Source of the DNA: Strigamia acuminata
Taxonomy: Eukaryota > Arthropoda > Chilopoda > Geophilomorpha > Linotaeniidae
Reading direction: 5' to 3'
DNA length: 64,000 bases
NCBI GenBank assembly: GCA_949358305.1
Contig: OX442314.1
Span: forward strand, 41,176,581-41,240,580
How positions within the stretch are numbered: position 1 is the stretch's first letter; every line of letters starts with the position of its first letter. Below the pieces are notes generated by a model. It saw only the letters and a program-made list of their open reading frames with translations. It searched no databases and had not been told where the DNA came from. The translations under genes and the position numbers were made by a program. Below are positions 1 to 64,000 of the stretch, one piece after another.

Positions 1-124
1 TTAGAATCTCTAGGTAAATTCTCCTGGACTCGGGGACGTCAAAACGTGTGAGAATACATTCAAACCAGCCTCTTGAATCATGCTCCAGTGTTTGAACATA
101 AGTTAACGTTTTCTTATTGACCAT
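1..124 (-). CDS. Unrecognised protein, N-terminal end only, leaves the window
   Basis: A minus-strand ATG at 124-122 in good context (AAAATGG) opens a frame of 41 codons that runs off the left edge without a stop. It starts MVNKKTLTYV and includes GWFECILTRFDVPESRRIY. Codon and residue composition look like ordinary coding sequence. I do not recognise the family. The splice-like signals at about 190-780 lie upstream of this start on the other strand, so this may be one side of a divergent gene pair. The alternative is a chance ORF of 41 codons. The neighbouring left sequence would settle it. Confidence 0.4.
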   Translation of the reverse strand, partial: MVNKKTLTYVQTLEHDSRGWFECILTRFDVPESRRIYLEIL

Positions 125-199
125 TTTAGTGCTTGTCACCCAGAACAACACGCTCTCGATTCGTTACCCGAACTTTGCATCACCAAATCGACTCTTGTA

Positions 200-830
200 A
201 CAAGGTTTGTAACGGACAACAAATATTAATATAAATAATAACAATCTAATGTAAAAATTATTTATTTACAGTAACCTGCAGTCCCCGAAACGGATTTGTG
301 GGATCCGCCTCGACCCAACTGCATTTGAGTTCCGATAAATCTAAGGTAACCGAATAATTACAAGAACTCAATGTTAAATTATATATCTCAGCGCTAATCA
401 ATTATTTCCCTGTTTCAGACGAATTAATCTACCCGAACCACCGCTTTCTCGAGGACAGGTACGAAATTACGAATGCAAACCGTGAACTAAACTAATCATA
501 ACACTAATCAGAATTATTTCCTTTCTCTTAGGTTTGAATCACAAATCGCCTGATCTTCAATATCTTTCCGTGTGATCGCCAACCTTTTGCTTCTTGACGA
601 ACCAACCAATTAGATACGTATTCGATTTAATGCTAGCTATAATAACAATTATTAAAAACCCGACATTATCTTCCAGATTCTCAAGACTGCAAGGACTCGG
701 ATTCGATACGATTTCAAACCTTCGAACTTCTTCAGAAATCAATGGATTTTCATGGAATTGTAAGTAGATAATATCTAATATATTTTCCTCTCTTTTCTTA
801 GTGCGACTTTCTATGCATGGGGAAAAACTA
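200..830 (+). other. Run of exon-like blocks with splice signals, no consistent reading frame
   Basis: Several blocks are bounded by good acceptor and donor signals: 271 to about 344 (TTTACAG before, AAG/GTAACC after), about 420-459 (GTTTCAG before, ACAG/GTACGA after), and from about 533 onward (TCTCTTAG before). The only open frame of the first block ends in phase 0 and meets a TAA at once in the second, so a continuous protein cannot be read. This could be a spliced 5' UTR or a non-coding transcript divergent from the frame at 1-124, or it could be coincidence. Confidence 0.2.
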
Positions 831-889
831 TCCTATTTTCCCTTCCTCATTTTGATCTGCATCTTTCATGTTGAGAGGCAATTCGCAAC

Positions 890-936
890 AACAGTGAGAA
901 TAATTAAAAGTTTGAATTCTTCTTTCAAACTTGTGA
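890..936. repeat. 47-bp repeat, copy 1 (identical to 14772-14818)
   Basis: The 47 bases from AACAGTGAGAATAATT to CAAACTTGTGA recur without a mismatch at 14772-14818. The unit contains an inverted repeat, AAGTTTGAA and TTCAAACTT, around a few bases. Flanking sequences differ. This may be the shared end of a transposon family. Confidence 0.7.
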
Positions 937-1538
937 CGATTAAGACGTCATATTTAGGGACTAAGTTCACCAATAGATGGCGCCATTTACCATTTTAGCG
1001 GGAAATTCGAATTTATACATCATTTATGTGTAATTTATATAAAATTAAGGTTTTATATAAATTCACCTACTTCTACACATTATATTATATTAGTATGATA
1101 TATTTGTGTGATTATTTACCGAGTTGTGCTATGATTTTAGACAAATTGTAACTTAACACCTGGTCAAAGGATTAAGTCACCCCTCACCACCCACAGAGGT
1201 TGAAGCTACATTTTGAGTTAAGACAAAAGACTTAATCTGAAATGTGTCCTCTGAACCCATTTCCTGGGCTGACTTACAGTAGTAGAAGACTGTCTCCTGT
1301 ATCCACTTTTTATTTTATAGGATTGGACAGTTTTGAGTGACCAGTGATCCTATTGGAGCAATGTTCAGCTCATTCTTCCTACTCAGTATACTGTATATTC
1401 CAGTGTAAACCGGAAATACAGGCTCTTGTTCTTGTTTCTGACTTTGATATTACTTGAGCCCCTTTTCTACGCTTCTTCCGGTTTTTCAGGTGTTTTCGGT
1501 CGTGTAAACGACCCACCAACTGCGAGACCTCGAGAATA
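937..1538. other. No gene seen; AT-rich sequence
   Basis: No convincing coding frame. A stretch near 1340-1430 (CCTATTGGAGC, CCGGAAATACAGG) weakly resembles the MITE family at 1857-2054 and may be a decayed relative. Confidence 0.4.
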
Positions 1539-1632
1539 TACTCTGGCTCACTGTTAGAGTATGACCTCTTCCTATTGGTCGAGCCTGTTTACTCATCACT
1601 GTTATCTGTATACTTTCACTAGGAAAAGTAGT
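1539..1632. mobile_element. Partial, diverged MITE related to the one at 1857-2054
   Basis: Starts TACTCTGGCTCACTGTTAGA, close to the TACTCTGTCTCACT start of the MITE at 1857. It continues with the same succession of motifs (GAGCCTGTTTACTC, then ACTGTT.TCTGTATAC, then GGAAAA). No matching right terminus was found, so this is a half copy. Another weak relative lies near 40251-40330 in a FASN intron. Confidence 0.55.
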
Positions 1633-1810
1633 TTTGTTGTGGTTTTAATTAGTTGATTATTTTAGATGTATGAAATGATGTAAAATGACTAATATTTAAT
1701 AATAAAATGTTTTTAAAAGTCTGAAAGCAATGTTTTAAGCTGTAACTTTTTCTGAATTCATGATTCTTCAGTTCGCTCAGTTTATCGGTTGCCTTATCAA
1801 GCTGGTTTTG

Positions 1811-2319
1811 GATAGTTAAGTGCATAAAACCACACAGTTTACTTAAAACTCTCCTATACTCTGTCTCACTATAAGGTTGTAGGGAGTTCCGAGGCTGTTT
1901 ACTCCCAACTGTTGCCTGTATACCACCACCGGGAAAAAACACAAAATGGCTTCCATTGCATTTTGGGTATTTTGGCCTACTTTTATGTATACATACACCA
2001 GTGAAATGGCTCGGCCAGTAGGAACTCCCTACTACCTTACAGTGAGACAGAGTATATATGCACGTGATATTAGCCATCTGCCTGCCCTGAAATATGGAAG
2101 AAAAAATGAAGCTCTGGCTGTACAGATGTAGTACATTTCATGTAGATGAGAGCAGAGGGCGTTAAGGAAAGTGAGTATGGTCTCTTTATAGACAACACTT
2201 TCCCTTATTTAGCAAGCAGTCCAAACAGATCGGTATTTGATCCCAGAAGTGATCCACCTGAGGGTGTGTTACAAGTTAAGTATCCTTTAAGTAAGAAATG
2301 TCTGAGTATTAAAGAATGA
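1811..2319 (+). pseudogene. YqaJ-like nuclease domain remnant, copy A (split by a MITE)
   Basis: Read across a 198-bp MITE at 1857-2054, the translation carries the succession of a YqaJ-type (lambda exonuclease fold) domain: KCIKPHSLLKTLLY, then ARDISHLPALKYGRKNEAL (compare the family's ALxWGxxNE), then YLASSPNRSVFDP (family LGASPDGLV), then GVLQVKYP (family GLIEIKCP), ending at TGA 2317-2319. The first acidic residue of the catalytic ExK is Gln here, and SPD is SPN. A stop also lies at 2128-2130. A second, better copy of the same domain is at 3836-4040. In animals such domains, often with a SWIM zinc finger, occur in high-copy transposon-associated genes. It is not functional as it stands. 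Confidence 0.65.
1857..2054. mobile_element. 198-bp MITE with about 33-bp inverted ends, TA target
   Basis: The left end TACTCTGTCTCACTATAAGG and the reverse complement of the right end TACTCTGTCTCACTGTAAGG match over about 33 bases with few differences. The uninterrupted YqaJ copy at 3836-4040 shows the empty site (CTCCTATATGCACG). Comparison shows that TA was duplicated, as in Tc1/mariner-type insertions. There is no coding capacity. Confidence 0.85.
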
Positions 2320-2411
2320 ATTTTTTCACCAAATTGCACCAAGCTGCACTAATTGCGCAGGTTGTCTGTGCGTGTCCGAACGCCTAGAGCTCTCCTTATT
2401 CGGCAAAGGAG

Positions 2412-3119
2412 ATGGTGGTGTACCGAAGGGCATCACGGCCTCTAGCTGGCGTTTTATTTATTTTGGTAGGTTTCAGCGAAACTAGGAAAGAAGCAGCAAC
2501 AGAGTCCTCTACATCCCAGCCTTGCAAGTGGACAGTGCCCAGACCAATGAAAACGCAAGTGAAGCCAATGAAGGACATTACCTTCAAGTCGTCCGGAATA
2601 AAGTCTCTTCACAGAAAACAAGAAAAAAAGAAGTTAAATTACTACCAGTTTAAACCAAATCCACGCATGTCTCCACGCACATCTTCAGACGACCACATGA
2701 AACTGTTCATTAGAAAATTAGCAGAAATTAATCTATCTACTGGAATTGTGCATTTCTGGGACAGTAGTTATTTTACAAAAGTTGAAACAAATGTGCCTTT
2801 ACCTACTATTGAGATAACTGTTGAAACCACACCGACTGAGGATAAAAACGAATTGGCACAGTTTGTGTTTGCTAAACCTCTTGGTAAGTATTTTTATATT
2901 TTTTTTTTAAAATTTAATTTCTTAAATTTTTTTTTATTAACAGCAATTCAAAATGAAGTGGAAAACATAAGCCCATTAGAAGTTAATAGCTTCATAGTAA
3001 GAACTCGAGTACCATTTCCTTTCATCTCTGAAATTGAGTCTGCAACAGTCAATCAAGCGGGGTCACAGTTGCGGAAAGACATTAGGATTGCTCGACTGAC
3101 AAGTTCTCTTTTTTGGTGA
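2412..3119 (+). pseudogene. SWIM-domain-like gene remnant of the SWIM/YqaJ type
   Basis: An open frame with a plausible 60-nt intron (donor G/GTAAGT after 2883, acceptor TTAACAG ending 2943). The N-terminal part reads RPLAGVLFILVGFSET followed by ESSTSQPCKWTVPRP. This resembles the second half of a SWIM zinc finger (CxH...aLLf, then a short Cys-x-W motif), which precedes the YqaJ domain in many animal multicopy proteins. The expected Cys-x-His is not visible, so the finger is damaged. Downstream, 3136-3180 continues only through stops. Together with 3254-4050 this is probably one decayed gene copy. Confidence 0.45.
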
Positions 3120-3253
3120 AATTTGTAGATGTAAAATGAATGGTTTTCCAAGAAGTCTCATTGTCAAAGTTATGGGATTAAACTCACTGGAAAGGTATAA
3201 TACTAATTATTGCTACAGGCCTACAACATATATATTTATACATTTTTTTCCAG

Positions 3254-3398
3254 TTATACCAATTTGCCACCTGCTGTTGCTTGGGGTTGCAATCAAGAAC
3301 AGAATGCAGTGGATGCGTATTTAGAAGTAAGGGCTGACCAAGGGGTACGAGTAGAACCCTCTGGATTTCATAAGTCTTCCCTCAAATTCTATAGATGA
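3254..3398 (+). pseudogene. YqaJ-like domain fragment
   Basis: After an acceptor (TTTTTTTCCAG ending 3253) the frame reads PPAVAWGCNQEQNAVDAYLE and then VRVEPSGFHKSS. This matches the YqaJ pattern xxWGxxxExxAxxxY ... xxxSGl. It ends at a stop before 3399. The domain segment corresponds to that of copies A and B, so it represents yet another copy or paralogue. Confidence 0.5.
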
Positions 3399-4050
3399 TG
3401 AAAATGCTTTCAGATATTGTGCTAGATTTGTTCTGTGCAGTTTGTGGATCAAACATGGAAAAAAAAGAATGTTATAACTTGTTTATAAATAGTATAAAGT
3501 TTAGTAGTGAAAATGGGTCGAGATATACTTTGACTGTTGCTTATAATCGTTTGCGACCTGGTATTGTTTCAAAACTTCTGTCTTTAAAAACTACTTTTAA
3601 CAAAAGTGACATTCAGCAGGTAAAAATTACTAATCAGAAACATTTATTTCCTACAATAGATGAAGGTCTTGAAATTCAATCTAATGAATTTCAAGAAGTT
3701 GTTACCTATTAATATCCACCAGTTTCACTAAAGCAAATTCTTGTGATTGAGGCTGAAACCAGTGGACAAATTAATAATACAAACTGGTAAAATCACAGAA
3801 ATGGAAAATTAACATCCTCTAAGTTTGGAGAGATAGTTAAGTGCATAAAACCACACAGTTTATTTAAAACTCTCCTATATGCACGTGATATTAGCCATCT
3901 GCCTGCCCTTAAAGATGGAAGAAAAAATGAGGCTCTGGCTATAGAGATGTACATTTTATATAACCTAGACAACACTTTCCCTTATTTAGCAAGCAGTCCA
4001 GACAGATTGGTATTTGACCCCACAAGTGATCCACCTGAGATACGAGTATG
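3395..4050 (+). pseudogene. YqaJ-like nuclease gene remnant, copy B
   Basis: An open stretch at 3395-3712 is followed, through two stops, by HRNGKLTSSKFGEIVKCIK (compare the family's W..R.grlTaSkFG), KTLLYARDISHLPALKDGR and TFPYLASSPDRLVFDP. The frame is lost shortly after the SPD motif, before ExK. The stretch 3839-4040 is the uninterrupted counterpart of copy A and fixes the MITE boundaries there. An in-frame TAA at 3710 and a TAA near 3788 show that it is dead. Confidence 0.6.
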
Positions 4051-4119
4051 ATGTTTCTTCAAAATCGATTCCAATGCAAGATGTTCATACGGAAAAGTAT
4101 AAATCAGACAAAATTGACT
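4051..4119. repeat. About 69-bp direct repeat (second copy 4241-4310)
   Basis: ATGTTTCTTCAAAATCGATT... recurs 190 bp downstream as ATGTTCCTTCAAAATTGATT..., with a handful of differences over about 69 bases. This is a local tandem-like duplication between the YqaJ and THAP relics. Confidence 0.65.
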
Positions 4120-4576
4120 AACGGTGGTGACGCGAATAAGTAAACAAAAAAAGCGATTTGTTAGACATAAATAAAATTTACTTCCTTTATTTCAGTTGTG
4201 TGCTGGCATCCGGCAACAGTGACGATTTCGGTGACATATAATGTTCCTTCAAAATTGATTCCAATGCAAGATGTTCATACGAAAAAGTATAAATCAAACA
4301 AAAATAAACTACAAAAAAATTTGAAAAAATGGCAAAATGACATCATAATGTGTCTAATCCATGTTGTTTTCTGTGCATTGTTTTGAAGGCCACTAGGTGG
4401 CGACTGTGACGTGAGAGGTGACAACGTCACGAGCAGAGAGTGAATTAAACAGTTAGCAATGAATTTTTATACTACTTGGTCGAATCTCTTCACTTTGACA
4501 TGCGAAGCATAAAGGAGAAATCACATTGTACGAGTGGCTCTTCCTCGTGATAAGACTAGGGATACGGCTACTGAAC

Positions 4577-5051
4577 AATACCAGCCACGTCCGACAACCG
4601 AAACAATTGCGCAAGCGACCCATCGGTGCCCGTCCCGCAACTGACGGAAACCATTCGTTTCGAGGGATGCAGTATCACCCCGAAACTCTTTTTCGACAAA
4701 GATTTCGTCAGTCTCTGGACACGGTTCGCACTGTTTCCAGAGAACGCCCAAAAGTTGTATCTCTCGAACCTGGATGCGTATCAACTCGCTTAAGTTCGAG
4801 AAGCGGAAAAGGAATGGCAGTGGATTGCTCACCAACTAGAGGTTTGCTGCTCGGACAAACACCGACATCGGAGACTACAAAAGCTCCAGAAAAAGCTGGT
4901 AACCGGATTGCAACACATCCTGTTTCCAGGAGTTTTTCCAGACGATCAAGTCGCATTGGCGGCCGCCACATTTTTGTGTACGGCACCAATGGGACTTCCA
5001 CAAGTTATTGGACGACTGGGAGTCGATCCGACAGTGGAAATCCGAGAATAG
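4577..5051 (+). pseudogene. Unrecognised degenerate coding stretch upstream of a THAP relic
   Basis: Two overlapping frames are open here. One (4526-5203) is open for 225 codons but has an Arg/Ser-rich, unlikely composition. The other, with one TAA at 4791-4793, has an ordinary globular composition, for example LFFDKDFVSLWTRFALFP and VALAAATFLCTAPMGLPQ, and ends at TAG 5049-5051. I favour the second as a decayed protein of unknown family. Neither is recognised. Confidence 0.3.
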
Positions 5052-5069
5052 AAAATTCAAGATTAAAGT

Positions 5070-5693
5070 GTTTCATTTCCCAAACCAACAACACCTTTGG
5101 GCACAGAAAGAGCCAAGAAATGGATAGCAGCTATAAGAAGGGAGAATTTTGGTTTAGGAAATATAACAAGAAATACTTATGTATGCAGTCATCATTTCAT
5201 TGATAAAAATGGCCCAACTTCTTTAAATCCTGATCCAATCCCAACATTACTGTAGCAAAAACACAGATGTCGATGCTGCTGAGCAACCAATCTGCAAGGC
5301 TGAAGTACCAATCTGCAAGGTTGAAGTACCAATCAGCGAGGTTGAAGTACCAATATGCGAGGATAAAGAAATCACCGAGTTTGAACGACTAAGACTTGAA
5401 AATCAACGTAGAAAAGAGGAAATTGAAGTACTCAGAACAGAAGTTGAAAAATACAGAAATGATGCTGAAAAAATGCAACAAAAGGAATAGAAGTATAATT
5501 CAGTTATCACAGATTTAGAATTGAAAGCCTCATCTTTATCAAATACAAATCAGAAGTTAGCAGCCCAAATACTAAGCTATGCAAATATAAATCAATCTGA
5601 TAAATTGATTTCATTTTACACTGGTATGCCAAATGCCAGCATGTTTTTAGCTTTCTTTGAACATTTACAAGAAAAAGCTGAGACTTTATCGTA
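5070..5693 (+). pseudogene. THAP-type transposase N-terminal relic
   Basis: 5070-5255 reads as a THAP-like zinc finger: FPKPTTPLGTERAKKWI, then TYVCSHHF (the C-x2-C...C-x2-H module with W and P positions), ending at TAG 5253. A frameshift leads to 5263-5693. There a 21-bp unit repeated four times gives PICKAEV, PICKVEV, PISEVEV, PICEDKE. It is followed by a coiled coil rich in E/K/R, one in-frame TAG (5488-5490), and FYTGMPNASMFLAFFEHL, a motif found ahead of the DDE domain in THAP-containing transposases. The DDE part is missing; the frame passes directly into a gypsy RT fragment. Confidence 0.6.
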
Positions 5694-6150
5694 TCCGGTT
5701 CCCATCGCAATGAAGTCGTTGGTCGAGACTGAATTGGCAAGACTCCAGTCGCTCAGCATTATTATTCCGGTCGCGTCATCTCGCTGGGCAACGCCTGTGA
5801 TGCACCTGAAGAAGGCTGATGGAACTATCAAGTTGGCAGCATGTTACAACAGAACCATTAACAAGGCCGTTCTTCCGAATTCGTATCCACTTCCATTATT
5901 TGCTGATATTACAACCAAATTGTCCGGTGGAGAGACATACTCCATCTTAGACGTGACTTCCGCTTATAACCAGCTGGAACTAGATGCGGAAAGTCAAATG
6001 TGCTGTACAATTAACTCATCTTGGTCCTTTCAGGGTCAACCGGCTTTTCTACGGTATCTCATTTGCACCTGGCATATTTTAAAGAGAGATGGACATTTTC
6101 TGTGTTTTATTGGAGCTTTAGCATGCTTCTCTGGCTGGTATTATTCACGC
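5694..6150 (+). pseudogene. Ty3/gypsy reverse transcriptase fragment
   Basis: In frame with the preceding THAP relic. The translation carries RT landmarks: ETELARLQSLSIIIPVASS, TPVMHLKKADGTIKLAACY, SYPLPLFADITTKLSGG and SILDVTSAYNQLEL, including the first catalytic Asp. A frameshift near 6030 moves on to FRVNRLFYGISFAPGIF and then a stop. The YxDD box is not reached. Confidence 0.7.
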
Positions 6151-6833
6151 ATTTAAATCACACTCACACAATATCAAAACATACAAAAAACTTAGCTTTG
6201 CTTCATCAAACTTAGAAGAAGCAGTCGACCGACGAAGACAAAGTCGAAGAAGAACATGGGTGGTTGATGGAGCGAGTGGAAATAGAAAAATTATTTTTAT
6301 TTTTAGTCGTTTTGGTCAATTTTTTGATGAGCAAAAAGAGCAGGAAAAAGAGGATAAGGATCGCTAATGAGAAGATAAGAGGCCCCACATGATTGATAAA
6401 TAGTCCTGGGTTTATAATTTTCTTTTTATGTAAATGTGAATTGAACTAATAAAAAAAATATCTTTGTGAATATAAAATGCATCGTTCTGAGGGTAGACCA
6501 GGAAAGTGCAGTATAGCAAATCAAACCAGCAGCAATACAAGAAATAAAATCCGCCGTGTCTATCATGTTCGATAAATGCGTCGTGCAGCAGAGTCTTTGA
6601 CACGGTGACGCATATTTGTTTTTATTTTTTTGAACCGTTTAGATCCAAATTTATTTCCAATATTGAGCGTGAAATGTAACGAGAATACCAAAAGCCAAAA
6701 GGTAAAATGTATTTTTCTCAACATTTCTCAGGAAAATAAGGATTACTCCAAGGTGAATTTGTATAACCTTTTCAGAAGAAATATTCATCAAAAATTAAGT
6801 TCAAGCACAAATATTAAGAAACTACAAAAAATG
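6151..6833. other. No gene recognised
   Basis: AT-rich sequence with short, non-overlapping open stretches and a charged segment near 6215-6400 (RRRQSRRRTWVV). No family recognised and no clear transposon ends. Confidence 0.4.
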
Positions 6834-6982
6834 TAAATGCTACATTCATGTAGGAATGCAGTCTTACAATACGGTCATGTAAATGCCACAATCATGGAGG
6901 AATGCGGGCTAACAATACAATGAGAATTGTAAATGCCACATTCCTTCTCGAATGTGGGCTAACAATACAACTAGATAATGTG
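6834..6982. repeat. Three imperfect tandem units of about 49 bp
   Basis: Three successive units start GTAAATGCYAC and carry GGAATGCRGKCTWACAATAC. They begin near 6834, 6880 and 6930. Within units, GCCACATTC and GAATGTGGC are inverted, so each unit can fold into a small hairpin. It lies just upstream of the copia gag fragment. Confidence 0.6.
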
Positions 6983-7033
6983 GCAGAAAGTTTCAAATGA
7001 CCAGAGCTCTCTTCTGGTTTCACCGAGACAAGT

Positions 7034-7422
7034 AATGTCAATAGTCTAATGACCAAGCGATTAGCACCGGATGGCGACTTGAAAACCCACTTGCGCTTCT
7101 ATTTCGATACCGTTCGAATTCTCGACGAAAACGCCACGAAAATCACGAACGATAAACTTGCAACGACCGCATTGTTGCTCAGCTTGCCAGACAAATACGC
7201 AAGCATTCGCTGCGCAATTCGTGCGTTATCCACGATGCCGGCACTCGCCGAAGTCGCCCGAAAACTTCAAGACGACATGCACGGCAGAGAAGCCGCCGCC
7301 GCACTTTCCACGCCAAAATCGGATGCCGCTCAAGACGCGATGTTCGTACAATCGAGGAATAAATCGAAAAACGACAAGAGCAAAAGCAATCGAAAGCCAA
7401 ACAAAAATGGCACGGACACGAA
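7034..7422 (+). pseudogene. Ty1/copia gag fragment
   Basis: The frame opened at 7049 gives copia-type Gag C-terminal sequence (LKTHLRFYFDTVRILDEN, LLLSLPDKYASIRCAIRAL). It is followed by a basic linker that should lead into a CCHC knuckle. At about 7405-7425 the frame shifts: the pol frame reads HGHEMADCF, the end of a knuckle (GH...C), but the first two Cys are gone. A short deletion has thus removed half the knuckle. There is no start or N-terminus. Confidence 0.75.
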
Positions 7423-10400
7423 ATGGCGGATTGTTTTTTCCACAAAAAACAGCAAAAAGCCGGACAATCCGAGAAATCATCAGTCGCTCGATCATTTTTC
7501 GTGGAAGAAGATGGGAAAAATGAAACTGTCGCATCCGTACAAGAAAATCCAAACGAATGGATACTAGACAGCGGCGCGACATCCCACATGTGTGCAGACG
7601 AAGAAAAATTTGTGGAAATCGATAGAAACGAAAGGCGGAATATTAAATTGGCTAGCTCGGCCACTTCGAAATCAAACGGATTGGGAACGGTCGTATTCAA
7701 CGACGAAAACGGAGAAGTGGTTAAACTCGCCAAAACGATTTTGGTCCCGGATATGAGAACGAATCTCATGTCCGTCAGTAAAATCACCGATAAAGGATTC
7801 GGCGTCTACTTCGATGATGAAAGTGCGGAAATAATCAACCGAAAAACGCAAGAAGTCGTCGTCACCGCAAAACGCAAAGGAAACTTGTATTTTGTCGCCG
7901 AATCTAAAGAAAGAGCGAACGCGCTAAAAACCCAGTCGAAGCTCCAACAATGGCACGAAAAATTCGGCCATTTAAACGAAACGGACTTGAAGAAACTCGT
8001 ACGCAACAATCTCGTAGACGGAATCACGTTCAAGCCGGATGAAAAGTTGGAAACTTGCGAAATCTGCATTAAAGGGAAACAATCGCAAACCCCTTTTCCG
8101 AAGAAAAGTGAAACAATCAGTAAAAACTTACTTGATTTAATTCATTCGGATGTTTGCGGACCGATGCAAGTGCAGTCGTTTGGAGGAGCGAGATACTTTG
8201 TCACTTTTATCGACGACAAATCGAAATGGGGCGCCGTGTATTTTATCAAAAAGAAATCGGACGTGTTGAGCGTGTTCAAACTTTTCAAGAACGAAGCGGA
8301 AACGAAAACCGGACGTAAAGTCAAAACGTTTCGAAGCGATAACGGGAAGGAATATTGCAACGGGGATTTCGATCGATATTTACAAGAAAACGGTATTAAA
8401 CGTCAACTTACCGTGAACTACACGCCGGAACAAAACGGTGTTTCTGAACGAAAAAACCGTACTCTCGTCGAGATGGCCAGATGTAACATTTTAGGTTCGA
8501 AATTGCCGCGGTCGTTTTGGGCAGAAGCAGTTTTTACTGCAAACCACGTAAGAAATCGATGTCCCTCGAAATCGATAAATGGCGAAATTCCGTACACGAT
8601 CTGGAATGATGGTGTAAAACCAACCGTAAAATATTTCCAAAAATTCGGATGTAAAGCGTTCTGTCTCGATAAAACGTCAAAACGGGGAAAATTTGATTCG
8701 AAATCGATCGAGTGCGTCTTCACGGGCTACGACAACAATTCAAAAGCATACCGGCTTTACAATATCGAAAAACGTATTTTCATTAAAGCACGTGACGTGA
8801 AATTCGTAAACGAGGATGCGGAAGTTGAGAACGAAAACGAGGACGAACATGAAAACGATCGAGAAATTTACATTCCCGAGATGAAACGAACCGATGAACC
8901 TACGGAAAACGAAATTCCAGACCAAATCGACGACGCCGAAACCGAAAATCAAGTCGAAAATCACGAAAACGAACCGGAAGTCGCTCCAAACCGGATCGAC
9001 GCCCCTCAACAGTTCAAAAGGGGGCCCGGACGTCCATCGCTCGTCAAAACCGGAAAAAGAGGACGACCAAAGAAAGTTTATCAAAACGTTCCAGTCGCAC
9101 CAGTTCAAACCGAGGATGAAATCGAGGACGAATTTGTGAACTTCGTTGAGTACGGCGATCCAGTCACCGCTAAAGAAGCTCTCGAGAACGATCACGCGAA
9201 TGAATGGAGAGCTGCATTAAAATCAGAGTACGACGCACTGATTAAAAACGGCACATGGGAAGAAGTCGAGCGACCGAAAAATCGAAAAACAATCGAAAGT
9301 CGGTGGGTATTAAAAACGAAACAAAATTCGGACGGATCCATCAACATACGTAAAGCACGACTCGTAGCAAAAGGATTTTCGCAGCGACCAGGAATCGACT
9401 TCAACGAAACTTTTGCACCCGTAGCAAGATCTAACTCCATCCGAATGATCATGGCGCTTGCCGTTGAAAACGACCTGAGCGTAGATCATATGGACGTAAT
9501 CACTGCGTTTCTACACGGCGAATTAGAAGAAGAAATCTTCATGGAAAAACCGGAAATGTTCGACGATATCGCGGGATCCAGCAACGACAAAGTTTTACGA
9601 CAAAAAAAATCGATTTATGGATTAAAACAGTCCGGACGCCAGTGGTACAAGAAACTCGACAAAAAATTGAGAAAATTCGGATTCAAACCACTGAACTCGG
9701 ACCCGTGCGTATACGTGAAGAAAACGAAAAACGAACTCATCATTATTGGCATCTACGTGGACGACCTCGTCATCGCAGCAAACAGTGAATCAATGAAAAA
9801 GATTAAAAAATCACTGCAGCAAGAATTCGAGATGAAAAATCTGGGAGCGATACGATATTATTTGGGTATAGAAATCCACCAGAATTTCAAAGACCACACA
9901 ATAACGATGGGACAAACCAAGTACATACACGACGTATTAAAACGATTCGACATGGAAAATTGTAAAACCATCGCCACCCCACTCGACGGAAACGCGAAAT
10001 TACGAAAATCGGACACGAAAAAGGAGGACCGGAAGACGAACGATTTTCCCTATCAAAGCCTCGTGGGATCACTCATGTATTTGGCTGTTTCCACTCGACC
10101 CGACATCGCGTACGCCGTTAGCGCCTTAAGCCAATACAACACGGATTTCGATTCAACACACGTCATGGCCGGAAAACGCGTTTTGAAGTACCTGAAAACA
10201 ACCTCGAATTTAGGACTCAAATTCACGAAAACCCAAGAACCATTAAATGGGTACGCCGACGCAGATTGGGCAGGAGATTTGAACACCCGACACTCGCACA
10301 CTGGATTCGTTTTTAAACTTGCCGGTTGCGCTATTAGTTGGACAGCTCGGAAACAAAAAACCGTTGCACTCTCCAGCACCGAAGCTGAGTATATGGCTGT

Positions 10401-10719
10401 ATCAGACGCATCTCGTGAGGCAATTTGCCTAAAGAATTTTGTACAAGAAATCCAAGAACGCGAGGAGCCACCGATCACGATTATCTACAACGATAACCAA
10501 GGAGCTCAACGATTAGCTTCAAATCCCGTGCACCACTCGAGAACAAAACACATTGATGTTCGTTACCACTTCGTTCGAGAAGCGCAAGAAAATGGTCAGG
10601 TAAAAATCGTATACCTACAAACGGACGAGATGCCAGCAGACATATTTACAAAGGGACTTTTCGCACCAAAACACGAAAAATTTGTTTTGAAATTGGGATT
10701 AGTTCGAATTTACTCGTAA
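7423..10719 (+). CDS. Ty1/copia polyprotein (PR-IN-RT-RNase H), open 1098 codons
   Basis: A single open frame carries all copia pol domains in copia order. Protease: ILDSGATSHMC, near residue 47. Pre-integrase H..H..C..C: WHEKFGHL ... CEICIKGK. Integrase core with D, D and E: LIHSDVCGP, FRSDNGKEY, PEQNGVSERKNRT. Reverse transcriptase: LVAKGFSQRPGIDF, MDVITAFLHGEL, YVDDLVIA. RNase H: GYADADWAGD, ALSSTEAEYMA, RTKHIDVRYHF. It ends 18 bases before the 3' LTR. Pol looks intact, but the element lacks a 5' LTR and a complete gag, so it is a 5'-truncated copy. The first Met is only the first in frame; translation would normally come from a Gag-Pol precursor. Confidence 0.93.
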   Translation: MADCFFHKKQQKAGQSEKSSVARSFFVEEDGKNETVASVQENPNEWILDSGATSHMCADEEKFVEIDRNERRNIKLASSATSKSNGLGTVVFNDENGEVVKLAKTILVPDMRTNLMSVSKITDKGFGVYFDDESAEIINRKTQEVVVTAKRKGNLYFVAESKERANALKTQSKLQQWHEKFGHLNETDLKKLVRNNLVDGITFKPDEKLETCEICIKGKQSQTPFPKKSETISKNLLDLIHSDVCGPMQVQSFGGARYFVTFIDDKSKWGAVYFIKKKSDVLSVFKLFKNEAETKTGRKVKTFRSDNGKEYCNGDFDRYLQENGIKRQLTVNYTPEQNGVSERKNRTLVEMARCNILGSKLPRSFWAEAVFTANHVRNRCPSKSINGEIPYTIWNDGVKPTVKYFQKFGCKAFCLDKTSKRGKFDSKSIECVFTGYDNNSKAYRLYNIEKRIFIKARDVKFVNEDAEVENENEDEHENDREIYIPEMKRTDEPTENEIPDQIDDAETENQVENHENEPEVAPNRIDAPQQFKRGPGRPSLVKTGKRGRPKKVYQNVPVAPVQTEDEIEDEFVNFVEYGDPVTAKEALENDHANEWRAALKSEYDALIKNGTWEEVERPKNRKTIESRWVLKTKQNSDGSINIRKARLVAKGFSQRPGIDFNETFAPVARSNSIRMIMALAVENDLSVDHMDVITAFLHGELEEEIFMEKPEMFDDIAGSSNDKVLRQKKSIYGLKQSGRQWYKKLDKKLRKFGFKPLNSDPCVYVKKTKNELIIIGIYVDDLVIAANSESMKKIKKSLQQEFEMKNLGAIRYYLGIEIHQNFKDHTITMGQTKYIHDVLKRFDMENCKTIATPLDGNAKLRKSDTKKEDRKTNDFPYQSLVGSLMYLAVSTRPDIAYAVSALSQYNTDFDSTHVMAGKRVLKYLKTTSNLGLKFTKTQEPLNGYADADWAGDLNTRHSHTGFVFKLAGCAISWTARKQKTVALSSTEAEYMAVSDASREAICLKNFVQEIQEREEPPITIIYNDNQGAQRLASNPVHHSRTKHIDVRYHFVREAQENGQVKIVYLQTDEMPADIFTKGLFAPKHEKFVLKLGLVRIYS

Positions 10720-10739
10720 AAATGTGTCTTGAGGGGGTG

Positions 10740-10925
10740 TGTTGGATTGGACAATACACATTTGCACCGTATTGGCCCACTCGACACTGATTGGTCGAGT
10801 GACCCGTCACGTATACGTTACGCGACATTATTGGGGTATATAAAGACCCCAATCATTATTCAATAAACATTCCATTCAAGTTGTTCTAACATTGTCGTAT
10901 ACATTCGCTTCTAAGCAACATAACA
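10740..10925 (+). mobile_element. 3' LTR of the copia element
   Basis: Follows a purine-rich tract (TTGAGGGGG) directly after the pol stop, begins TGTTGGATTGG and ends near AGCAACATAACA. Inside are a TATA-like GGTATATAAAG and an AATAAA. No matching 5' LTR lies upstream of 7034, so the boundaries rest on the TG...CA rule and the neighbouring tract only. Confidence 0.7.
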
Positions 10926-10944
10926 ATATGGAGAAGTAAATCGC

Positions 10945-11238
10945 TTCTCGACAAAAACGCCACGAAAATCACGAACGATAAACTTGCAACGACCGCATTG
11001 TTGCTCAGCTTGCCAGACAAATACGCAAGCATTCGCTGCGCAATTCGTGCGTTATCCACGATGCCGGCACTCGCCGAAGTCGCCCGAAAACTTCAAGACG
11101 ACATGCACGGCAGAGAAGCCGCCGCCGCACTTTCCACGCCAAAATCGGATGCCGCTCAAGACGCGATGTTCGTACAATCGAGGAATAAATCGAAAAACGA
11201 CAAGAGCAAAAGCAATCGAAAGCCAAACAAAAATGGCA
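10945..11238 (+). repeat. Second copy of a 294-bp copia gag segment
   Basis: The segment repeats 7119-7412 with only one difference seen by eye (GACGAAAAC versus GACAAAAAC). It starts 19 bp after the 3' LTR and ends abruptly at AAAAATGGCA, the very place where the first copy is broken at the gag-pol junction. Confidence 0.85.
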
Positions 11239-12335
11239 ATCGCGTATTTGACAAATTTCTGCAGATTTTTGCCAATATTTGACAATTTTCAGACAAATTT
11301 CAATTAATTTTAGAAATTTTTGAGACATTTCAATAAAAGTTTGAGGAATTTCTTATGCTGACGCTAAAATGCCAAAAGGAGTCTTAACTCAGAAGAGCAC
11401 TTTTCCGACCACTTAGGTGTCGGAAAAGCACTTTCAAAGGTCGCAAAACGTGCTCTACGCGTTTTTTGACACTAGAACGGTCGAAAACGAGTCTAAAACT
11501 GCTAAGCTGGCGCCCGTAACTTGGCGCATTCGCTGGGTCGCTCGAAAATAAGATTCGAGCGAACCGAAACCTATGAGAGAAACGCGCCGGCGGAAATATT
11601 CGTTTTTACCAATGAATACTTAATAAATCTTCATGGGAATTTAATCCCAATCTACTGTAGGCTTAGGAACCTTGAATACCAAATAAAAACAAAGGAGCAA
11701 AGGCGGAAAACAAAGAACAAGGGCCCGACGCCCGTAAATCACCAAAATGGCTATCTGCCAGACTCGCTAGTGGCCTTGAGCCACTTCTAACTTCGTTTTC
11801 GAGGTCGTGGGTCTCGAAAACGACTAAACCGAGTGGTGGGAACGATTCCCCGAGGTCTTTTTAGTCAATGTCGCCCCAAACCCGAATCAACAAGCTAACT
11901 TTCAACGAGAAACGAAGACTGGAGCCGAATGCGGTGATAAGCGCTCATTCCAGACTCGTGTAAGCGATCTCCGCTTAAAGCCAGTTGCTCTGAGCAGACG
12001 AAGCAATCGCTTACCAAGAAAAAAGACGGGTTTATGGGCTCAAAACCCGACGAAACACTTAAACAGGATCCAGAAATTACCAAGCGAGTTGGTAAGCTAA
12101 ACTAAAACTGTAAAATAAGTTGGGCTAACCATCTTTACTGGTAAAATGCGAGTCTCTCAAACTTTTGTTGCGTCCTGCTCGCAACACGCGCGATGTACGC
12201 GCGTGGCCGCGTGTTGAACGTGTGCACGACGCGCAAGAACCGTACAAACCGAGGTAAAACGAATTAAACACATATCTAATGCAAAAACAATTATTAAATA
12301 CATCATTCTCGTTGCTGTTTGCAAACTTGCAAAAC
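11239..12335. other. Non-coding repeats and short inverted repeats
   Basis: 11246-11335 is an inverted, diverged copy of about 12425-12520 (shared TTTCAATTAATTTTAGAAA). Perfect short inverted repeats occur at about 11399-11432 (CTTTTCCGAC / GTCGGAAAAG) and about 11792-11820 (CGTTTTCGAG / CTCGAAAACG). No coding frame has any family signature. Confidence 0.5.
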
Positions 12336-12580
12336 TTGCACCGAATTTGGGCAATTTTTTACAAATTTCAGCAGATTTTTGTCTATATTTGACAAATTTC
12401 AGCAGATTTCCTCAATCCTCAAACATTTGCTGATATTTCTCAAACATTTTCTAAAATTAATTGAAATCTGTCTGAAATTTGTCTTGAATTTGTCAAATAT
12501 TGTCAAAAATCCGTGGAAATTTGTCAAATACTGGCAAAAATCCATGTAAATTTGTCAAAAATTGCCATAATTCGGTGCAA
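12336..12580. mobile_element. About 245-bp inverted-repeat element (MITE-like)
   Basis: The left end TTGCACCGAATTTGGGCAAT and the reverse complement of the right end TTGCACCGAATTATGGCAAT match over about 36 bases. The inside is made of variants of ATTTGTCAAA. No clear target duplication could be fixed. Confidence 0.6.
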
Positions 12581-12732
12581 ATTGTGTTAGATATTGGAAA
12601 AATTTATTACGTGACGTGGCACGTTGCTGTTACGTGACGCGATAGCCAGTATTTAAGCAGGGGATTCCATCATCGTTTACACAAATGCGCATTGCAACGT
12701 GGAGGCGCATTCGAGTCCTTTTCCCAAGCGAA

Positions 12733-13236
12733 ATCGTATTCGATTCGCTTTCGAATCGAATACGAGTTTTGTCCTTTTTCAACGCAAAATCGTATTCGAT
12801 TCGCTTTCGAATCGAATACGAGTTTTGTCCTTTTTCAACGCAAAATCGTATTCGATTCGCTTTCGAATCGAATACGAGTTTTGTCCTTTTTCAACGCAAA
12901 ATCGTATGCGATTCGCTTTTGAATCGAATACGAGTTTTGTCCTTTTTCAACGCGAAATCGTATGCGATTCGCTTTCGAATTGAATACTAGTTTTGTCCTT
13001 TTTCAACGCGAAATCGTATTCGATTCGCATCCGAATCGAATACGAGTTTTGCCTTTTTTCAACGCGAAATCGTATTCGATTCGCATCCGAATCGAATACG
13101 AGTTTTGCCCTTTCTCAACGCGAAATCGTATTCGATTCGCATCCGAATCGAATACGAGTTTTGTCCCTTTTCAACGCGAAATCGTATTCGATTCGCTTTC
13201 AAATCGTATACGAGATGGTCGATGATTTTTGTTTCC
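12733..13236. repeat. Nine tandem 56-bp units, each with a 13-bp perfect palindrome arm
   Basis: ATCGTATT (or ATCGTATG) recurs at 12733, 12789, 12845, 12901, 12957, 13013, 13069, 13125 and 13181, exactly every 56 bases. Each of the first units contains CGTATTCGATTCG, a 4-base loop (CTTT), then CGAATCGAATACG. A degenerate, still palindromic continuation reaches about 13470. 56 is not a multiple of three, and the same peptide appears in all three frames, so this is not a protein repeat. Confidence 0.9.
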
Positions 13237-13498
13237 CGGACTTTGATTCGTATTCGAGTTGTTACGAGTTTGTATTTTGATCGTATTCGTATTCGAATCG
13301 TATTCGAATCGAATACGAATCGAATTCGAGTCGTATTCGAGATGGTCGATGATTTCCACTCGCTCGTATACGCGTTGTATACGAGCTGGTATTTTGATCG
13401 TAATAGTAAACGAATCGTTTACAAGTCGTATACAACGTGTATACACCTCGTATACGAACGAAGTTTGGAAAATCCACCGGATACTTACTACGACATGA

Positions 13499-13786
13499 AA
13501 ACACATAGTAGTCAATGTACCACCACCACCGTTCCCGCAATTTAATTGTCCACCTCCTCCAATCCATCCATTAGACCGTCCGCCTCCATCCGAATTCGAG
13601 CGTCGTGATGACGAGGAATATCGTGATCGGAGATCCAGACCAAGGCGAGATAAAAGTGTGAGAGAGGTTGAACGGCGAGATATAGATGTGAGAGAGGATG
13701 AACGGGGGCCGAGGTTTCAACGGAATGATGATTACAACCGTTCACGACCACAAGCAAAAGCTCGACGTAGAAACAGTCAATATTAA
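13499..13786 (+). CDS. Possible last exon of an Arg/Asp/Ser-rich, Pro-rich protein
   Basis: A 95-codon frame with no clear start carries a proline cluster (VPPPPFPQFNCPPPPIHPL) followed by an RD/RS-like tail (EFERRDDEEYRDRRSRPR ... VREVERRDIDVREDER), ending in TAA 13784-13786. This composition is typical of C-terminal exons of RNA-processing proteins. No acceptor with a good pyrimidine tract precedes it and no upstream exons were found, so it may be a stranded exon or a pseudogene fragment. Confidence 0.3.
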   Translation, partial: KHIVVNVPPPPFPQFNCPPPPIHPLDRPPPSEFERRDDEEYRDRRSRPRRDKSVREVERRDIDVREDERGPRFQRNDDYNRSRPQAKARRRNSQY

Positions 13787-14280
13787 AACATTACAGTCTA
13801 CGGCGAAGTGATGAAAAATGGCGATTTTCCAGCAAGCGGACCCAAACACCAATGAGAAAGACAGGAAGACCAATACGCATGAGGTGTAATTTCATGCAAT
13901 GCTAAATGCATAATTGAACAAATACCACTTGCATTTCAACAACTCCTAGGTCAGTTCAGTTTCAATTGATGGTTTGTGTATAAATGAGTTTCAACATATT
14001 TTTTTTCTACATTTCTTTTATATCTTTATTGAATTTATTTTGGAACAAAAGAAATTGTAATCAATAATCAATAATATATCAATACACAGTAGAGCATTGT
14101 GCAAATGTGGGCTTTAGAGTTTCGTAGAAATGAACTAACAGATCACACCCTTTTAAATTTTCGTTGTAAACTTACTTGGAATTTTTTGATTCCCTCAAAA
14201 CTGGAAAAATAATGAGTACCCAAAGCTAAACTTTTTTTAATATCTTAGTTTATTTCTTCCTTTTCTTTTTCAGAATCTAT
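13787..14280. other. No gene seen
   Basis: AT-rich, no open frame of note. It ends in a good acceptor-like tract (TTTCTTCCTTTTCTTTTTCAG) at about 14252-14272. Confidence 0.4.
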
Positions 14281-14789
14281 TAAAACCCATTTTCAAACAC
14301 AGCGTCAAGATTTGTGCAGAAAAAACAGTAACACATATAGTGCACAAGATTACACCACAAACTTGAAGAGAAGAGGAAGGAAAGCTCAAAGTAAGCAATC
14401 AAAGCCTGTAGATGTAGAAATTCAAAGTTAATTCTTATTGTTTTTTTTAGAAAGGAAATGGAGATTAAAAGCTCTCTCGTTTTGTGCTTCTAAACTCTCA
14501 GAGAGAAAAAAAAAGAAATAGAGAGCCTCCTTGTCCAAAGATGATGTCATCCGATGAATCGGACCAAGAAGATGGCGTGCTGGTTTTTCGAACCAAAAAA
14601 TATAACTGGATGTCGACTGAATGGAAGCATTGGACTTCCAAATTAAATAGAGTACGGGTAGCTGAGAAGAAGATGACAGATAGGGCCAGGAGGGCTAAAA
14701 TCCCGCGTTATCCTGGTCAATGGTCACCAAAACCAGCACCAGACATCTTGAAAAAGAACTCTTGGGTATGGAACAGTGAGAATAATTAA
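14274..14789 (+). pseudogene. Unrecognised, probably transposon-derived coding fragments
   Basis: After an acceptor-like tract, about 14274-14431 is open (ESIKTHFQTQRQDLCRKN ... to TAA). After a second tract, 14484-14789 encodes a 101-residue charged peptide with PKMMSSDESDQEDGVLVF and IPRYPGQWSPKPAPDILK. The PKMMSSDESD type of motif is one I associate with anonymous multicopy animal proteins. The stop codon lies inside the 47-bp repeat shared with 890-936. No function is proposed. Confidence 0.35.
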
Positions 14790-14818
14790 AAGTTTGAATT
14801 CTTCTTTCAAACTTGTGA
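14772..14818. repeat. 47-bp repeat, copy 2 (identical to 890-936)
   Basis: Exact match to 890-936. It overlaps the stop codon of the preceding open frame. Confidence 0.7.
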
Positions 14819-14837
14819 GCGCATTGTCAAACTAGAT

Positions 14838-14993
14838 CACATACAAAACACAACGCAGTGAGTTGGACAATGGCAAAGCTTTCTCTGTATGGCTTTTCTG
14901 TATAGTGTAGTATTTTCAATGGTCATTTGTGAGCTTTCCGCAGGGTTTCTGATGAGGGCAGGATTCAAGTTAGGATCTTCAGCCAGGTATTCC
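14838..14993 (-). pseudogene. Possible exon-like minus-strand fragment
   Basis: On the minus strand an acceptor-like CTCTACAG is followed by an open frame of about 50 codons, EYLAEDPNLNPALIRN..., to a stop. It lies on the strand of the RASA gene but does not resemble the expected next exon of that family. Probably transposon-derived. Confidence 0.2.
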
Positions 14994-15099
14994 TGTAGAG
15001 TTTTATATTATTCACTCAGGACCTAGTAGTGCATGAGGCAAGATTTTTGTCAGCAGCTAGTATAACTTATAACTTATAGATTCATTTATAGTTCATTCA

Positions 15100-15202
15100 T
15101 TTTGCGATTGCACTTTTTTGTAACTTATAACTTTTACATGTAAAAACTAAAAGTGACATCTGTTGCAACAATTATAAGTTGGAAAAAAGTGCAATCGCAA
15201 AA
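15100..15202. repeat. 31-bp inverted repeat with a 41-base spacer
   Basis: TTTTGCGATTGCACTTTTTT at 15100 and its reverse complement ending at 15202 extend to about 31 bases with two differences. It can form a long hairpin. Directly after it a TTTA/ATTT microsatellite covers about 15209-15241. Both lie in the last visible intron of the RASA-like gene. Confidence 0.75.
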
Positions 15203-15247
15203 CCCTATAATTTATTTATTTATTTATTTATTTATTTATTCACTTAC

Positions 15248-16918
15248 CATGCATCGTGTCCCTGCGACAGTGTCAAGCCTTGTAGACAAATTTTCACCTC
15301 TCCCAAAAAAACGCTCCCAAACACACCGCTCGAATCCTGCCACACGGCAACTTGCAATTCCACTCGTCCAAGGTCCTCCTCCGTCATATTATAAATATTG
15401 CCTTCATTGTAAGTATGCATTTTGTTTGGCAACTAAATAAAAACATTGTTTTTTTAAATTTCAAACTTCACATTCACTCGTAAAAATTTATTTTCGAATA
15501 CTTCAAAGGTGGACGTCTCGTCAAACTGTGGACAAATCGTTTTCTTGCGAACTTTTGTCCTTTTTGTTTCATTCCTGCTAACCGACGTCCACAACGTATA
15601 CGGATCGCATGCGCCGCTCGTGATGGTCAAATCGTTGCATTCCACGACCCTAAAATAAAAACACACGCAAAAAGAAAAAAGAAAAATTAATTCTATAATC
15701 GTTTGGGAACTGCAAAAAAGAAACAATAATTTACTCACCTAACTGATAATTTAGGAGCGTGAAAACCACTGTTTCCCTTGGCACATTGCTCAAGTCTGAT
15801 CGCTACATGAACCTTGCCCTAGATTCAAATAAAAAAATAAAGAAAAAGAGATTAATAAAAAATTACTACATAAACATTTTAATAACTTTAATACTGCCAT
15901 AAAAAGAAATTAGCAAAGCAAAAAACTAATTCCCAATTTTATTCTTGTATATTCAGACAGGAAGCATTACTTCACAATTTTCACATATAATTACCTCGGG
16001 TAAAATGTAATTACGCAACTTCCTTCTTGGCTAAATTAACTACCGCAACTCCAACGAGCAATTAAAAATTTATTTATTCATTTATCTCTCACCTGGACTT
16101 CAGAATCAACATCAACAGGTACGATCGGAAACCAGTGGTCCTTGCCGTGGTACTTATGAAGTTCTTCTTTCTTGATGGCTACTTTCCCAAGAACCTTGTC
16201 CTGCTTAAGCGGACGGTCACGATCGTACATATACACCGAGAAAAACCGAAATTTTCGTGGAATTTCAAACTGAAATTCTTCACCAAAAAACGGACTAAAA
16301 AAAATAATAATAATTAAATTTTATTTTTAAAAAAATCATTTTGTGAAAAAAAAAATAAAATAAAAAAATAATTTCCATTTCTTTCGAAATCCTGGCATTA
16401 AGACGAAGACGGGAAGAGGCTGTTCAAACACACAACTCTTTGTATCTCGTGTTGAATATAGTAGCACACTGTGATGGAAAAAAAATGTTTGCAATATCAA
16501 TAAAGCGAGTAATGTCAAAAACTGTTTGCATTAATATAAAATGTTTACTTGCTATTTTATCCCTTCCTTTTCGTAATATATCATTAAAAACAAAAAAATA
16601 TTATCATTAATTTATAATAATAAATAAAATAATTTAAATTAAATTAAATTTATAATAATAAAAAATATTTTTTTCACTCTTATTTTCAAATTTCATTTCA
16701 CTACTGTCAGGATCCAAGACGTAAACAGAAACTCGATCGAAACAGTTTCACATTTCTTACTCCACTGCGGCTTCATTCATAGCGCACATTTTCTTTTTCA
16801 AAGTAACTTTCGAGACATGTCACTAGAAATCAAAATAAAATGTAAAAACAAAATGCATCTCACCAATTTTAACCCGTAATCGTTCCTCCACTCGCACACT
16901 GCTCGAGTCGGCCGCCAT
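15248..16918 (-). CDS. RASA3-like: RASA3/GAP1-like Ras GTPase-activating protein, N-terminal C2 domains only
   Basis: Exons on the minus strand, in order, are 16918-16864 (ATG, MAADSSSVRVEERLRVKIG, phase 1), 16294-16093, 15818-15739, 15649-15502 and 15432-15248. The last four have consistent GT-AG borders and phases. The first C2 domain includes FFGEEFQFEIPRKFRFFSV, DKVLGKVAIKKEELHKYHG and DVDSEVQ. The second includes RVVECNDL, GACDPYTLW, KRTKVRKKT and PQFDETSTFE, then LGRVELQVAVWQDSSG and VFLGEVKICLQGL. This order and spacing are those of the tandem C2 domains of RASA2/RASA3, which bind membranes and position a RasGAP domain. An exon between the first two listed must encode the first C2 strands; a candidate is near 16660-16750 (VSVYVLDPDSSEMKF), unproven. 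After 15248 (phase 2, within Trp) no RasGAP, PH or Btk exon was found down to position 1. Either the next intron exceeds 15 kb or the gene is truncated. Confidence 0.8.
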
Positions 16919-17618
16919 CTTGTTCCATCGTTGTGCGCTTTCGTCGGCTCTTAACTGGTGTCTAGGTACAGCACCGATCATACTAGCTCTATCCAACTGC
17001 GCATGTGCATAAATTCATTCATGATATAACATAATAAATATAGTGATGTCATCTATGTTCTCACCTTATCGTTTTACGGCCATCATTCATCTATTTAGCT
17101 GTCAAAAAAAATTGTGGCGAGTCAAGTGAAGCTTTCAAATTAATTGAGCTGTCTGTCCGTAGTCCTAGAGAACAACAAACCAGCACGTGACTATGACATC
17201 ACGTTATTATTAGTAACCAGTAGGCGATTGCAGCTGAGATTTTAAGGGAAGGGAAGGGTCTACCTACCGCCTATAATTCATCACATCACATCCTCCTTCA
17301 CAAACCCCGACCTCGCCCTTCAAAATCTCTCAAAATCCTGGAACAGAATGACTGGGTGGACACGATCTCTGTCGTAAGTTGTAGTGCGTACGATAAAGGG
17401 AATACGCACGATCCCTTGGCGTTGGCGTATGTGCAAACTGCGAACAAAAGATGCGGGACTCACTGAGGGAAAATAATGTCACGTGCTACAACACGCGTGA
17501 TGTCAAAGTGTCGCAGGAACGTGATGAAAGTGCTCTTCTTTTCAGATTACGCTAGGACGGCTCCTAACTTATTTTGATGATTTGTTTATGTATGTGCTTA
17601 AAATTAACTTATTTACAG
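16919..17618. promoter_or_regulatory. Divergent intergenic region between the RASA-like and ACOT9-like genes
   Basis: The two genes point away from each other. The region holds the 5' UTR of the RASA-like gene (ATGGCGGCC start context just inside), no recognised coding exon, and GATGTCATC/TGACATCA-like motifs. The first exon of the ACOT9-like gene, with the true start codon, must lie here or in the stretch 17340-17580, but I could not fix it. Confidence 0.4.
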
Positions 17619-20431
17619 GAAATGTTTGTCGACTTCTTTCACCTCTCAGTGGAAGACTAAATTGAATCGATCCATGTCATCCACGAAACTGCTTACTCTC
17701 GCCGACGGTATACATAATAAAACTGATCATAAAACTGATTATAGCTTGTAATTGACGTTTAATTATTTAAAAAAAAATTAAAACTCTCAGTTATTAGCGA
17801 TTTGCACGTAACAGTTGGAAGCCAGAAAGTATGGAGGTATTTTCGCATACATGTTATTCGTCATTAAATTTAAATTATTCTTATTATTATTTCAGACCTT
17901 CGGAATTCGACCGATCAGAACTGGAAGCGATTTTACCGAAAAGTCAATCCGAACTTCCTCCTCAGAAAATGAGTCGGAGTTATGGAGAAGCGATAGTTCC
18001 CATAGGAGTGGATGAAATGTTGCGGCAAAAATATCTTAATCATACGGGAACAGTTCGAATTGGTCGAATAATGGAAGATTTGGATGCATTTGCCGTGTGG
18101 GTTTGCTATCGACATCTGTTTAATCCAAAACAGAAACCGGGAATGAAATCTCCGTTTTGTGTCGTTACGGCACTAGTTGATAAAATCAGTTGAGTGCAAC
18201 TAAAAGTCTAACCCCGTAGAAAATTCCCCTTTGCTTAGTTTTATAAATTTAATCTCACTCAGATTTAACGAGTAACGAAGTTGAAGCGAATAAAGACATC
18301 AAATTTACTGGTCAAGTAACGTGGGCGGGCAAAACGTCGTTGGAAACCCGGATGAAACTGTGGCAAGTAGGTTTATAATAAACTGATATTAAAACCTACT
18401 CTGTGTATATTTTTAGATACAGACAAATTTCATTTTCAGACTGGTCCAAACAGCGAATGGAAAGAAGTAGCACATGCTAACTTCGTAATGGTGGCACGAG
18501 ACCCTTTAAACAGAGGGTAATTGAAGGAAAACGTTTCATGAGCGTGAATTAAATTATTAATTCGATTCCAGATCTGCAGTCGTGAACAAAGTTATTGCGG
18601 AAACCGAAGAAGAAAATTTTCTATTGGATTCGGGCCAATGTAAATAAATCAACTGTAATAATATTCTAACAGATACCCACAATAATACCGTATTTTTTTT
18701 AAAAAGTGAACTCGAAATTGCGAAAAGAATTCTTGGGTCAAAGTTTAATCAAAGTGCCTCCAACAGAGGCGGAGAGAGAAGAAATTCATTCGTTATTTCT
18801 TTCCACTTTGGATAAACAGTGATGAAATTTTTTTGATTTTTGAATTTACTTATTTCAATATCTAAACTAATAATGGAATTGATATTTAGAGACGACAGTT
18901 TTCAATCGCGTTTGCTGCCCCAAGGTTGTGTTTGGATGGAAGAAGCAGAAGTGTCAACAACCATTCTTTGTCACCCAGAAGTAAAAAAATTAATGGCATT
19001 TTTATACATTAAATACCGTATTTCTTCGAATAATATTTGCGGCTATTATTCGAAGATGGCTCTTAATCGAAGTCATGCAGTAAGCTAGAGTTTACTCTGT
19101 GTAGCGCAGACATAGGACCGGTCCCAGAAAGTTGTCCAGATGAATGAGGGAATTTAACATTGCTGGTTGTAGGTTGGGTCCAGCAAACTTGTCCGGTCCA
19201 TACAGAGTACACTGTACTGTATTTCATAACGTGTTGTTATACATGTACAGGTATCTACTCACATAACTCGATTAATCATATAACGAGGAATAGTTGTACA
19301 TGTTTATTGTAGTACTACAAATAGTACGTACACACCAATTCTAATTGCAGTATCGTAATCGCTCTAACAAGATTTTCGGTGGATTCCTTATGCGTCAGGC
19401 AGTAGAATTGGCGCATATCAATTGTATTTCTTTTTGGTTAGTATATTTGGTTTTCTCTTCATTTCACCTTGCAAATGCTTTTCACAAGGGTAAAAGAAGG
19501 TTTTGACTAAATTTTTTGGCCGAAAAGAAAATAATCTTCTATCTATTTTTCTTATACACTCTCGCCCACTTTTCTTTCAGCAAAGAAATTTCTACAATAA
19601 AATTTTCGGGGGCCTTTTAATGAGGCGGGCCTTTGAATTGGCTTGGATTTCTGCTTTGGTGCATAGGTTAGTTGATCTTCTGCGCAGAAATTCAAATGCA
19701 TGTCTGCAACTTCTGTTGAAATATACTATAAGGAATGTGATCTGTTCAATGAGGAAACTTCAACTAACCCTTCTAATTCCATGTTTTTTCATGTTTATTC
19801 TTGTTTTTCCACGTTTTTACCATGTTTATTCCTGTTTTTCCACATTTTTTCATGTTTATTCCTTATTTCCTTCCTGGCTGTGTTACATAATTTGATTTTC
19901 TCTAGCCAATCAAGCCCGCTCGTACGATTTGTGGATGATATTTGTTTTCGAAGACCAGTGGAAATTGGCGATGTTATGTTTTTAAACAGCAAGGTAAATT
20001 TTAACAATTTTTTTCATGTGCAGTACCTGTATGTTTGCTTTTTGTATCCATTTTGTTCATTTCTGTCTTACCGCAGATTGTTTTTGTGTTGGATGCCTTC
20101 ATTCAAGTTCGCGTGGTTTCTGATGTTTACAATCCAGACCGAAACGAACGTTACACCACGAATGTGTTTCAATTTACGTTCGCAGTTCCAAAAGGGAGTC
20201 CAGAAATACATACTGTAATGCCCAGGACTTACAGTGGTAAGATACGATTGGTGATTTTAGTAAATATGATAATTTATGTTAATTTTTTTTCTGCAGAAGC
20301 TATGTTATATTTGGACGGCAAAAGACATTTCGAAGTGGCGATGAAATACCATAAGGTATTTTTAGGTTTGCCAATGCATGTTTTCAATATTAATTTTTCA
20401 TTGTACAAATTAGCCAAAGCCTCAAAACTGA
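17619..20431 (+). CDS. ACOT9: Acyl-CoA thioesterase 9-like, mitochondrial (first exon not identified)
   Basis: Exons: 17619-17707, 17815-17836, 17896-18188, 18263-18366, 18440-18516, 18572-18638, 18707-18828, 18890-18980, then 19351-19436 or 19581-19666, 19906-19993, 20077-20236, 20297-20355, 20414-20431 (TGA). All borders are GT-AG and phases close exactly (424 residues after the incomplete first codon). The order of conserved blocks is that of ACOT9, two hotdog domains: GTVRIGRIMEDLDAFAV, VTALVDKI, DIKFTGQVTWAGKTSLE, ANFVMVARD, then NKIFGGFLMRQAVELA, FVDDICFRRPVEIGDV, TTNVFQFTF and MLYLDGKRHFEVA. The enzyme hydrolyses acyl-CoAs to free fatty acids and CoA in mitochondria. The first visible exon is basic and Ser-rich, as in a transit peptide. 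An AATAAA follows at 20511. The duplicated exon is treated separately. Confidence 0.9.
19351..19436 (+). other. ACOT9: ACOT9 alternative exon A (hotdog segment)
   Basis: 86 nt, acceptor CTAATTGCAG, donor G/GTTAGT. Encodes YRNRSNKIFGGFLMRQAVEL and then AHINCISF. Enters in phase 0 and leaves in phase 2, joining 19906 as ...F-C-QSSPLV. Confidence 0.85.
19581..19666 (+). other. ACOT9: ACOT9 alternative exon B (hotdog segment)
   Basis: 86 nt, acceptor TTTCTTTCAG, donor AG/GTTAGT. Encodes QRNFYNKIFGGLLMRRAFEL and then AWISALVH. Same length, same phases and same position in the protein as exon A; splicing in both would duplicate the segment and break the frame. The conserved Trp of ACOT9 (ELAW) is present only in B. 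Confidence 0.85.
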
Positions 20432-20536
20432 AAGCGTGAAGATATTGATCGACCGTCCATTACTAAATTAACCGTTGTCGTACTTACTAAATTATTAATT
20501 TTGTACTAAGAATAAAATTTGTGTGCAGCTTGTAGT

Positions 20537-20808
20537 ACTGTGTGTGAAATAATTCTTGACCCATAAAACTTTGTTCGGTCAAAAGATGGCATTGCACAAG
20601 AATTGTCCGAATTTATCGACCAATCCCACACTCTGGTGGCGATTGAGGCACTTACACCTGACGTATTGGCACCGACCAATCAGTGTCGTGTGCACTATTC
20701 ACCTCTGTATATATTTACCACTGAGAATAAATGATTCATCACTTCGTTCCCATCCCAACCACGCATCTCCATGTTGTAATTCCCAACCTTCGACACTAAA
20801 AACTACAG
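20537..20808 (+). mobile_element. Probable copia-type 5' LTR
   Basis: Ends ...AAAAACTACA directly before a primer-binding site. Contains TGTATATATTTACC (TATA-like) and GAGAATAAATG (polyadenylation-like). It shares TATTGGC...GACCAATCAGTGTCG with the inverted-type motif of the other copia LTR at about 10770-10800. The left boundary is a guess (a TGTGTGAAATAATTC near 20537). Confidence 0.45.
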
Positions 20809-20824
20809 GTTATGGGTTCAGCCC
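20809..20824 (+). other. Primer-binding site of copia type
   Basis: GGTTATGGGTTCAGCC resembles the complement of the anticodon-stem region of initiator tRNA-Met (GGTTATGGGCCCAGC type). Copia elements use this as an internal half-tRNA primer rather than the tRNA 3' end. Confidence 0.6.
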
Positions 20825-20922
20825 TCGTCCACTGCGCATAATATTGAGATTTGGAACAAAACGTTCGAAGAAGTTAAAACGTTTTTGACACGAACCGTTT
20901 TCGAGAAACAAACTTAGAAACG

Positions 20923-21577
20923 ATGGCGAATGCAGGCGGAAGTTCTGCTAGAATCGAAGCATTGGGGAAAGAGAACTACGATGCGTGGAAAGTCCAAATG
21001 GAAGCAATTTTGGAGAAAAACGATCTCTTGAAGTACGCGGACGAAACATTGAAGCGACCAGAAGTTGATCCAAACAACAATTAACACCAAGAAAGCCACC
21101 GAAATTTGGGATGTGAAAGACAGAAACACGAGATACGATATCTTGCTACATGTAAAACAGTCGGAGATTCGATTGTTGAAAAACTGTAAAACCTCAAACA
21201 AATTATGGAAAAAATTGGACGAAATTTACGAAGCGAAAGGACCAGCAAATATGGGCATGTTGCTGAAACAAATTTGCGGAAACAAAATGGCTGAAAACGA
21301 AAACGTGCGTGAGTATCTGAAAGGATTTTTTGAAGCGGTCGATAAGCTACTCGACATAGATATGGAAATCCATTCGACACTTACTGGGACGCTGTTGTTG
21401 CAAAGTTTGCCGAAATCATTCGATACGTTCAAAATCACGATGGAATCGCGAGACGCATTGCCGACGCTGGAAGCGCTAAAAGCTAAAATTATAGCCGCAG
21501 CAATTTCTCAAGAAAAATATAAAGAAGAAGTATACGACGCAATGATGGCCAAGAAATCGTTCCAAAAACGGATGTGA
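20923..21577 (+). pseudogene. Ty1/copia gag, frameshifted, no pol
   Basis: ATG at 20923 (MANAGGSSARIEALGKENYD, then WKVQMEAILEKNDLLKY) is open to a TAA at about 21083. The same protein continues in another frame from about 21065 (IWDVKDRNTRYDILLHV, LLKNCKTSNKLWKKLDEIYE, MESRDALPTLEALKAKI). This is the UBN2/copia-type Gag with DAWK and W..L.... motifs. It ends before the zinc knuckle, and no pol follows: unrelated sequence begins at about 21578. One frameshift plus truncation makes it dead. Confidence 0.8.
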
Positions 21578-23483
21578 CGGTGACTACCACAACTCCCATT
21601 TAACAATGGTACCGGGAATAGATCGCAATAAAATACAGTGAATATAATACGAGATAAATACAAGAGACAATATTATCAACACACTACAGTTTATTGTTGA
21701 CAAACAATAATATCAAAGCTAATTTATACATAGGACTAACGCCGACATTTGGCCCGTTAAATAACCATTTAAACTATACAACAAGTTAGCCAAATGGCTT
21801 TATAATAATATCATTACGTGTCCATGTGATGGGAGCGGTTTTCCCATTGCTCGACCTGATTATAGATGTCATCTAAGCCGGATGGCTGTGTCCTGGAGTC
21901 CGATACGGCTTCGCTGGTTCCTTGGTTCGCTGTGTAATATCATCGCACGTCGATGAATCGAATGATCTGAGAGATGCGGTTGACTCATGTGCACCGCCAC
22001 AACTTTGGGAGGATATTGGTGTAACTAAATGTATTCATTTAGTTATCAATATTCCGCTCTACGAATTATATTTAATTCGTATCGTTGTGTTTTCCTATTT
22101 GGATGTTCTTGTAAATAAGTTGTCGCCAACTTAATAATTATATTGAATACAATATATAAGTAATTCGAGTTACTTGACTTGATTTGACTAACTTGTTCCC
22201 AAGTTAGATTTCACTGTTATAAATAAAGATAAAGATTAATCTTCCCGTCGCAACACACAATTGCCATCGATTAGAATATACGCCTTGCCATGCAGAACGG
22301 TATCAAGCGTCCCCGGCGTCGCAGCACGGTCGTCCATCGAGTGGTTGACGGTACCACGTACACAGGGGTCGATAGCTCGCGGCTCCGCACAGCAGTTTAA
22401 TCTCTCGCGGTACTAATAATAGACCGACTGCTTTGGCATCGAATACCATGAGAATCGGCTTGCCAAACACTTGGTGCTACTCGTGGTTACTGTAAAACAG
22501 ACTGCTTTGGCACCATCAGGTGAAGGAACCAATTCTCAACAATACCGATGCTACTCGTGGTAACGGAATACGTTCATACCGAAAAAGACAACTTGGTCCT
22601 GTCCGGAGGATACTGAATTGCACAACGGCGGGTTCTCCTTCGGCGTCGCAACCGTAGACTGTAACATTTATGCAACATAATAATCCCAGCACTTCGACTT
22701 CAATTGCCGGCGGTGGCATGATTCTGTAGAATCATGCAACGGTTCTTTGCGAATAAATCAACAAAGAACCAAAAAGTTTTTTACGTGAACAACGAATCAT
22801 ATTTCATAAGTAACAATACCAAACAGAAATAATCAAACAGAGCTGCGGAATGGCTGGTTGTTTGGGTTTATATAACCTGACTGGATTAAGGATTAATCCA
22901 ACTATCCAATTGGAACATTGGTTCCATGAATTCCTCCAATCCCGTATCACCGGAAGTGGATACGGAGGAGCATTTATGCAAATTATGCTAATCCTTGTTA
23001 CAACCGGAACTGGATACCCAGGACCGGAAATGGGTTCCACCAATCAGATTGATCGGTTGACCGATTGATCGCTAAACATTCTGTCCCGCAGAAATGGAAG
23101 TTACATTGTATTTAACAATGTCAGATATTTAATATATATTTATATTAATATTTAACACAATTTATTCACTTGATTAAATATACGTTTATATTTAATCATG
23201 AGGTTTTCAAGTTCGTATTCGAATTTACCGCTAATTGCGATCGCGCCATCTAGTGGCAATATGGAGCATTGACAAATGCGGGTTTTAGCAGACGACTCTT
23301 CGTAATTCGGCCGTGATATATTTATATCATGTAGAAATGAGTGTTCATTAATAATAAACGAACATCTTTATATTTGAAACATCCCAAATATCTTTATTTA
23401 GGAATTATACCAGTTTTACACAGAATATCTTCGAGATATCATGATAATGGCGCAACAGCGCTTCTTTCTAAGAAAATAGGCAT
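21578..23483. other. No recognisable gene; hairpins and low-complexity DNA
   Basis: Open frames here are short and lack family signatures. Visible structure: two adjacent perfect hairpins (22716-22737 and 22741-22770, listed separately), AT-rich tracts near 23100-23210, and a duplicated phrase (GGTGCTACTCGTGG / GATGCTACTCGTGG) near 22471 and 22548. It probably contains one or more non-autonomous insertions splitting the copia gag from its pol. Confidence 0.35.
22716..22770. repeat. Two adjacent perfect hairpins
   Basis: GCATGATTCT-GT-AGAATCATGC (22716-22737) is followed three bases later by GGTTCTTTG, a 12-base loop, then CAAAGAACC (22741-22770). Confidence 0.8.
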
Positions 23484-23626
23484 TTATAGCCATTGTAAAC
23501 CGTCACAGATAGTGGCGGCAGCAGTTGTCGTCGACATCTTGCGGACTTCGCACCACTTGGTTTTGGCGTCAACCGCCAGCAGGAACATGGAGTTGTGAAA
23601 CGGGCCGGCGAAATCGAGATGTACGC
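23484..23626 (-). pseudogene. Ty3/gypsy integrase core fragment
   Basis: Minus-strand translation reads GRVHLDFAGPF, MFLLAVDAKTKWCEVRKMST and TICDGLQWL up to TAA. This is the first part of the gypsy integrase core with the first two acidic positions (HLDFAGP, VDAKTKW). It begins immediately where the protease of the gag-PR frame breaks off. Confidence 0.8.
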
Positions 23627-24585
23627 GTCCCGGTGTCCATCTCCATATCGAGATTGACACCATCGATACAAATAGTTATCATGACTGGCTTCACACGTGG
23701 CAAGTACACGGAATTCACTGCAGTTGCAGGACCAGAGCGGACTTGATAAAAGTCCATATCGTCGGTAAAGCGAACAACGTGAGTGGAATTCGATTTCGGA
23801 ATCTGGGAGCGACACACCGGACGAATATGTCCAGTCTTTCCACAGCCATGGCACTTGGCGTCTCGAAAACGACACGAATCGCGAGAGTGGTTCGATTTAC
23901 CACAAGCCGAGCACCCCGACGCATTTCCTTTACTGGATGGTTGGTGTGGAACCGGAGAAGTCGTGTTTTTCTCCGCGTAACGCTTCCCGCCTCGCTTGTT
24001 CGGCTCGTATCGCGGCTTTGACTCGTGGAGTTTGTGCACAGGAGTGGCGGCAGTATTTTGGGCAGCAATGATCGAAAATTCCTTCGACGACACCTCAGCG
24101 GAAACCGCAAAAGACACAGCATCGTCAAAAGTCAGTCCAGTCTTCAAAGTCAACGCCTGCTGGACTTGTTCGTTTTGCAAGCCACATAAAAAGCGATTTC
24201 GCAGCTCGTCCGATTTATTCTCCTTAAAGTCGCAATTCAAGGCAAGTTCCTGGATAGCCAAGGAATAATCAGTGACAGATTCACCTGGGTGGCGATCGCG
24301 CCGATGAAATCGTCGAATTTCGGCCAAAACGAGCGGCTTCGGGCGGGCGTTCTTCTGCATGAGCGCTACCAATTCGGCGTACTTCAACTCAGCCGGCTTT
24401 TTGGGTGCTGTAAGCGACACCAATAATTTGAACGTCGGCATGCCCACGTACGAGAGCAGCGTGTGGACCTGCTCCAAATCATCAACTATTTTGTTGCAGG
24501 CGAAAATACTCGCCATTCGCAAACAATATAATTCCCAGTCGTCATTGGGGTCGTACTCGCGAGGTGTGCCTTTCAACGTCGACAT
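23627..24585 (-). pseudogene. Ty3/gypsy gag with two zinc knuckles and start of protease
   Basis: Open frame from ATG 24585 (MSTLKGTPREYDPNDDWELY). Contains a Gag retrotransposon domain (LVLAEIRRFHRRDRHPGESV, DELRNRFLCGL), two CCHC knuckles (CSACGKSNHSRDSC and CHGCGKTGHIRPVC) and, near the end, the aspartic protease motif start MEMDTGT. After that the reading jumps to integrase, so the protease body, RT and RNase H are missing. Start chosen because Gag knuckle-type proteins of this class begin about here and the PBS/LTR lies just upstream. Confidence 0.85.
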
Positions 24586-24792
24586 CTTGATGGCAAGGAG
24601 ACGGAATATAGCACCAAAAACGCGAAAATTCGAAGCACAAAACGACTAGGCCTACTTCGGAGACGGCGTGGTCAGCGACGGTCAAAAACGGCCAAAAAGT
24701 TCATCAAAAGTTCAAAAACTCACAAATAAAGTTGATACGATACTGCATCTGGTAGTGGGTCGTCGATTGCGATCCGCCTCGTCGCCAATTAT

Positions 24793-24967
24793 TGTGTTCG
24801 TATGATTTGATGAATGATGGTCAAGAAAGACAACATGTCGGCCATAGTAAACTAAACTAACTGGTTTATTCAAGAATTACAATATAGGTGGCGCTGCTTG
24901 TAAAAGCGCCAAAAGAATACGATTGGTCAAGACTGACCAGTGGAGTAGGACACTCCAACCGCCAACA
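24793..24967 (-). mobile_element. 5' LTR of the minus-strand gypsy, with adjacent PBS
   Basis: On the minus strand it starts TGTTGGCGGTTGGAGTG and ends ACGAACACA (175 bp). It contains GAATAAACC. A primer-site-like TTGGCGACGAGGCGGATCG follows within a few bases (plus-strand about 24770-24788), then an untranslated leader to the gag ATG at 24585. No 3' LTR was found. Confidence 0.65.
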
Positions 24968-25437
24968 CCGGGTTCGAATTTTAGGAGTGTCCCGTTCCCT
25001 AAAGTGACAATTTTACTCGAACCTCGACTTTTTGGTGCTCGAGCGTGACTTTTTTAATTGCGTAATCTCCCACGAAGAACAGCTAATGAAATAAAAATAA
25101 AATGAAGGTTCAGAATCATATTCCCCTCCCAACCACTCAGTTTTTTAGGCTGAGCTAGAGAGAAATAGGAGACTTTTGGAAAGTATGGCCAATGTAAGTC
25201 CCTGCTTGCCATTACCCAGGCAAGTTGGACATGCACAGTCATAAATTTTGTCAGATCAGGGTCCAATGGTCAGCGGTTAGCGGCCGTTTCGCTTGCTGAC
25301 CCCCTGTCACAACCATGACCAAAGAAGTTTCCCCCTCTTTTGAAAGAAAAAGAGATTTGTCTAATATGGTGTTTTGCAACCATCAGTAAACAAAAATTTT
25401 TCGCCAGAGAGTTCAAAATCCTGGACGGGCCCACAAT
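24968..25437. other. Flanking DNA and gypsy-type leader next to the 632-bp LTR
   Basis: Read on the minus strand, the sequence following the LTR at 25438 begins TTGTGGGCCCGTCCAGGAT, similar to a primer-binding site of tRNA-Pro type (three or so mismatches). It then continues as an untranslated leader. No gag follows. This marks the LTR as a 5' LTR of a truncated minus-strand element. Confidence 0.45.
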
Positions 25438-26069
25438 TGTGAGTGTTCGGACGGACGCCACGTGGTCTGGGGAGGACCACGAGGCGCTGGACGCAACACA
25501 CATGATGATAAATCCCACGAAATACACAAAAGACACAAGTTTAGGTTTTGGCTATTACTTTATTGTTGTCCAGGGGTATGATATGGTGTCTCAAGGTGTT
25601 TTTCCCAATGTAATAGCGGTTTTGCCGCTATTCCTGATTTGACCACGTGTCACGGCAATCGGTAGATCGCCATGACACGCGAGGTCGGAGATTGCAGTTG
25701 TTGCCGCGTCGTCGCAACGTCCGTTAGGAGCGTGCGACGAACACGGCGTGTTGGACACTCAGGTCCCGACGGGCGACGGCATTACCGCGCCAGTCATTCG
25801 GGTCTCACTAGCGATCAGGCATGGGAAGAAGGTCGGTAAGCGACCGTTCGCCATGCTGGTCAAGAATCTACAGTTCGGGCTACTGCGGGGCCCACCACTT
25901 CCGGAAGGGGCACTTCCGGTTCCCAATTGGCCGGACCAGCGACCGACAGCTCCACCTGGTGCGGGGGACCGCGCCAGGTCGCGCACGAGAAACACACGAG
26001 GTGCGCGAGAGCTGGGAAGCGCCGTGTGTTGCAGTGAAGTGACACAGACTGAGTGAGCAGCTGGTCACA
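25438..26069 (-). mobile_element. 632-bp gypsy LTR, inverted relative to the one at 52433-53054
   Basis: Minus strand: TGTGACCAGCTG ... CGAACACTCACA. It aligns along its whole length to the plus-strand LTR at 52433-53054, with patches of strong identity (CCAGGTGGAGCTG, GGAAGTG.GTGGGCCCCG, GTGTGTTGCGTCCAGCGCC, CGTGGCGTCCGTCCGAACAC) and diverged patches between. Contains CAATAAAG. Confidence 0.85.
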
Positions 26070-26522
26070 CTAACGTTAAGAATTATACTCGAAACAAATG
26101 TTTCCTAAGATTTTACTCTTTAAAATGTTGTCAGGTCATTCACATGTCAAAATTTTCTCGAATTTGGTCAAATTTCTAGGATTTTACGATATCATAAAAT
26201 GATAAGGCAGTTAAGCTTAGTTGTTGAAAAACGTTCTCCTGAACTCCCAAACTCTGCTGGAGCCACTACTCGTACTACTGCCCGCACACACTTCCCTTCT
26301 GTCCTTGCTAAGCCAGTACGTACCACCTTTAGATGAACTGCAACATCCAGTTAATTTCTTCAAGATAGAATACGTGGTTTAAATATAAAATTGAGTAAAG
26401 ATACAAATTGAGTAAAGATACAAATTGTTATGTTGTTTGTAACGTAGTCATTGAAATCTTGGATTTGCCACCGTTTGTGGAAACAATATTAAATCGTAGA
26501 AGACGGTAATATTGAAATATCA
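26070..26522. other. No gene seen
   Basis: AT-rich DNA between the LTR and the 3' end of the four-helix gene. Holds a short tandem repeat of TGAGTAAAGATACAAAT near 26391-26425. Confidence 0.4.
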
Positions 26523-27244
26523 TTACCCACATGTATATCTACGGAATTGTTTATTAGATATTTTAGTCAAACCGAAGCAACGTGTTAAATATACCGCTAC
26601 CAATAAAGCAACAAATGGTACGTCCGCATACGGCCAAAAGAACACCTGCAATGTAAATGCGTGATGTAAAACTAGGCAAGAAAAATGTGTAAAGCACATT
26701 TACTCACTACTTCTGCTGCTATGTGAACGAACATTGAAAGTGTAATTATGAATGCTACAGATATTACAATCTGACAAGCAGCAAGAAGAAGACAAACCAT
26801 GACCATTGAAGGCGATTCCTGAAATTGAACAAATTTTAATTATTTAGTAAGCATAAATCAATTTGGCATACATGCTTGAGTCCACACACTAAAAAAGGCA
26901 GTGATATACCGGATAGACTCAAATAGATGGCGTTTGAAGCAATTATTATTTCTATAACTTGAAAATTTGTCAATATTTACTTCAATTATTTACGAGAGTG
27001 AAATCAATTCTGTGCCACTTACTGAGTACGAAGTCGGAATTTGACTCGTTTAATTCGTAGGTGGAATAGATTATGCATTGACTCACAACCGTGATTAAAT
27101 AGCGGGTAGTTAAAATCTAAAATAAAATATAAGACAATGGATATTTAGCAATACGGGAAATATGTTTTTCGTTACGCAGTAGACTGTAGCAGCTGTAGCA
27201 GCTCCATATTTAACCGTTAAACTGGTCATTAACCCGAAAACCAT
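26523..27244 (-). CDS. Unrecognised 160-residue protein with four membrane segments
   Basis: Five exons on the minus strand: 27244-27176 (ATG), 27116-27023, 26957-26872, 26818-26708, 26645-26523 (TAA). All borders are GT-AG and phases close exactly (483 nt, 160 aa). Hydrophobic stretches lie at about residues 15-42 (AATAATVYCILTTRYLITVV), 56-79 (IEIIIASNAIYLSLSGISLP), 86-118 (MVMVCLLLAACQIVISVAFI) and 121-143 (FFWPYADVPFVALLVAVYL), with a short basic tail ending RRYTCG. An Asn in the first loop (NES) could be glycosylated. The topology suggests a small four-pass membrane protein, but I recognise no family. It starts 238 bp from the FASN start on the opposite strand. Confidence 0.75.
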
Positions 27245-27482
27245 GCCGCTTCCTATTTTGCTTCTATCTTACGACTTATTATATGAGAAGGATTAGAAAT
27301 CAACAATGGGTAGGAGAGGAGCGAGCCCGAGCGATTGTTCGCACTTCGCACGTTTGATCATGGAGGAATTTACATACTGACAAGTGAGATATCTGAATTA
27401 GTTGCGATTAACGTAACTCGTGCTTGTCATGTCGTTAATTGCAATTCATTACAAAGTTTCTCAAAGTTTCAATTAATTCATC
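27245..27482. promoter_or_regulatory. Candidate bidirectional promoter of the four-helix gene and FASN
   Basis: Only 238 bp separate the two start codons, which point away from each other. No TATA box at a convincing position on either strand. Both 5' UTRs must lie here unless there are upstream non-coding exons. Confidence 0.5.
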
Positions 27483-30400
27483 ATGGAAAAGAAAGAAAGA
27501 AAGACAGAATCGATGGAAGACATAGTTATCAGCGGGATTTCAGGCCGCTTTCCGCAATCTGACAATGTTTGGGCATTTCGTGATCATCTGCTAAATGGAT
27601 ACGATATGGTCAATGAAAACGAATCAAGATGGCCACTGGGTATCACGCTGTAAAATTGTTCGATAAAATGAAACAAAATTTTAAGTAATTCTTTTTTTTA
27701 AAAAAAAAATTAGGTTTGTGGGGTCTTCCAAAAAGAAGTGGAAAATTAAACAAATTATCAAAGTTTGATGCAAGCTTTTTTGGAGTGCACGCCAAACAAG
27801 CCCACGCGATGGCGCCCGAATTGAGAATCCTTCTTGAAGTGACTTTCGAAGCCATCTTTGATGCTGGTTCGGGTTTATTTATTATTTTGTTGGAAAAGTG
27901 ATATGGTGTGTATTTTTCAGGCATTAATCCCGAATCACTAAGGGGATCAAACACCGGAGTGTTCGTTGCCGCCAGCACGGTCGACTCCGAAGATGCCGTG
28001 GCTAATAATCCGGACGCCATTAATGGTTTCGAGGTGACTGGCTTTTATCGATGCATGCTGTCCAACAGAATTTCATTCACGTTCGATTTGAAAGGTGCGC
28101 AAATGCGAGTAATTTTGGATTTGAGAATATCGATTTGTCATTGCATTGTGATTTAGGCCCCAGCATGACGGTCGACACGGGCTGTTCGGCCAGTTTGGCT
28201 GCTCTTCAACAAGCATTGCTGGCTATTCGAAGCGGGGCGTGCGACGCTTGCATCGTCGGAGGTTCGAATTTGTGTCTAAATCCGGTCGTCACTTTGAAGT
28301 TTCAGCGACTTGGACTTTTGTCATCGGATGGAAAGTGCAGATCGTTCGATTCCGGAGGTACGATCCGTGTTTTAAATGTAATCTTTCTATTGGCACGAGT
28401 GACAATTGTGGTCACGGTTAGGGCTTGGTTACGTACGAAGCGAGGCAGTTGTTGCTTTGTTTGTTCAACGTAGGACGCTCGCAAAACGAGTTTACGCGTC
28501 GATTTTGCATTGCAAATTGAATAACGATGGTTACAAAGAAGAGGGTAATTGAAATTCAACGAAATAATAATGTAGATAATTATAAAATTGTTGTCGACTC
28601 TTAGGTCAAACGTATCCATCTGGAATAATGCAGGAACGGCTTCTTCGAGAAACCTACGCAGAAGCAAACGTGAGTCCATCTGATGTTGTGTACGTTGAAG
28701 CCGACGGAACGGGAACGAGAGCCGGCGATTCGCAAGAACTCGCCGCTATAAAGAATGTGTTTTGCGAGAATCGAACATCAGTGTTGATGATTGGATCTGT
28801 TAAATCCAACATGGGTCATGCTGAAGCAGCTGCTGGTTTGTGCGCAATAATCAAGGTGCTTGTGGCTGCTGAGGCTGGAGTTTTACCTTCGAATTTGCAT
28901 TTTAAAAGTCCAATGGCGGCCCTCACAGGTGTGAGAATAAAGGTAAACAAACTTTACTTTACTATACGGATGTCAGAACAGAATGAATCTGAATTTGTTA
29001 TTTGATACGATTAAAATCGGACAATTTTTTGATTTTTGGTTAGGAAATTAATATTGTATTTTTTGGTCGTTCGCAGGTAGTTAGTGGGAATACGGAATGG
29101 AATGGTGGATTGGTTGGCGTGAGCTCCATAGGTTTCGGCGGTCTCAATGCCCATGTCATTTTGGAGTGTTTCGGAAAATCTGAAGAGATTCATTTGATTG
29201 ACGAAATGCGGATTTTTCTGTCAGCTGGTCGAACTTTGCAAGCTGTAGACGCCACGTTGGGCTTCGTGCAAAGCAAAAAGAATAAGGATCTGTACAATAT
29301 GTTTGTTGACGTGACGGATAAACAATGTCGCAATTTCATGCATCGGGGCTTCACGATTCTAAACAGCGAGCACTCGGTCTCAAAGGTTAAGGTAAGGTTT
29401 GTCAACTTCATTTAGTCATATTCATAGCCACGGTAGCACGATTACTACGGCCACTGTTTTATCGTTTAAAGATGAAGCACCAAAAATACTCCTATCACGT
29501 TTATCACCAGACACCATTGATTATACCAGGGGTTCCCAAACTTTTTAGCATTGCGACCCATTTTTAAGAAAGGCGATCTTCCGTGCCCCACCACTACATC
29601 ATCGGTGCATTAAATTTTTCCCATCTTGCAAAATTCATCACTTTGGGGACTTACAATACAAAACCTCCATTTTTGGGAGTTTCGGTTGATTTTTGGAGGT
29701 TTTTGGAGAAATTTAGGTGGTTTTTTAAATTTTGAGAGATTTTTGTGAAGATTTTGAAACTTTTGCTAGCCTGCAGTGGATTGCAACCAACTACAGGCAG
29801 TAAGTTGAAATTGGATTTGGCAAAAATTGAAAAAATAAAAATAAAAATTTGGGGAACAAAAATTTTGGGTGACAAAATGATTGAACACCGTTGCGCCCCA
29901 CAGTTGGGGAAACGCTGGATTACACGACAATGAAACTTGTTTTCAATTGCAGGAATTAGCGAACGAGAAATTGGCAATTTGGTACGTTTTTCCTGGATTC
30001 GGAAGTCAATGGCTTGGAATGGGAGTTGACTTTCTGTGCTTCGACGTTTTCAAGCAGTCCATAGCTAAATCTGGCGAGATTTTGAAAGCGGTCGACATCG
30101 ATTTGCACGATTTGATAGTGAATGCTAGCGAGGAATCCCTCAGCAATCTAGTCAACGTGTTTGTCTGCATCACTTCGATTCAGGTTGCTCTCGTGGACCT
30201 TTTAAAGCACATCGGCGTGCGGCCCGATGGCATCGTCGGTCATTCGTTGGGCGAAACTGCCAGTGCTTACGCCGACGGCTGTCTAACTCAAGAGCAAACC
30301 GTTTTGGCGGCTTATTGGCGCGGCAGATCCGTTTTGGACATCAATTCGCCGAAGGGAATGATGGCAGTTGTTGGTGAGTTCGATCTGATTTTGATTCTGA

Positions 30401-33400
30401 TTCTGATGGATTTGGTTCGATAACTTGTAGGTGTGACGTGGGAAGAAGCTCTTCGTTTATGTCCACCGGGAATCGAAACGGTTTGCCACAATACCGAAAA
30501 GTTGGTTACCGTAGCTGGTAATAAGAAGCCGATGAAGGTTTTTCTGCAAGAGTTGGTTTCGAAAAAGGTGTTCGTCAGAGAAGTGGACACTTTGAACGTG
30601 GCGTTTCACGGTCGACTTATAAGGGATGCAGGACCAAAGTTTAAGGCGGCGTTGGAAAAGGTTTTTGATCGAACCAGTCAGTCGTGTAAGGGGCCGTCCA
30701 TAAATTACGTAACGCTCCAAGGGGGGGGGGGGGAGGGGGTTTCAGATTTTGTTACGGGTCATTAGTAAGAGAGAGGGGGGGTTCTCAATAATGTTACGGT
30801 CCATGAAAAAATTTTTTTAATGTTTTAAAATTGAAAATATCAGTTTTGAGACTGATTTTTGAAAATTTTTGGGGGGGGTGATTTCAGTTTTATTACGTAA
30901 TGAGGGGGGTGGGGGTTTGGGAATTTGTTACGGCCTTGTTACAGAGGGGGGTGAGGGGGTCTAAAATGTCCAAAATTGGCGTAATTTATGAACGGCCCCT
31001 AACGATACTCTAATTGACTCAAAGAATTCACCGACAAGTGAATGTCATTGGCCAGAAGAGTCCTAAAGGTGGAAACACAAGGGAGCGGGTAATATTCCAA
31101 AGCTTGCTAGTACGAGTTTAAAGAGGGAATCATTTACAAGCTCACTTGACCCTCTTTTGGCTTACCAGCTTAACTGGCAAACTCAAGCTAGCTAGGTAGC
31201 TAGCCAGAAATCCCCGCCAAAATCTCCTCCAAGAATTTCCTCACGATTCTGATTGGCTGTCAAAGTCACATGACCAAAGCACCAGCAAGCTTGAAGCTGG
31301 TAAGTCAAACTCACTTGTCAGTTTGGTCGGAGCGGGTGAGTACAAGCTCGCTTCAAAACAAAGCTTTGAATAAAAACGCAAGCTTGTGTTTGCTCAAGCG
31401 GGCGAGTTTTTAGCCGCTTTTTAAAGGAAAAGCAAGCTTTTAATTTTTACCCGCTCTCTTGCGTTTCCACCTTTATAACTTGTTCTTTTTCTTACAACTT
31501 TTAAAAACCAGCCAATGACAATGAGTGAATTCTCCGAGTGAATAGAGAATACAAATTAAGCTTCTGCTTTATTTCCTTATTTGTAAACCTATTTGGATCT
31601 TCGACTGTCGTATAGGCCCTAAATGATAATGTGGTTTTGGTTTGGATTAATGTCATCTTTTTGTCAATGTCAGGTAATCCCTCATCCTAAACCAAGATCG
31701 GATAGTTGGTTGTCGTCTTCGGTGGAAGCAAATAAACGGGACTGTCCGGAAGCGAAATTAGCCTGTGCGGACTATTACGTGAATAATTTATTGAACCCTG
31801 TTTTATTTTACGACGCGATCTCGAAAATTCCAAAAAGTGCAATTGTGATTGAAATTGCACCTCACTGTCTTCTCTCGCCTCTTCTCTTCTCTTCGCTCAG
31901 CGAAAGGAACGTTTTTGTGAGTTTTGCAAAACGAAGCGCAGCGAATCAACTAGAATATTTTTTTAAAAACATCGGAAAGTTAGTGAGAACACTAGAAGTC
32001 TTGCACTAAAGGTGTTTAGAGTTTTTTACTTGCAGATTGTACATTAATGGCGTCAATTTTGCCCTAAGTAAATTATTTACGCCTCCGAATTATCCGGTGC
32101 CTTTCGGAACACCCACAATTTCCCCTTTGGTGTGTTGGGATCACTCGGACGATTGGACAATCGCTCCGTTGGATCACTTTCTAGGCGTGAAGAGATCCGA
32201 AGGGACCAGTTTTGACGTGGACGTTTCCTCGCCCGAATCCAAGGATTATTACTTCCTCGGGCATGTGATCGATGGGCAGCTGGTCTACCCTCCTGCTGGA
32301 TATTTGGTTTGATTCAGAAATAGTTGCTTCTACTATAGATTGAAAACGGAATTAGAGTGGTGCTGCTAACACCAATGATGCGTGAGGTAGCCAGCAGAAA
32401 TTTCTCTGCTGACCAATGAGAATTAATGGATACTCTGGGAAATTTTTAGACGAAAATGATCCAATAAAAGCAGTGTTGTATCGAACGACGTTCATTAGTT
32501 CATGAACGAAGTTTACGTTTATCATCAAAACATTCATTTCTAATCACTTTTTACAACGAAAACAGCCATTTGGCTTCAAGATACCTGGTGCAAACTGTGG
32601 ATGATCTTTCTCTCCCTCCCCAAATTTATTTTCAATTTATCGTTGAACCAACTACAATTTTATTTTAAGCACTCACTTCAGAAAAAATTAACAGAAACCT
32701 GTTTTCTCGTTTAAGACTTTTGCTTGGAAGGCGATAGCAAATGTTAAAAAGAAATTATTTGATAGATTAGTTGTTGAATTTAAGGATGTTTTATTCCATC
32801 GGAATGTCATTTTAACACCACAGGGTTAGTATCTAAAAGTATTATTATTCCGTTGTATATTTAATTAATTTTTGATTTGTTCTATAATAGAGCCAGTTAC
32901 ATTTTTCGTGAGCGTTTCGGAGATCGACGAAAAATTTGTGATCCGGGAAAAAAGTATCGTTGTGTGTACAGGTCGTTTCTCTCTTCCAGATAATTTTGCA
33001 CACTTGTCAACATTGCCAACGATACCCGATTCCTCTTATTTAAATTCTCAGGACATCTACAAAAAGTTTTTGCTTAGAGGTTATCAGTACGGACCAGCAT
33101 TCCAAGGGATTTTAAATGCGAAAATGGATGGCACTGCGGGAAATATAAAATGGGTTGGCAATTGGGTATCATTCATTGAAAGCATGATGCAGTTTTCATT
33201 TTTGCGCAGCAGTGCATCTGCTATTGTTGCAGGAATCGGGAAATTTAAAATTGATCCCCAATACCACGCGCAACAACAAAATCGAAGTGAGTTTAAGTAA
33301 AACATACAAGAAATAAATACAGGTAAATACTTTTAACGTTGTGTAACATTTGATTAGATTTTTCGGTTGTAATGGATCCATCATTAAAAAAATATGTCTC

Positions 33401-36400
33401 TGGTGGAATTGAAATTACTGGGATAAAAACGAGGAGTGTTGCGAGGATGAAAGATCCGGAACCGTGTCTTGAAGAGTATCGTTTTGTGTCTTATTTTGAT
33501 GACCAGTGAGTATACAACCCCGAGCCAAATTATCAGAATATTGTGTAGTAATTACATTTACCAAAATCTAAAAGAAACAAAACTATATTTCATGTTTGAA
33601 ATTTCAGCTGCTTCGCATCATTGCCTTATTTTGAGAATGAAATAGCGGATTATTATTTGGCGTGCATTAATGAAATAAGAAGTGGGCTCACAAAATGGCT
33701 GCAAGTGATGCAATCATCCAAACTGCAGGACATTTTGAAGGAAGTGTCGAGTGTGACGAGGGAAGTTGCCATCGAGGCCGAAATGCCACTTATTAATCAC
33801 TTGCAACAAATCTTTTTTTTCCCAATTAAATCCAAGCAAGAGCTTAAAAGTTTGGTCAATTCAATGTTGACGAGTAGATCGAGCGACTTGTGTCTCGATT
33901 CGTATTTGCGACCATTGTTTATGAAACCACTACTGGACGTAGTAGGAGATAATACCACACTCAATAAGCTGGTAGTAACGGAAGCAAACGCCAGTGGGAG
34001 TCGCATGTCGCAAGAAATTGTCAAGTTGTTCAAGTCGCAGCCGTTGATTGACGTTGATTACATAGTGACTTCGCGGTCGAGGGGCGAATTGCCGGCAGTT
34101 GATCCGATGACTTTTTACGTAGATACGTGGGATGTTGAATCGCAACCTCTCTCAACCCCGGTCGATTTGGTTGTGGGTAGAAATCTTTTGAATGGAAATG
34201 TTAGCCAGAATCAACATGTTTTGTCGATCATAATGGATTCGTTAAAGAACGATGGATTTGCACTCTTGATACAGCTCAAAGCGACTGATCCTTTGGTTAA
34301 ATTTCTAGCTGCGATGGGTGAATTTGAAGCGAACGGCCAAGATCATTTGACCATGTTGATTGAGATTGCAGGCTTTAAAGTCATCTCGATTCGCTCCGAT
34401 GGATTTATAAATGATGCTTACTTGATTCGAAAGGTGAGAAAAAGACTCAAATTTAACTGTTTTTGATTTACAATGAGTAATTTGCAGTCTTGTATCTCGT
34501 TCACCAAATGCTGAACTAGTTCAAGTTCTCGTTCATCACCGTGTGAACGCGTTCGCGTTCGCGTTCACTATGATTCTTTTCAAAGTGAACCGAGTTCAAG
34601 TTCACGAACTTCAACCAATAGTTCAGTTCACTTTTCCAAAATTTTTTTTTAAAATTGAGAATTTACCACTAGCTTGGGCTATAAATAGTCGCGAATGAGA
34701 TTAGGCCTGAGAAAACAACAATCGTTCTCCCGACCAATCCCGAGGCGCGTAACAAACCGCTTTTGACGTCTGATTGGTCGTTACCGGTAATTATTTCCTC
34801 TCGCCATGCATAATTACCGGTAATTTTTCTCTTGCTACTGGCGCCCCCAAGTGGGGTCTTTTTGAACTAAGCATCAAACGTCAAATGCCGTAGGATTGGT
34901 CGAGAGAATAATTGTTGTTTTGTTAGGCCTAATCTCAAGGTAAATTCTCATTTTCACTATCTCATTTTCACTGTCTCATTTTCACTATCTCATTGTGACT
35001 ATCTCATTTCCACTATCTCATTTCGACTATCTCATTTCCACTATCTCATTTACACTATCTCATTTACACAATCATTTTGACTATCTCATTTTGACTATCT
35101 CATTTCGACTATCTCATTTCGACTATCTCATTTACACTATCTCATTTACACAATCATTTTGACTATCTCATTTTGACTATCTCATTTCGACTATCTCATT
35201 TCCACTATCTCATTTTAACTATCTCATTTCCAATATCTCATTTTCACTATCTCATTTTCACTATCTACATTATTTTCTATCAGTAAATTCTCGTATCAAA
35301 TACACCTCGCGCTTGAGTAATTGTCGGAATTAGGTCAGCACTCATCTTCTTGTCAGGTAAGATCACTCGTGCCCTGACGGGCACTCGTGATCTTATCAGG
35401 CAAGAAGATTCGTGCTGACCTAATTATCCCGACACTTACACGTCGCGCTCGGTATATTACCGATGTCAATTTTTTTTGCATCATTTTTATTTGAAGGAAA
35501 GATTTATTTAATTTGAAAAAATATACAAATATTTAAATAATTAAATTTATCATTGAAAGTATCAAGTTTTCGAAATTTTCATCACTTATGAACGAGATAC
35601 AACAGTGCTTACGATTACGCGTTTGATACAACACTGGTAATTTGCAAGAATTGAGTTTTTGCTTTTGTTTTTGGCAGGTGAAATACAAAGAAACAATGGT
35701 ACTGCGAGTGGATGAAGCAAATTACGAATCGTGGGTGGAAAAACTGAAGCAGCAGTTACGACAAGTGAATTCAGCTCTCGTTGAATCGACACTGTGGCTG
35801 GTCTCCAACGACCAACCCAACTGCGGGCTCATCGGATTGGTCAATCATCTTCGCAAAAGCGACAAAGGCAAACGCGTTCGCTCCATTTTCAATTCCTCGT
35901 TCACGGAGAGCAAATCGTGCGTGAATGTGGCTAACGACATCTTCGTCAAAGACTTGGCCATGAACGTCTACAGAGATCAGAGTTGGGGCTTCTTTTCTCA
36001 CCTGCCGTTCATTTACGACGTGAACTCGGTGCCCTCTCGACTCGCCTACGTGAACACTTCTAGCGCGGGCGATTTGTCCAGCTTGAAATGGTTCGAATCG
36101 CCGCTAAAATTCGACGAGACCTCGTCCAACATGTGCTACGTTTATTACGCCGCCGTTAATTATCGAGACGTTCTGATTGGCACGGGGAAATTGACGTCCG
36201 AGGAAGTGGGAGCCAATCACCGCTTGGGCATGGAATTTGTTGGTAGAAATAAGAGCGGGCAGAGAGTGATGGGGTTGCTTCCCGGCGCAGCACTGGCCAC
36301 GGCCGTCGAGTTTGATTCGGAGTTGACGTGGTTGGTTCCGGACGTTTGGAACATGGAAGAAGCGGCTACGATACCGGTGGTGTACACTATGGCGTACTAC

Positions 36401-39400
36401 GCCTTGATGGTTCGTGGTCAGTTGGAAGAAGGGGAGTCGGTTTTGATCCACTACGGCAGCGGAGGGATCGGTCAAGCGGCGATTCAGATTGCTCTCAGCA
36501 TGAAATGTTGCGTTTACACGACGGTCGGGTCGAGGGAAAGAAAGAAGTTGCTCAAGAACATTTTCCCTCAACTTGGAGACGAGAACTTTGCTTATTCCAG
36601 AGACTCGTCTTTCGAAGATCACGTGTTGCGAGCCACTAACGGTCGAGGCGTGGACGTGGTTTTGAACTTGCTTAGCGAGGAGAGGTGGGAAGCCAGCTTG
36701 CGTTGTTTGTCGTACGGTGGGCGATTTCTGGAGATCGGAAATCGAAATTTCTCCGAAAACAAACTCTTGCCGATGTCCGTGTTCGCTCAAAATATTTCCT
36801 TTCACGGAGTTTTGTTGGACGCGTTGTTCGAGAAACAGATCAAGTATAAGAAAACGGTGAGTTCGCTCGTTGAGAAGGGAATCGAATCCGGTTCAATTCG
36901 ACCTTTGGATCGAACCGTGTTCGCGGAAGATCAGTTGGAGGATGCGTTTAGATACGTGAGTTCTGGAAAACACTTTGGTAAAGTGTTGGTTAGGCTGAGG
37001 GACGAAGAGGAGGAGAAGACGACGACTCATTGCCGAGTTTTGGTGTTGGCGCAACCGCAATGCCTTTGTCATCCGAGCAAATCGTACGTGGTGGTCGAGG
37101 GATTGACCGGACTGGGGCTGCAGCTGGCGCATTGGCTGGTGGAGAAAGGAGCGAAGCATTTAGTGATGGCGTCGCGAACGCAGGTGCGCAACAATCACTT
37201 GGACTTTAGTGTGCTGAAATGGAGGGAAAAGGGAATCGACGTCAAAGTGGTCGCCAAGAATTACGTGGCGTTGCAGGAGGCCAAAGAGTTGTTGAAGGAA
37301 GCGATCGAAAATCAAGGCGCTATTGGCGGGATTTTTAACTTGATCGCTGCGAGTTCCGGCGACGAACTCGAAGACGATACGACGCTGGAACGAGTGAAAT
37401 TCATTTACGACGCCAAGATATTGGCGACTCGAAATTTGGACGCGGCGTCCAGGATTTTGTGCCCGTCTTTGGATTGGTTTGTGGTGTTTGGGAAACGGAA
37501 TTGCGGATTTTCAGATTCGACCGCGGAACGGATTTGCGAACGACGATGTTTCGACGACTTTCCGGCGTTGGTCGTTCAGTGGGGAGACGTGGAAAATGCG
37601 GAATTTGGACCGGAAGAGGTCGATGCGTGTTGCGAGTCGTCGGGAACTGCTCCCCAAAGAATTTCTTCCTGTTTTTCTACGTTGGAAAATTTGTTATGTC
37701 GAAATCAGCGTCCGGTAGTATCGAGCTTTGTTTTACCCCAAGTTGAAATACAACCAGCCGTAACCGTGCCGTTGGTAGAGAAAGTCACTCATATTTTGGG
37801 TACGTGGTAACGTACGATAAAATTATTACCGTATTCCATATTGGTCATTTCGATTTGTGCTTGTAGGTATTTCTGCTACCAAAAGTTTGATTTCGGACTC
37901 GAGTTTGGTGGAATTGGGGATGGACTCGATTATTGGGTTGGAAATTAGACAGGCCCTGGAAAGAAGCTACGATATCAATTTATCGAACGAAGAGATCCGT
38001 CGATTAACTATCGGCCAATTGAGACACATTGCTCAAGAGCTGACGTCCAAGGAAAGTCTTTCTAATCCAAAGCTGTGGAGCAGTGTGAACGTCGTCAAGT
38101 GAGTTCAGTCGTAACGTGAATTTTTCTTGTTGTTTTATTTGTAACAATCGTTTGTTTTTGTAGTTATGATTTGAGGGAATTGGTTCCATCGCAGTGCGTA
38201 ATCAAGTTGAACTCGGTCGAAAGTGTAGAAGCTCGTCCGCTTTTCGTCGTTCACTCGGTGGAAGGAAACACGTTTATGTTCAAAACGTTGGCTCAACAGT
38301 TATCGGTGCCAGTTTATGGCATCCAACTTGCTCCAACTGTGCCAAAGAAAGATGTCTCGGAGTTAGCGCGGTTTTATATTCACGTAAGTTGTAAACATTT
38401 CTTTAATCTCACTTTAATGCTGCTTCAAACTAATTTTGCCTTCTCATCCCCATTTTATGGTGGAAATTGATATAAAGTTTAAAAATTGAAATTATCAATT
38501 CAAAAATATTATTATTTTAACATTTTCGGCCGGAAATTTGCTTTGTTTTTGCCCAGAACTAGACTGGCATTGGTGTGGCCAGACTATTTTGAAGGATCCC
38601 ATTCTCCAGGTTGAAATTGTCAAACTTGGAAGTTAATGTGGTCAGTTAGTGCTAAGTGTTCTGCTGTACTTACACTTATCTATGCCCTATGCCCACTCAT
38701 GGAGGCTACGACTGAGGTCAGTGTCCCATCCAACTGTGAAGAAGGACTAGCTGGAGTCCAGGGCTGGACTGGGAACAAATTTAGTGCCGGGAAATCTGGA
38801 TGTTCGGGCCACAATTAATAAAGTCGGGACGGGCCATGACAAACCGCAGCGGCCACGGGCTACCGGGAAGTTCCCGGTATCCCGCCGTGAGAGCAGAGAG
38901 TCAAAGATTTTTGCTGGAAGGGACACGGCTTGCGTTTTGTCTATTCGGTAGGTACCGGCAGTTGAAGATGTCACTCTTTACAGGAAATGCAAAAAATACA
39001 AGATAGTCCTCCGTACAATCTGGCCAGCTATTCGGTGGGATGTGGCATCTTATTCGAAATGGCAATACAACTACAAAATTTATATTATGCTTTAGATGCA
39101 ATGCGCTTTCTCGTGTTTTTAGAAGGTTCACATCGCCCGGTGTCAGGTAATTGAAATTGTTGGTGAATTTCAGTTGGTGTTAGCTTTTATTTTGGTCCGC
39201 AGTTCCTTTCTTGCAAGGTGCTGAATTATCGGATCAATTCCAGGAAGATATTTTGTCTTATTTTGTGTCTCGTTTCACCCAAGTTGACACTGTGCAAGTA
39301 AATGTGAATCGTGAAAACTGAATGTACGCGCTTGTAAACACTTGTTGATTGTTTTATCTTAGGTGAAGTCGAATCTAAGAAATTTGTCTTCATTGGCGTC

Positions 39401-40625
39401 AAAAGTGGATTACGTCATTGACACCATTATGAATTTAGGTTTACCATTGAAACGTGACAAGGTGAAAGTAGCAGTTCAGACGTTTGTTGCTTGCGCACAA
39501 CTAGTTCAAGATTACTATCCAAGAGAAAAACTCAAATCACCGGTGATTCTGTTAAGAGCTAGCAATAACGACTTTGTCGTCAACAAATTGGGCATCGACT
39601 ATTCACTCGGCAAGGTGAATTAACCGGACAAGTTATTATTATTATTATTATTACTGTTCTGTATATACGGTAGTTTGCTAATTTAATGAAATTTAGGGAG
39701 GCTAAAGGTGGAAACACGAGCGGGTAAAATTCCAAAGCTTGCTAGTACAAGTTTAAAGAGGGAGTCATTTACAAGCTCACTTGACCTGCTTTTGGCTGAC
39801 CAGCTTAACTGGCAAACTCAAGCTAGCTAGCTAGCCAGAAATTCCCGCCAAAATCTCCTCCAAGAATTTCCTCACGATTCTGATTGGCTGTCAAAGTGAC
39901 ATGACCAAAACACCAGCAAGCTTGAAGCTGGTAAATTAAACTCAGTTTGATCGAAGCGGGTGAGTGCAAGCTCGCTTCAAAACAAAGATTTGAATAAAAA
40001 CGCGAGCTGGTGTTTGCTCAACCGGGCGAGTTTTTAGCCGCTTTTTCGAGTAAAAGCAAGCTTTTAATTAAATTTTACTCGCTTCCTTGTGTTTCCACCT
40101 TTAGATCGAGTCGAGTCAACAGACTGATGTGGGGCGTGTGAGGAGGCGAGCATTGGGCAGTGGGATTAGGTCCTAACCTACAGTTTGCACCCAGTATCTT
40201 GATTCTAAATTCAAACTGCATAGGGTTGGTTACTATACTCTAGTTGCACTCAAAAAGGGCATTCAGTCCTATTGGTCAAGCCAGTTTACTGGTGTAGTGA
40301 TCCGGAAAAGTAGAGCCAAATACCGGAATTGCAAGCAGAAGCAATGTACAGACATTATTACATCTATTATCAGCAAAAAGGCTAATATTGCTAAAAGGAG
40401 AAAATAAATGCTTTCTAAGTGATTTTTTTTAGGAAACTCAAAAGTTGTAGATTTTATAAATTTTAATCAGTAAGACTTAAAAAGGCAATTATCGGTCTAT
40501 ATTTCCAAATTGTGAAGGTTTGTCGCGCTCCAGTCAGAGTGGAAGTGATAGATGGCGAGCACGAGACGTTTTTGCAGGGCCCAAGTGTGGATCATCTGGT
40601 TCGCTTACTTAACAGATTGCTATGA
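27483..40625 (+). CDS. FASN: Fatty acid synthase-like, type I multidomain, 22 exons, 2452 aa
   Basis: Exons: 27483-27639, 27714-27866, 27921-28094, 28157-28357, 28422-28544, 28605-28942, 29077-29391, 29953-30373, 30431-30660, 31674-31978, 32036-32306, 32716-32824, 32891-33286, 33358-33505, 33608-34433, 35678-37799, 37867-38098, 38164-38383, 38984-39146, 39203-39297, 39363-39614, 40518-40625. Phases close to 7359 nt. KS: Cys171 (VDTGCSAS), His341 (SNMGH), but EAHGTGT is EADGTGT (Asp303). MAT: Ser585 (GHSLGE), His687. DH: His882 (GHVIDG), Glu1029 in place of Asp (SFIESMMQ). A methyltransferase-like relic follows, then ER ([10 protein letters not shown], about 1649). KR (about 1863) has EGLTGLG for GGxGxxG and lacks the Ser-Tyr active site near 1993-2003. 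ACP: Ser2117 (LGMDSI). TE: Ser2264 (SYSVG), His2432. A typical animal FASN makes palmitate in the cytosol from acetyl- and malonyl-CoA and NADPH. Here several steps may be impaired, so a FASN-like paralogue with a changed role is possible. The donor of exon 9 (AAG/GTTTTT) is weak but fixed by the phase. Confidence 0.92.
29527..29917. mobile_element. FASN: hAT-like MITE in FASN intron 7
   Basis: Left end CAGGGGTTCCCAAACTTTTT, right end complementary to CAGCGTTTCCCCAACTGT, as in the hAT CAGxGxTTCYCAAAC class. The flanking 8-mers GATTATAC and GATTACAC form an 8-bp target duplication with one difference. The inside is AT-rich and non-coding. Confidence 0.8.
30690..30999. mobile_element. FASN: G-rich MITE with GGGGCCGT ends in FASN intron 9
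   Basis: Left end GGGGCCGTCCATAAATTACG, right end complementary to GGGGCCGTTCATAAATTACG, flanked by TAA on both sides (3-bp target duplication). The inside has runs of up to 12 G and repeats of TTTGTTACG. TAA targets fit Harbinger/ISL2EU-type transposons; the assignment is inference. Confidence 0.8.
31066..31473. mobile_element. FASN: About 408-bp MITE, copy 1, FASN intron 9
   Basis: AAGGTGGAAACACAAGGGAG at the left and complementary CCACCTT sequence at the right, flanked by TA. The same element lies at 39705-40101 in intron 21, aligned along its whole length. Confidence 0.8.
34657..34949. mobile_element. Nested MITE with bipartite inverted ends
   Basis: GAGAATTTACC near the left edge and GGTAAATTCTC at the right edge, plus an inner pair (GAGATTAGGCCTGAGAAAAC at 34697 and its complement ending at about 34936) matching over about 44 bases. 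Confidence 0.75.
34948..35266. repeat. Minisatellite, about 13-bp unit CTATCTCATTTNNA
   Basis: More than twenty copies of ACTATCTCATTT followed by TC, CC, CG, AC or TG. One higher-order block (ending TTTACACAATCATTTTG) is itself duplicated at about 35053 and 35141. Confidence 0.9.
35320..35435. repeat. Foldback: about 55-bp arms, 4-base loop
   Basis: TGTCGGAATTAGGTCAGCAC... and its complement ...GTGCTGACCT meet at GTGCCC-TGAC-GGGCAC, with only a few mismatches and a small bulge. Confidence 0.85.
39705..40101. mobile_element. FASN: About 397-bp MITE, copy 2, FASN intron 21
   Basis: Same element as 31066-31473 (AAGGTGGAAACACGAGCGGG ... CTTGTGTTTCCACCTT), flanked by TA on both sides. Shares the internal AAGCTTGAAGCTGGTAA segment. 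Confidence 0.8.
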
Positions 40626-41979
40626 AAATGACGATGTATTTTAACAAATCAAATTATTGTCTTCCATCCTACAAATGCAACTGTACAAATTATTAAAAGA
40701 AATATTTTACATTAAGTATTCTTGTTGTTCTGATTTTATTACAGTACAGCACTTTAACTGTAGGTTAGTGGATAATACGGCAATTCGTAGAAATAGACTG
40801 TAATGTTATTATCGCACACAAAATTGTTTTTGTAAATTTTTTTTTTGAAAGTTTTCTTTTTCTTCGATGTTTGATGAATGAGAGGCGTTTTGTAAAGCCG
40901 ATTCCGCTTCTCTCGTTTTAAAACTCAAAGTCTTTTTTCATTTTTTTTTTCGTTGAATGAGTGGAACTAATGTAATTTTCTCTTGAGTTTGGATCGTTTT
41001 CATCTCTTTGAATCATTTGTTGAAGAACCTGTGCTCAGTTGTGCCTGTCATAGGACATAATAGGGAATAAGTGGCTTCAACTGGAGGTTTTGCCCCTCAA
41101 AGATTTTTTTTTAAATTTCTTGAGATGTAGTAAGTAGATTTGAAGAATCTTTCAATTTTAAAATGTAATGCAATAATTCTATTATTCGTTTTTTAAAAAA
41201 AAAATTATATAATTTAAGTGAAGAGTTACTTTACCGCACCACTTTCATTACACAAGTGGAAAGAAAATAAACGATCAACATTTTTCTTGAGCATCTAAAC
41301 TCAAGAGATGCTGTTCAAGATATTCAATCTTCCTTAGAAGAAGCTAGCTGGTTATTACGAAATACGGAAATGATGCAAATTGCTGTGGTAATGTAATTTT
41401 CTTTTTGAAAGTGAAAATAATCATTGCAATTTACGACTGCTTTTCATAAGTTTGGAGAGGTGAGAAAAATTATTGTGCTGTGAACTTCACTAGTTCAAAA
41501 GTTATGGATAAATAAAATTGATGAACTTTGACATTGATGAGTGAACAGGTCGATTCATATACATCAAATAAAGCCAAATATATGATTGAAATAGTGAATA
41601 TTTTGTTCACAAAATGATTCTTTGCAAAAACTAACTGTTTTAAAAGTTTGGAAAAATGGAAAATTTGTTTCATAACATCGGAATTTCCCTTCGATCTTTA
41701 AAAATTTTGGCCGTTTTATATTTCGCGCGTCATGAGACTAGTTGTAATAAAAGTCACAGTCGATTGGAGCAGCACTAGTGAAGAAACTGTTCTTCTGGCT
41801 GTGTGCAATGAGCTGATGCATTGCCAAGACATGTCAGTGGCAGCCGGCAGGTTATAGATAATGACCTTTGCCATGTGCTTGGCATTTGGTAATGTCAACT
41901 TGATGCAGCAACGTGTCAATCCAGTTTCCCCTTTGAACAGAGATCATTTTAGATGACGCACAACAGAAGCTGTCTAACC
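40626..41979. other. FASN 3' flank; no gene seen
   Basis: AT-rich. Contains the FASN 3' UTR with only a weak ATTAAA near 40692. No coding frame has a family signature. A short minus-strand frame (41716-41919) is unrecognised and probably part of decayed gypsy 5' sequence. Confidence 0.4.
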
Positions 41980-42010
41980 GACCTCGAAACCCATTCCCCA
42001 ATCTCAGCAA

Positions 42011-42403
42011 ATGGTAGCAATACCAAATGCTGTTGGTGCGGAAAAAACTAAGTTTGTCCCATATGGATTGAGGAATCCAGGGAACAAAACACTCTTTCCT
42101 GCACCAAAAAATGCAGCTATTTCAGCAAATAAAAGTGCTGAAAATCTTGAAAAGGCGCTGGTCCCGAGCAACAAGCTCAAGGATTATGCCACCAAACCTC
42201 GAGTGGGTGGTTGTTGGGGCTGTGGCGGTCCGCATTTCGAGAGGGATTGCCCTCTTAGAGCGGAAGCGGCCAAAGCAGCACTAGAGACGATTGCCTCCGC
42301 CCAACAAAGCCTTATGCACGCCATGATGGTGGCCAGCAAATTTGGTGCTTGGTCCCCAGAGGCGGGAAACGAACAGCCGCAGTCGGCAGAGACGACCGAG
42401 TAA
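42011..42403 (+). CDS. Gypsy Gag C-terminal part with one CCHC knuckle
   Basis: 130 codons from the first Met in frame; upstream the frame is closed at about 41975, and the Gag N-terminus and 5' LTR are missing. Knuckle: CWGCGGPHFERDC (C-x2-C-x5-H-x4-C, a slightly long loop). Ends at TAA 42401-42403, 31 bases past the frameshift site at 42364-42370. Pol is in the -1 frame. Confidence 0.75.
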   Translation: MVAIPNAVGAEKTKFVPYGLRNPGNKTLFPAPKNAAISANKSAENLEKALVPSNKLKDYATKPRVGGCWGCGGPHFERDCPLRAEAAKAALETIASAQQSLMHAMMVASKFGAWSPEAGNEQPQSAETTE

Positions 42404-42415
42404 CTGACGACTGCG
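42364..42415 (+). promoter_or_regulatory. -1 ribosomal frameshift signal between gypsy gag and pol
   Basis: The heptamer G GGA AAC (42364-42370) sits in the gag frame exactly as X XXY YYZ. Seven bases downstream an 8-bp perfect stem CGCAGTCG (42378-42385) / CGACTGCG (42408-42415) closes a 22-base loop that contains the gag stop. The -1 frame is then open to the BEL insertion point and beyond it. Confidence 0.8.
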
Positions 42416-42534
42416 CATTCACTACTATTTTGGTTCCACTGGAAAAAGACATGGAGGACTCTCTTTTTGATGATTTTTCAACAGAAGAAGCAGATCCTCG
42501 CATTGTTTTTACTACAAAACCAGAAATTGACCAC
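42371..42534 (+). pseudogene. Gypsy pol, first segment (split by the BEL insertion)
   Basis: The -1 frame after the slip site reads on without stops through PLEKDMEDSLFDDFSTEE to KPEIDH, where the BEL 5' LTR begins. Skipping the BEL element and one ACCAC copy, the frame continues without loss at 48861 (VKVAMKAGKSV), showing that the gypsy was open when BEL entered. Confidence 0.85.
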
Positions 42535-43031
42535 TGTGAAAATCGGATGATTTTACGCGTGAATTATTGTTTAGTTACATTATTTGATTTGTATTGTTGA
42601 ATTTATATTGTTTCTTTGTATTTCCATTTTTTATTCGAGATTTCGATATTTTATTTGTGATTTTGCCAATTTGTTATAATGTGTCTTTTATTTTCATTTG
42701 TATGTTTTGACCTGTTCATTTTTATTGGAATCCTAAATTGTTAATCCTTTTTAATCCGTTTGCATTCCTCCACCTGGACACGTCATTCCCCTACCTTGCG
42801 GACGCTTGTGATTGGTTCTCCGAACTCGTGATTTGCATTTCCTTTTCCCTTTATGAATAGAATAAAATCAGTGTACTTTTTCAACTAAAACTGTGTGGTC
42901 GTGCTCCTTTATACTCCAACGCCATCTTGGACTTCAACGCGATTTTCAACTGTTACATCCACTTGTAGTCAAGGACTTTAGAAATTGATTGGTAAACTTT
43001 GAATATCTTTTTATTTACTTCAAGTTTAACA
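42535..43031 (+). repeat. BEL 5' LTR
   Basis: TGTGAAAATCGG ... CAAGTTTAACA. Contains AGAATAAAATC. Confidence 0.95.
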
Positions 43032-43089
43032 TTGGTGCCGAAACCCGGGAACATTTTAAATTCCGAATTCATCTAAAATACTACTAAAA

Positions 43090-46000
43090 ATGGTGAGAAA
43101 TTTCGAGTTAAAGGCCAAAGCATTCCGAGCGGCCATGATGGTCACAGAAACACTCCTGACCACGATCACCACTGCGCTGAATGGGAGAGCTGCAATTCCG
43201 CAAGCCACAATTGAATTATGGCTGCAACAGCTCGAACAAAAGCAGAAACGAGTGCAACTAACGTTTGACGCCACACTGGATCAAGCAAGAAGCGACCAGG
43301 AGATTGACGACACCGTGTTGGCACTCGACGCACTGGAGGACCGCTTGGCCGCATCAAAAGCCGATTTAGGCAGGTACACTCATGCGAATTACCCACCTAA
43401 TTTACCCCAGAATCCACGACCGAACGCGGACGCGCAACCGGCGGACATCGAGACGCTAGCGGCGGCTATTACCGCAGCAGTGACGGCAGCAACACCACGC
43501 GCAACACCGACGAACGGTCAACCATTCATCAAACGTAAGCCACTTGAAATACCTAAGTTTGACGGACGTAAGCCAGAAGAATGGGGAGGGTTTTGGAAAA
43601 CGTTTTCGATCCAAGTCGGCGACGACGAGCAACTGGACGGAACAAATAAACTTTTATATTTAAGAAATTACCTGGTTGGAGAGGCGCTCGACGATATAAA
43701 AGCACTCGAAATCACCGCAGGAAATTACACCGTCGCAATCGCATGTCTGCAGAAGAAATACGGCGATAAAATCGTACTCGAAAATAAATACCTGTCTAAC
43801 CTCATAAATTTGCCATCTGTTAGCAGCGAGCGAGATCGAATGGGTTTACAAAAACTCCACAGACACGTGGAAGTTAACATAGAAAATTTAGCCAACATTG
43901 ACGTGCCTTTGGCAGAAATACAGCGGACCATTTTCCCCGTGCTGTCGTCGGCTGTTCCGCGCAGTATAATCATGGAATATGACAAAGACTGCGACGGAGA
44001 GAGGTCGATAGCAAGGTTGATGGACTGGTTGAGTGATCACATAGCTAAACACGCCAAATACGACATGCTAAAAACCCAATCGAAGCCAGAAACGTCTCAC
44101 AACAAAACGTCGGACAACAATCCCCCCAACAAAGGACGATTTAGTCGAAAAGAAAAGGAACCTCGATCGGGATCGGCGTCGCAACTGTCAGTATTAATAA
44201 TGAAATGTCAATTTTGCGATTCCACAGAACACAATCGGAAAAGATGCCCGCTCACGATGGAGGAGAGACGTAAAAGACTGCAGAAAAAAGGGATTTGGAT
44301 GAGATGCTTGGGGAAAGTGCCCCACAAGACGGAAGAATGTAGAACTCGCATGAAATGCTACAACTGCGAGGGAACACATCACACCCACGTGTGCAACACA
44401 CCAAAAGCTACAGAAGCCAGCGAGGGAATCACCCACACCAATGCAGTCGTCACCACCTGTCCACCCAAGTCCGAATTTTTGATGGTGCAGATGGTGAAGA
44501 TGGCCGGACCAACACACTCAACTTTGGGAGTGTGCTATATCGATGGGGGAGCCCAACGCACCTTCATACGCTCTGAGCTGACTAAAAAACTGAATTTGAG
44601 AATTTTAGGCACTGAAACGATAAATTTGGCCGTTTTTGGGCAAGAGCCCAGATCAGAAGTTCGCAACAGAGTCGAGTTAGTCCTCAGTCCCGCCAACTCG
44701 AAGTCGCCAGCAGTTACAATTGAAGCCATCGAAACTGTCCACGTCACGTCCACGCCCGAAGAACAGCCAAACAAGCAACTAAAAGCAGAATTACAACGAA
44801 GAAAAATCGAAGTGGCCTGCAAACAAGTCGCGTTGCATTCGAAGGAAGTGGACCTGCTAATTGGAGTGGACCATTACTGGCGAGTGATGACAGGACAGAC
44901 AGAATTTTTGGAGGAAAACTTGATTGCCGTAAAGACGAAATTTGGTTGGACATTACACGGACAGACCACAAACGGAACGAGAGTCATTGCTGCACCGGTG
45001 AGAATTAACAAAATTACACTTACCCCATTAACAGATGACCTTTTGCGCCGGATGTGGGAACTGGAACCGATTGGAATCCGCCACGAGTCAGTCGAAACCA
45101 ACGACGACGTTGAAACGTTGGAAAAATTCGAAAAGGCCATCAAGTGGACAGGATCAAACTACTCAGTGGAACTGCCGTGGATCGTGAACAGCAACGAGTT
45201 GGACGACAACTATCGAGGCGCCGAACAACGTATCATGTCACTAATCCGTCGTTTCAGAAAACAACCCAACTTGTACCTGGAATACAAAAAGGTCATCGAC
45301 GAGCAGCTGAGATCAGGCATCGTTGAAGAAATTCCAAACCAAACGGCGACAGGACCCATTTACTACATGCCACACAGCCCAGTCATCAAGGAAGAACGAG
45401 TAACCACGAAATTGAGAGTTGTATTTGATGCATCTTCACATCGGAAAGGACATCTCTCCTTGAACGATTGCTTGTCGAAAGGTATCAATTTTTTTCCGTC
45501 ATTAATATTTGTGCTGTTGGGATTTCGTCTTGGAAGAGTGGCCATCGTGGGAGACATCAAGAAAGCGTTTCACATGATTGAAATCGCCTTGAAGGACCGT
45601 AACGCAACAAGATTCTTCTGGATCGATGAACACTGGGACGGCGTAGGAAAAGCACTGCTGAAAATACTACGACAAACTCGAGTATTATTTGGCGCTACTC
45701 CGAGCCCATTTCTGTTGAGCGCGACCATCCGACACCACCTGCGCAAATTCGAGAAACAGTACCCCAACACTGTGAAGTTGCTGTTGCGATGCCTGTACGT
45801 GGACGACTTCATCTCTTCACTCAAAAACGACGCTGAAGCACTGGTAACATTCCAACAGGCTAATCTGATTTTTGTAGCAGCCGGCATGGAACTCGCCAAG
45901 TGGCAGACCAATTCGCCAGAACTAAGAACAAAATTTCGCGAGGAAAATCCCACTGACTCTCAGCTGATGTCAGATGAAGAGACCAAAGTGTTGGGAGTCA

Positions 46001-48363
46001 AGTGGAACCCAAACTCGGACGAATTGAGTCTGGCGGTCGAAGAAAATTGCCCATCTTGCAAGAAAACAACAAAAAGGGAAGTAATAAAAATAACGTCTCA
46101 AATATTCGACCCTTTAGGATTTGCCACGCCATTCACGGTGACTGCACGAATGTTCTTCCAATCCCTGTGGCTCAAGAACCTGCCATGGGACGACGAATTA
46201 GGCAGCGAATTGCTCACTGACTGGAAAAAATGGACCAACCAAATTCCCACGTTAAGACACATTCAAGTTCCACGATGGTTAGGATTGGACGAATTTGACC
46301 AGTGTGAAGTGCACATATTTTGCGACGCGAGTCCAAAGGCATACGGGGCGGTGGCCTATATACAGAACAGTACTGGTGATTTGATTGAAACGAATTTTAT
46401 AATTTCAAAGTGTCGTGTAGCTCCTGTCAAACCACTAACTCTACCAAAACTCGAACTCATGGGAGCATTGATTGCTGTGCGCCTCTCCGACCAAATTAAG
46501 GAGTTGGTGACGCCAGGTGAAATGTTTTTTTGGACAGATTCGCAAATATGCCTCCACTGGATTGGAAACACGTCCAAACGACCACCAACCTTCGTACATA
46601 ATCGAGTTTTGGAGATAAGGGAGAAGTCAAGGATTGAAGAGTGGAAACACGTGCCTGGAATTGAAAATCCAGCTGACCGCCTAACGAGGGGAATGGACGC
46701 AGAAGCAATGATTTCCGACCGACTTTGGTGGCAAGGGCCAGATTGGCTGCGTGGAAGCCGCCAGAATTGGCCAAAGGTGCTGCCAGATACAGTCGAGGAG
46801 CGAGACGATGAGGAAACTGCAGAAATTCACGTCGAGGCGGTGCAGACAACAACAATTAATATTTTTCCGTTTGACAGGTTTGGATCGCTGTCAAAGGCAA
46901 TCCGAACACTGGCATGGGTTTTCAGGTTTGCAGACAATGCTGGGAAACGACAAACAGATGCCAGCCAATGCGATCAAGGTCCATTGAGGGCAGCCGAGCT
47001 AAAACGTGCAAAACTCAGCTTAATTGGAATCGCACAAACAGAAGTTTATGGCCGAGAAATCGAAAGGATGAAAGATGGCAAGCCAGTTCATGGAGAATCG
47101 AAGCTGCGAGACCTGAATCCTCGACTAAACGAAATGGGACTGATTGAGCTGCGGAATAGACTGCATGAATCGCGAGACTTGCCCACCGCAACACAACCTT
47201 TGATTTTGCTCCCTAAACACAAACTGACTGAACTAATTTTGCAATTCTCACATTTACAGGTCCTCCATTGCGGACTGACATCCACGCTATCCAAATTTCG
47301 GGAAAACTACTGGACACCATCCGCAAGGAGGACCTTGAAGACAATGTTGGAACGATGCGTCGTCTGCAAAAAAATCAACGGCCGTCTGATGCGAGAAGTA
47401 CCAGGCGCCCTCCCAGCCGACAGGACGTCAAAAACTCAACCGTTTGCAGTCACCGGAGTCGACTTTGCGGGGCCAATAATAGTAAAAGGACGGAAAACTA
47501 AATCGTCCGTAGCTGTATTTACTTGTGCAACCATTCGAGCAGTCCACTTGGAATTGGTGCCCTCACTAGCGACTACGGACTTTTTGGGAGCGTTTGAGCG
47601 CTTCATTGGTCGCAGGGGACTACCGAAAATAATATATAGTGACAACGGGACCACGTTCCACCGCGCCCACAAAGAGCTAGCTTCACTCTTAAACCACACG
47701 AAGGACGAGACATTTCGAAATTATTTGGCCCAAAAGGGGATCGAATGGAGATTCATCGTCGAGAATGGGCCGTGGTGGGGCGGGTTCTGGGAGAGGATGG
47801 TGCAGACGGTCAAGAGGTGTTTAAGGAAGGCAATCGGTTCGGCGCACTTGAACTTCTATCAACTCGGAACTTTTCTTGTGCAAACCGAAGCAGTAATAAA
47901 TCGCAGACCGATCACCTACGTGTATGACAACCCAAACGAAATTGAGCCACTTACGCCCGCACACTTTTTGACCGGCGTGATGTTGACTCACCTGCCCGAC
48001 TCGGGAGCAACAGACAGCCTCGAACCGACGCAGAAGCAGTTCATTCGACAATGGCGCTACCAACAACGCGTATTGCTTTCATTTTGGAATCGTTGGTCTC
48101 GGGAATATTTGACGGATCTAAAAATTCAAACGGGCAAATCGTGCGCGCGAGAACTCCAGTTAAACGACGTTGTTATCATTGAGGAACCATTTAAGCCACG
48201 TCTAAAATGGAAGATGGGCAGAGTGGTCGAAGTTAGAAAGGGTCGAGATAATAAAATCAGATCGTGTGAAATGGTGCTAGCCAGTGGAGAACATTTGCGT
48301 CGACCGATACAACGTCTCGTACGTTTGGAAGTGGAGTCAAACGACCCCCGCCCGGCAGTGTGA
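43090..48363 (+). CDS. BEL/Pao Gag-Pol polyprotein, 1757 aa
   Basis: A single uninterrupted frame, with ATG 58 bases past the primer site. Gag with DUF1759-type region (about 150-310; [17 protein letters not shown]). Zinc knuckles [14 protein letters not shown] and [13 protein letters not shown], with a degenerate one between. Protease around residue 485: [14 protein letters not shown], where the family has D-S/T-G-x-Q, so the middle residue is Gly. [30 protein letters not shown]. RNase [23 protein letters not shown]. Integrase with H-H-C-C (HCGLTSTL ... CVVCKKING) and D-D-E ([31 protein letters not shown]). DUF5641-type tail ([11 protein letters not shown]). The stop TGA lies inside the start of the 3' LTR. 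Length is usual for the family. Confidence 0.96.
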
Positions 48364-48855
48364 AAATCGGATGATTTTACGCGTGAATTATTGTTTAGTT
48401 ACATTATTTGATTTGTATTGTTGAATTTATATTGTTTCTTTGTATTTCCATTTTTTATTCGAGATTTCGATATTTTATTTGTGATTTTGCCAATTTGTTA
48501 TAATGTGTCTTTTATTTTCATTTGTATGTTTTGACCTGTTCATTTTTATTGGAATCCTAAATTGTTAATCCTTTTTAATCCGTTTGCATTCCTCCACCTG
48601 GACACGTCATTCCCCTACCTTGCGGACGCTTGTGATTGGTTCTCCGAACTCGTGATTTGCATTTCCTTTTCCCTTTATGAATAGAATAAAATCAGTGTAC
48701 TTTTTCAACTAAAACTGTGTGGTCGTGCTCCTTTATACTCCAACGCCATCTTGGACTTCAACGCGATTTTCAACTGTTACATCCACTTGTAGTCAAGGAC
48801 TTTAGAAATTGATTGGTAAACTTTGAATATCTTTTTATTTACTTCAAGTTTAACA
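48359..48855 (+). repeat. BEL 3' LTR
   Basis: Same 497-bp sequence as the 5' LTR, with ACCAC directly after it. The first bases supply the stop codon of the BEL ORF. Confidence 0.95.
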
Positions 48856-48860
48856 ACCAC

Positions 48861-51800
48861 GTTAAAGTTGCAATGAAAGCAGGAAAGAGTGTTACTCTAC
48901 TGCCTTACATCAAAGCAACTTTGAATGGCCAAAACGTCATTGCTCTGATGGATACTGGGGCAACCCACAGATACATCAGTGGTGGAATGATGAAAAAGCT
49001 TAACCTCATGCGGTTTATGACTCCATTTTTGAAAAACAGAATTGTTTACACTGGAGATAGACAGACACGACCAATAGATACCATCACCATGCCACTTAAG
49101 TGGCGAGGTGGCGAACTTCCCGTGACTTTCACTGTCCTTCCATCAGCTTCAGAATTTATACTGCTAGGCTGTTCTTGGATAGTTGAAAATGACATTGTTC
49201 TCAATCTAAAAAAGAGAGAATACTTCCACATTGATTTTCCACAGAAAACATTTCCTTTCGACGACCCACCGTCGCCGGAAGAAATGGGGAAAGCAATAAT
49301 GGAAAAATGGGATGCTTTGGTTATAGAATCAAAGAAACCTACTGTCTCTGCAGTTGATCTAAACGAGAGATTGTTGGCAAAAAGCAAATTGTCTCCAAAA
49401 CAGAGATATCAAATCTCTCGTGTGGTGAATAAACACAAACATGTGTTTATCGACAAAGCTGGATGCCACCCCACGTTGGAACATCCAATTCCGACTGGAG
49501 ATGCACCCGCATTTCGATGCAAGGACCGACCAATGAACCCCAAAAAGGCGGAGATCTACAGGGAACTGGTCGCTGAATTGCTACAAGATGGATGGGCTGA
49601 ACCTTGCGAAGGGAGTTACAAGAACCCCCCTGTAATTGTTGCTAAAAAGGATGGTGGATACCGTCTTTGCATCGATTTCCGCTGGCTGAACAAAATTACG
49701 ATTAAAGATGTTTACCAGATGCCATCAATATCCATGATTTTGGCTTGCTTGGGTGGAAAAAAATATTTTTCCACACTTGATTTAACCAAGGGTTATTATC
49801 AAATCAAGTTAAAACCAAGTGATAAGAAAAAGACTGCTTTTTCAACTTCTGATGGAACATACCAGTTTACTCGTATGCCCTTCGGTTTGTGCAATGCACC
49901 AAGTGCATTCCAAAGAATGATGGACCAAGTTCTTGGAAATGCTCAACACAAGTGGGCACTCGCTTATCTTGATGATGTCATAATTTTCAGCGATTCTTTT
50001 GAAGAGCACCTCCAACATCTCGATGATATCTTATCGAAATTAGGTGATAATAAGTTAACAGCTAGTCCATCTAAATCTTTTCTCTGCCCAGAAGAAATGA
50101 ACTTCCTTGGTTTCACAATGTCGTATGGGAGTTACAGCCCAAACAATGACAAAGTGGAAGCTATCTTAAAATACCCGACTCCTTCCAGTGTAAAGCAGCT
50201 TCAGCGCTTTATTGGAATGGTGGGTTTTTATGCTGCTTTAATTCCGAAACTGAGTGTTACTCAGAAACCATTCTTTGCGCTCTTGAAAAAAGATGTCAAG
50301 TGGCAATGGTCAGAAGAATGCGATACCGCGTTCAAATTTCTGAAAGATCAACTTACAAAAGGAATAATGCTGCCTCTGCCTGATTTCGCTCGCAACTTTA
50401 CCATCCATACATATGCAAGCTACGGCGGGCTCGGAGCTGTCCTTATGCAATTGGATGACCACGGTGCTCTAAGACCAGTTGCCTACGCCAGCAGGACTCT
50501 GCAAGGCGCGGAAAACAATTATAGCGCCACTGATTTGGAATGTTTAGCTGTGGTTTGGGCTGTTGATAAGTTCAAACCATATATTGAATACTCTGAATAC
50601 CAAGTTCAGACTGACCATCATGCCTTGAGATTTCTCATGACGATGGAAAATCCAGCTGGAAGACTTGCTAGATGGGCAATGAAACTGCAAAATGAGAATT
50701 TCACCATCAAGTACCGAAAGGGCACCGACAACCAAGTTGCAGATGCCCTGTCTAGAGTTTCACTCGATAATGGGAAACCATTAGAAAGTAAAGCAACTTT
50801 GGAAGAGATTTTAGAGCCTGTTGCCCTTGCTTATCTCTCCAATGAAACTGATGACTCAATGTCGTTTGAAAACATTATGTTGCACCAACGTGCGGACAAA
50901 CATCTTTCCAAACTAATTAATTGGCTAGAATTGGATGAGGGTCAACCTCGCCCAGAATTACCCAAAATTTTGGAGAAAAAACAGAAAACGGCAACAAAGA
51001 GCGTATGCTCTCAACCGCCGTCGACTGCCGTTTCGGGTGTTACCACGAAGAAAACCGCAGCGACGACGTCGCAGAAAGTTCTTCGCCCGCCACACAAGCC
51101 GTACGTGCTTAAGAAAAAGGCTGCCGAAGAGACAAAGGCGACCGTACAAAGTACCGTCGACCAAACTCCTCACCAACCACCGACCGCCCGTCCAAGCATT
51201 TCGGAAAGATTGCTGGAAATGCGACGGCTCGTGGCGATCGAAAATCCCACATTGAGTGAACGAAGCGTGAACACCGAAGCGAAAATTCGGTACAGAGCGC
51301 AGAAACACGCGGACCATAAAGACCGAATGGAGAAACGAGACGCCGAGAGAGCGGCTCGTCAGCAGACGACTGCACCATCGGCCACGATCACTTCGAGCGC
51401 GCCAGGCGCACTCGTTGGGAAAATCACAGCTCAAACGGAGAAAACTCCCGACGAGCTACGAACAGCTTGGACGGGACAGTTTGGTTCTCAACAGCCCCAG
51501 TGTTCGTTGAGTCTTGTCCCGAACAAAGCCACGGCGGCCGCAGTCGCGTTTCCAGCGGCTTGCCAAACCCTTCAAACGGCTCAAACGATGTTTGGTGCCA
51601 ATACAGCGGCGACGCCAGCTGTCATTATGCCGCCAATTGTTGGTGAACGCCCGACAGACGTCGTGTTCCAGGGATTCACGGATCCTCCGTCAGTACACGA
51701 CAACAATGTGATCGCCGCCGAAGAAACAGTCGAGACCGCGATGCAAATTGACGGCGCACCAAGCGAAGAGTCGTACACGCCGCCACTGCCAGTCGTTCTC

Positions 51801-51932
51801 GAGTCCAAAGCCACCGCTGCGGAGATGAAGCGCGACAAGAAATCACGTCGCAAACTGACAGCGGAGTTCGTCGACGACAAGACCGAAGGAGAACCGAAGG
51901 GCGACAATACGCCACCCACACCAGGAAAGTAG
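48861..51932 (+). CDS. Gypsy pol, second segment: PR-RT-RNase H with a non-integrase tail
   Basis: Continues the pol frame split by BEL. The upstream ATG at 48813 lies in the BEL LTR and is incidental. Protease: ALMDTGATHRYIS. RT: WAEPCEGSYKNPPVIVAKKD, YRLCIDFRWLNKIT, FSTLDLTKGYYQIKL, MPFGLCNAPSAFQR, YLDDVIIFS. RNase H: HTYASYGGLGAVLMQ (family TDAS, so the first Asp is Tyr), DLECLAVVWAV, TDHHALRFL, NQVADALSR. After a short stretch that looks like the region ahead of integrase (QRADKHLSKLINWLELDEG), the frame passes at about 50970 into some 320 residues of Ala/Thr/Lys/Pro-rich sequence without H-H-C-C or D-D-E motifs. The tail is visibly more G+C- and CpG-rich. It ends at TAG 51930-51932. Confidence 0.85.
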   Translation, partial: VKVAMKAGKSVTLLPYIKATLNGQNVIALMDTGATHRYISGGMMKKLNLMRFMTPFLKNRIVYTGDRQTRPIDTITMPLKWRGGELPVTFTVLPSASEFILLGCSWIVENDIVLNLKKREYFHIDFPQKTFPFDDPPSPEEMGKAIMEKWDALVIESKKPTVSAVDLNERLLAKSKLSPKQRYQISRVVNKHKHVFIDKAGCHPTLEHPIPTGDAPAFRCKDRPMNPKKAEIYRELVAELLQDGWAEPCEGSYKNPPVIVAKKDGGYRLCIDFRWLNKITIKDVYQMPSISMILACLGGKKYFSTLDLTKGYYQIKLKPSDKKKTAFSTSDGTYQFTRMPFGLCNAPSAFQRMMDQVLGNAQHKWALAYLDDVIIFSDSFEEHLQHLDDILSKLGDNKLTASPSKSFLCPEEMNFLGFTMSYGSYSPNNDKVEAILKYPTPSSVKQLQRFIGMVGFYAALIPKLSVTQKPFFALLKKDVKWQWSEECDTAFKFLKDQLTKGIMLPLPDFARNFTIHTYASYGGLGAVLMQLDDHGALRPVAYASRTLQGAENNYSATDLECLAVVWAVDKFKPYIEYSEYQVQTDHHALRFLMTMENPAGRLARWAMKLQNENFTIKYRKGTDNQVADALSRVSLDNGKPLESKATLEEILEPVALAYLSNETDDSMSFENIMLHQRADKHLSKLINWLELDEGQPRPELPKILEKKQKTATKSVCSQPPSTAVSGVTTKKTAATTSQKVLRPPHKPYVLKKKAAEETKATVQSTVDQTPHQPPTARPSISERLLEMRRLVAIENPTLSERSVNTEAKIRYRAQKHADHKDRMEKRDAERAARQQTTAPSATITSSAPGALVGKITAQTEKTPDELRTAWTGQFGSQQPQCSLSLVPNKATAAAVAFPAACQTLQTAQTMFGANTAATPAVIMPPIVGERPTDVVFQGFTDPPSVHDNNVIAAEETVETAMQIDGAPSEESYTPPLPVVLESKATAAEMKRDKKSRRKLTAEFVDDKTEGEPKGDNTPPTPGK

Positions 51933-52432
51933 TTGCAGTGAAGTTTTCGCCGTCGTTTTAAGAAGATATTGGCCGAGTCTTTTCAGACCCTTATATTGCC
52001 ATAGATTTTTTTTTTGTTCAAAACAAGTTTTTTTTATTCTTAAATCCAAAAAGTGTTAAATTACTTACTTACCGTTCAAATGTTAAATTAATTCAATAAC
52101 TACATATGTTTAGATGTTTAAAAGTTCAAAAGTGTTTTATTCATTTTTTATTTATATAATTACAAGTGTTTATTTATATTTTAATTTCAATAGTGTTTAC
52201 AATTGTACAAGTTTCCATCCTGGGGGTAAGTGTGTATGTGTTCCTTTTGGTGTTGTTTTTCCCAAGTGCATTCCTACTGGTGATCTTCGTTCTAGCTGAT
52301 GGCTCGTCCGAAATATGGTCATCTGAATATCTGAAAAAAGAAAAGTAATATGATGTATTAACTTTCAAAACAACCACTTTAGTGATTGCGTTGTACCCCC
52401 TCGTACTTACCTTTTTCCAGGGGGGGGGGAGA
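51933..52432 (+). other. Gypsy 3' untranslated region ending in a polypurine tract
   Basis: AT-rich, no coding frame. It ends CAGGGGGGGGGGAGA directly before the LTR start TGTGACC, a typical plus-strand priming tract. Confidence 0.7.
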
Positions 52433-53054
52433 TGTGACCAGCTGCCCCTGCGCGCAGGGTCGCTGCACTGCAACGGCGATGCACTTGGCGCAGCTCCAGC
52501 GCCTCTCGTATCTCGCGCAGCCTGTTGCGGTCCTCCGCAACCAGGTGGAGCTGCGGGCCTTTGGTCAAGCAGGATCGGGCCCCGGAAGTCGCCCTTTCCG
52601 GAAGTGGGTGGGCCCCGTAGGGACCCACAAGTTGTTCAGCAACCTGCAAGGCGAACGGTCGCATCGCGACCGCCTCCGAAACTGGCTGCAAAGATAACCC
52701 GAACTATCGGCATGGCGATGATATCGCCCGCCGGGACCTGAGCGTCCAGTTGCGCCACGTCCGCCGTGCAGTCTCCCTAACTTACGGCGGCGTGGGCAAA
52801 ACAGATTACCGACCACGTGTGTCATGGCGACCGACGGTCGCCGTGCCACGCGGTCTGATTAGGGGCGGTTCGAAGGAACCGCCGCAATAGGGAAATACAC
52901 CATGTGACACTGCATCATACCCCTACACATCCAATAAAGCCATAACTAAACTTATATTGTGTCTCCATGTATTTCGTGGGTTGTTTTATCGTGTGTGTTG
53001 CGTCCAGCGCCTCGTGGCTCTCCCCCGACCACGTGGCGTCCGTCCGAACACTCA
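52433..53054 (+). mobile_element. Gypsy 3' LTR, 622 bp
   Basis: TGTGACCAGCTG ... CGAACACTCACA, preceded by a polypurine tract and containing CCAATAAAG. Same family as the inverted LTR at 25438-26069. No 5' LTR of this copy is in the window, so the element is 5'-truncated at about 41980. Confidence 0.88.
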
Positions 53055-54774
53055 CAATACCACTTTCCCCTACTCATTCTTGCCTCAACTAGATAGTTCC
53101 TTTGTATTTTTCTTCGACACTGTTCTGTTTGCAATTGAAATTAGAAAGCATGGCGAGGGTCGCTAAGGGATTCATGGAACCATTGAGGAAAGCTAAGCCA
53201 GTGACTGCGAGGTGGAAATTGAATCGCCTTCATCTGATTTCCGTGTGCAATGCGCCATTAAAGCTGCGAAATGTTTATGTAATTTGTTTTGCTAGCGGCG
53301 TGCGAGAGCCCGCTATCTTTCATTTGCATCTCGTGTTAATTATCGTAATAACAAGTTTAGTTTATGCGTTAATTTTAGTTAGGGTTGCGGATTGGTTAAT
53401 AATTTTCAGCCGTAATCCTGCCTTGAGAGAAACGGGGCAAATCTCTGAAGACACCGCCAGAATTAATGGCCTCTCGTACATACAGTATACTGCACATTGA
53501 ATACTACACACAAAGAGATTGCTTCTGCTTATTCTGACGTGGCCAAGAATTCTATTAAAAAATTCACAACCATTTATCTCATCAGTGCTTCGTTATTTTG
53601 TTTTTCATTATTTTATTTTATAATTTGCTAAAAATGATTTATAAGTTTATTCATTATTTTGATGTCATGATTATGTTTCATTCCAGAATTGAAATTATTT
53701 ATTTAATTTAAATTTATTTCTCGGATCGAGAACCTTGTTTCATTTTCATTTTCATTTAGTTTAGTATTTTTCTGGAATGATACAAGTGATATTTCTTGTG
53801 ATATTTTTAAAAGTGCCAGAACATTAGACTGTTGTCCGTCCTTTGTGTCGTCGGTCCCCATAGCTTATAATGTTTGCCCGCCTTGTTTCGTCAATGTTTT
53901 GTCTTGTCTTTTGAGGTATTGAATTTTAGCAATTGAACAGAATTGTTTTCTGTTATGAGTTTATATAATTTACATGAACGATCCTTTATTTTACTTTATT
54001 TAGATTCATTTCGAGTTTAGTTAGCCAGATCATGTTCCTCTTTTGATTTTGTATAATTTCATTGAGTTTATGTTATTGATATTATTGTATGATTTGAGTT
54101 AATTTGCTCTACTTTCTTAAACTTCTATTACCCATTACAAACAAGTAATAAAAGTCTAAGGGGGAAGGTTACCCACCCTATTTCTTTTTATTATTTCAGT
54201 TTAGACTAATCCACCTTTATTTTCTGTTTATTCCTCTCATTTATCGTATCTCCTTTGTTGACTCATCTTTGGTTAATTCATGCGCAAAGACTTCTTTGCG
54301 CATATGATTATTTCTAACAATGAGATCCTTATTTCTACCTTTTACCCCTCAAACCATATTGATTAACCCAGTCACATGACTAAGGTGACTTAATTGATGA
54401 ATTTCCTTTAACAATCACTTCTCGTCTAGCTCTCGAATATAAATGTCGTGGTTTGACATCGACATCATTTTGGTCACGATTTTAACACTCTGGCTAAGGA
54501 GATTCTGTGAAAATCCCAAATTATAAATGTTGAAAGTTCTCTTTTTGATGTAAATTCAGTTGGTTCAGGTTTCGGAAATTTCTAAGTTCTTTTTCAGTGT
54601 GTGAATACAAAATAAATTCTAACTGCTCAGCAAGAGCAGCTCTGCTTGGTTAAAGTGAAAATGTTGTACTGTTTATTCTCGTTGGAAAACGATGTTAAAT
54701 ACACAAAATTAGTTCTTGGAAACAAGAACAAAAATACACATAGTAATTAGTTCTCAGAAAATGAGAACAAAAGT
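53055..54774. other. Region between LTR elements; no gene recognised
   Basis: A frame at 53102-53500 is open but unrecognised. A perfect 24-bp palindrome lies at 54280-54303. TATA-like CGAATATAAATG (about 54435) and AATAAA (about 54611) suggest LTR sequence. The part next to 54774 is likely the far portion of the BEL LTR that continues at 63190 (see there). Confidence 0.35.
54280..54303. repeat. Perfect 24-bp palindrome
   Basis: ATGCGCAAAGA-CT-TCTTTGCGCAT, 11-bp arms with a 2-base centre. Confidence 0.85.
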
Positions 54775-55910
54775 TGTAGTGACCCTAGTGGTCACTAGTG
54801 GAAGAAGTATCAGAAATAAAGTCTGAAAATATTATTTTATTTTAGTTTATTTGGTTTTTTATATTTCCTGTCCCCAGACAAGGAAGTTAAGCAGAGTGGG
54901 AGGAAATGTGGGTGGTTGCCAGGGTAACCAGCCCACAAGCCTCCAAACAGGAAATACATCCTGTGAAGAGTGAGAACTCTTCAGTTTTATGTTCATGTTC
55001 ACCAAGTCAAGTCACACCAAATCTACTCCAGAAATACCAGAATTCTTCATTAGATTTGTGACATTTGGAAACACCATGGAACTCATAATCTTGCTGTGAA
55101 GAATCCAGCTAGATTCATCTTGTGCCACCACAACTAGTGACACGGGAAGCCACATTCTTGCTGAGAGGGATCCAGCTAGAGTTTATTCTTGCAATTGTAC
55201 GAATACAATTGTGAGATTTCATCTTGTCTCAACGACATTGTTGAGAAGGGATATTTGTGTGGAAATTGCCACAAGTTGGAGTCGCAACGGATGAGTTGCG
55301 AGAGAACGTCGGAAGAACGGAAATTAGTCCGAATTCATCACCGAGTCGGAATTAGTCCGTGTCGCCGAGATTCGAGAGTCGAGTCGCGAAGATTCGTATG
55401 AGAAGCGAGAGAGAAGTTGCACGGAAATTTGTCCGTTTCGTCGAGAAAATCTTCGAGAACGGAATTGAGTCCGGCTACAAGTCATCATTAGTCGGAAATT
55501 TGTCCGTGTCGTCGGGAATGAACGCCGGGAGTAGAAAACGAAGATCGGACGTCGCGAACTATTTGTGAACGTTGCCGTAACGTCGCCGTAACGTTGCCGT
55601 AACGTCGCCGCGAAATTCACCGCGAACGTCGCCATTTTGTATTATTTTCTCTTTCATTTCTTATTTAATTTTATCATTTAGTCAAATATGTATGATTTTA
55701 TCACGTATTCCTATTATTTGTATTTCCTTTAAAGCATAGTTTAAGTTAAGAATAAATCATCTTAGAATTTATTTGAGGAATAACTTGTGTTTATTTTCCC
55801 ACCATTTTGAGTTAGAATTAGTAGTATTTTTTATGATAAGTCTTGTCAAAGCATTAGTGAGTGTTGGAATTATTCTTTATTAATTTGAGGAATAATTCAG
55901 GCTCATTACA
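54775..55910 (+). repeat. 5' LTR of the giant-ORF element
   Basis: TGTAGTGACCCTAGTGGTCA ... GGCTCATTACA. Begins with an inverted TAGTGACC/GGTCACTA. Contains a small tandem repeat (GTTGCCGTAAC / GTCGCCGTAAC, four units near 55570) and AGAATAAATC (about 55748). Two short open frames inside it repeat in the other LTR and are not genes. Confidence 0.93.
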
Positions 55911-56159
55911 CCTGGGGGCCCGTTAAAATTTGAACCTTAACAACTTTTATTTAGTTGAGGGACCTAATTTGTTTTGAAAATTATTTTGTGAGAGTTAGTT
56001 GGATTGAGGAACTTCTTATTTGGAGTTGTAGTAAAAATAGGTGTGGAATTTTTGTTTTTGTTTGAAAACAAAAAAGGGGGGAAAGGATAACAGAGTTTAG
56101 AAGTAATTTCTCTAAGTTAAGCTGTTTCTTTCTTCACCATCCTATCTAATATTAACATC

Positions 56160-59100
56160 ATGTCTGATCATCATAAGAAACAATTACAAGGACCAGCGAT
56201 GGAAGTTCAACAATCATCATTGAGATTGAAAAGATATAGTTTGCCACCACATTTGGGATTGTTACACCACACAGAAGATATGTCGTCTCCGATTGCCATT
56301 AAGAACACAGATGACAGAAAACATTCCAAGATTGTTCAACGGGATCAAGAATTTTTTTTTCAAGATTACACAATTAAGATGGCTGACCACCAACTACAAG
56401 CCAGCCAGAGTAGGAGTGGTACATCAACAATCCATGAGACACGGCAATCAAGAGATCAAAATGAAATGCATCATTATTCTTCACCACACAACTATGGAGG
56501 AAGATACGATCAACGAGATCAGGAAGTACCGAAGTACGACATTCGTTATGATAACCGAAATGAGTCGGGACATGATAGTCGGAGCGAAGATAATTCAGAA
56601 AGGAGAAACGACTACAGTTCTGCTCGATATGGAAATTCAGACAAGAATGAGTTACATCACAGAAATGTAGTAGACATTAATACGACCCTGATAACGAAAC
56701 ATCACTATTCGTACAGCAGTCCGAGGAACGAACATCGTCCAACAGGACAAGGAAGTCCATATGATGATGATCCACGTCATAGAGACGCCTCGCACCATCA
56801 TGACAAAATTCGCCGACAAAGCAAATCACGTCACCACGAAGATTCAGATTTGCGAAATGAGTCGCATTACCAAAGCAGCGAATCACGTTTCAAGGACGAA
56901 TCACGTCAACGTGAGGACTCAAACCCGCGAAAAGAGTCGCGTTATCATAAAGAACCTCATCAAAGAAACGAACCACGTCCACAGGACAGATTTGAACACC
57001 AAGATGAAACGCGTCAGCAAAACGAGTATGGTTACTCTTATCGAAATGAGTCGTATCAACGGGATACTCCTCATCAACGAGACGATTTTCGTAACCAAGA
57101 CGATTCGCACCATCATGACGAAACACCGCCTAGTGTGCCTTCACCGCCAGGAAGTAAGATCGAATTAACGAAAATGTCGTTGGAAGAAGTAATCGCCGTT
57201 GCTCAAAAGAGGGGAAGATTACTGAGAAGTTACCAAACCGCAGCCGCGAAGAGAGCGCAAGACGAGGCGGAAACCTCCGGTGAAAATTCCCCGACACAAC
57301 ATAAATTATCGAGAGTTCGTCAGCAAATTGCCGACATCATGCAGGAATCTGAAGACAGCCTCGCAGAGCGACAACGTCAGTACGCTGAAGGCGTGACACT
57401 TTCCGACAATGATGTCACAAAAATCACAGACGCGTTAAAAGAGCGTGCCCAGCGTTTACAGCTTGCCCAGTCGGAGGAGTTTACAATGCTGAAACGACTA
57501 AAGCTGGAGGAAAAGCATGCACGTCAAGCGAAATTCGAGGCAGAATTGGCCAAGAAGGTAACAGAAGAAGAAATTCGTGCCGAAAAGGACAGGTTGGCAG
57601 CGGACATTCGTGCCAAGAAAGACAGACTGGAGGCTGAAGTTCGTGCCAAAAAAGACAGAATAGAAGCGGAAAGAACCCGGCTAGCATCAGTAGATCAGAA
57701 GTTACGTGATGAACGTAAGGCACAAGAGTCCGATCAACGATGCGACGACTCACATCAAAATGAGCGACAGAGACGTGCAAGTTTGCCACCGCCACGTGCT
57801 TGGGACAATGAGGTCAACCAAAAATATTTGGATTTTGGACATTTGAGGCAGAATAAATCCAGCACTCCAAAACCGCAAGAAAGCCGACCAGAAAAGTTCG
57901 ACTTTCCCTTGGAGGAAAAAGTTTCACTTCCCGGAAATAAACTTGGTTCAACAGAAAACGCAATAAAAGAGCAAGAATTTGTCTTGAAACAAACGGATGA
58001 ATGTCTAGCAAAATTTCCATCATTATCCCAAGAATCAGTGGATTTAACAATGCAAACAGTGCAGTCACCAAAACAATACGTACCACGTGCAACATGTCAA
58101 AAGTGTTCATTAAATCGTGCAAGATACTCACCCTGCTACAGGACCGACTTGACACAGTTTGAAGGAATAAGTTCGCCAACACGTCTCAAGATACTAGAAG
58201 TTTCCAACCGGATAAGAGACATCATGCAAGAAGCATGTTATTGCCTCATAGATAAACCAATGTCCCACGAGGAATATGCTGCATGGATAGCTGCGGCGGA
58301 TGATCGAGATCAGCGAGTGGAATGTTACAGATTAGAACAGCAACAACTGCAGGAACAATTACTTGTGGAAGAGCGCAAGGAACGTGAAATAAAATTGGAC
58401 AAAAAACTCGCGCAAATAAAAATGGAGTCTCAAATAAGCGAAGAACAAAATAAATTAGAAGCTAACAAAGTGCAGTCACAACAACACCACGTATCGCACA
58501 CCACATCTTCACTATGTTCATTATCTGAAAGTGCAAAATCCATTCCACGAAGCGAAATTGATCTCACAAAATTGTCGGGAAGCAAGAGGTCCACTCCGCG
58601 CCGTGAAATCGATCTAACATCGAACATTGAATTAATTTCAATAGCAAAAGGAAGAAGTCGCTGGTTAAGGGAGTTTATGACAACCCCATCTATAGAACCA
58701 AGTGATAGCATGACAGCAACAATGGAATGCTCGCCAACACAACTTAAATTGCAAAGAGTAAGGCAACGCATGCAGCATATAATACAAGAAGCAGACGATA
58801 GTCTTGAAGACAGACGACATCGCTATCAAATTGGCAGACCAGTCTCTACTAAAGAATTTGTTGCATCGTTAACTGCAGATTACGACCGCGAACGACGGAT
58901 GAGTCTAGACAAGCTAGAGGAACAAGAATTGTTAAGTCAACTACGTTGAGAAGAAAGAGATTGTTTGATAAAGGCGGATAAGTCGGCTTCATCCAAAATA
59001 TCAGTTGACAGCCCGGCATTATCAACAGTACCTTCGCCAACCCGACTTAAGTTGCAAGAAGTACGTCGCCGTTTACAGACCGAAACTGGAGACAGTCCTG

Positions 59101-62018
59101 CAGAGACGAAACGTCAAGCCAGAGATGACCAGAAAACTTTAAGCTATGGGACCAGTGCTGAGGTAACCTCAAGGAGGAGGAAAAGACATAGCTCACCAGT
59201 GGACTTGGGAATTTCTGAAGTTACCAAAAGATTGTCATCACCAGTAGCAATGAATGCAGTCAAAAAGGCATTAAAAATGTTATCTACATCTGGTCAAGGA
59301 ACAGAAACAATGTCTGAAATGAAGAAAAGCCCAATTCCAGAAACGAAAACATTTTCGATTGATGTTGCAAAAGAGACCCCTTCTGAAAAAATGAAAAAGA
59401 CTGACAGCCTGAACCAAGCACTTGTCGTGGAAGGGAAGACAACGAAACCATCATCGCATGTTGAAAACGAAAATTGTCGTAAAGCATCTCCACCAGCTCA
59501 GAAAGACGCGAAGAAGGCAAAACAAGATTCACAAGAGCTGCGGTACATGGCACAGTCGCAGTGTCCACCAGTTAGGAATACAGCAAGTGTCATGCATCAG
59601 CCGGAAGTTGAACAAACAACTACAGATTCAGCGAGAAATTCAATAAAGCGAGGAAATGACGATACAGAAGATCGTAGAAACAATATGCCAATTTCAACAT
59701 CAACACAGAATAAAATGTTATTTGATGTCACGGACCAGCAGAACCTTCAACGTGAGTTGAACAATCAAGTTCAATTGGTTCCTGAACAACCTGCAACATG
59801 TAACACCATTCTAGAACCAGATGACATCAGAGTGTCCACAGCAAACAGAATACTTGACCGAACAGAAGTTGACACATGTATGGCAGGCTGGCCAAACAAA
59901 AATGATCATCACTATCAAAGAGCAATCGCTTTCGAAAATTTGAGTGATCAAAGAAAGGACATGGATGGTGGACAACAAGATGGAAAAAGTGTGCAAAGTG
60001 CAGAAGACTCACAACGTGCAGAAGACACACAGGTTGTCGAAAGTGATGGAATTACGCAAAGTGCGTCAAGATCGGACAAAGAGCAAGCTCAGGAATGTGC
60101 GCAACCTCTTGATGATGCGAAAAATTTTAATGACACAAAGAACCAAGAGGACGCACAGATTGTGGACAAAATTATCGAATCAGACACAGAAAATTTGATT
60201 TTTAAAAACTTAGAAGAAAATCCATTGCTTTTTCCAAAAAGTGTAGATTTTGAAACTGATGAACAAATTCAACCATTTTCAAAAAAGGGGGGAAGAGTGG
60301 TGGAAAAAGAAAAAGAAAATGAAATTTTGTCATTAAAGAAGCAAGACTTAAACTGCCAAACGGATTCGTCATTTGTCAACCTGAAATCATTGGTAGATCA
60401 AGTAAAGATTCATCATGTGAAACAGCAAACTTCAGTCAACTTGTCATCACCAGCATTATCCACACCTGATAAAGAAAAACCCACTCAAGATGCAGCAGAA
60501 TCTCCGTCACAGTACATTGTCCAGCCGACACTAGCATCAAATGATTTGAATTCTACGGAAACTTCGTCAATTTTACAAAGTCAGAGCACTGTCGACAACA
60601 TTACGTCATCCGTCAAGTTGAGAAATGTGGACATGCGATCACAAGGGAGTCAGACCAATGCAACAGATTTGTCACTGCTTGATGTAACCAGCATGGCGGA
60701 TAAGTCATTTCAACACCAACGGAATATTTTGCCAACTGAAGAATCGAAGTATTCAGTTCAAGTCCAACGAAAAGAAAGTTCCAGAAAATCAGAAAACAAA
60801 TGTCTGGTTCGAGAAACGAAAATTATTCGAAAACAATTTCGAAAAGTGATCAAAAGTCTAACACATAATATGATGTTACAAGATTCCACGTCTTCACCGA
60901 AATCGTGTAGTCAGCAGAATCCAGAGTGGCCCTCCAAATATTTCATCGAGGCTCTGAAGAACATACTGGAAAACATAACTTCCGAGGACCTACAGGAAGT
61001 AAAAATTTTGATCAAAGAATGTTATCAGCGACTGGATTTGGCAAATGAAACACTACACACCAAAAAAAAATTGGAAGAGCAACCAAATCAAATAAGCCAG
61101 GTTGATCAACACATCATGGGGTCCAGTGAAGTTAAACTGACAGAAACAATCCAATCATCTGGAGATACAAAGAGTGAAACTGAAAATGAAAAGCCACTAC
61201 AAACAGATGATTACAAAATGCTTTGCAGTATACAACATACAAGTACAGGATTGAAAGGAAAACCAGAAAGTCAAGATTGCCAAGAACTGACATCAACTGG
61301 TGAAATTGGAAATGAGTCCAAAATTAATTTATCAGATACTGTTAAAAAATCTGATTGTAGCGATTCAGACAGCAAAGCTACAGTGCCCACTAAAGTTACA
61401 ATTAAGGGTACATCTCAGCCAGTTGAAAGTTTTTTATTATCCAAGTTTGGAAGTCAACATGAAGATTTGCCGAGCAGTCAACCGGAAATCCAAAAGCAAT
61501 GGCTCGGAATTGAGAAAATTCCAAGGGATGAAATCACAACAATGGAAAGCCAAAAACCATTGAATTTTGAAGCCGCAAATGCATCTGCTGGGCAACCGCA
61601 ATCAGCAGTGACAACACAAGTGATGAATCTTGCAACTCAGAATGATCAAGATGATTCAGGCAAAGTTTTGCAAGATGCTTGTTCCAGATCATTTGAAAAC
61701 ACATTTGAAGATCAATTGCCTGTTCGAACCAACTGGACCGGTCACTTGAAAGAAGCTGCCGGAAGAAGCGGTTGGCAGGATTTTAGTCCTGGGAGCAGGA
61801 CACCATCTGCAATCACTGGACAGAATCAATCGGTTACGACAAGGAATGATCCAACGAAATCCCAGGACAAACTAATGCAGAACAAAAAACCAGCTCAATC
61901 AATTAGTCGGTTATCCAGAGCAAAGATTGACCCGACAAGAGATTTACTGAAGTTTTCGGTCTCCGAGTCTGAAATCCCCATCAAGGACTTCACCTCGAGG
62001 ATCGATGATGAGGTTTAA
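56160..62018 (+). CDS. Giant element-encoded protein, about 1,952 codons with one in-frame TGA
   Basis: ATG 56160 opens 929 codons to TGA 58947-58949. The same frame then continues at once for a further 1023 codons to TAA 62016-62018. N-terminal 330 residues: very rich in H, R, D, E, S, N (HHRD/ESRHQ-like). Then long charged helices (about 400-560, repeated AKKDRLEAEVRAKKDR). Four related modules centre on SPT-x2-KL-x2-VR-x-R-x3-IMQEA-x-DSL at residues about 376, 671, 857 and, after the TGA, about 958. The remaining 900 residues are Q/S/T/E-rich and look disordered. One CxxC...C cluster (about 645; CQKCSLNRARYSPC) is not a CCHC knuckle. No enzyme motif. It could be a highly diverged Gag or a captured host gene. 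TGA could be a mutated CGA (Arg) or a readthrough stop. Confidence 0.8.
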
Positions 62019-62054
62019 AGAAGTTAGGAACTAACTTCCTAAAAAGGGGGGAGG

Positions 62055-63189
62055 TGTAGTGACCCTAGTGGTCACTAGTGGAAGAAGTATCAGAAATAAA
62101 GTCTGAAAATATTATTTTATTTTAGTTTATTTGGTTTTTTATATTTCCTGTCCCCAGACAAGGAAGTTAAGCAGAGTGGGAGGAAATGTGAGTGGTTGCC
62201 AGGGTAACCAGCCCACAAGCCTCCAAACAGGAAATACATCCTGTGAAGAGTGCGAACTCTTCAGTTTTATGTTCATGTTCACCAAGTCAAGTCACACCAA
62301 ATCTACTCCAGAAATACCAGAATTCTTCATTAGATTTGTGACATTTGGAAACACCATGGAACTCATAATCTTGCTGTGAAGAATCCAGCTAGATTCATCT
62401 TGTGCCACCACAACTAGTGACACGGGAAGCCACATTCTTGCTGAGAGGGATCCAGCTAGAGTTCATTCTTGCAATTGTACGAATACAATTGTGAGATTTC
62501 ATCTTGTCTCAACGACATTGTTGAGAAGGGATATTTGTGTGGAAATAGCCACAAGTTGGAGTCGCAACGGATGAGTTGCGAGAGAACGTCGGAAGAACGG
62601 AAATTAGTCCGAATTCATCACCGAGTCGGAATTAGTCCGTGTCGCCGAGATTCGAGAGTCGAGTCGCGAAGATTCGTATGAGAAGCGAGAGAGAAGTTGC
62701 ACGGAAATTTGTCCGTTTCGTCGAGAAAATCTTCGAGAACGGAATTGAGTCCGGCTACAAGTCATCATTAGTCGGAAATTTGTCCGTGTCGTCGGGAATG
62801 AACGCCGGGAGTAGAAAACGAAGATCGGACGTCGCGAACGATTTGTGAACGTTGCCATAACGTCGCCGTAACGTTGCCGTAACGTCGCCGCGAAATTCAC
62901 CGTGAACGTCGCCATTTTGTATTATTTTCTCTTTCATTTCTTATTTAATTTTATCATTTAGTCAAATATGTATGATTTTATCACGTATTCCTATTATTTG
63001 TATTTCCTTTAAAGCATAGTTTAAGTTAAGAATAAATCATCTTAGAATTTATTTGAGGAATAACTTGTGTTTATTTTCCCACCATTTTGAGTTAGAATTA
63101 GTAGTATTTTTTATGATAAGTCTTGTCAAAGCATCAATAAGCTTGGAATTATTCTTTATTAATTTAAGGAGTAATTCAGGCTCATTACA
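62055..63189 (+). repeat. 3' LTR of the giant-ORF element
   Basis: Same as the 5' LTR apart from some 15 differences, several of them clustered in the last 60 bp (about 63130-63180). Confidence 0.93.
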
Positions 63190-63404
63190 AAGTTTAAAAA
63201 GGTCACAGACCCAAAACCATACAAAAACGTCACCACATCTGGTGTAACTTAAAAGACAACAAAGACTCGGGTTTTTCCTTCAAAATTTCGCAGAAGGCAA
63301 TTAAAAACGGATTATAAAAAAAATCCAAATATTCCCAACACCAATTTAACAGAAATTCAATAATAAATCAAAATCAATTATTTTAATAAAACACTAGTTT
63401 TCAC
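63190..63404 (-). mobile_element. Part of a BEL/Pao 3' LTR, interrupted by the giant-ORF element
   Basis: On the minus strand the sequence begins TGTGAAAACTAGTG directly after the integrase end, just as the other BEL LTR begins CAG/TGTGAAAATC. It runs to the AAGT duplication at 63190. The rest of this LTR should therefore lie left of 54774. No second boundary was recognised. Confidence 0.55.
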
Positions 63405-64000
63405 ACTGGGGGGGGGGGTCAGTATCATTCTCGACATCATCTTCGTGCGTCTCTAGTAAGCACAATCTTTGAACCGGACGCCGCAATCTTTTTCCGTTAG
63501 CTAGTCTGACCTCACCCGACCGAACTTTCCCATCCCTTCCTGGAAATGTTTCTGTCACTTGTCCCATTGCCCAGGTAGAACGAGGTTGATTCTCGTCTTG
63601 TATCAAAATTACATCTCCCTTTTTTAACTCTCTCCGTTCTCGAGCAGTTCTAAATACTCTCAACTCGGTCAAATACTCCTTTCTCCACCTCCCCCAAATA
63701 TGTTTTGCCAACTTTTCCCTTAATTTCCATCTCTTCAGCAGTTCGGCAGAATGTGATGTCAACTGTTTTGTATCAATCTGAAAAGCATCTGGGAGGTTTA
63801 TTTGGCGTTTACCGACCAAAAAATGGGAGGGGGTCAAGGGTTCACACTCACTTGAGTCGGCGTAGACATAAGTGATGGGCCGTGAATTGATCATGGCCTC
63901 CACCTCGCATAGGACGGTGGTCAACTCCTCAAAAGTGAGAACACGTTTCCCCAAAATCTTTTTTAAGCAAGTTTTGACAGACCGAACCATGCGTTCCCAA
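63394..64000 (-). CDS. BEL/Pao integrase C-terminal end, leaves the window
   Basis: Minus-strand frame open from the right edge to the stop at 63394. It starts WERMVRSVKTCLKK (integrase Glu motif region, compare [12 protein letters not shown] in the BEL at 47790). It continues MINSRPITYVYADSSECEPL, PSHFLVGKRQINL, IWGRWRKEYLTELR and the DUF5641-type STWAMGQVTETFPGRDGKV, ending DPPPQCEN. The stop lies at the LTR border, as in the other BEL element. It looks undamaged as far as visible. Confidence 0.93.
   Translation of the reverse strand, partial: WERMVRSVKTCLKKILGKRVLTFEELTTVLCEVEAMINSRPITYVYADSSECEPLTPSHFLVGKRQINLPDAFQIDTKQLTSHSAELLKRWKLREKLAKHIWGRWRKEYLTELRVFRTARERRELKKGDVILIQDENQPRSTWAMGQVTETFPGRDGKVRSGEVRLANGKRLRRPVQRLCLLETHEDDVENDTDPPPQCEN

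Follow-up and report, generated by a model that had tools for sequence, protein, structure and literature searches.

A giant mosaic reading frame, apparently kept open under weak amino-acid selection, in a putatively trans-mobilised LTR element of Strigamia acuminata

Non-autonomous LTR elements of the LARD and TRIM classes have a non-coding interior and use the enzymes of a partner element, and the TR-GAG elements of plants retain a coding frame with a recognisable Gag domain. The family described here differs from LARD and TRIM in its long frame (1446-2003 codons), which is open in 27 of the 33 in-family copies, and from TR-GAG in that the ORF pieces of the copy analysed have no Pfam match at E <= 1; a chimeric copy, L038, does retain a whole gag. 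A nearer counterpart is the mouse IAP 1-delta-1 element, for which passages of two papers (PMC6466679, PMC7411935) state that an internal deletion yields one fused gag-pol ORF, that the proteins of full-length relatives are needed in trans, that the element is behind most new IAP insertion mutations, and that a cis action is ascribed to its fusion protein. Like IAP 1-delta-1, the present element has a fused ORF composed of parent genes (Gag N-terminus, pol tail and ORF3 tail). Unlike it, our family has a partner of the Ty3/gypsy type with a third ORF, falls into several diverged groups, lacks capsid, zinc knuckle and enzymes, and has repeated Gag modules and weakly constrained amino acids. Coronavirus defective-interfering RNA with a maintained fused ORF offers an analogy of mechanism only, since it belongs to an RNA virus and is no retroelement.

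The window (the whole stretch of 64,000 nucleotides that was analysed) contains an 8.4-kb LTR element, flanked by a target-site duplication (TSD), whose interior is one long frame without a recognised enzyme domain. The same genome carries 14-kb elements (hereafter, the partner) with gag, pol and a third ORF (ORF3); these share LTR ends and tRNA-Pro primer site with the window element, and their polypurine tract (PPT) is almost the same. Several pairs of ends lie about 14 kb from each other, and two such elements were read (L016/L017 and L018/L019). The ends and cis signals of the window copy are as follows.

54771..54774, no strand: left target-site duplication AAGT (sequence)
54775..55910, + strand: 5' LTR, 1136 bp; nucleotides 1-211 have 85% identity to the LTR of the 14-kb partner
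55913..55923, + strand: primer binding site (PBS) TGGGGGCCCGT, the exact reverse complement of the tRNA-Pro(AGG) 3' end with CCA added
55928..55936, + strand: second tRNA match ATTTGAACC, to the T-arm of the same tRNA-Pro; also present in the partner
62041..62054, + strand: 3' PPT AAAAAGGGGGGAGG; the partner PPT differs by one base
62055..63189, + strand: 3' LTR, 1135 bp; the last 87 nt match the LTR ends of partner L018/L019 at 98.9% identity, which the 5' LTR of this copy does not
63190..63193, no strand: right target-site duplication AAGT (sequence)

Two LTRs, TSD, PBS and PPT, by which an LTR retrotransposon is recognised, were thus all found in the window copy. The primer site matches two tRNA-Pro(AGG) genes of the same genome; the F copies L020 and L026 have a shorter first primer contact, TGGGGGCC. 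The TSD was 4 bp long in all of the derivative (6/6) and partner (2/2) copies tabulated. The two LTRs of the window copy differ at 14 of 1136 alignment columns, and seven of these differences lie within the last 56 columns; over its final 72 nt, the 3' LTR shows no difference from the 14-kb elements, whereas the 5' LTR of the copy is 90% identical there.

The domains recognised in the partner were gag (Retrotrans_gag and CCHC), PR, RT, RNase H and INT, in addition to ORF3. In L016/L017, gag with CCHC is followed by pol in the order PR-RT-RH-INT, which is the order of Ty3/gypsy elements and equally that of retroviruses; the Pfam models matched look Ty3-like. No relative of the partner Gag was found in the protein database at E <= 0.001 (8,000 scored). 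In the chimera L038, a leader and complete gag from a gag-bearing relative are joined to F-group sequence comprising the 3' tail, the PPT and the initial 350 bp of the LTR (95-98% identity). Together with the shared U5 ends, this chimera suggests that the derivative is co-packaged with gag-bearing relatives. Judged from the sequences, i.e. the shared cis signals, the lack of enzymes, the near-identical LTR pairs and the L038 recombinant, the window element is a non-autonomous derivative of the 14-kb partner, presumably mobilised in trans.

The 33 in-family copies comprise 27 with an uninterrupted frame of 1446-2003 codons and six with a stop; stop-bearing copies include the window copy, C1:39.2M, C2 and C10. 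The open-frame copies differ by about 8-13% in nucleotides and form several diverged groups, and LTR pairs were near-identical in the copies examined. C8, F1446 and C5 each have no LTR difference at all; therefore, their divergence arose during copying. A 12.3-kb copy at C1:9.30M was considered as a long, pol-bearing member and rejected: a DNA transposon (DDE_Tnp_4) sits between its 5' LTR and ORF, and no pol was seen in the extra length. A YqaJ-like gene adjoins the transposon in that copy.

The giant ORF of the window copy (about 1,952 codons, divided by one in-frame TGA) has the following layout.

56160..58946, + strand: giant ORF part 1, 929 codons, closed in the window copy by an in-frame TGA at 58947-58949
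57117..57773, + strand: Gag N-terminal module 1, 60.7% amino-acid identity to partner Gag residues 94-299
57855..58475, + strand: degenerate Gag module 2, 24-29% identity to partner Gags
58479..58946, + strand: degenerate Gag module 3, 29-31% identity to partner Gags
58950..62018, + strand: giant ORF part 2, 1022 codons, same frame; stop TAA at 62016-62018, 36 nt short of the 3' LTR
58950..60017, + strand: degenerate Gag module 4 and the Gag coil/linker region after it, 22% identity, E 1.5e-20 to gagB
60228..60319, + strand: 92 nt matching the end of partner pol at 78%; internal PPT AAAAAAGGGGGGAAGAG at 60281-60297
60741..61064, + strand: segment common with the second non-autonomous family L027, 80% nucleotide identity, flanks poorly alignable
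61797..62009, + strand: tail akin to the partner ORF3 C-terminus, 27.5% identity, E 1.6e-4

On these similarities, the giant ORF is a mosaic in which repeated modules from the Gag N-terminus share one frame with the tails of pol and ORF3. Module 1 occurred in two of the eight derivative copies compared (window and C1_39) and is probably a recent capture; the number of modules varies among copies (four, three or two). The structure predicted for module 1 without an alignment (mean pLDDT 82, pTM 0.46) is helical and coiled-coil-like, with three helices, of which the last spans about 125 residues. In the Pfam comparison, neither ORF piece matched any family at E <= 1, the partner's gag and pol domains were absent from the window element, and no capsid or zinc knuckle was left in the giant ORF. 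A search of a protein collection with piece 1 alone as query found no relative at E <= 1 (7,994 candidates scored). Chance was excluded as the origin of the long frame, because the two other frames of nine uninterrupted ORFs, including one of the related family L027, contained 57-154 stops each, and the ORF frame none.

The earlier note on this DNA, made from the window alone, had described a mobile LTR element with a long non-enzymatic ORF and had proposed to look for an autonomous partner with the same LTR ends and primer site; the 33 copies, with the end structures listed above, bear out the former, and the pol-bearing 14-kb elements answer to the latter. Its interior of about 1,950 codons holds for length and for the lack of enzyme domains, but not for continuity, as the TGA interrupts the window copy and the frame is open elsewhere. 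Its suggestion of a very diverged Gag is right for part of the ORF, the remainder including the pol and ORF3 tails.

Omega was estimated by the pairwise GY94/F3x4 codon model, and C135-F1446 and winB-C8 were taken as two non-overlapping paths by the four-point test on dS; because the derivative copies are mosaics (e.g. C1_39, which is 98.9% alike to the window copy over one half and 87.6% over the other), such simple pair paths are only approximate. Omega was 0.71 (C135-F1446) and 0.78 (winB-C8) versus 0.20 for the partner Gag, and the changes by codon position were 157, 151, 170 and 74, 72, 86 in the derivative and 91, 59, 234 in the partner Gag. In the middle 600 codons (901-1500), omega was 0.87 and 1.19, and omega = 1 was not rejected (p 0.63); the last 350 codons gave 0.57-0.76 (constraint, p 0.022), and the N-terminal part gave 0.66 (p 0.094). 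Omega = 1 was rejected in 8/13 derivative pairs (2dlnL > 3.84; up to 14.9), and from these pairs and the constrained last 350 codons it follows that some protein or RNA constraint exists. With NG86 in seven in-family pairs, the wrong-frame omega (0.62-0.97) was not far from the true-frame omega (0.50-0.65). In-frame stops numbered 0 in the two non-overlapping open-frame comparisons versus 10.5 + 23.3 (about 34) nonsense changes expected, a count that is biased because the compared frames were chosen for being open, six of the 33 copies having a stop. Indels were in multiples of three in 6/6 and 8/8 cases in two derivative pairs, and in 12/15, 13/18 and 11/18 in three further pairs aligned with MAFFT, in which the non-triplet indels are probably misplaced gaps. 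By these measures, the frame appears to be kept open while its amino acids are weakly selected (omega about 0.7, and close to 1 in the middle part), and this suggests that translation itself may matter more than the protein product. The earlier note had named a lack of purifying selection between copies as an outcome that would count against it; amino-acid selection did turn out to be weak, but the frame is nevertheless kept.

With modest confidence, we regard the window element as a trans-mobilised deletion-fusion derivative, comparable to IAP 1-delta-1, in which selection mainly favours translation almost as far as the 3' LTR. Its source would be a 14-kb gag-pol-ORF3 retrotransposon of the Ty3/gypsy type, from which it would have arisen by deletion and fusion. 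The proteins of its relatives would package, reverse-transcribe and integrate its RNA, as the shared ends, primer site, PPT, U5 ends and recombinant copy suggest, and the giant ORF would have been assembled, probably via repeated template switching, out of parts of the relatives' genes joined in frame. Jumping copies would then be selected mainly for a frame that stays open between the leader and a point about 40 nt short of the 3' LTR, and most amino acids would drift. The most likely reason, in our view, is that the full-length RNA needs to be translated through in order to survive until packaging, for example by escaping the decay that is triggered when a stop comes early and leaves a long tail untranslated. 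In passages of work on Rous sarcoma virus (PMC5035971), RNA with a premature stop is packaged less efficiently, which is read there as the RNA being translated and degraded first, and data are also cited that packaging does not require translation. Long 3'UTRs call for a stability element, according to passages of two further papers (PMC2925335, PMC5580461); Rous sarcoma virus has such an element, in place of which the derivative seems to extend its frame to the end. Somewhat more tentatively, the giant ORF may be a 'ribosome track', open only for end-to-end translation and escape from RNA surveillance before packaging, with a disposable protein renewed by in-frame captures of partner Gag.

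A less likely but serious alternative is that the ORF encodes a fusion protein acting in cis, the Gag N-terminal modules of which bind the nascent RNA and the partner Gag and so pull their own RNA into partner particles. The recurrence of these modules as ORF content, the coiled-coil-like model of module 1, the omega values of the C-terminal 350 codons and the N-terminal part, the eight pairs that reject omega = 1 and the cis action stated for the IAP fusion protein (PMC6466679, PMC7411935) are in its favour. However, the partner counterpart of the Gag region has an omega of 0.19 between autonomous copies versus about 0.7 in the derivative (near 1 in the middle), the number of modules is inconstant, and capsid and zinc knuckle are gone. 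Constraint on the RNA sequence alone (signals for packaging and priming, and the internal PPT), with the open frame as a by-product, seems improbable: several matches to the partner at the nucleotide level, in the leader, at the LTR ends and at both the internal and the 3' PPT, agree with it, as does the lack of clear codon-position bias in the 310-nt segment common with L027, but 1446-2003 stop-free codons in copies about 8-13% apart and the frame-keeping indels are left unexplained, and the stop avoidance disfavours it. It is very improbable that the ORF is a captured host gene or encodes a protein of novel function from which host or partner profits. The absence of Pfam matches for both pieces and of relatives for piece 1 would fit such an origin, which the earlier note had raised, but no sign of host capture was found, and stretches of the ORF trace to the partner's Gag N-terminus, pol tail and ORF3 tail. 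Positions 60786-61082, the segment best shared with L027, were considered as a host-domain candidate and rejected: 37 of 38 genome matches lay in these elements or their remains, and one was weak (E 0.004) with no long ORF there. This segment looks like a swapped module and not a host domain, because it has no clear codon-position bias and its flanks are only about 30-50% identical. An ordinary defective copy, pol being lost by deletion, which the earlier note had named as a possible refutation, is just as improbable: pol-bearing relatives do exist and the window copy has a stop, but the 33 copies fall into diverged groups, with near-identical LTR pairs in those examined, and a one-off deletion is therefore refuted.

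If the preferred reading extends to a ribosome track, the family would have a retrotransposon frame that is selected for its openness and not for its sequence. Dozens of copies in one genome constitute a natural experiment that separates selection for translation from selection for protein. Should RNA survival or packaging be all that keeps the frame, this would explain in general why some non-autonomous elements retain long ORFs without a recognisable function, would caution against inferring a functional protein from a long conserved ORF, and would tie RNA surveillance to retrotransposon packaging in a testable way.

The retroelement studied here and the other features read in the window lie as follows.
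7363-10719 (+): Ty1/copia frame, open, 1118 codons, with RVT_2 and integrase
29881-30423 and 33600-34466: ORFs that by eye probably represent further fatty acid synthase exons
35627-37810 (+): FAS pseudo-KR, KR and zinc-binding dehydrogenase domains of an animal-type fatty acid synthase
43060-48363 (+): Pao/BEL frame, uninterrupted, 1767 codons, with Peptidase_A17, DUF1759 and DUF5641
48813-51932 (+): Ty3-type frame with PR-RT-RNase H (no integrase match at E <= 1e-5)
54775-63189: the window element; its 5' and 3' LTRs measure 1136 and 1135 bp, and it shows an AAGT duplication, primer site and polypurine tract (PPT)
56160-62018: giant frame, the single long interior frame of the window element
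63394-63990 (-): DUF5641 match resembling the Pao/BEL frame end, directly downstream of the window element

The interior of about 1,950 codons described in the earlier note is indeed one long frame, but in the window copy it is cut by a TGA at 58947-58949 into two pieces, neither of which had a Pfam match at E <= 1. The T-arm and acceptor pattern of tRNA-Pro matched five places in the genome; ARAGORN called tRNA-Pro at three of them, two with anticodon AGG. Both tRNA-Pro(AGG) genes end in ACGGGCCC, and the primer site TGGGGGCCCGT is the exact complement of ACGGGCCC plus CCA. The T-arm of the same tRNA fits 9 more bases of the element, a two-part contact resembling the bipartite primer site of yeast Ty3. 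Three alike purine tracts (A5-6G6) lie at 56070-56086 (leader), 60281-60297 (ORF; common to the window element and the partner pol end) and 62041-62054 (3' PPT), and plus-strand DNA may be primed at several places.

The LTR start was also found on elements with ~14-kb spacing (the partner). In the copy at L016/L017 the LTRs are 99.8% identical, the Gag frame (1323 codons) carries Retrotrans_gag and a CCHC knuckle, pol encodes protease, RT, RNase H and integrase, and ORF3 (L017 3026-6250, +; 1075 codons) gave no clear match in a Pfam search. From domain content and order, the partner appears to be of Ty3/gypsy type. It is the kind of autonomous relative that the earlier note had proposed to look for: its LTR ends and primer site match those of the window element, the second primer contact is also the same, and the PPT differs by one base. 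In F-group copies L020 and L026 the first contact is shortened to TGGGGGCC. At G000:C1:35703990-35761493, five successive U5 matches ~14-15 kb apart possibly reflect autonomous elements that stand in tandem and have LTRs in common.

Nucleotide matches of the window element to the partner
LTR 1-211: 85%
LTR end and leader: 86-87%
gag, 522 nt: 72%
pol end, 92 nt, internal polypurine tract included: 78%
3' PPT: matched

A 99-aa ORF segment had 38 matches in the genome (237.5 Mb, 157 contigs; 40 of 40 candidates scored), the first 33 of which were assigned to the family by frame length and identity. An uninterrupted frame of 1446-2003 codons was reported in 27 of the 33, and an in-frame stop in six (window, C1:9.30M, C1:39.2M, C2, C10:8.78M and C10:1.16M); the F group includes 18 copies with a 1446-codon frame. 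The remaining five matches were L027 (one; 1045 codons, related family), a relic at C6:15.02M (two), the chimera L038 at C6:12.51M (one) and C1:19.59M (one, weak). Intact frames were read directly in the sequences of L013, L020, L021, L023, L026, L032, L033, L036 and L039, and also in L027 of the related family. L027 (G000:C3:628000-637000) represents another non-autonomous family whose LTR differs (TGTGGTGGCC...); its single-frame ORF (2280-5414) ends ~60 nt before the 3' LTR, and it has a few segments in common with the window family. In L036 (G000:C3:24910000-24919900) two F-group frames stand in tandem (3121-bp repeat at 100%), and the derivative copy L015 (G000:C1:9301801-9308800) holds a DDE_Tnp_4 transposase and a YqaJ-like exonuclease gene.

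Differences between the two LTRs of derivative copies
C8: 0/1146 columns
C3: 2/1152 columns
C1_39: 1/1139 columns
F1446: 0/1160 columns
C5: 0/1116 columns

These five copies, the window copy and two partner copies all (8/8) have a 4-bp target-site duplication. The window LTR pair has 14 differences, 7 of them within the last 56 columns; this copy is somewhat older than the five.

The giant ORF is a mosaic in origin. By BLASTP, residues 320-538 of piece 1 match partner Gag 94-299 (60.7% identity, E 6e-72), more stretches of both pieces match the Gag N-terminal and middle regions (20-37%), and residues 346-465 and 950-1020 of piece 2 match the partner pol end (35%, E 2e-12) and ORF3 end (27.5%, E 1.6e-4); with SEG and composition correction disabled, weak matches in low-complexity stretches call for caution. 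The zinc knuckle is absent, as noted earlier, and so is the capsid. Counted by the SPTxxKL motif, the window copy has four modules, C8, C3, C135 and C1_39 have three each, and the F copies have two. Module 1, present in only two of eight compared copies (window and C1_39), shows omega 0.17 and mostly third-position differences against partner Gag, as would be expected had it been acquired recently from an autonomous relative; an alignment-free structure prediction gives it three helices, of which the last spans ~125 residues (mean pLDDT 82, pTM 0.46).

The dN/dS comparison of copies proposed in the earlier note gave a divided answer: the frame is kept open, and amino-acid constraint is weak. 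Pairwise maximum likelihood (GY94, F3x4) gave omega 0.56-0.82 for 13 derivative pairs, omega = 1 being rejected in 8 of these non-independent pairs (2dlnL > 3.84). For C135-F1446 and winB-C8, whose tree paths do not overlap by the four-point test on dS, recombination aside, omega was 0.71 (LR 8.3) and 0.78 (LR 2.5). Partner Gag from two autonomous copies at similar divergence gave 0.20 (LR 194), and changes per codon position, near even in the derivatives ([157,151,170] and [74,72,86]), were strongly third-position there ([91,59,234]). ORF3 is under purifying selection within the 298 codons compared.

Omega in the partner
Gag N-terminal region (homologue of the modules): 0.19
Gag middle: 0.28
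Gag capsid end: 0.07
pol: 0.16 and 0.11
ORF3, 298 codons: 0.16 (other piece saturated)

Along the derivative frame, codons 901-1500 fit omega 1 (p 0.63), omega 1 was not rejected for codons 1-600, 601-900 and 1501-1650 (p 0.094, 0.45 and 0.45), and the last 350 codons showed mild constraint (p 0.022). Wrong-frame NG86 omegas of 0.62-0.97 (seven in-family pairs), 0.80 and 1.12 (C8-D1045) and 1.11 and 1.94 (Gag) place the NG86 omegas of 0.50-0.65 near this sequence's neutral baseline. Across the pairs C135-F1446 and winB-C8 taken together, nonsense changes numbered 0 against 10.5 + 23.3 expected (the stop of the window copy falls just beyond the compared piece), and nine uninterrupted ORFs have 57-154 stops in each of their other frames, a contrast inflated by the selection of rows for open frames. 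Indels were multiples of three in 6/6 and 8/8 cases in two pairs, and in 12/15, 13/18 and 11/18 in three further pairs (MAFFT), both ORFs being open throughout.

The family recombines with a gag-bearing relative. L038 (C6:12.505-12.514M) is, as read from its sequence, a recombinant: its 5' part combines a leader with an entire gag (60% aa identity to gagA, a partner-type Gag) and ~85 nt of nucleotide match continuing into the pol start, and from position 4541 on, its 3' tail, its PPT and the initial 350 bp of its LTR are those of the F group (95-98% identity), beyond which the LTR departs from the F type (68% over the last 204 nt). Across the 646 bp compared, the two LTRs of L038 are identical. 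This structure is predicted by template switching between two RNAs inside one particle; the gag derives from a relative outside L016's own family. The last 72 nt of the window 3' LTR are identical to the 14-kb elements and the C3 derivative (40 of 75 candidates scored) and 90% identical to the window 5' LTR; this end, taken alone, could instead reflect post-insertion gene conversion. The copies are amplified and their cis signals are common with the partner, and we infer mobilisation in trans.

As to why the frame stays open, the protein itself might give help in cis, as portions of PMC6466679 and PMC7411935 credit to the gag-pol fusion protein of the mouse element IAP 1-delta-1, but much of the giant ORF's sequence appears dispensable by present data. 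Among the best-ranked titles and abstract starts of the open-licence literature, no non-autonomous LTR family with an ORF open without amino-acid constraint was found; Retand elements (PMC11963269) differ; their long post-pol regions hold potential coding regions that run antisense to gag and pol. In Rous sarcoma virus, early stops are reported to make the RNA less well packaged, which a passage of PMC5035971 reads as the RNA being translated and degraded first, the same passage citing data that packaging does not require translation; retroviral RNA is exposed to decay by its long tail after gag (PMC2925335 and PMC5580461). In a derivative that has lost the gag stop region of the partner, a frame that runs to the end could serve that need, and the giant frame would be retained for translation in cis.
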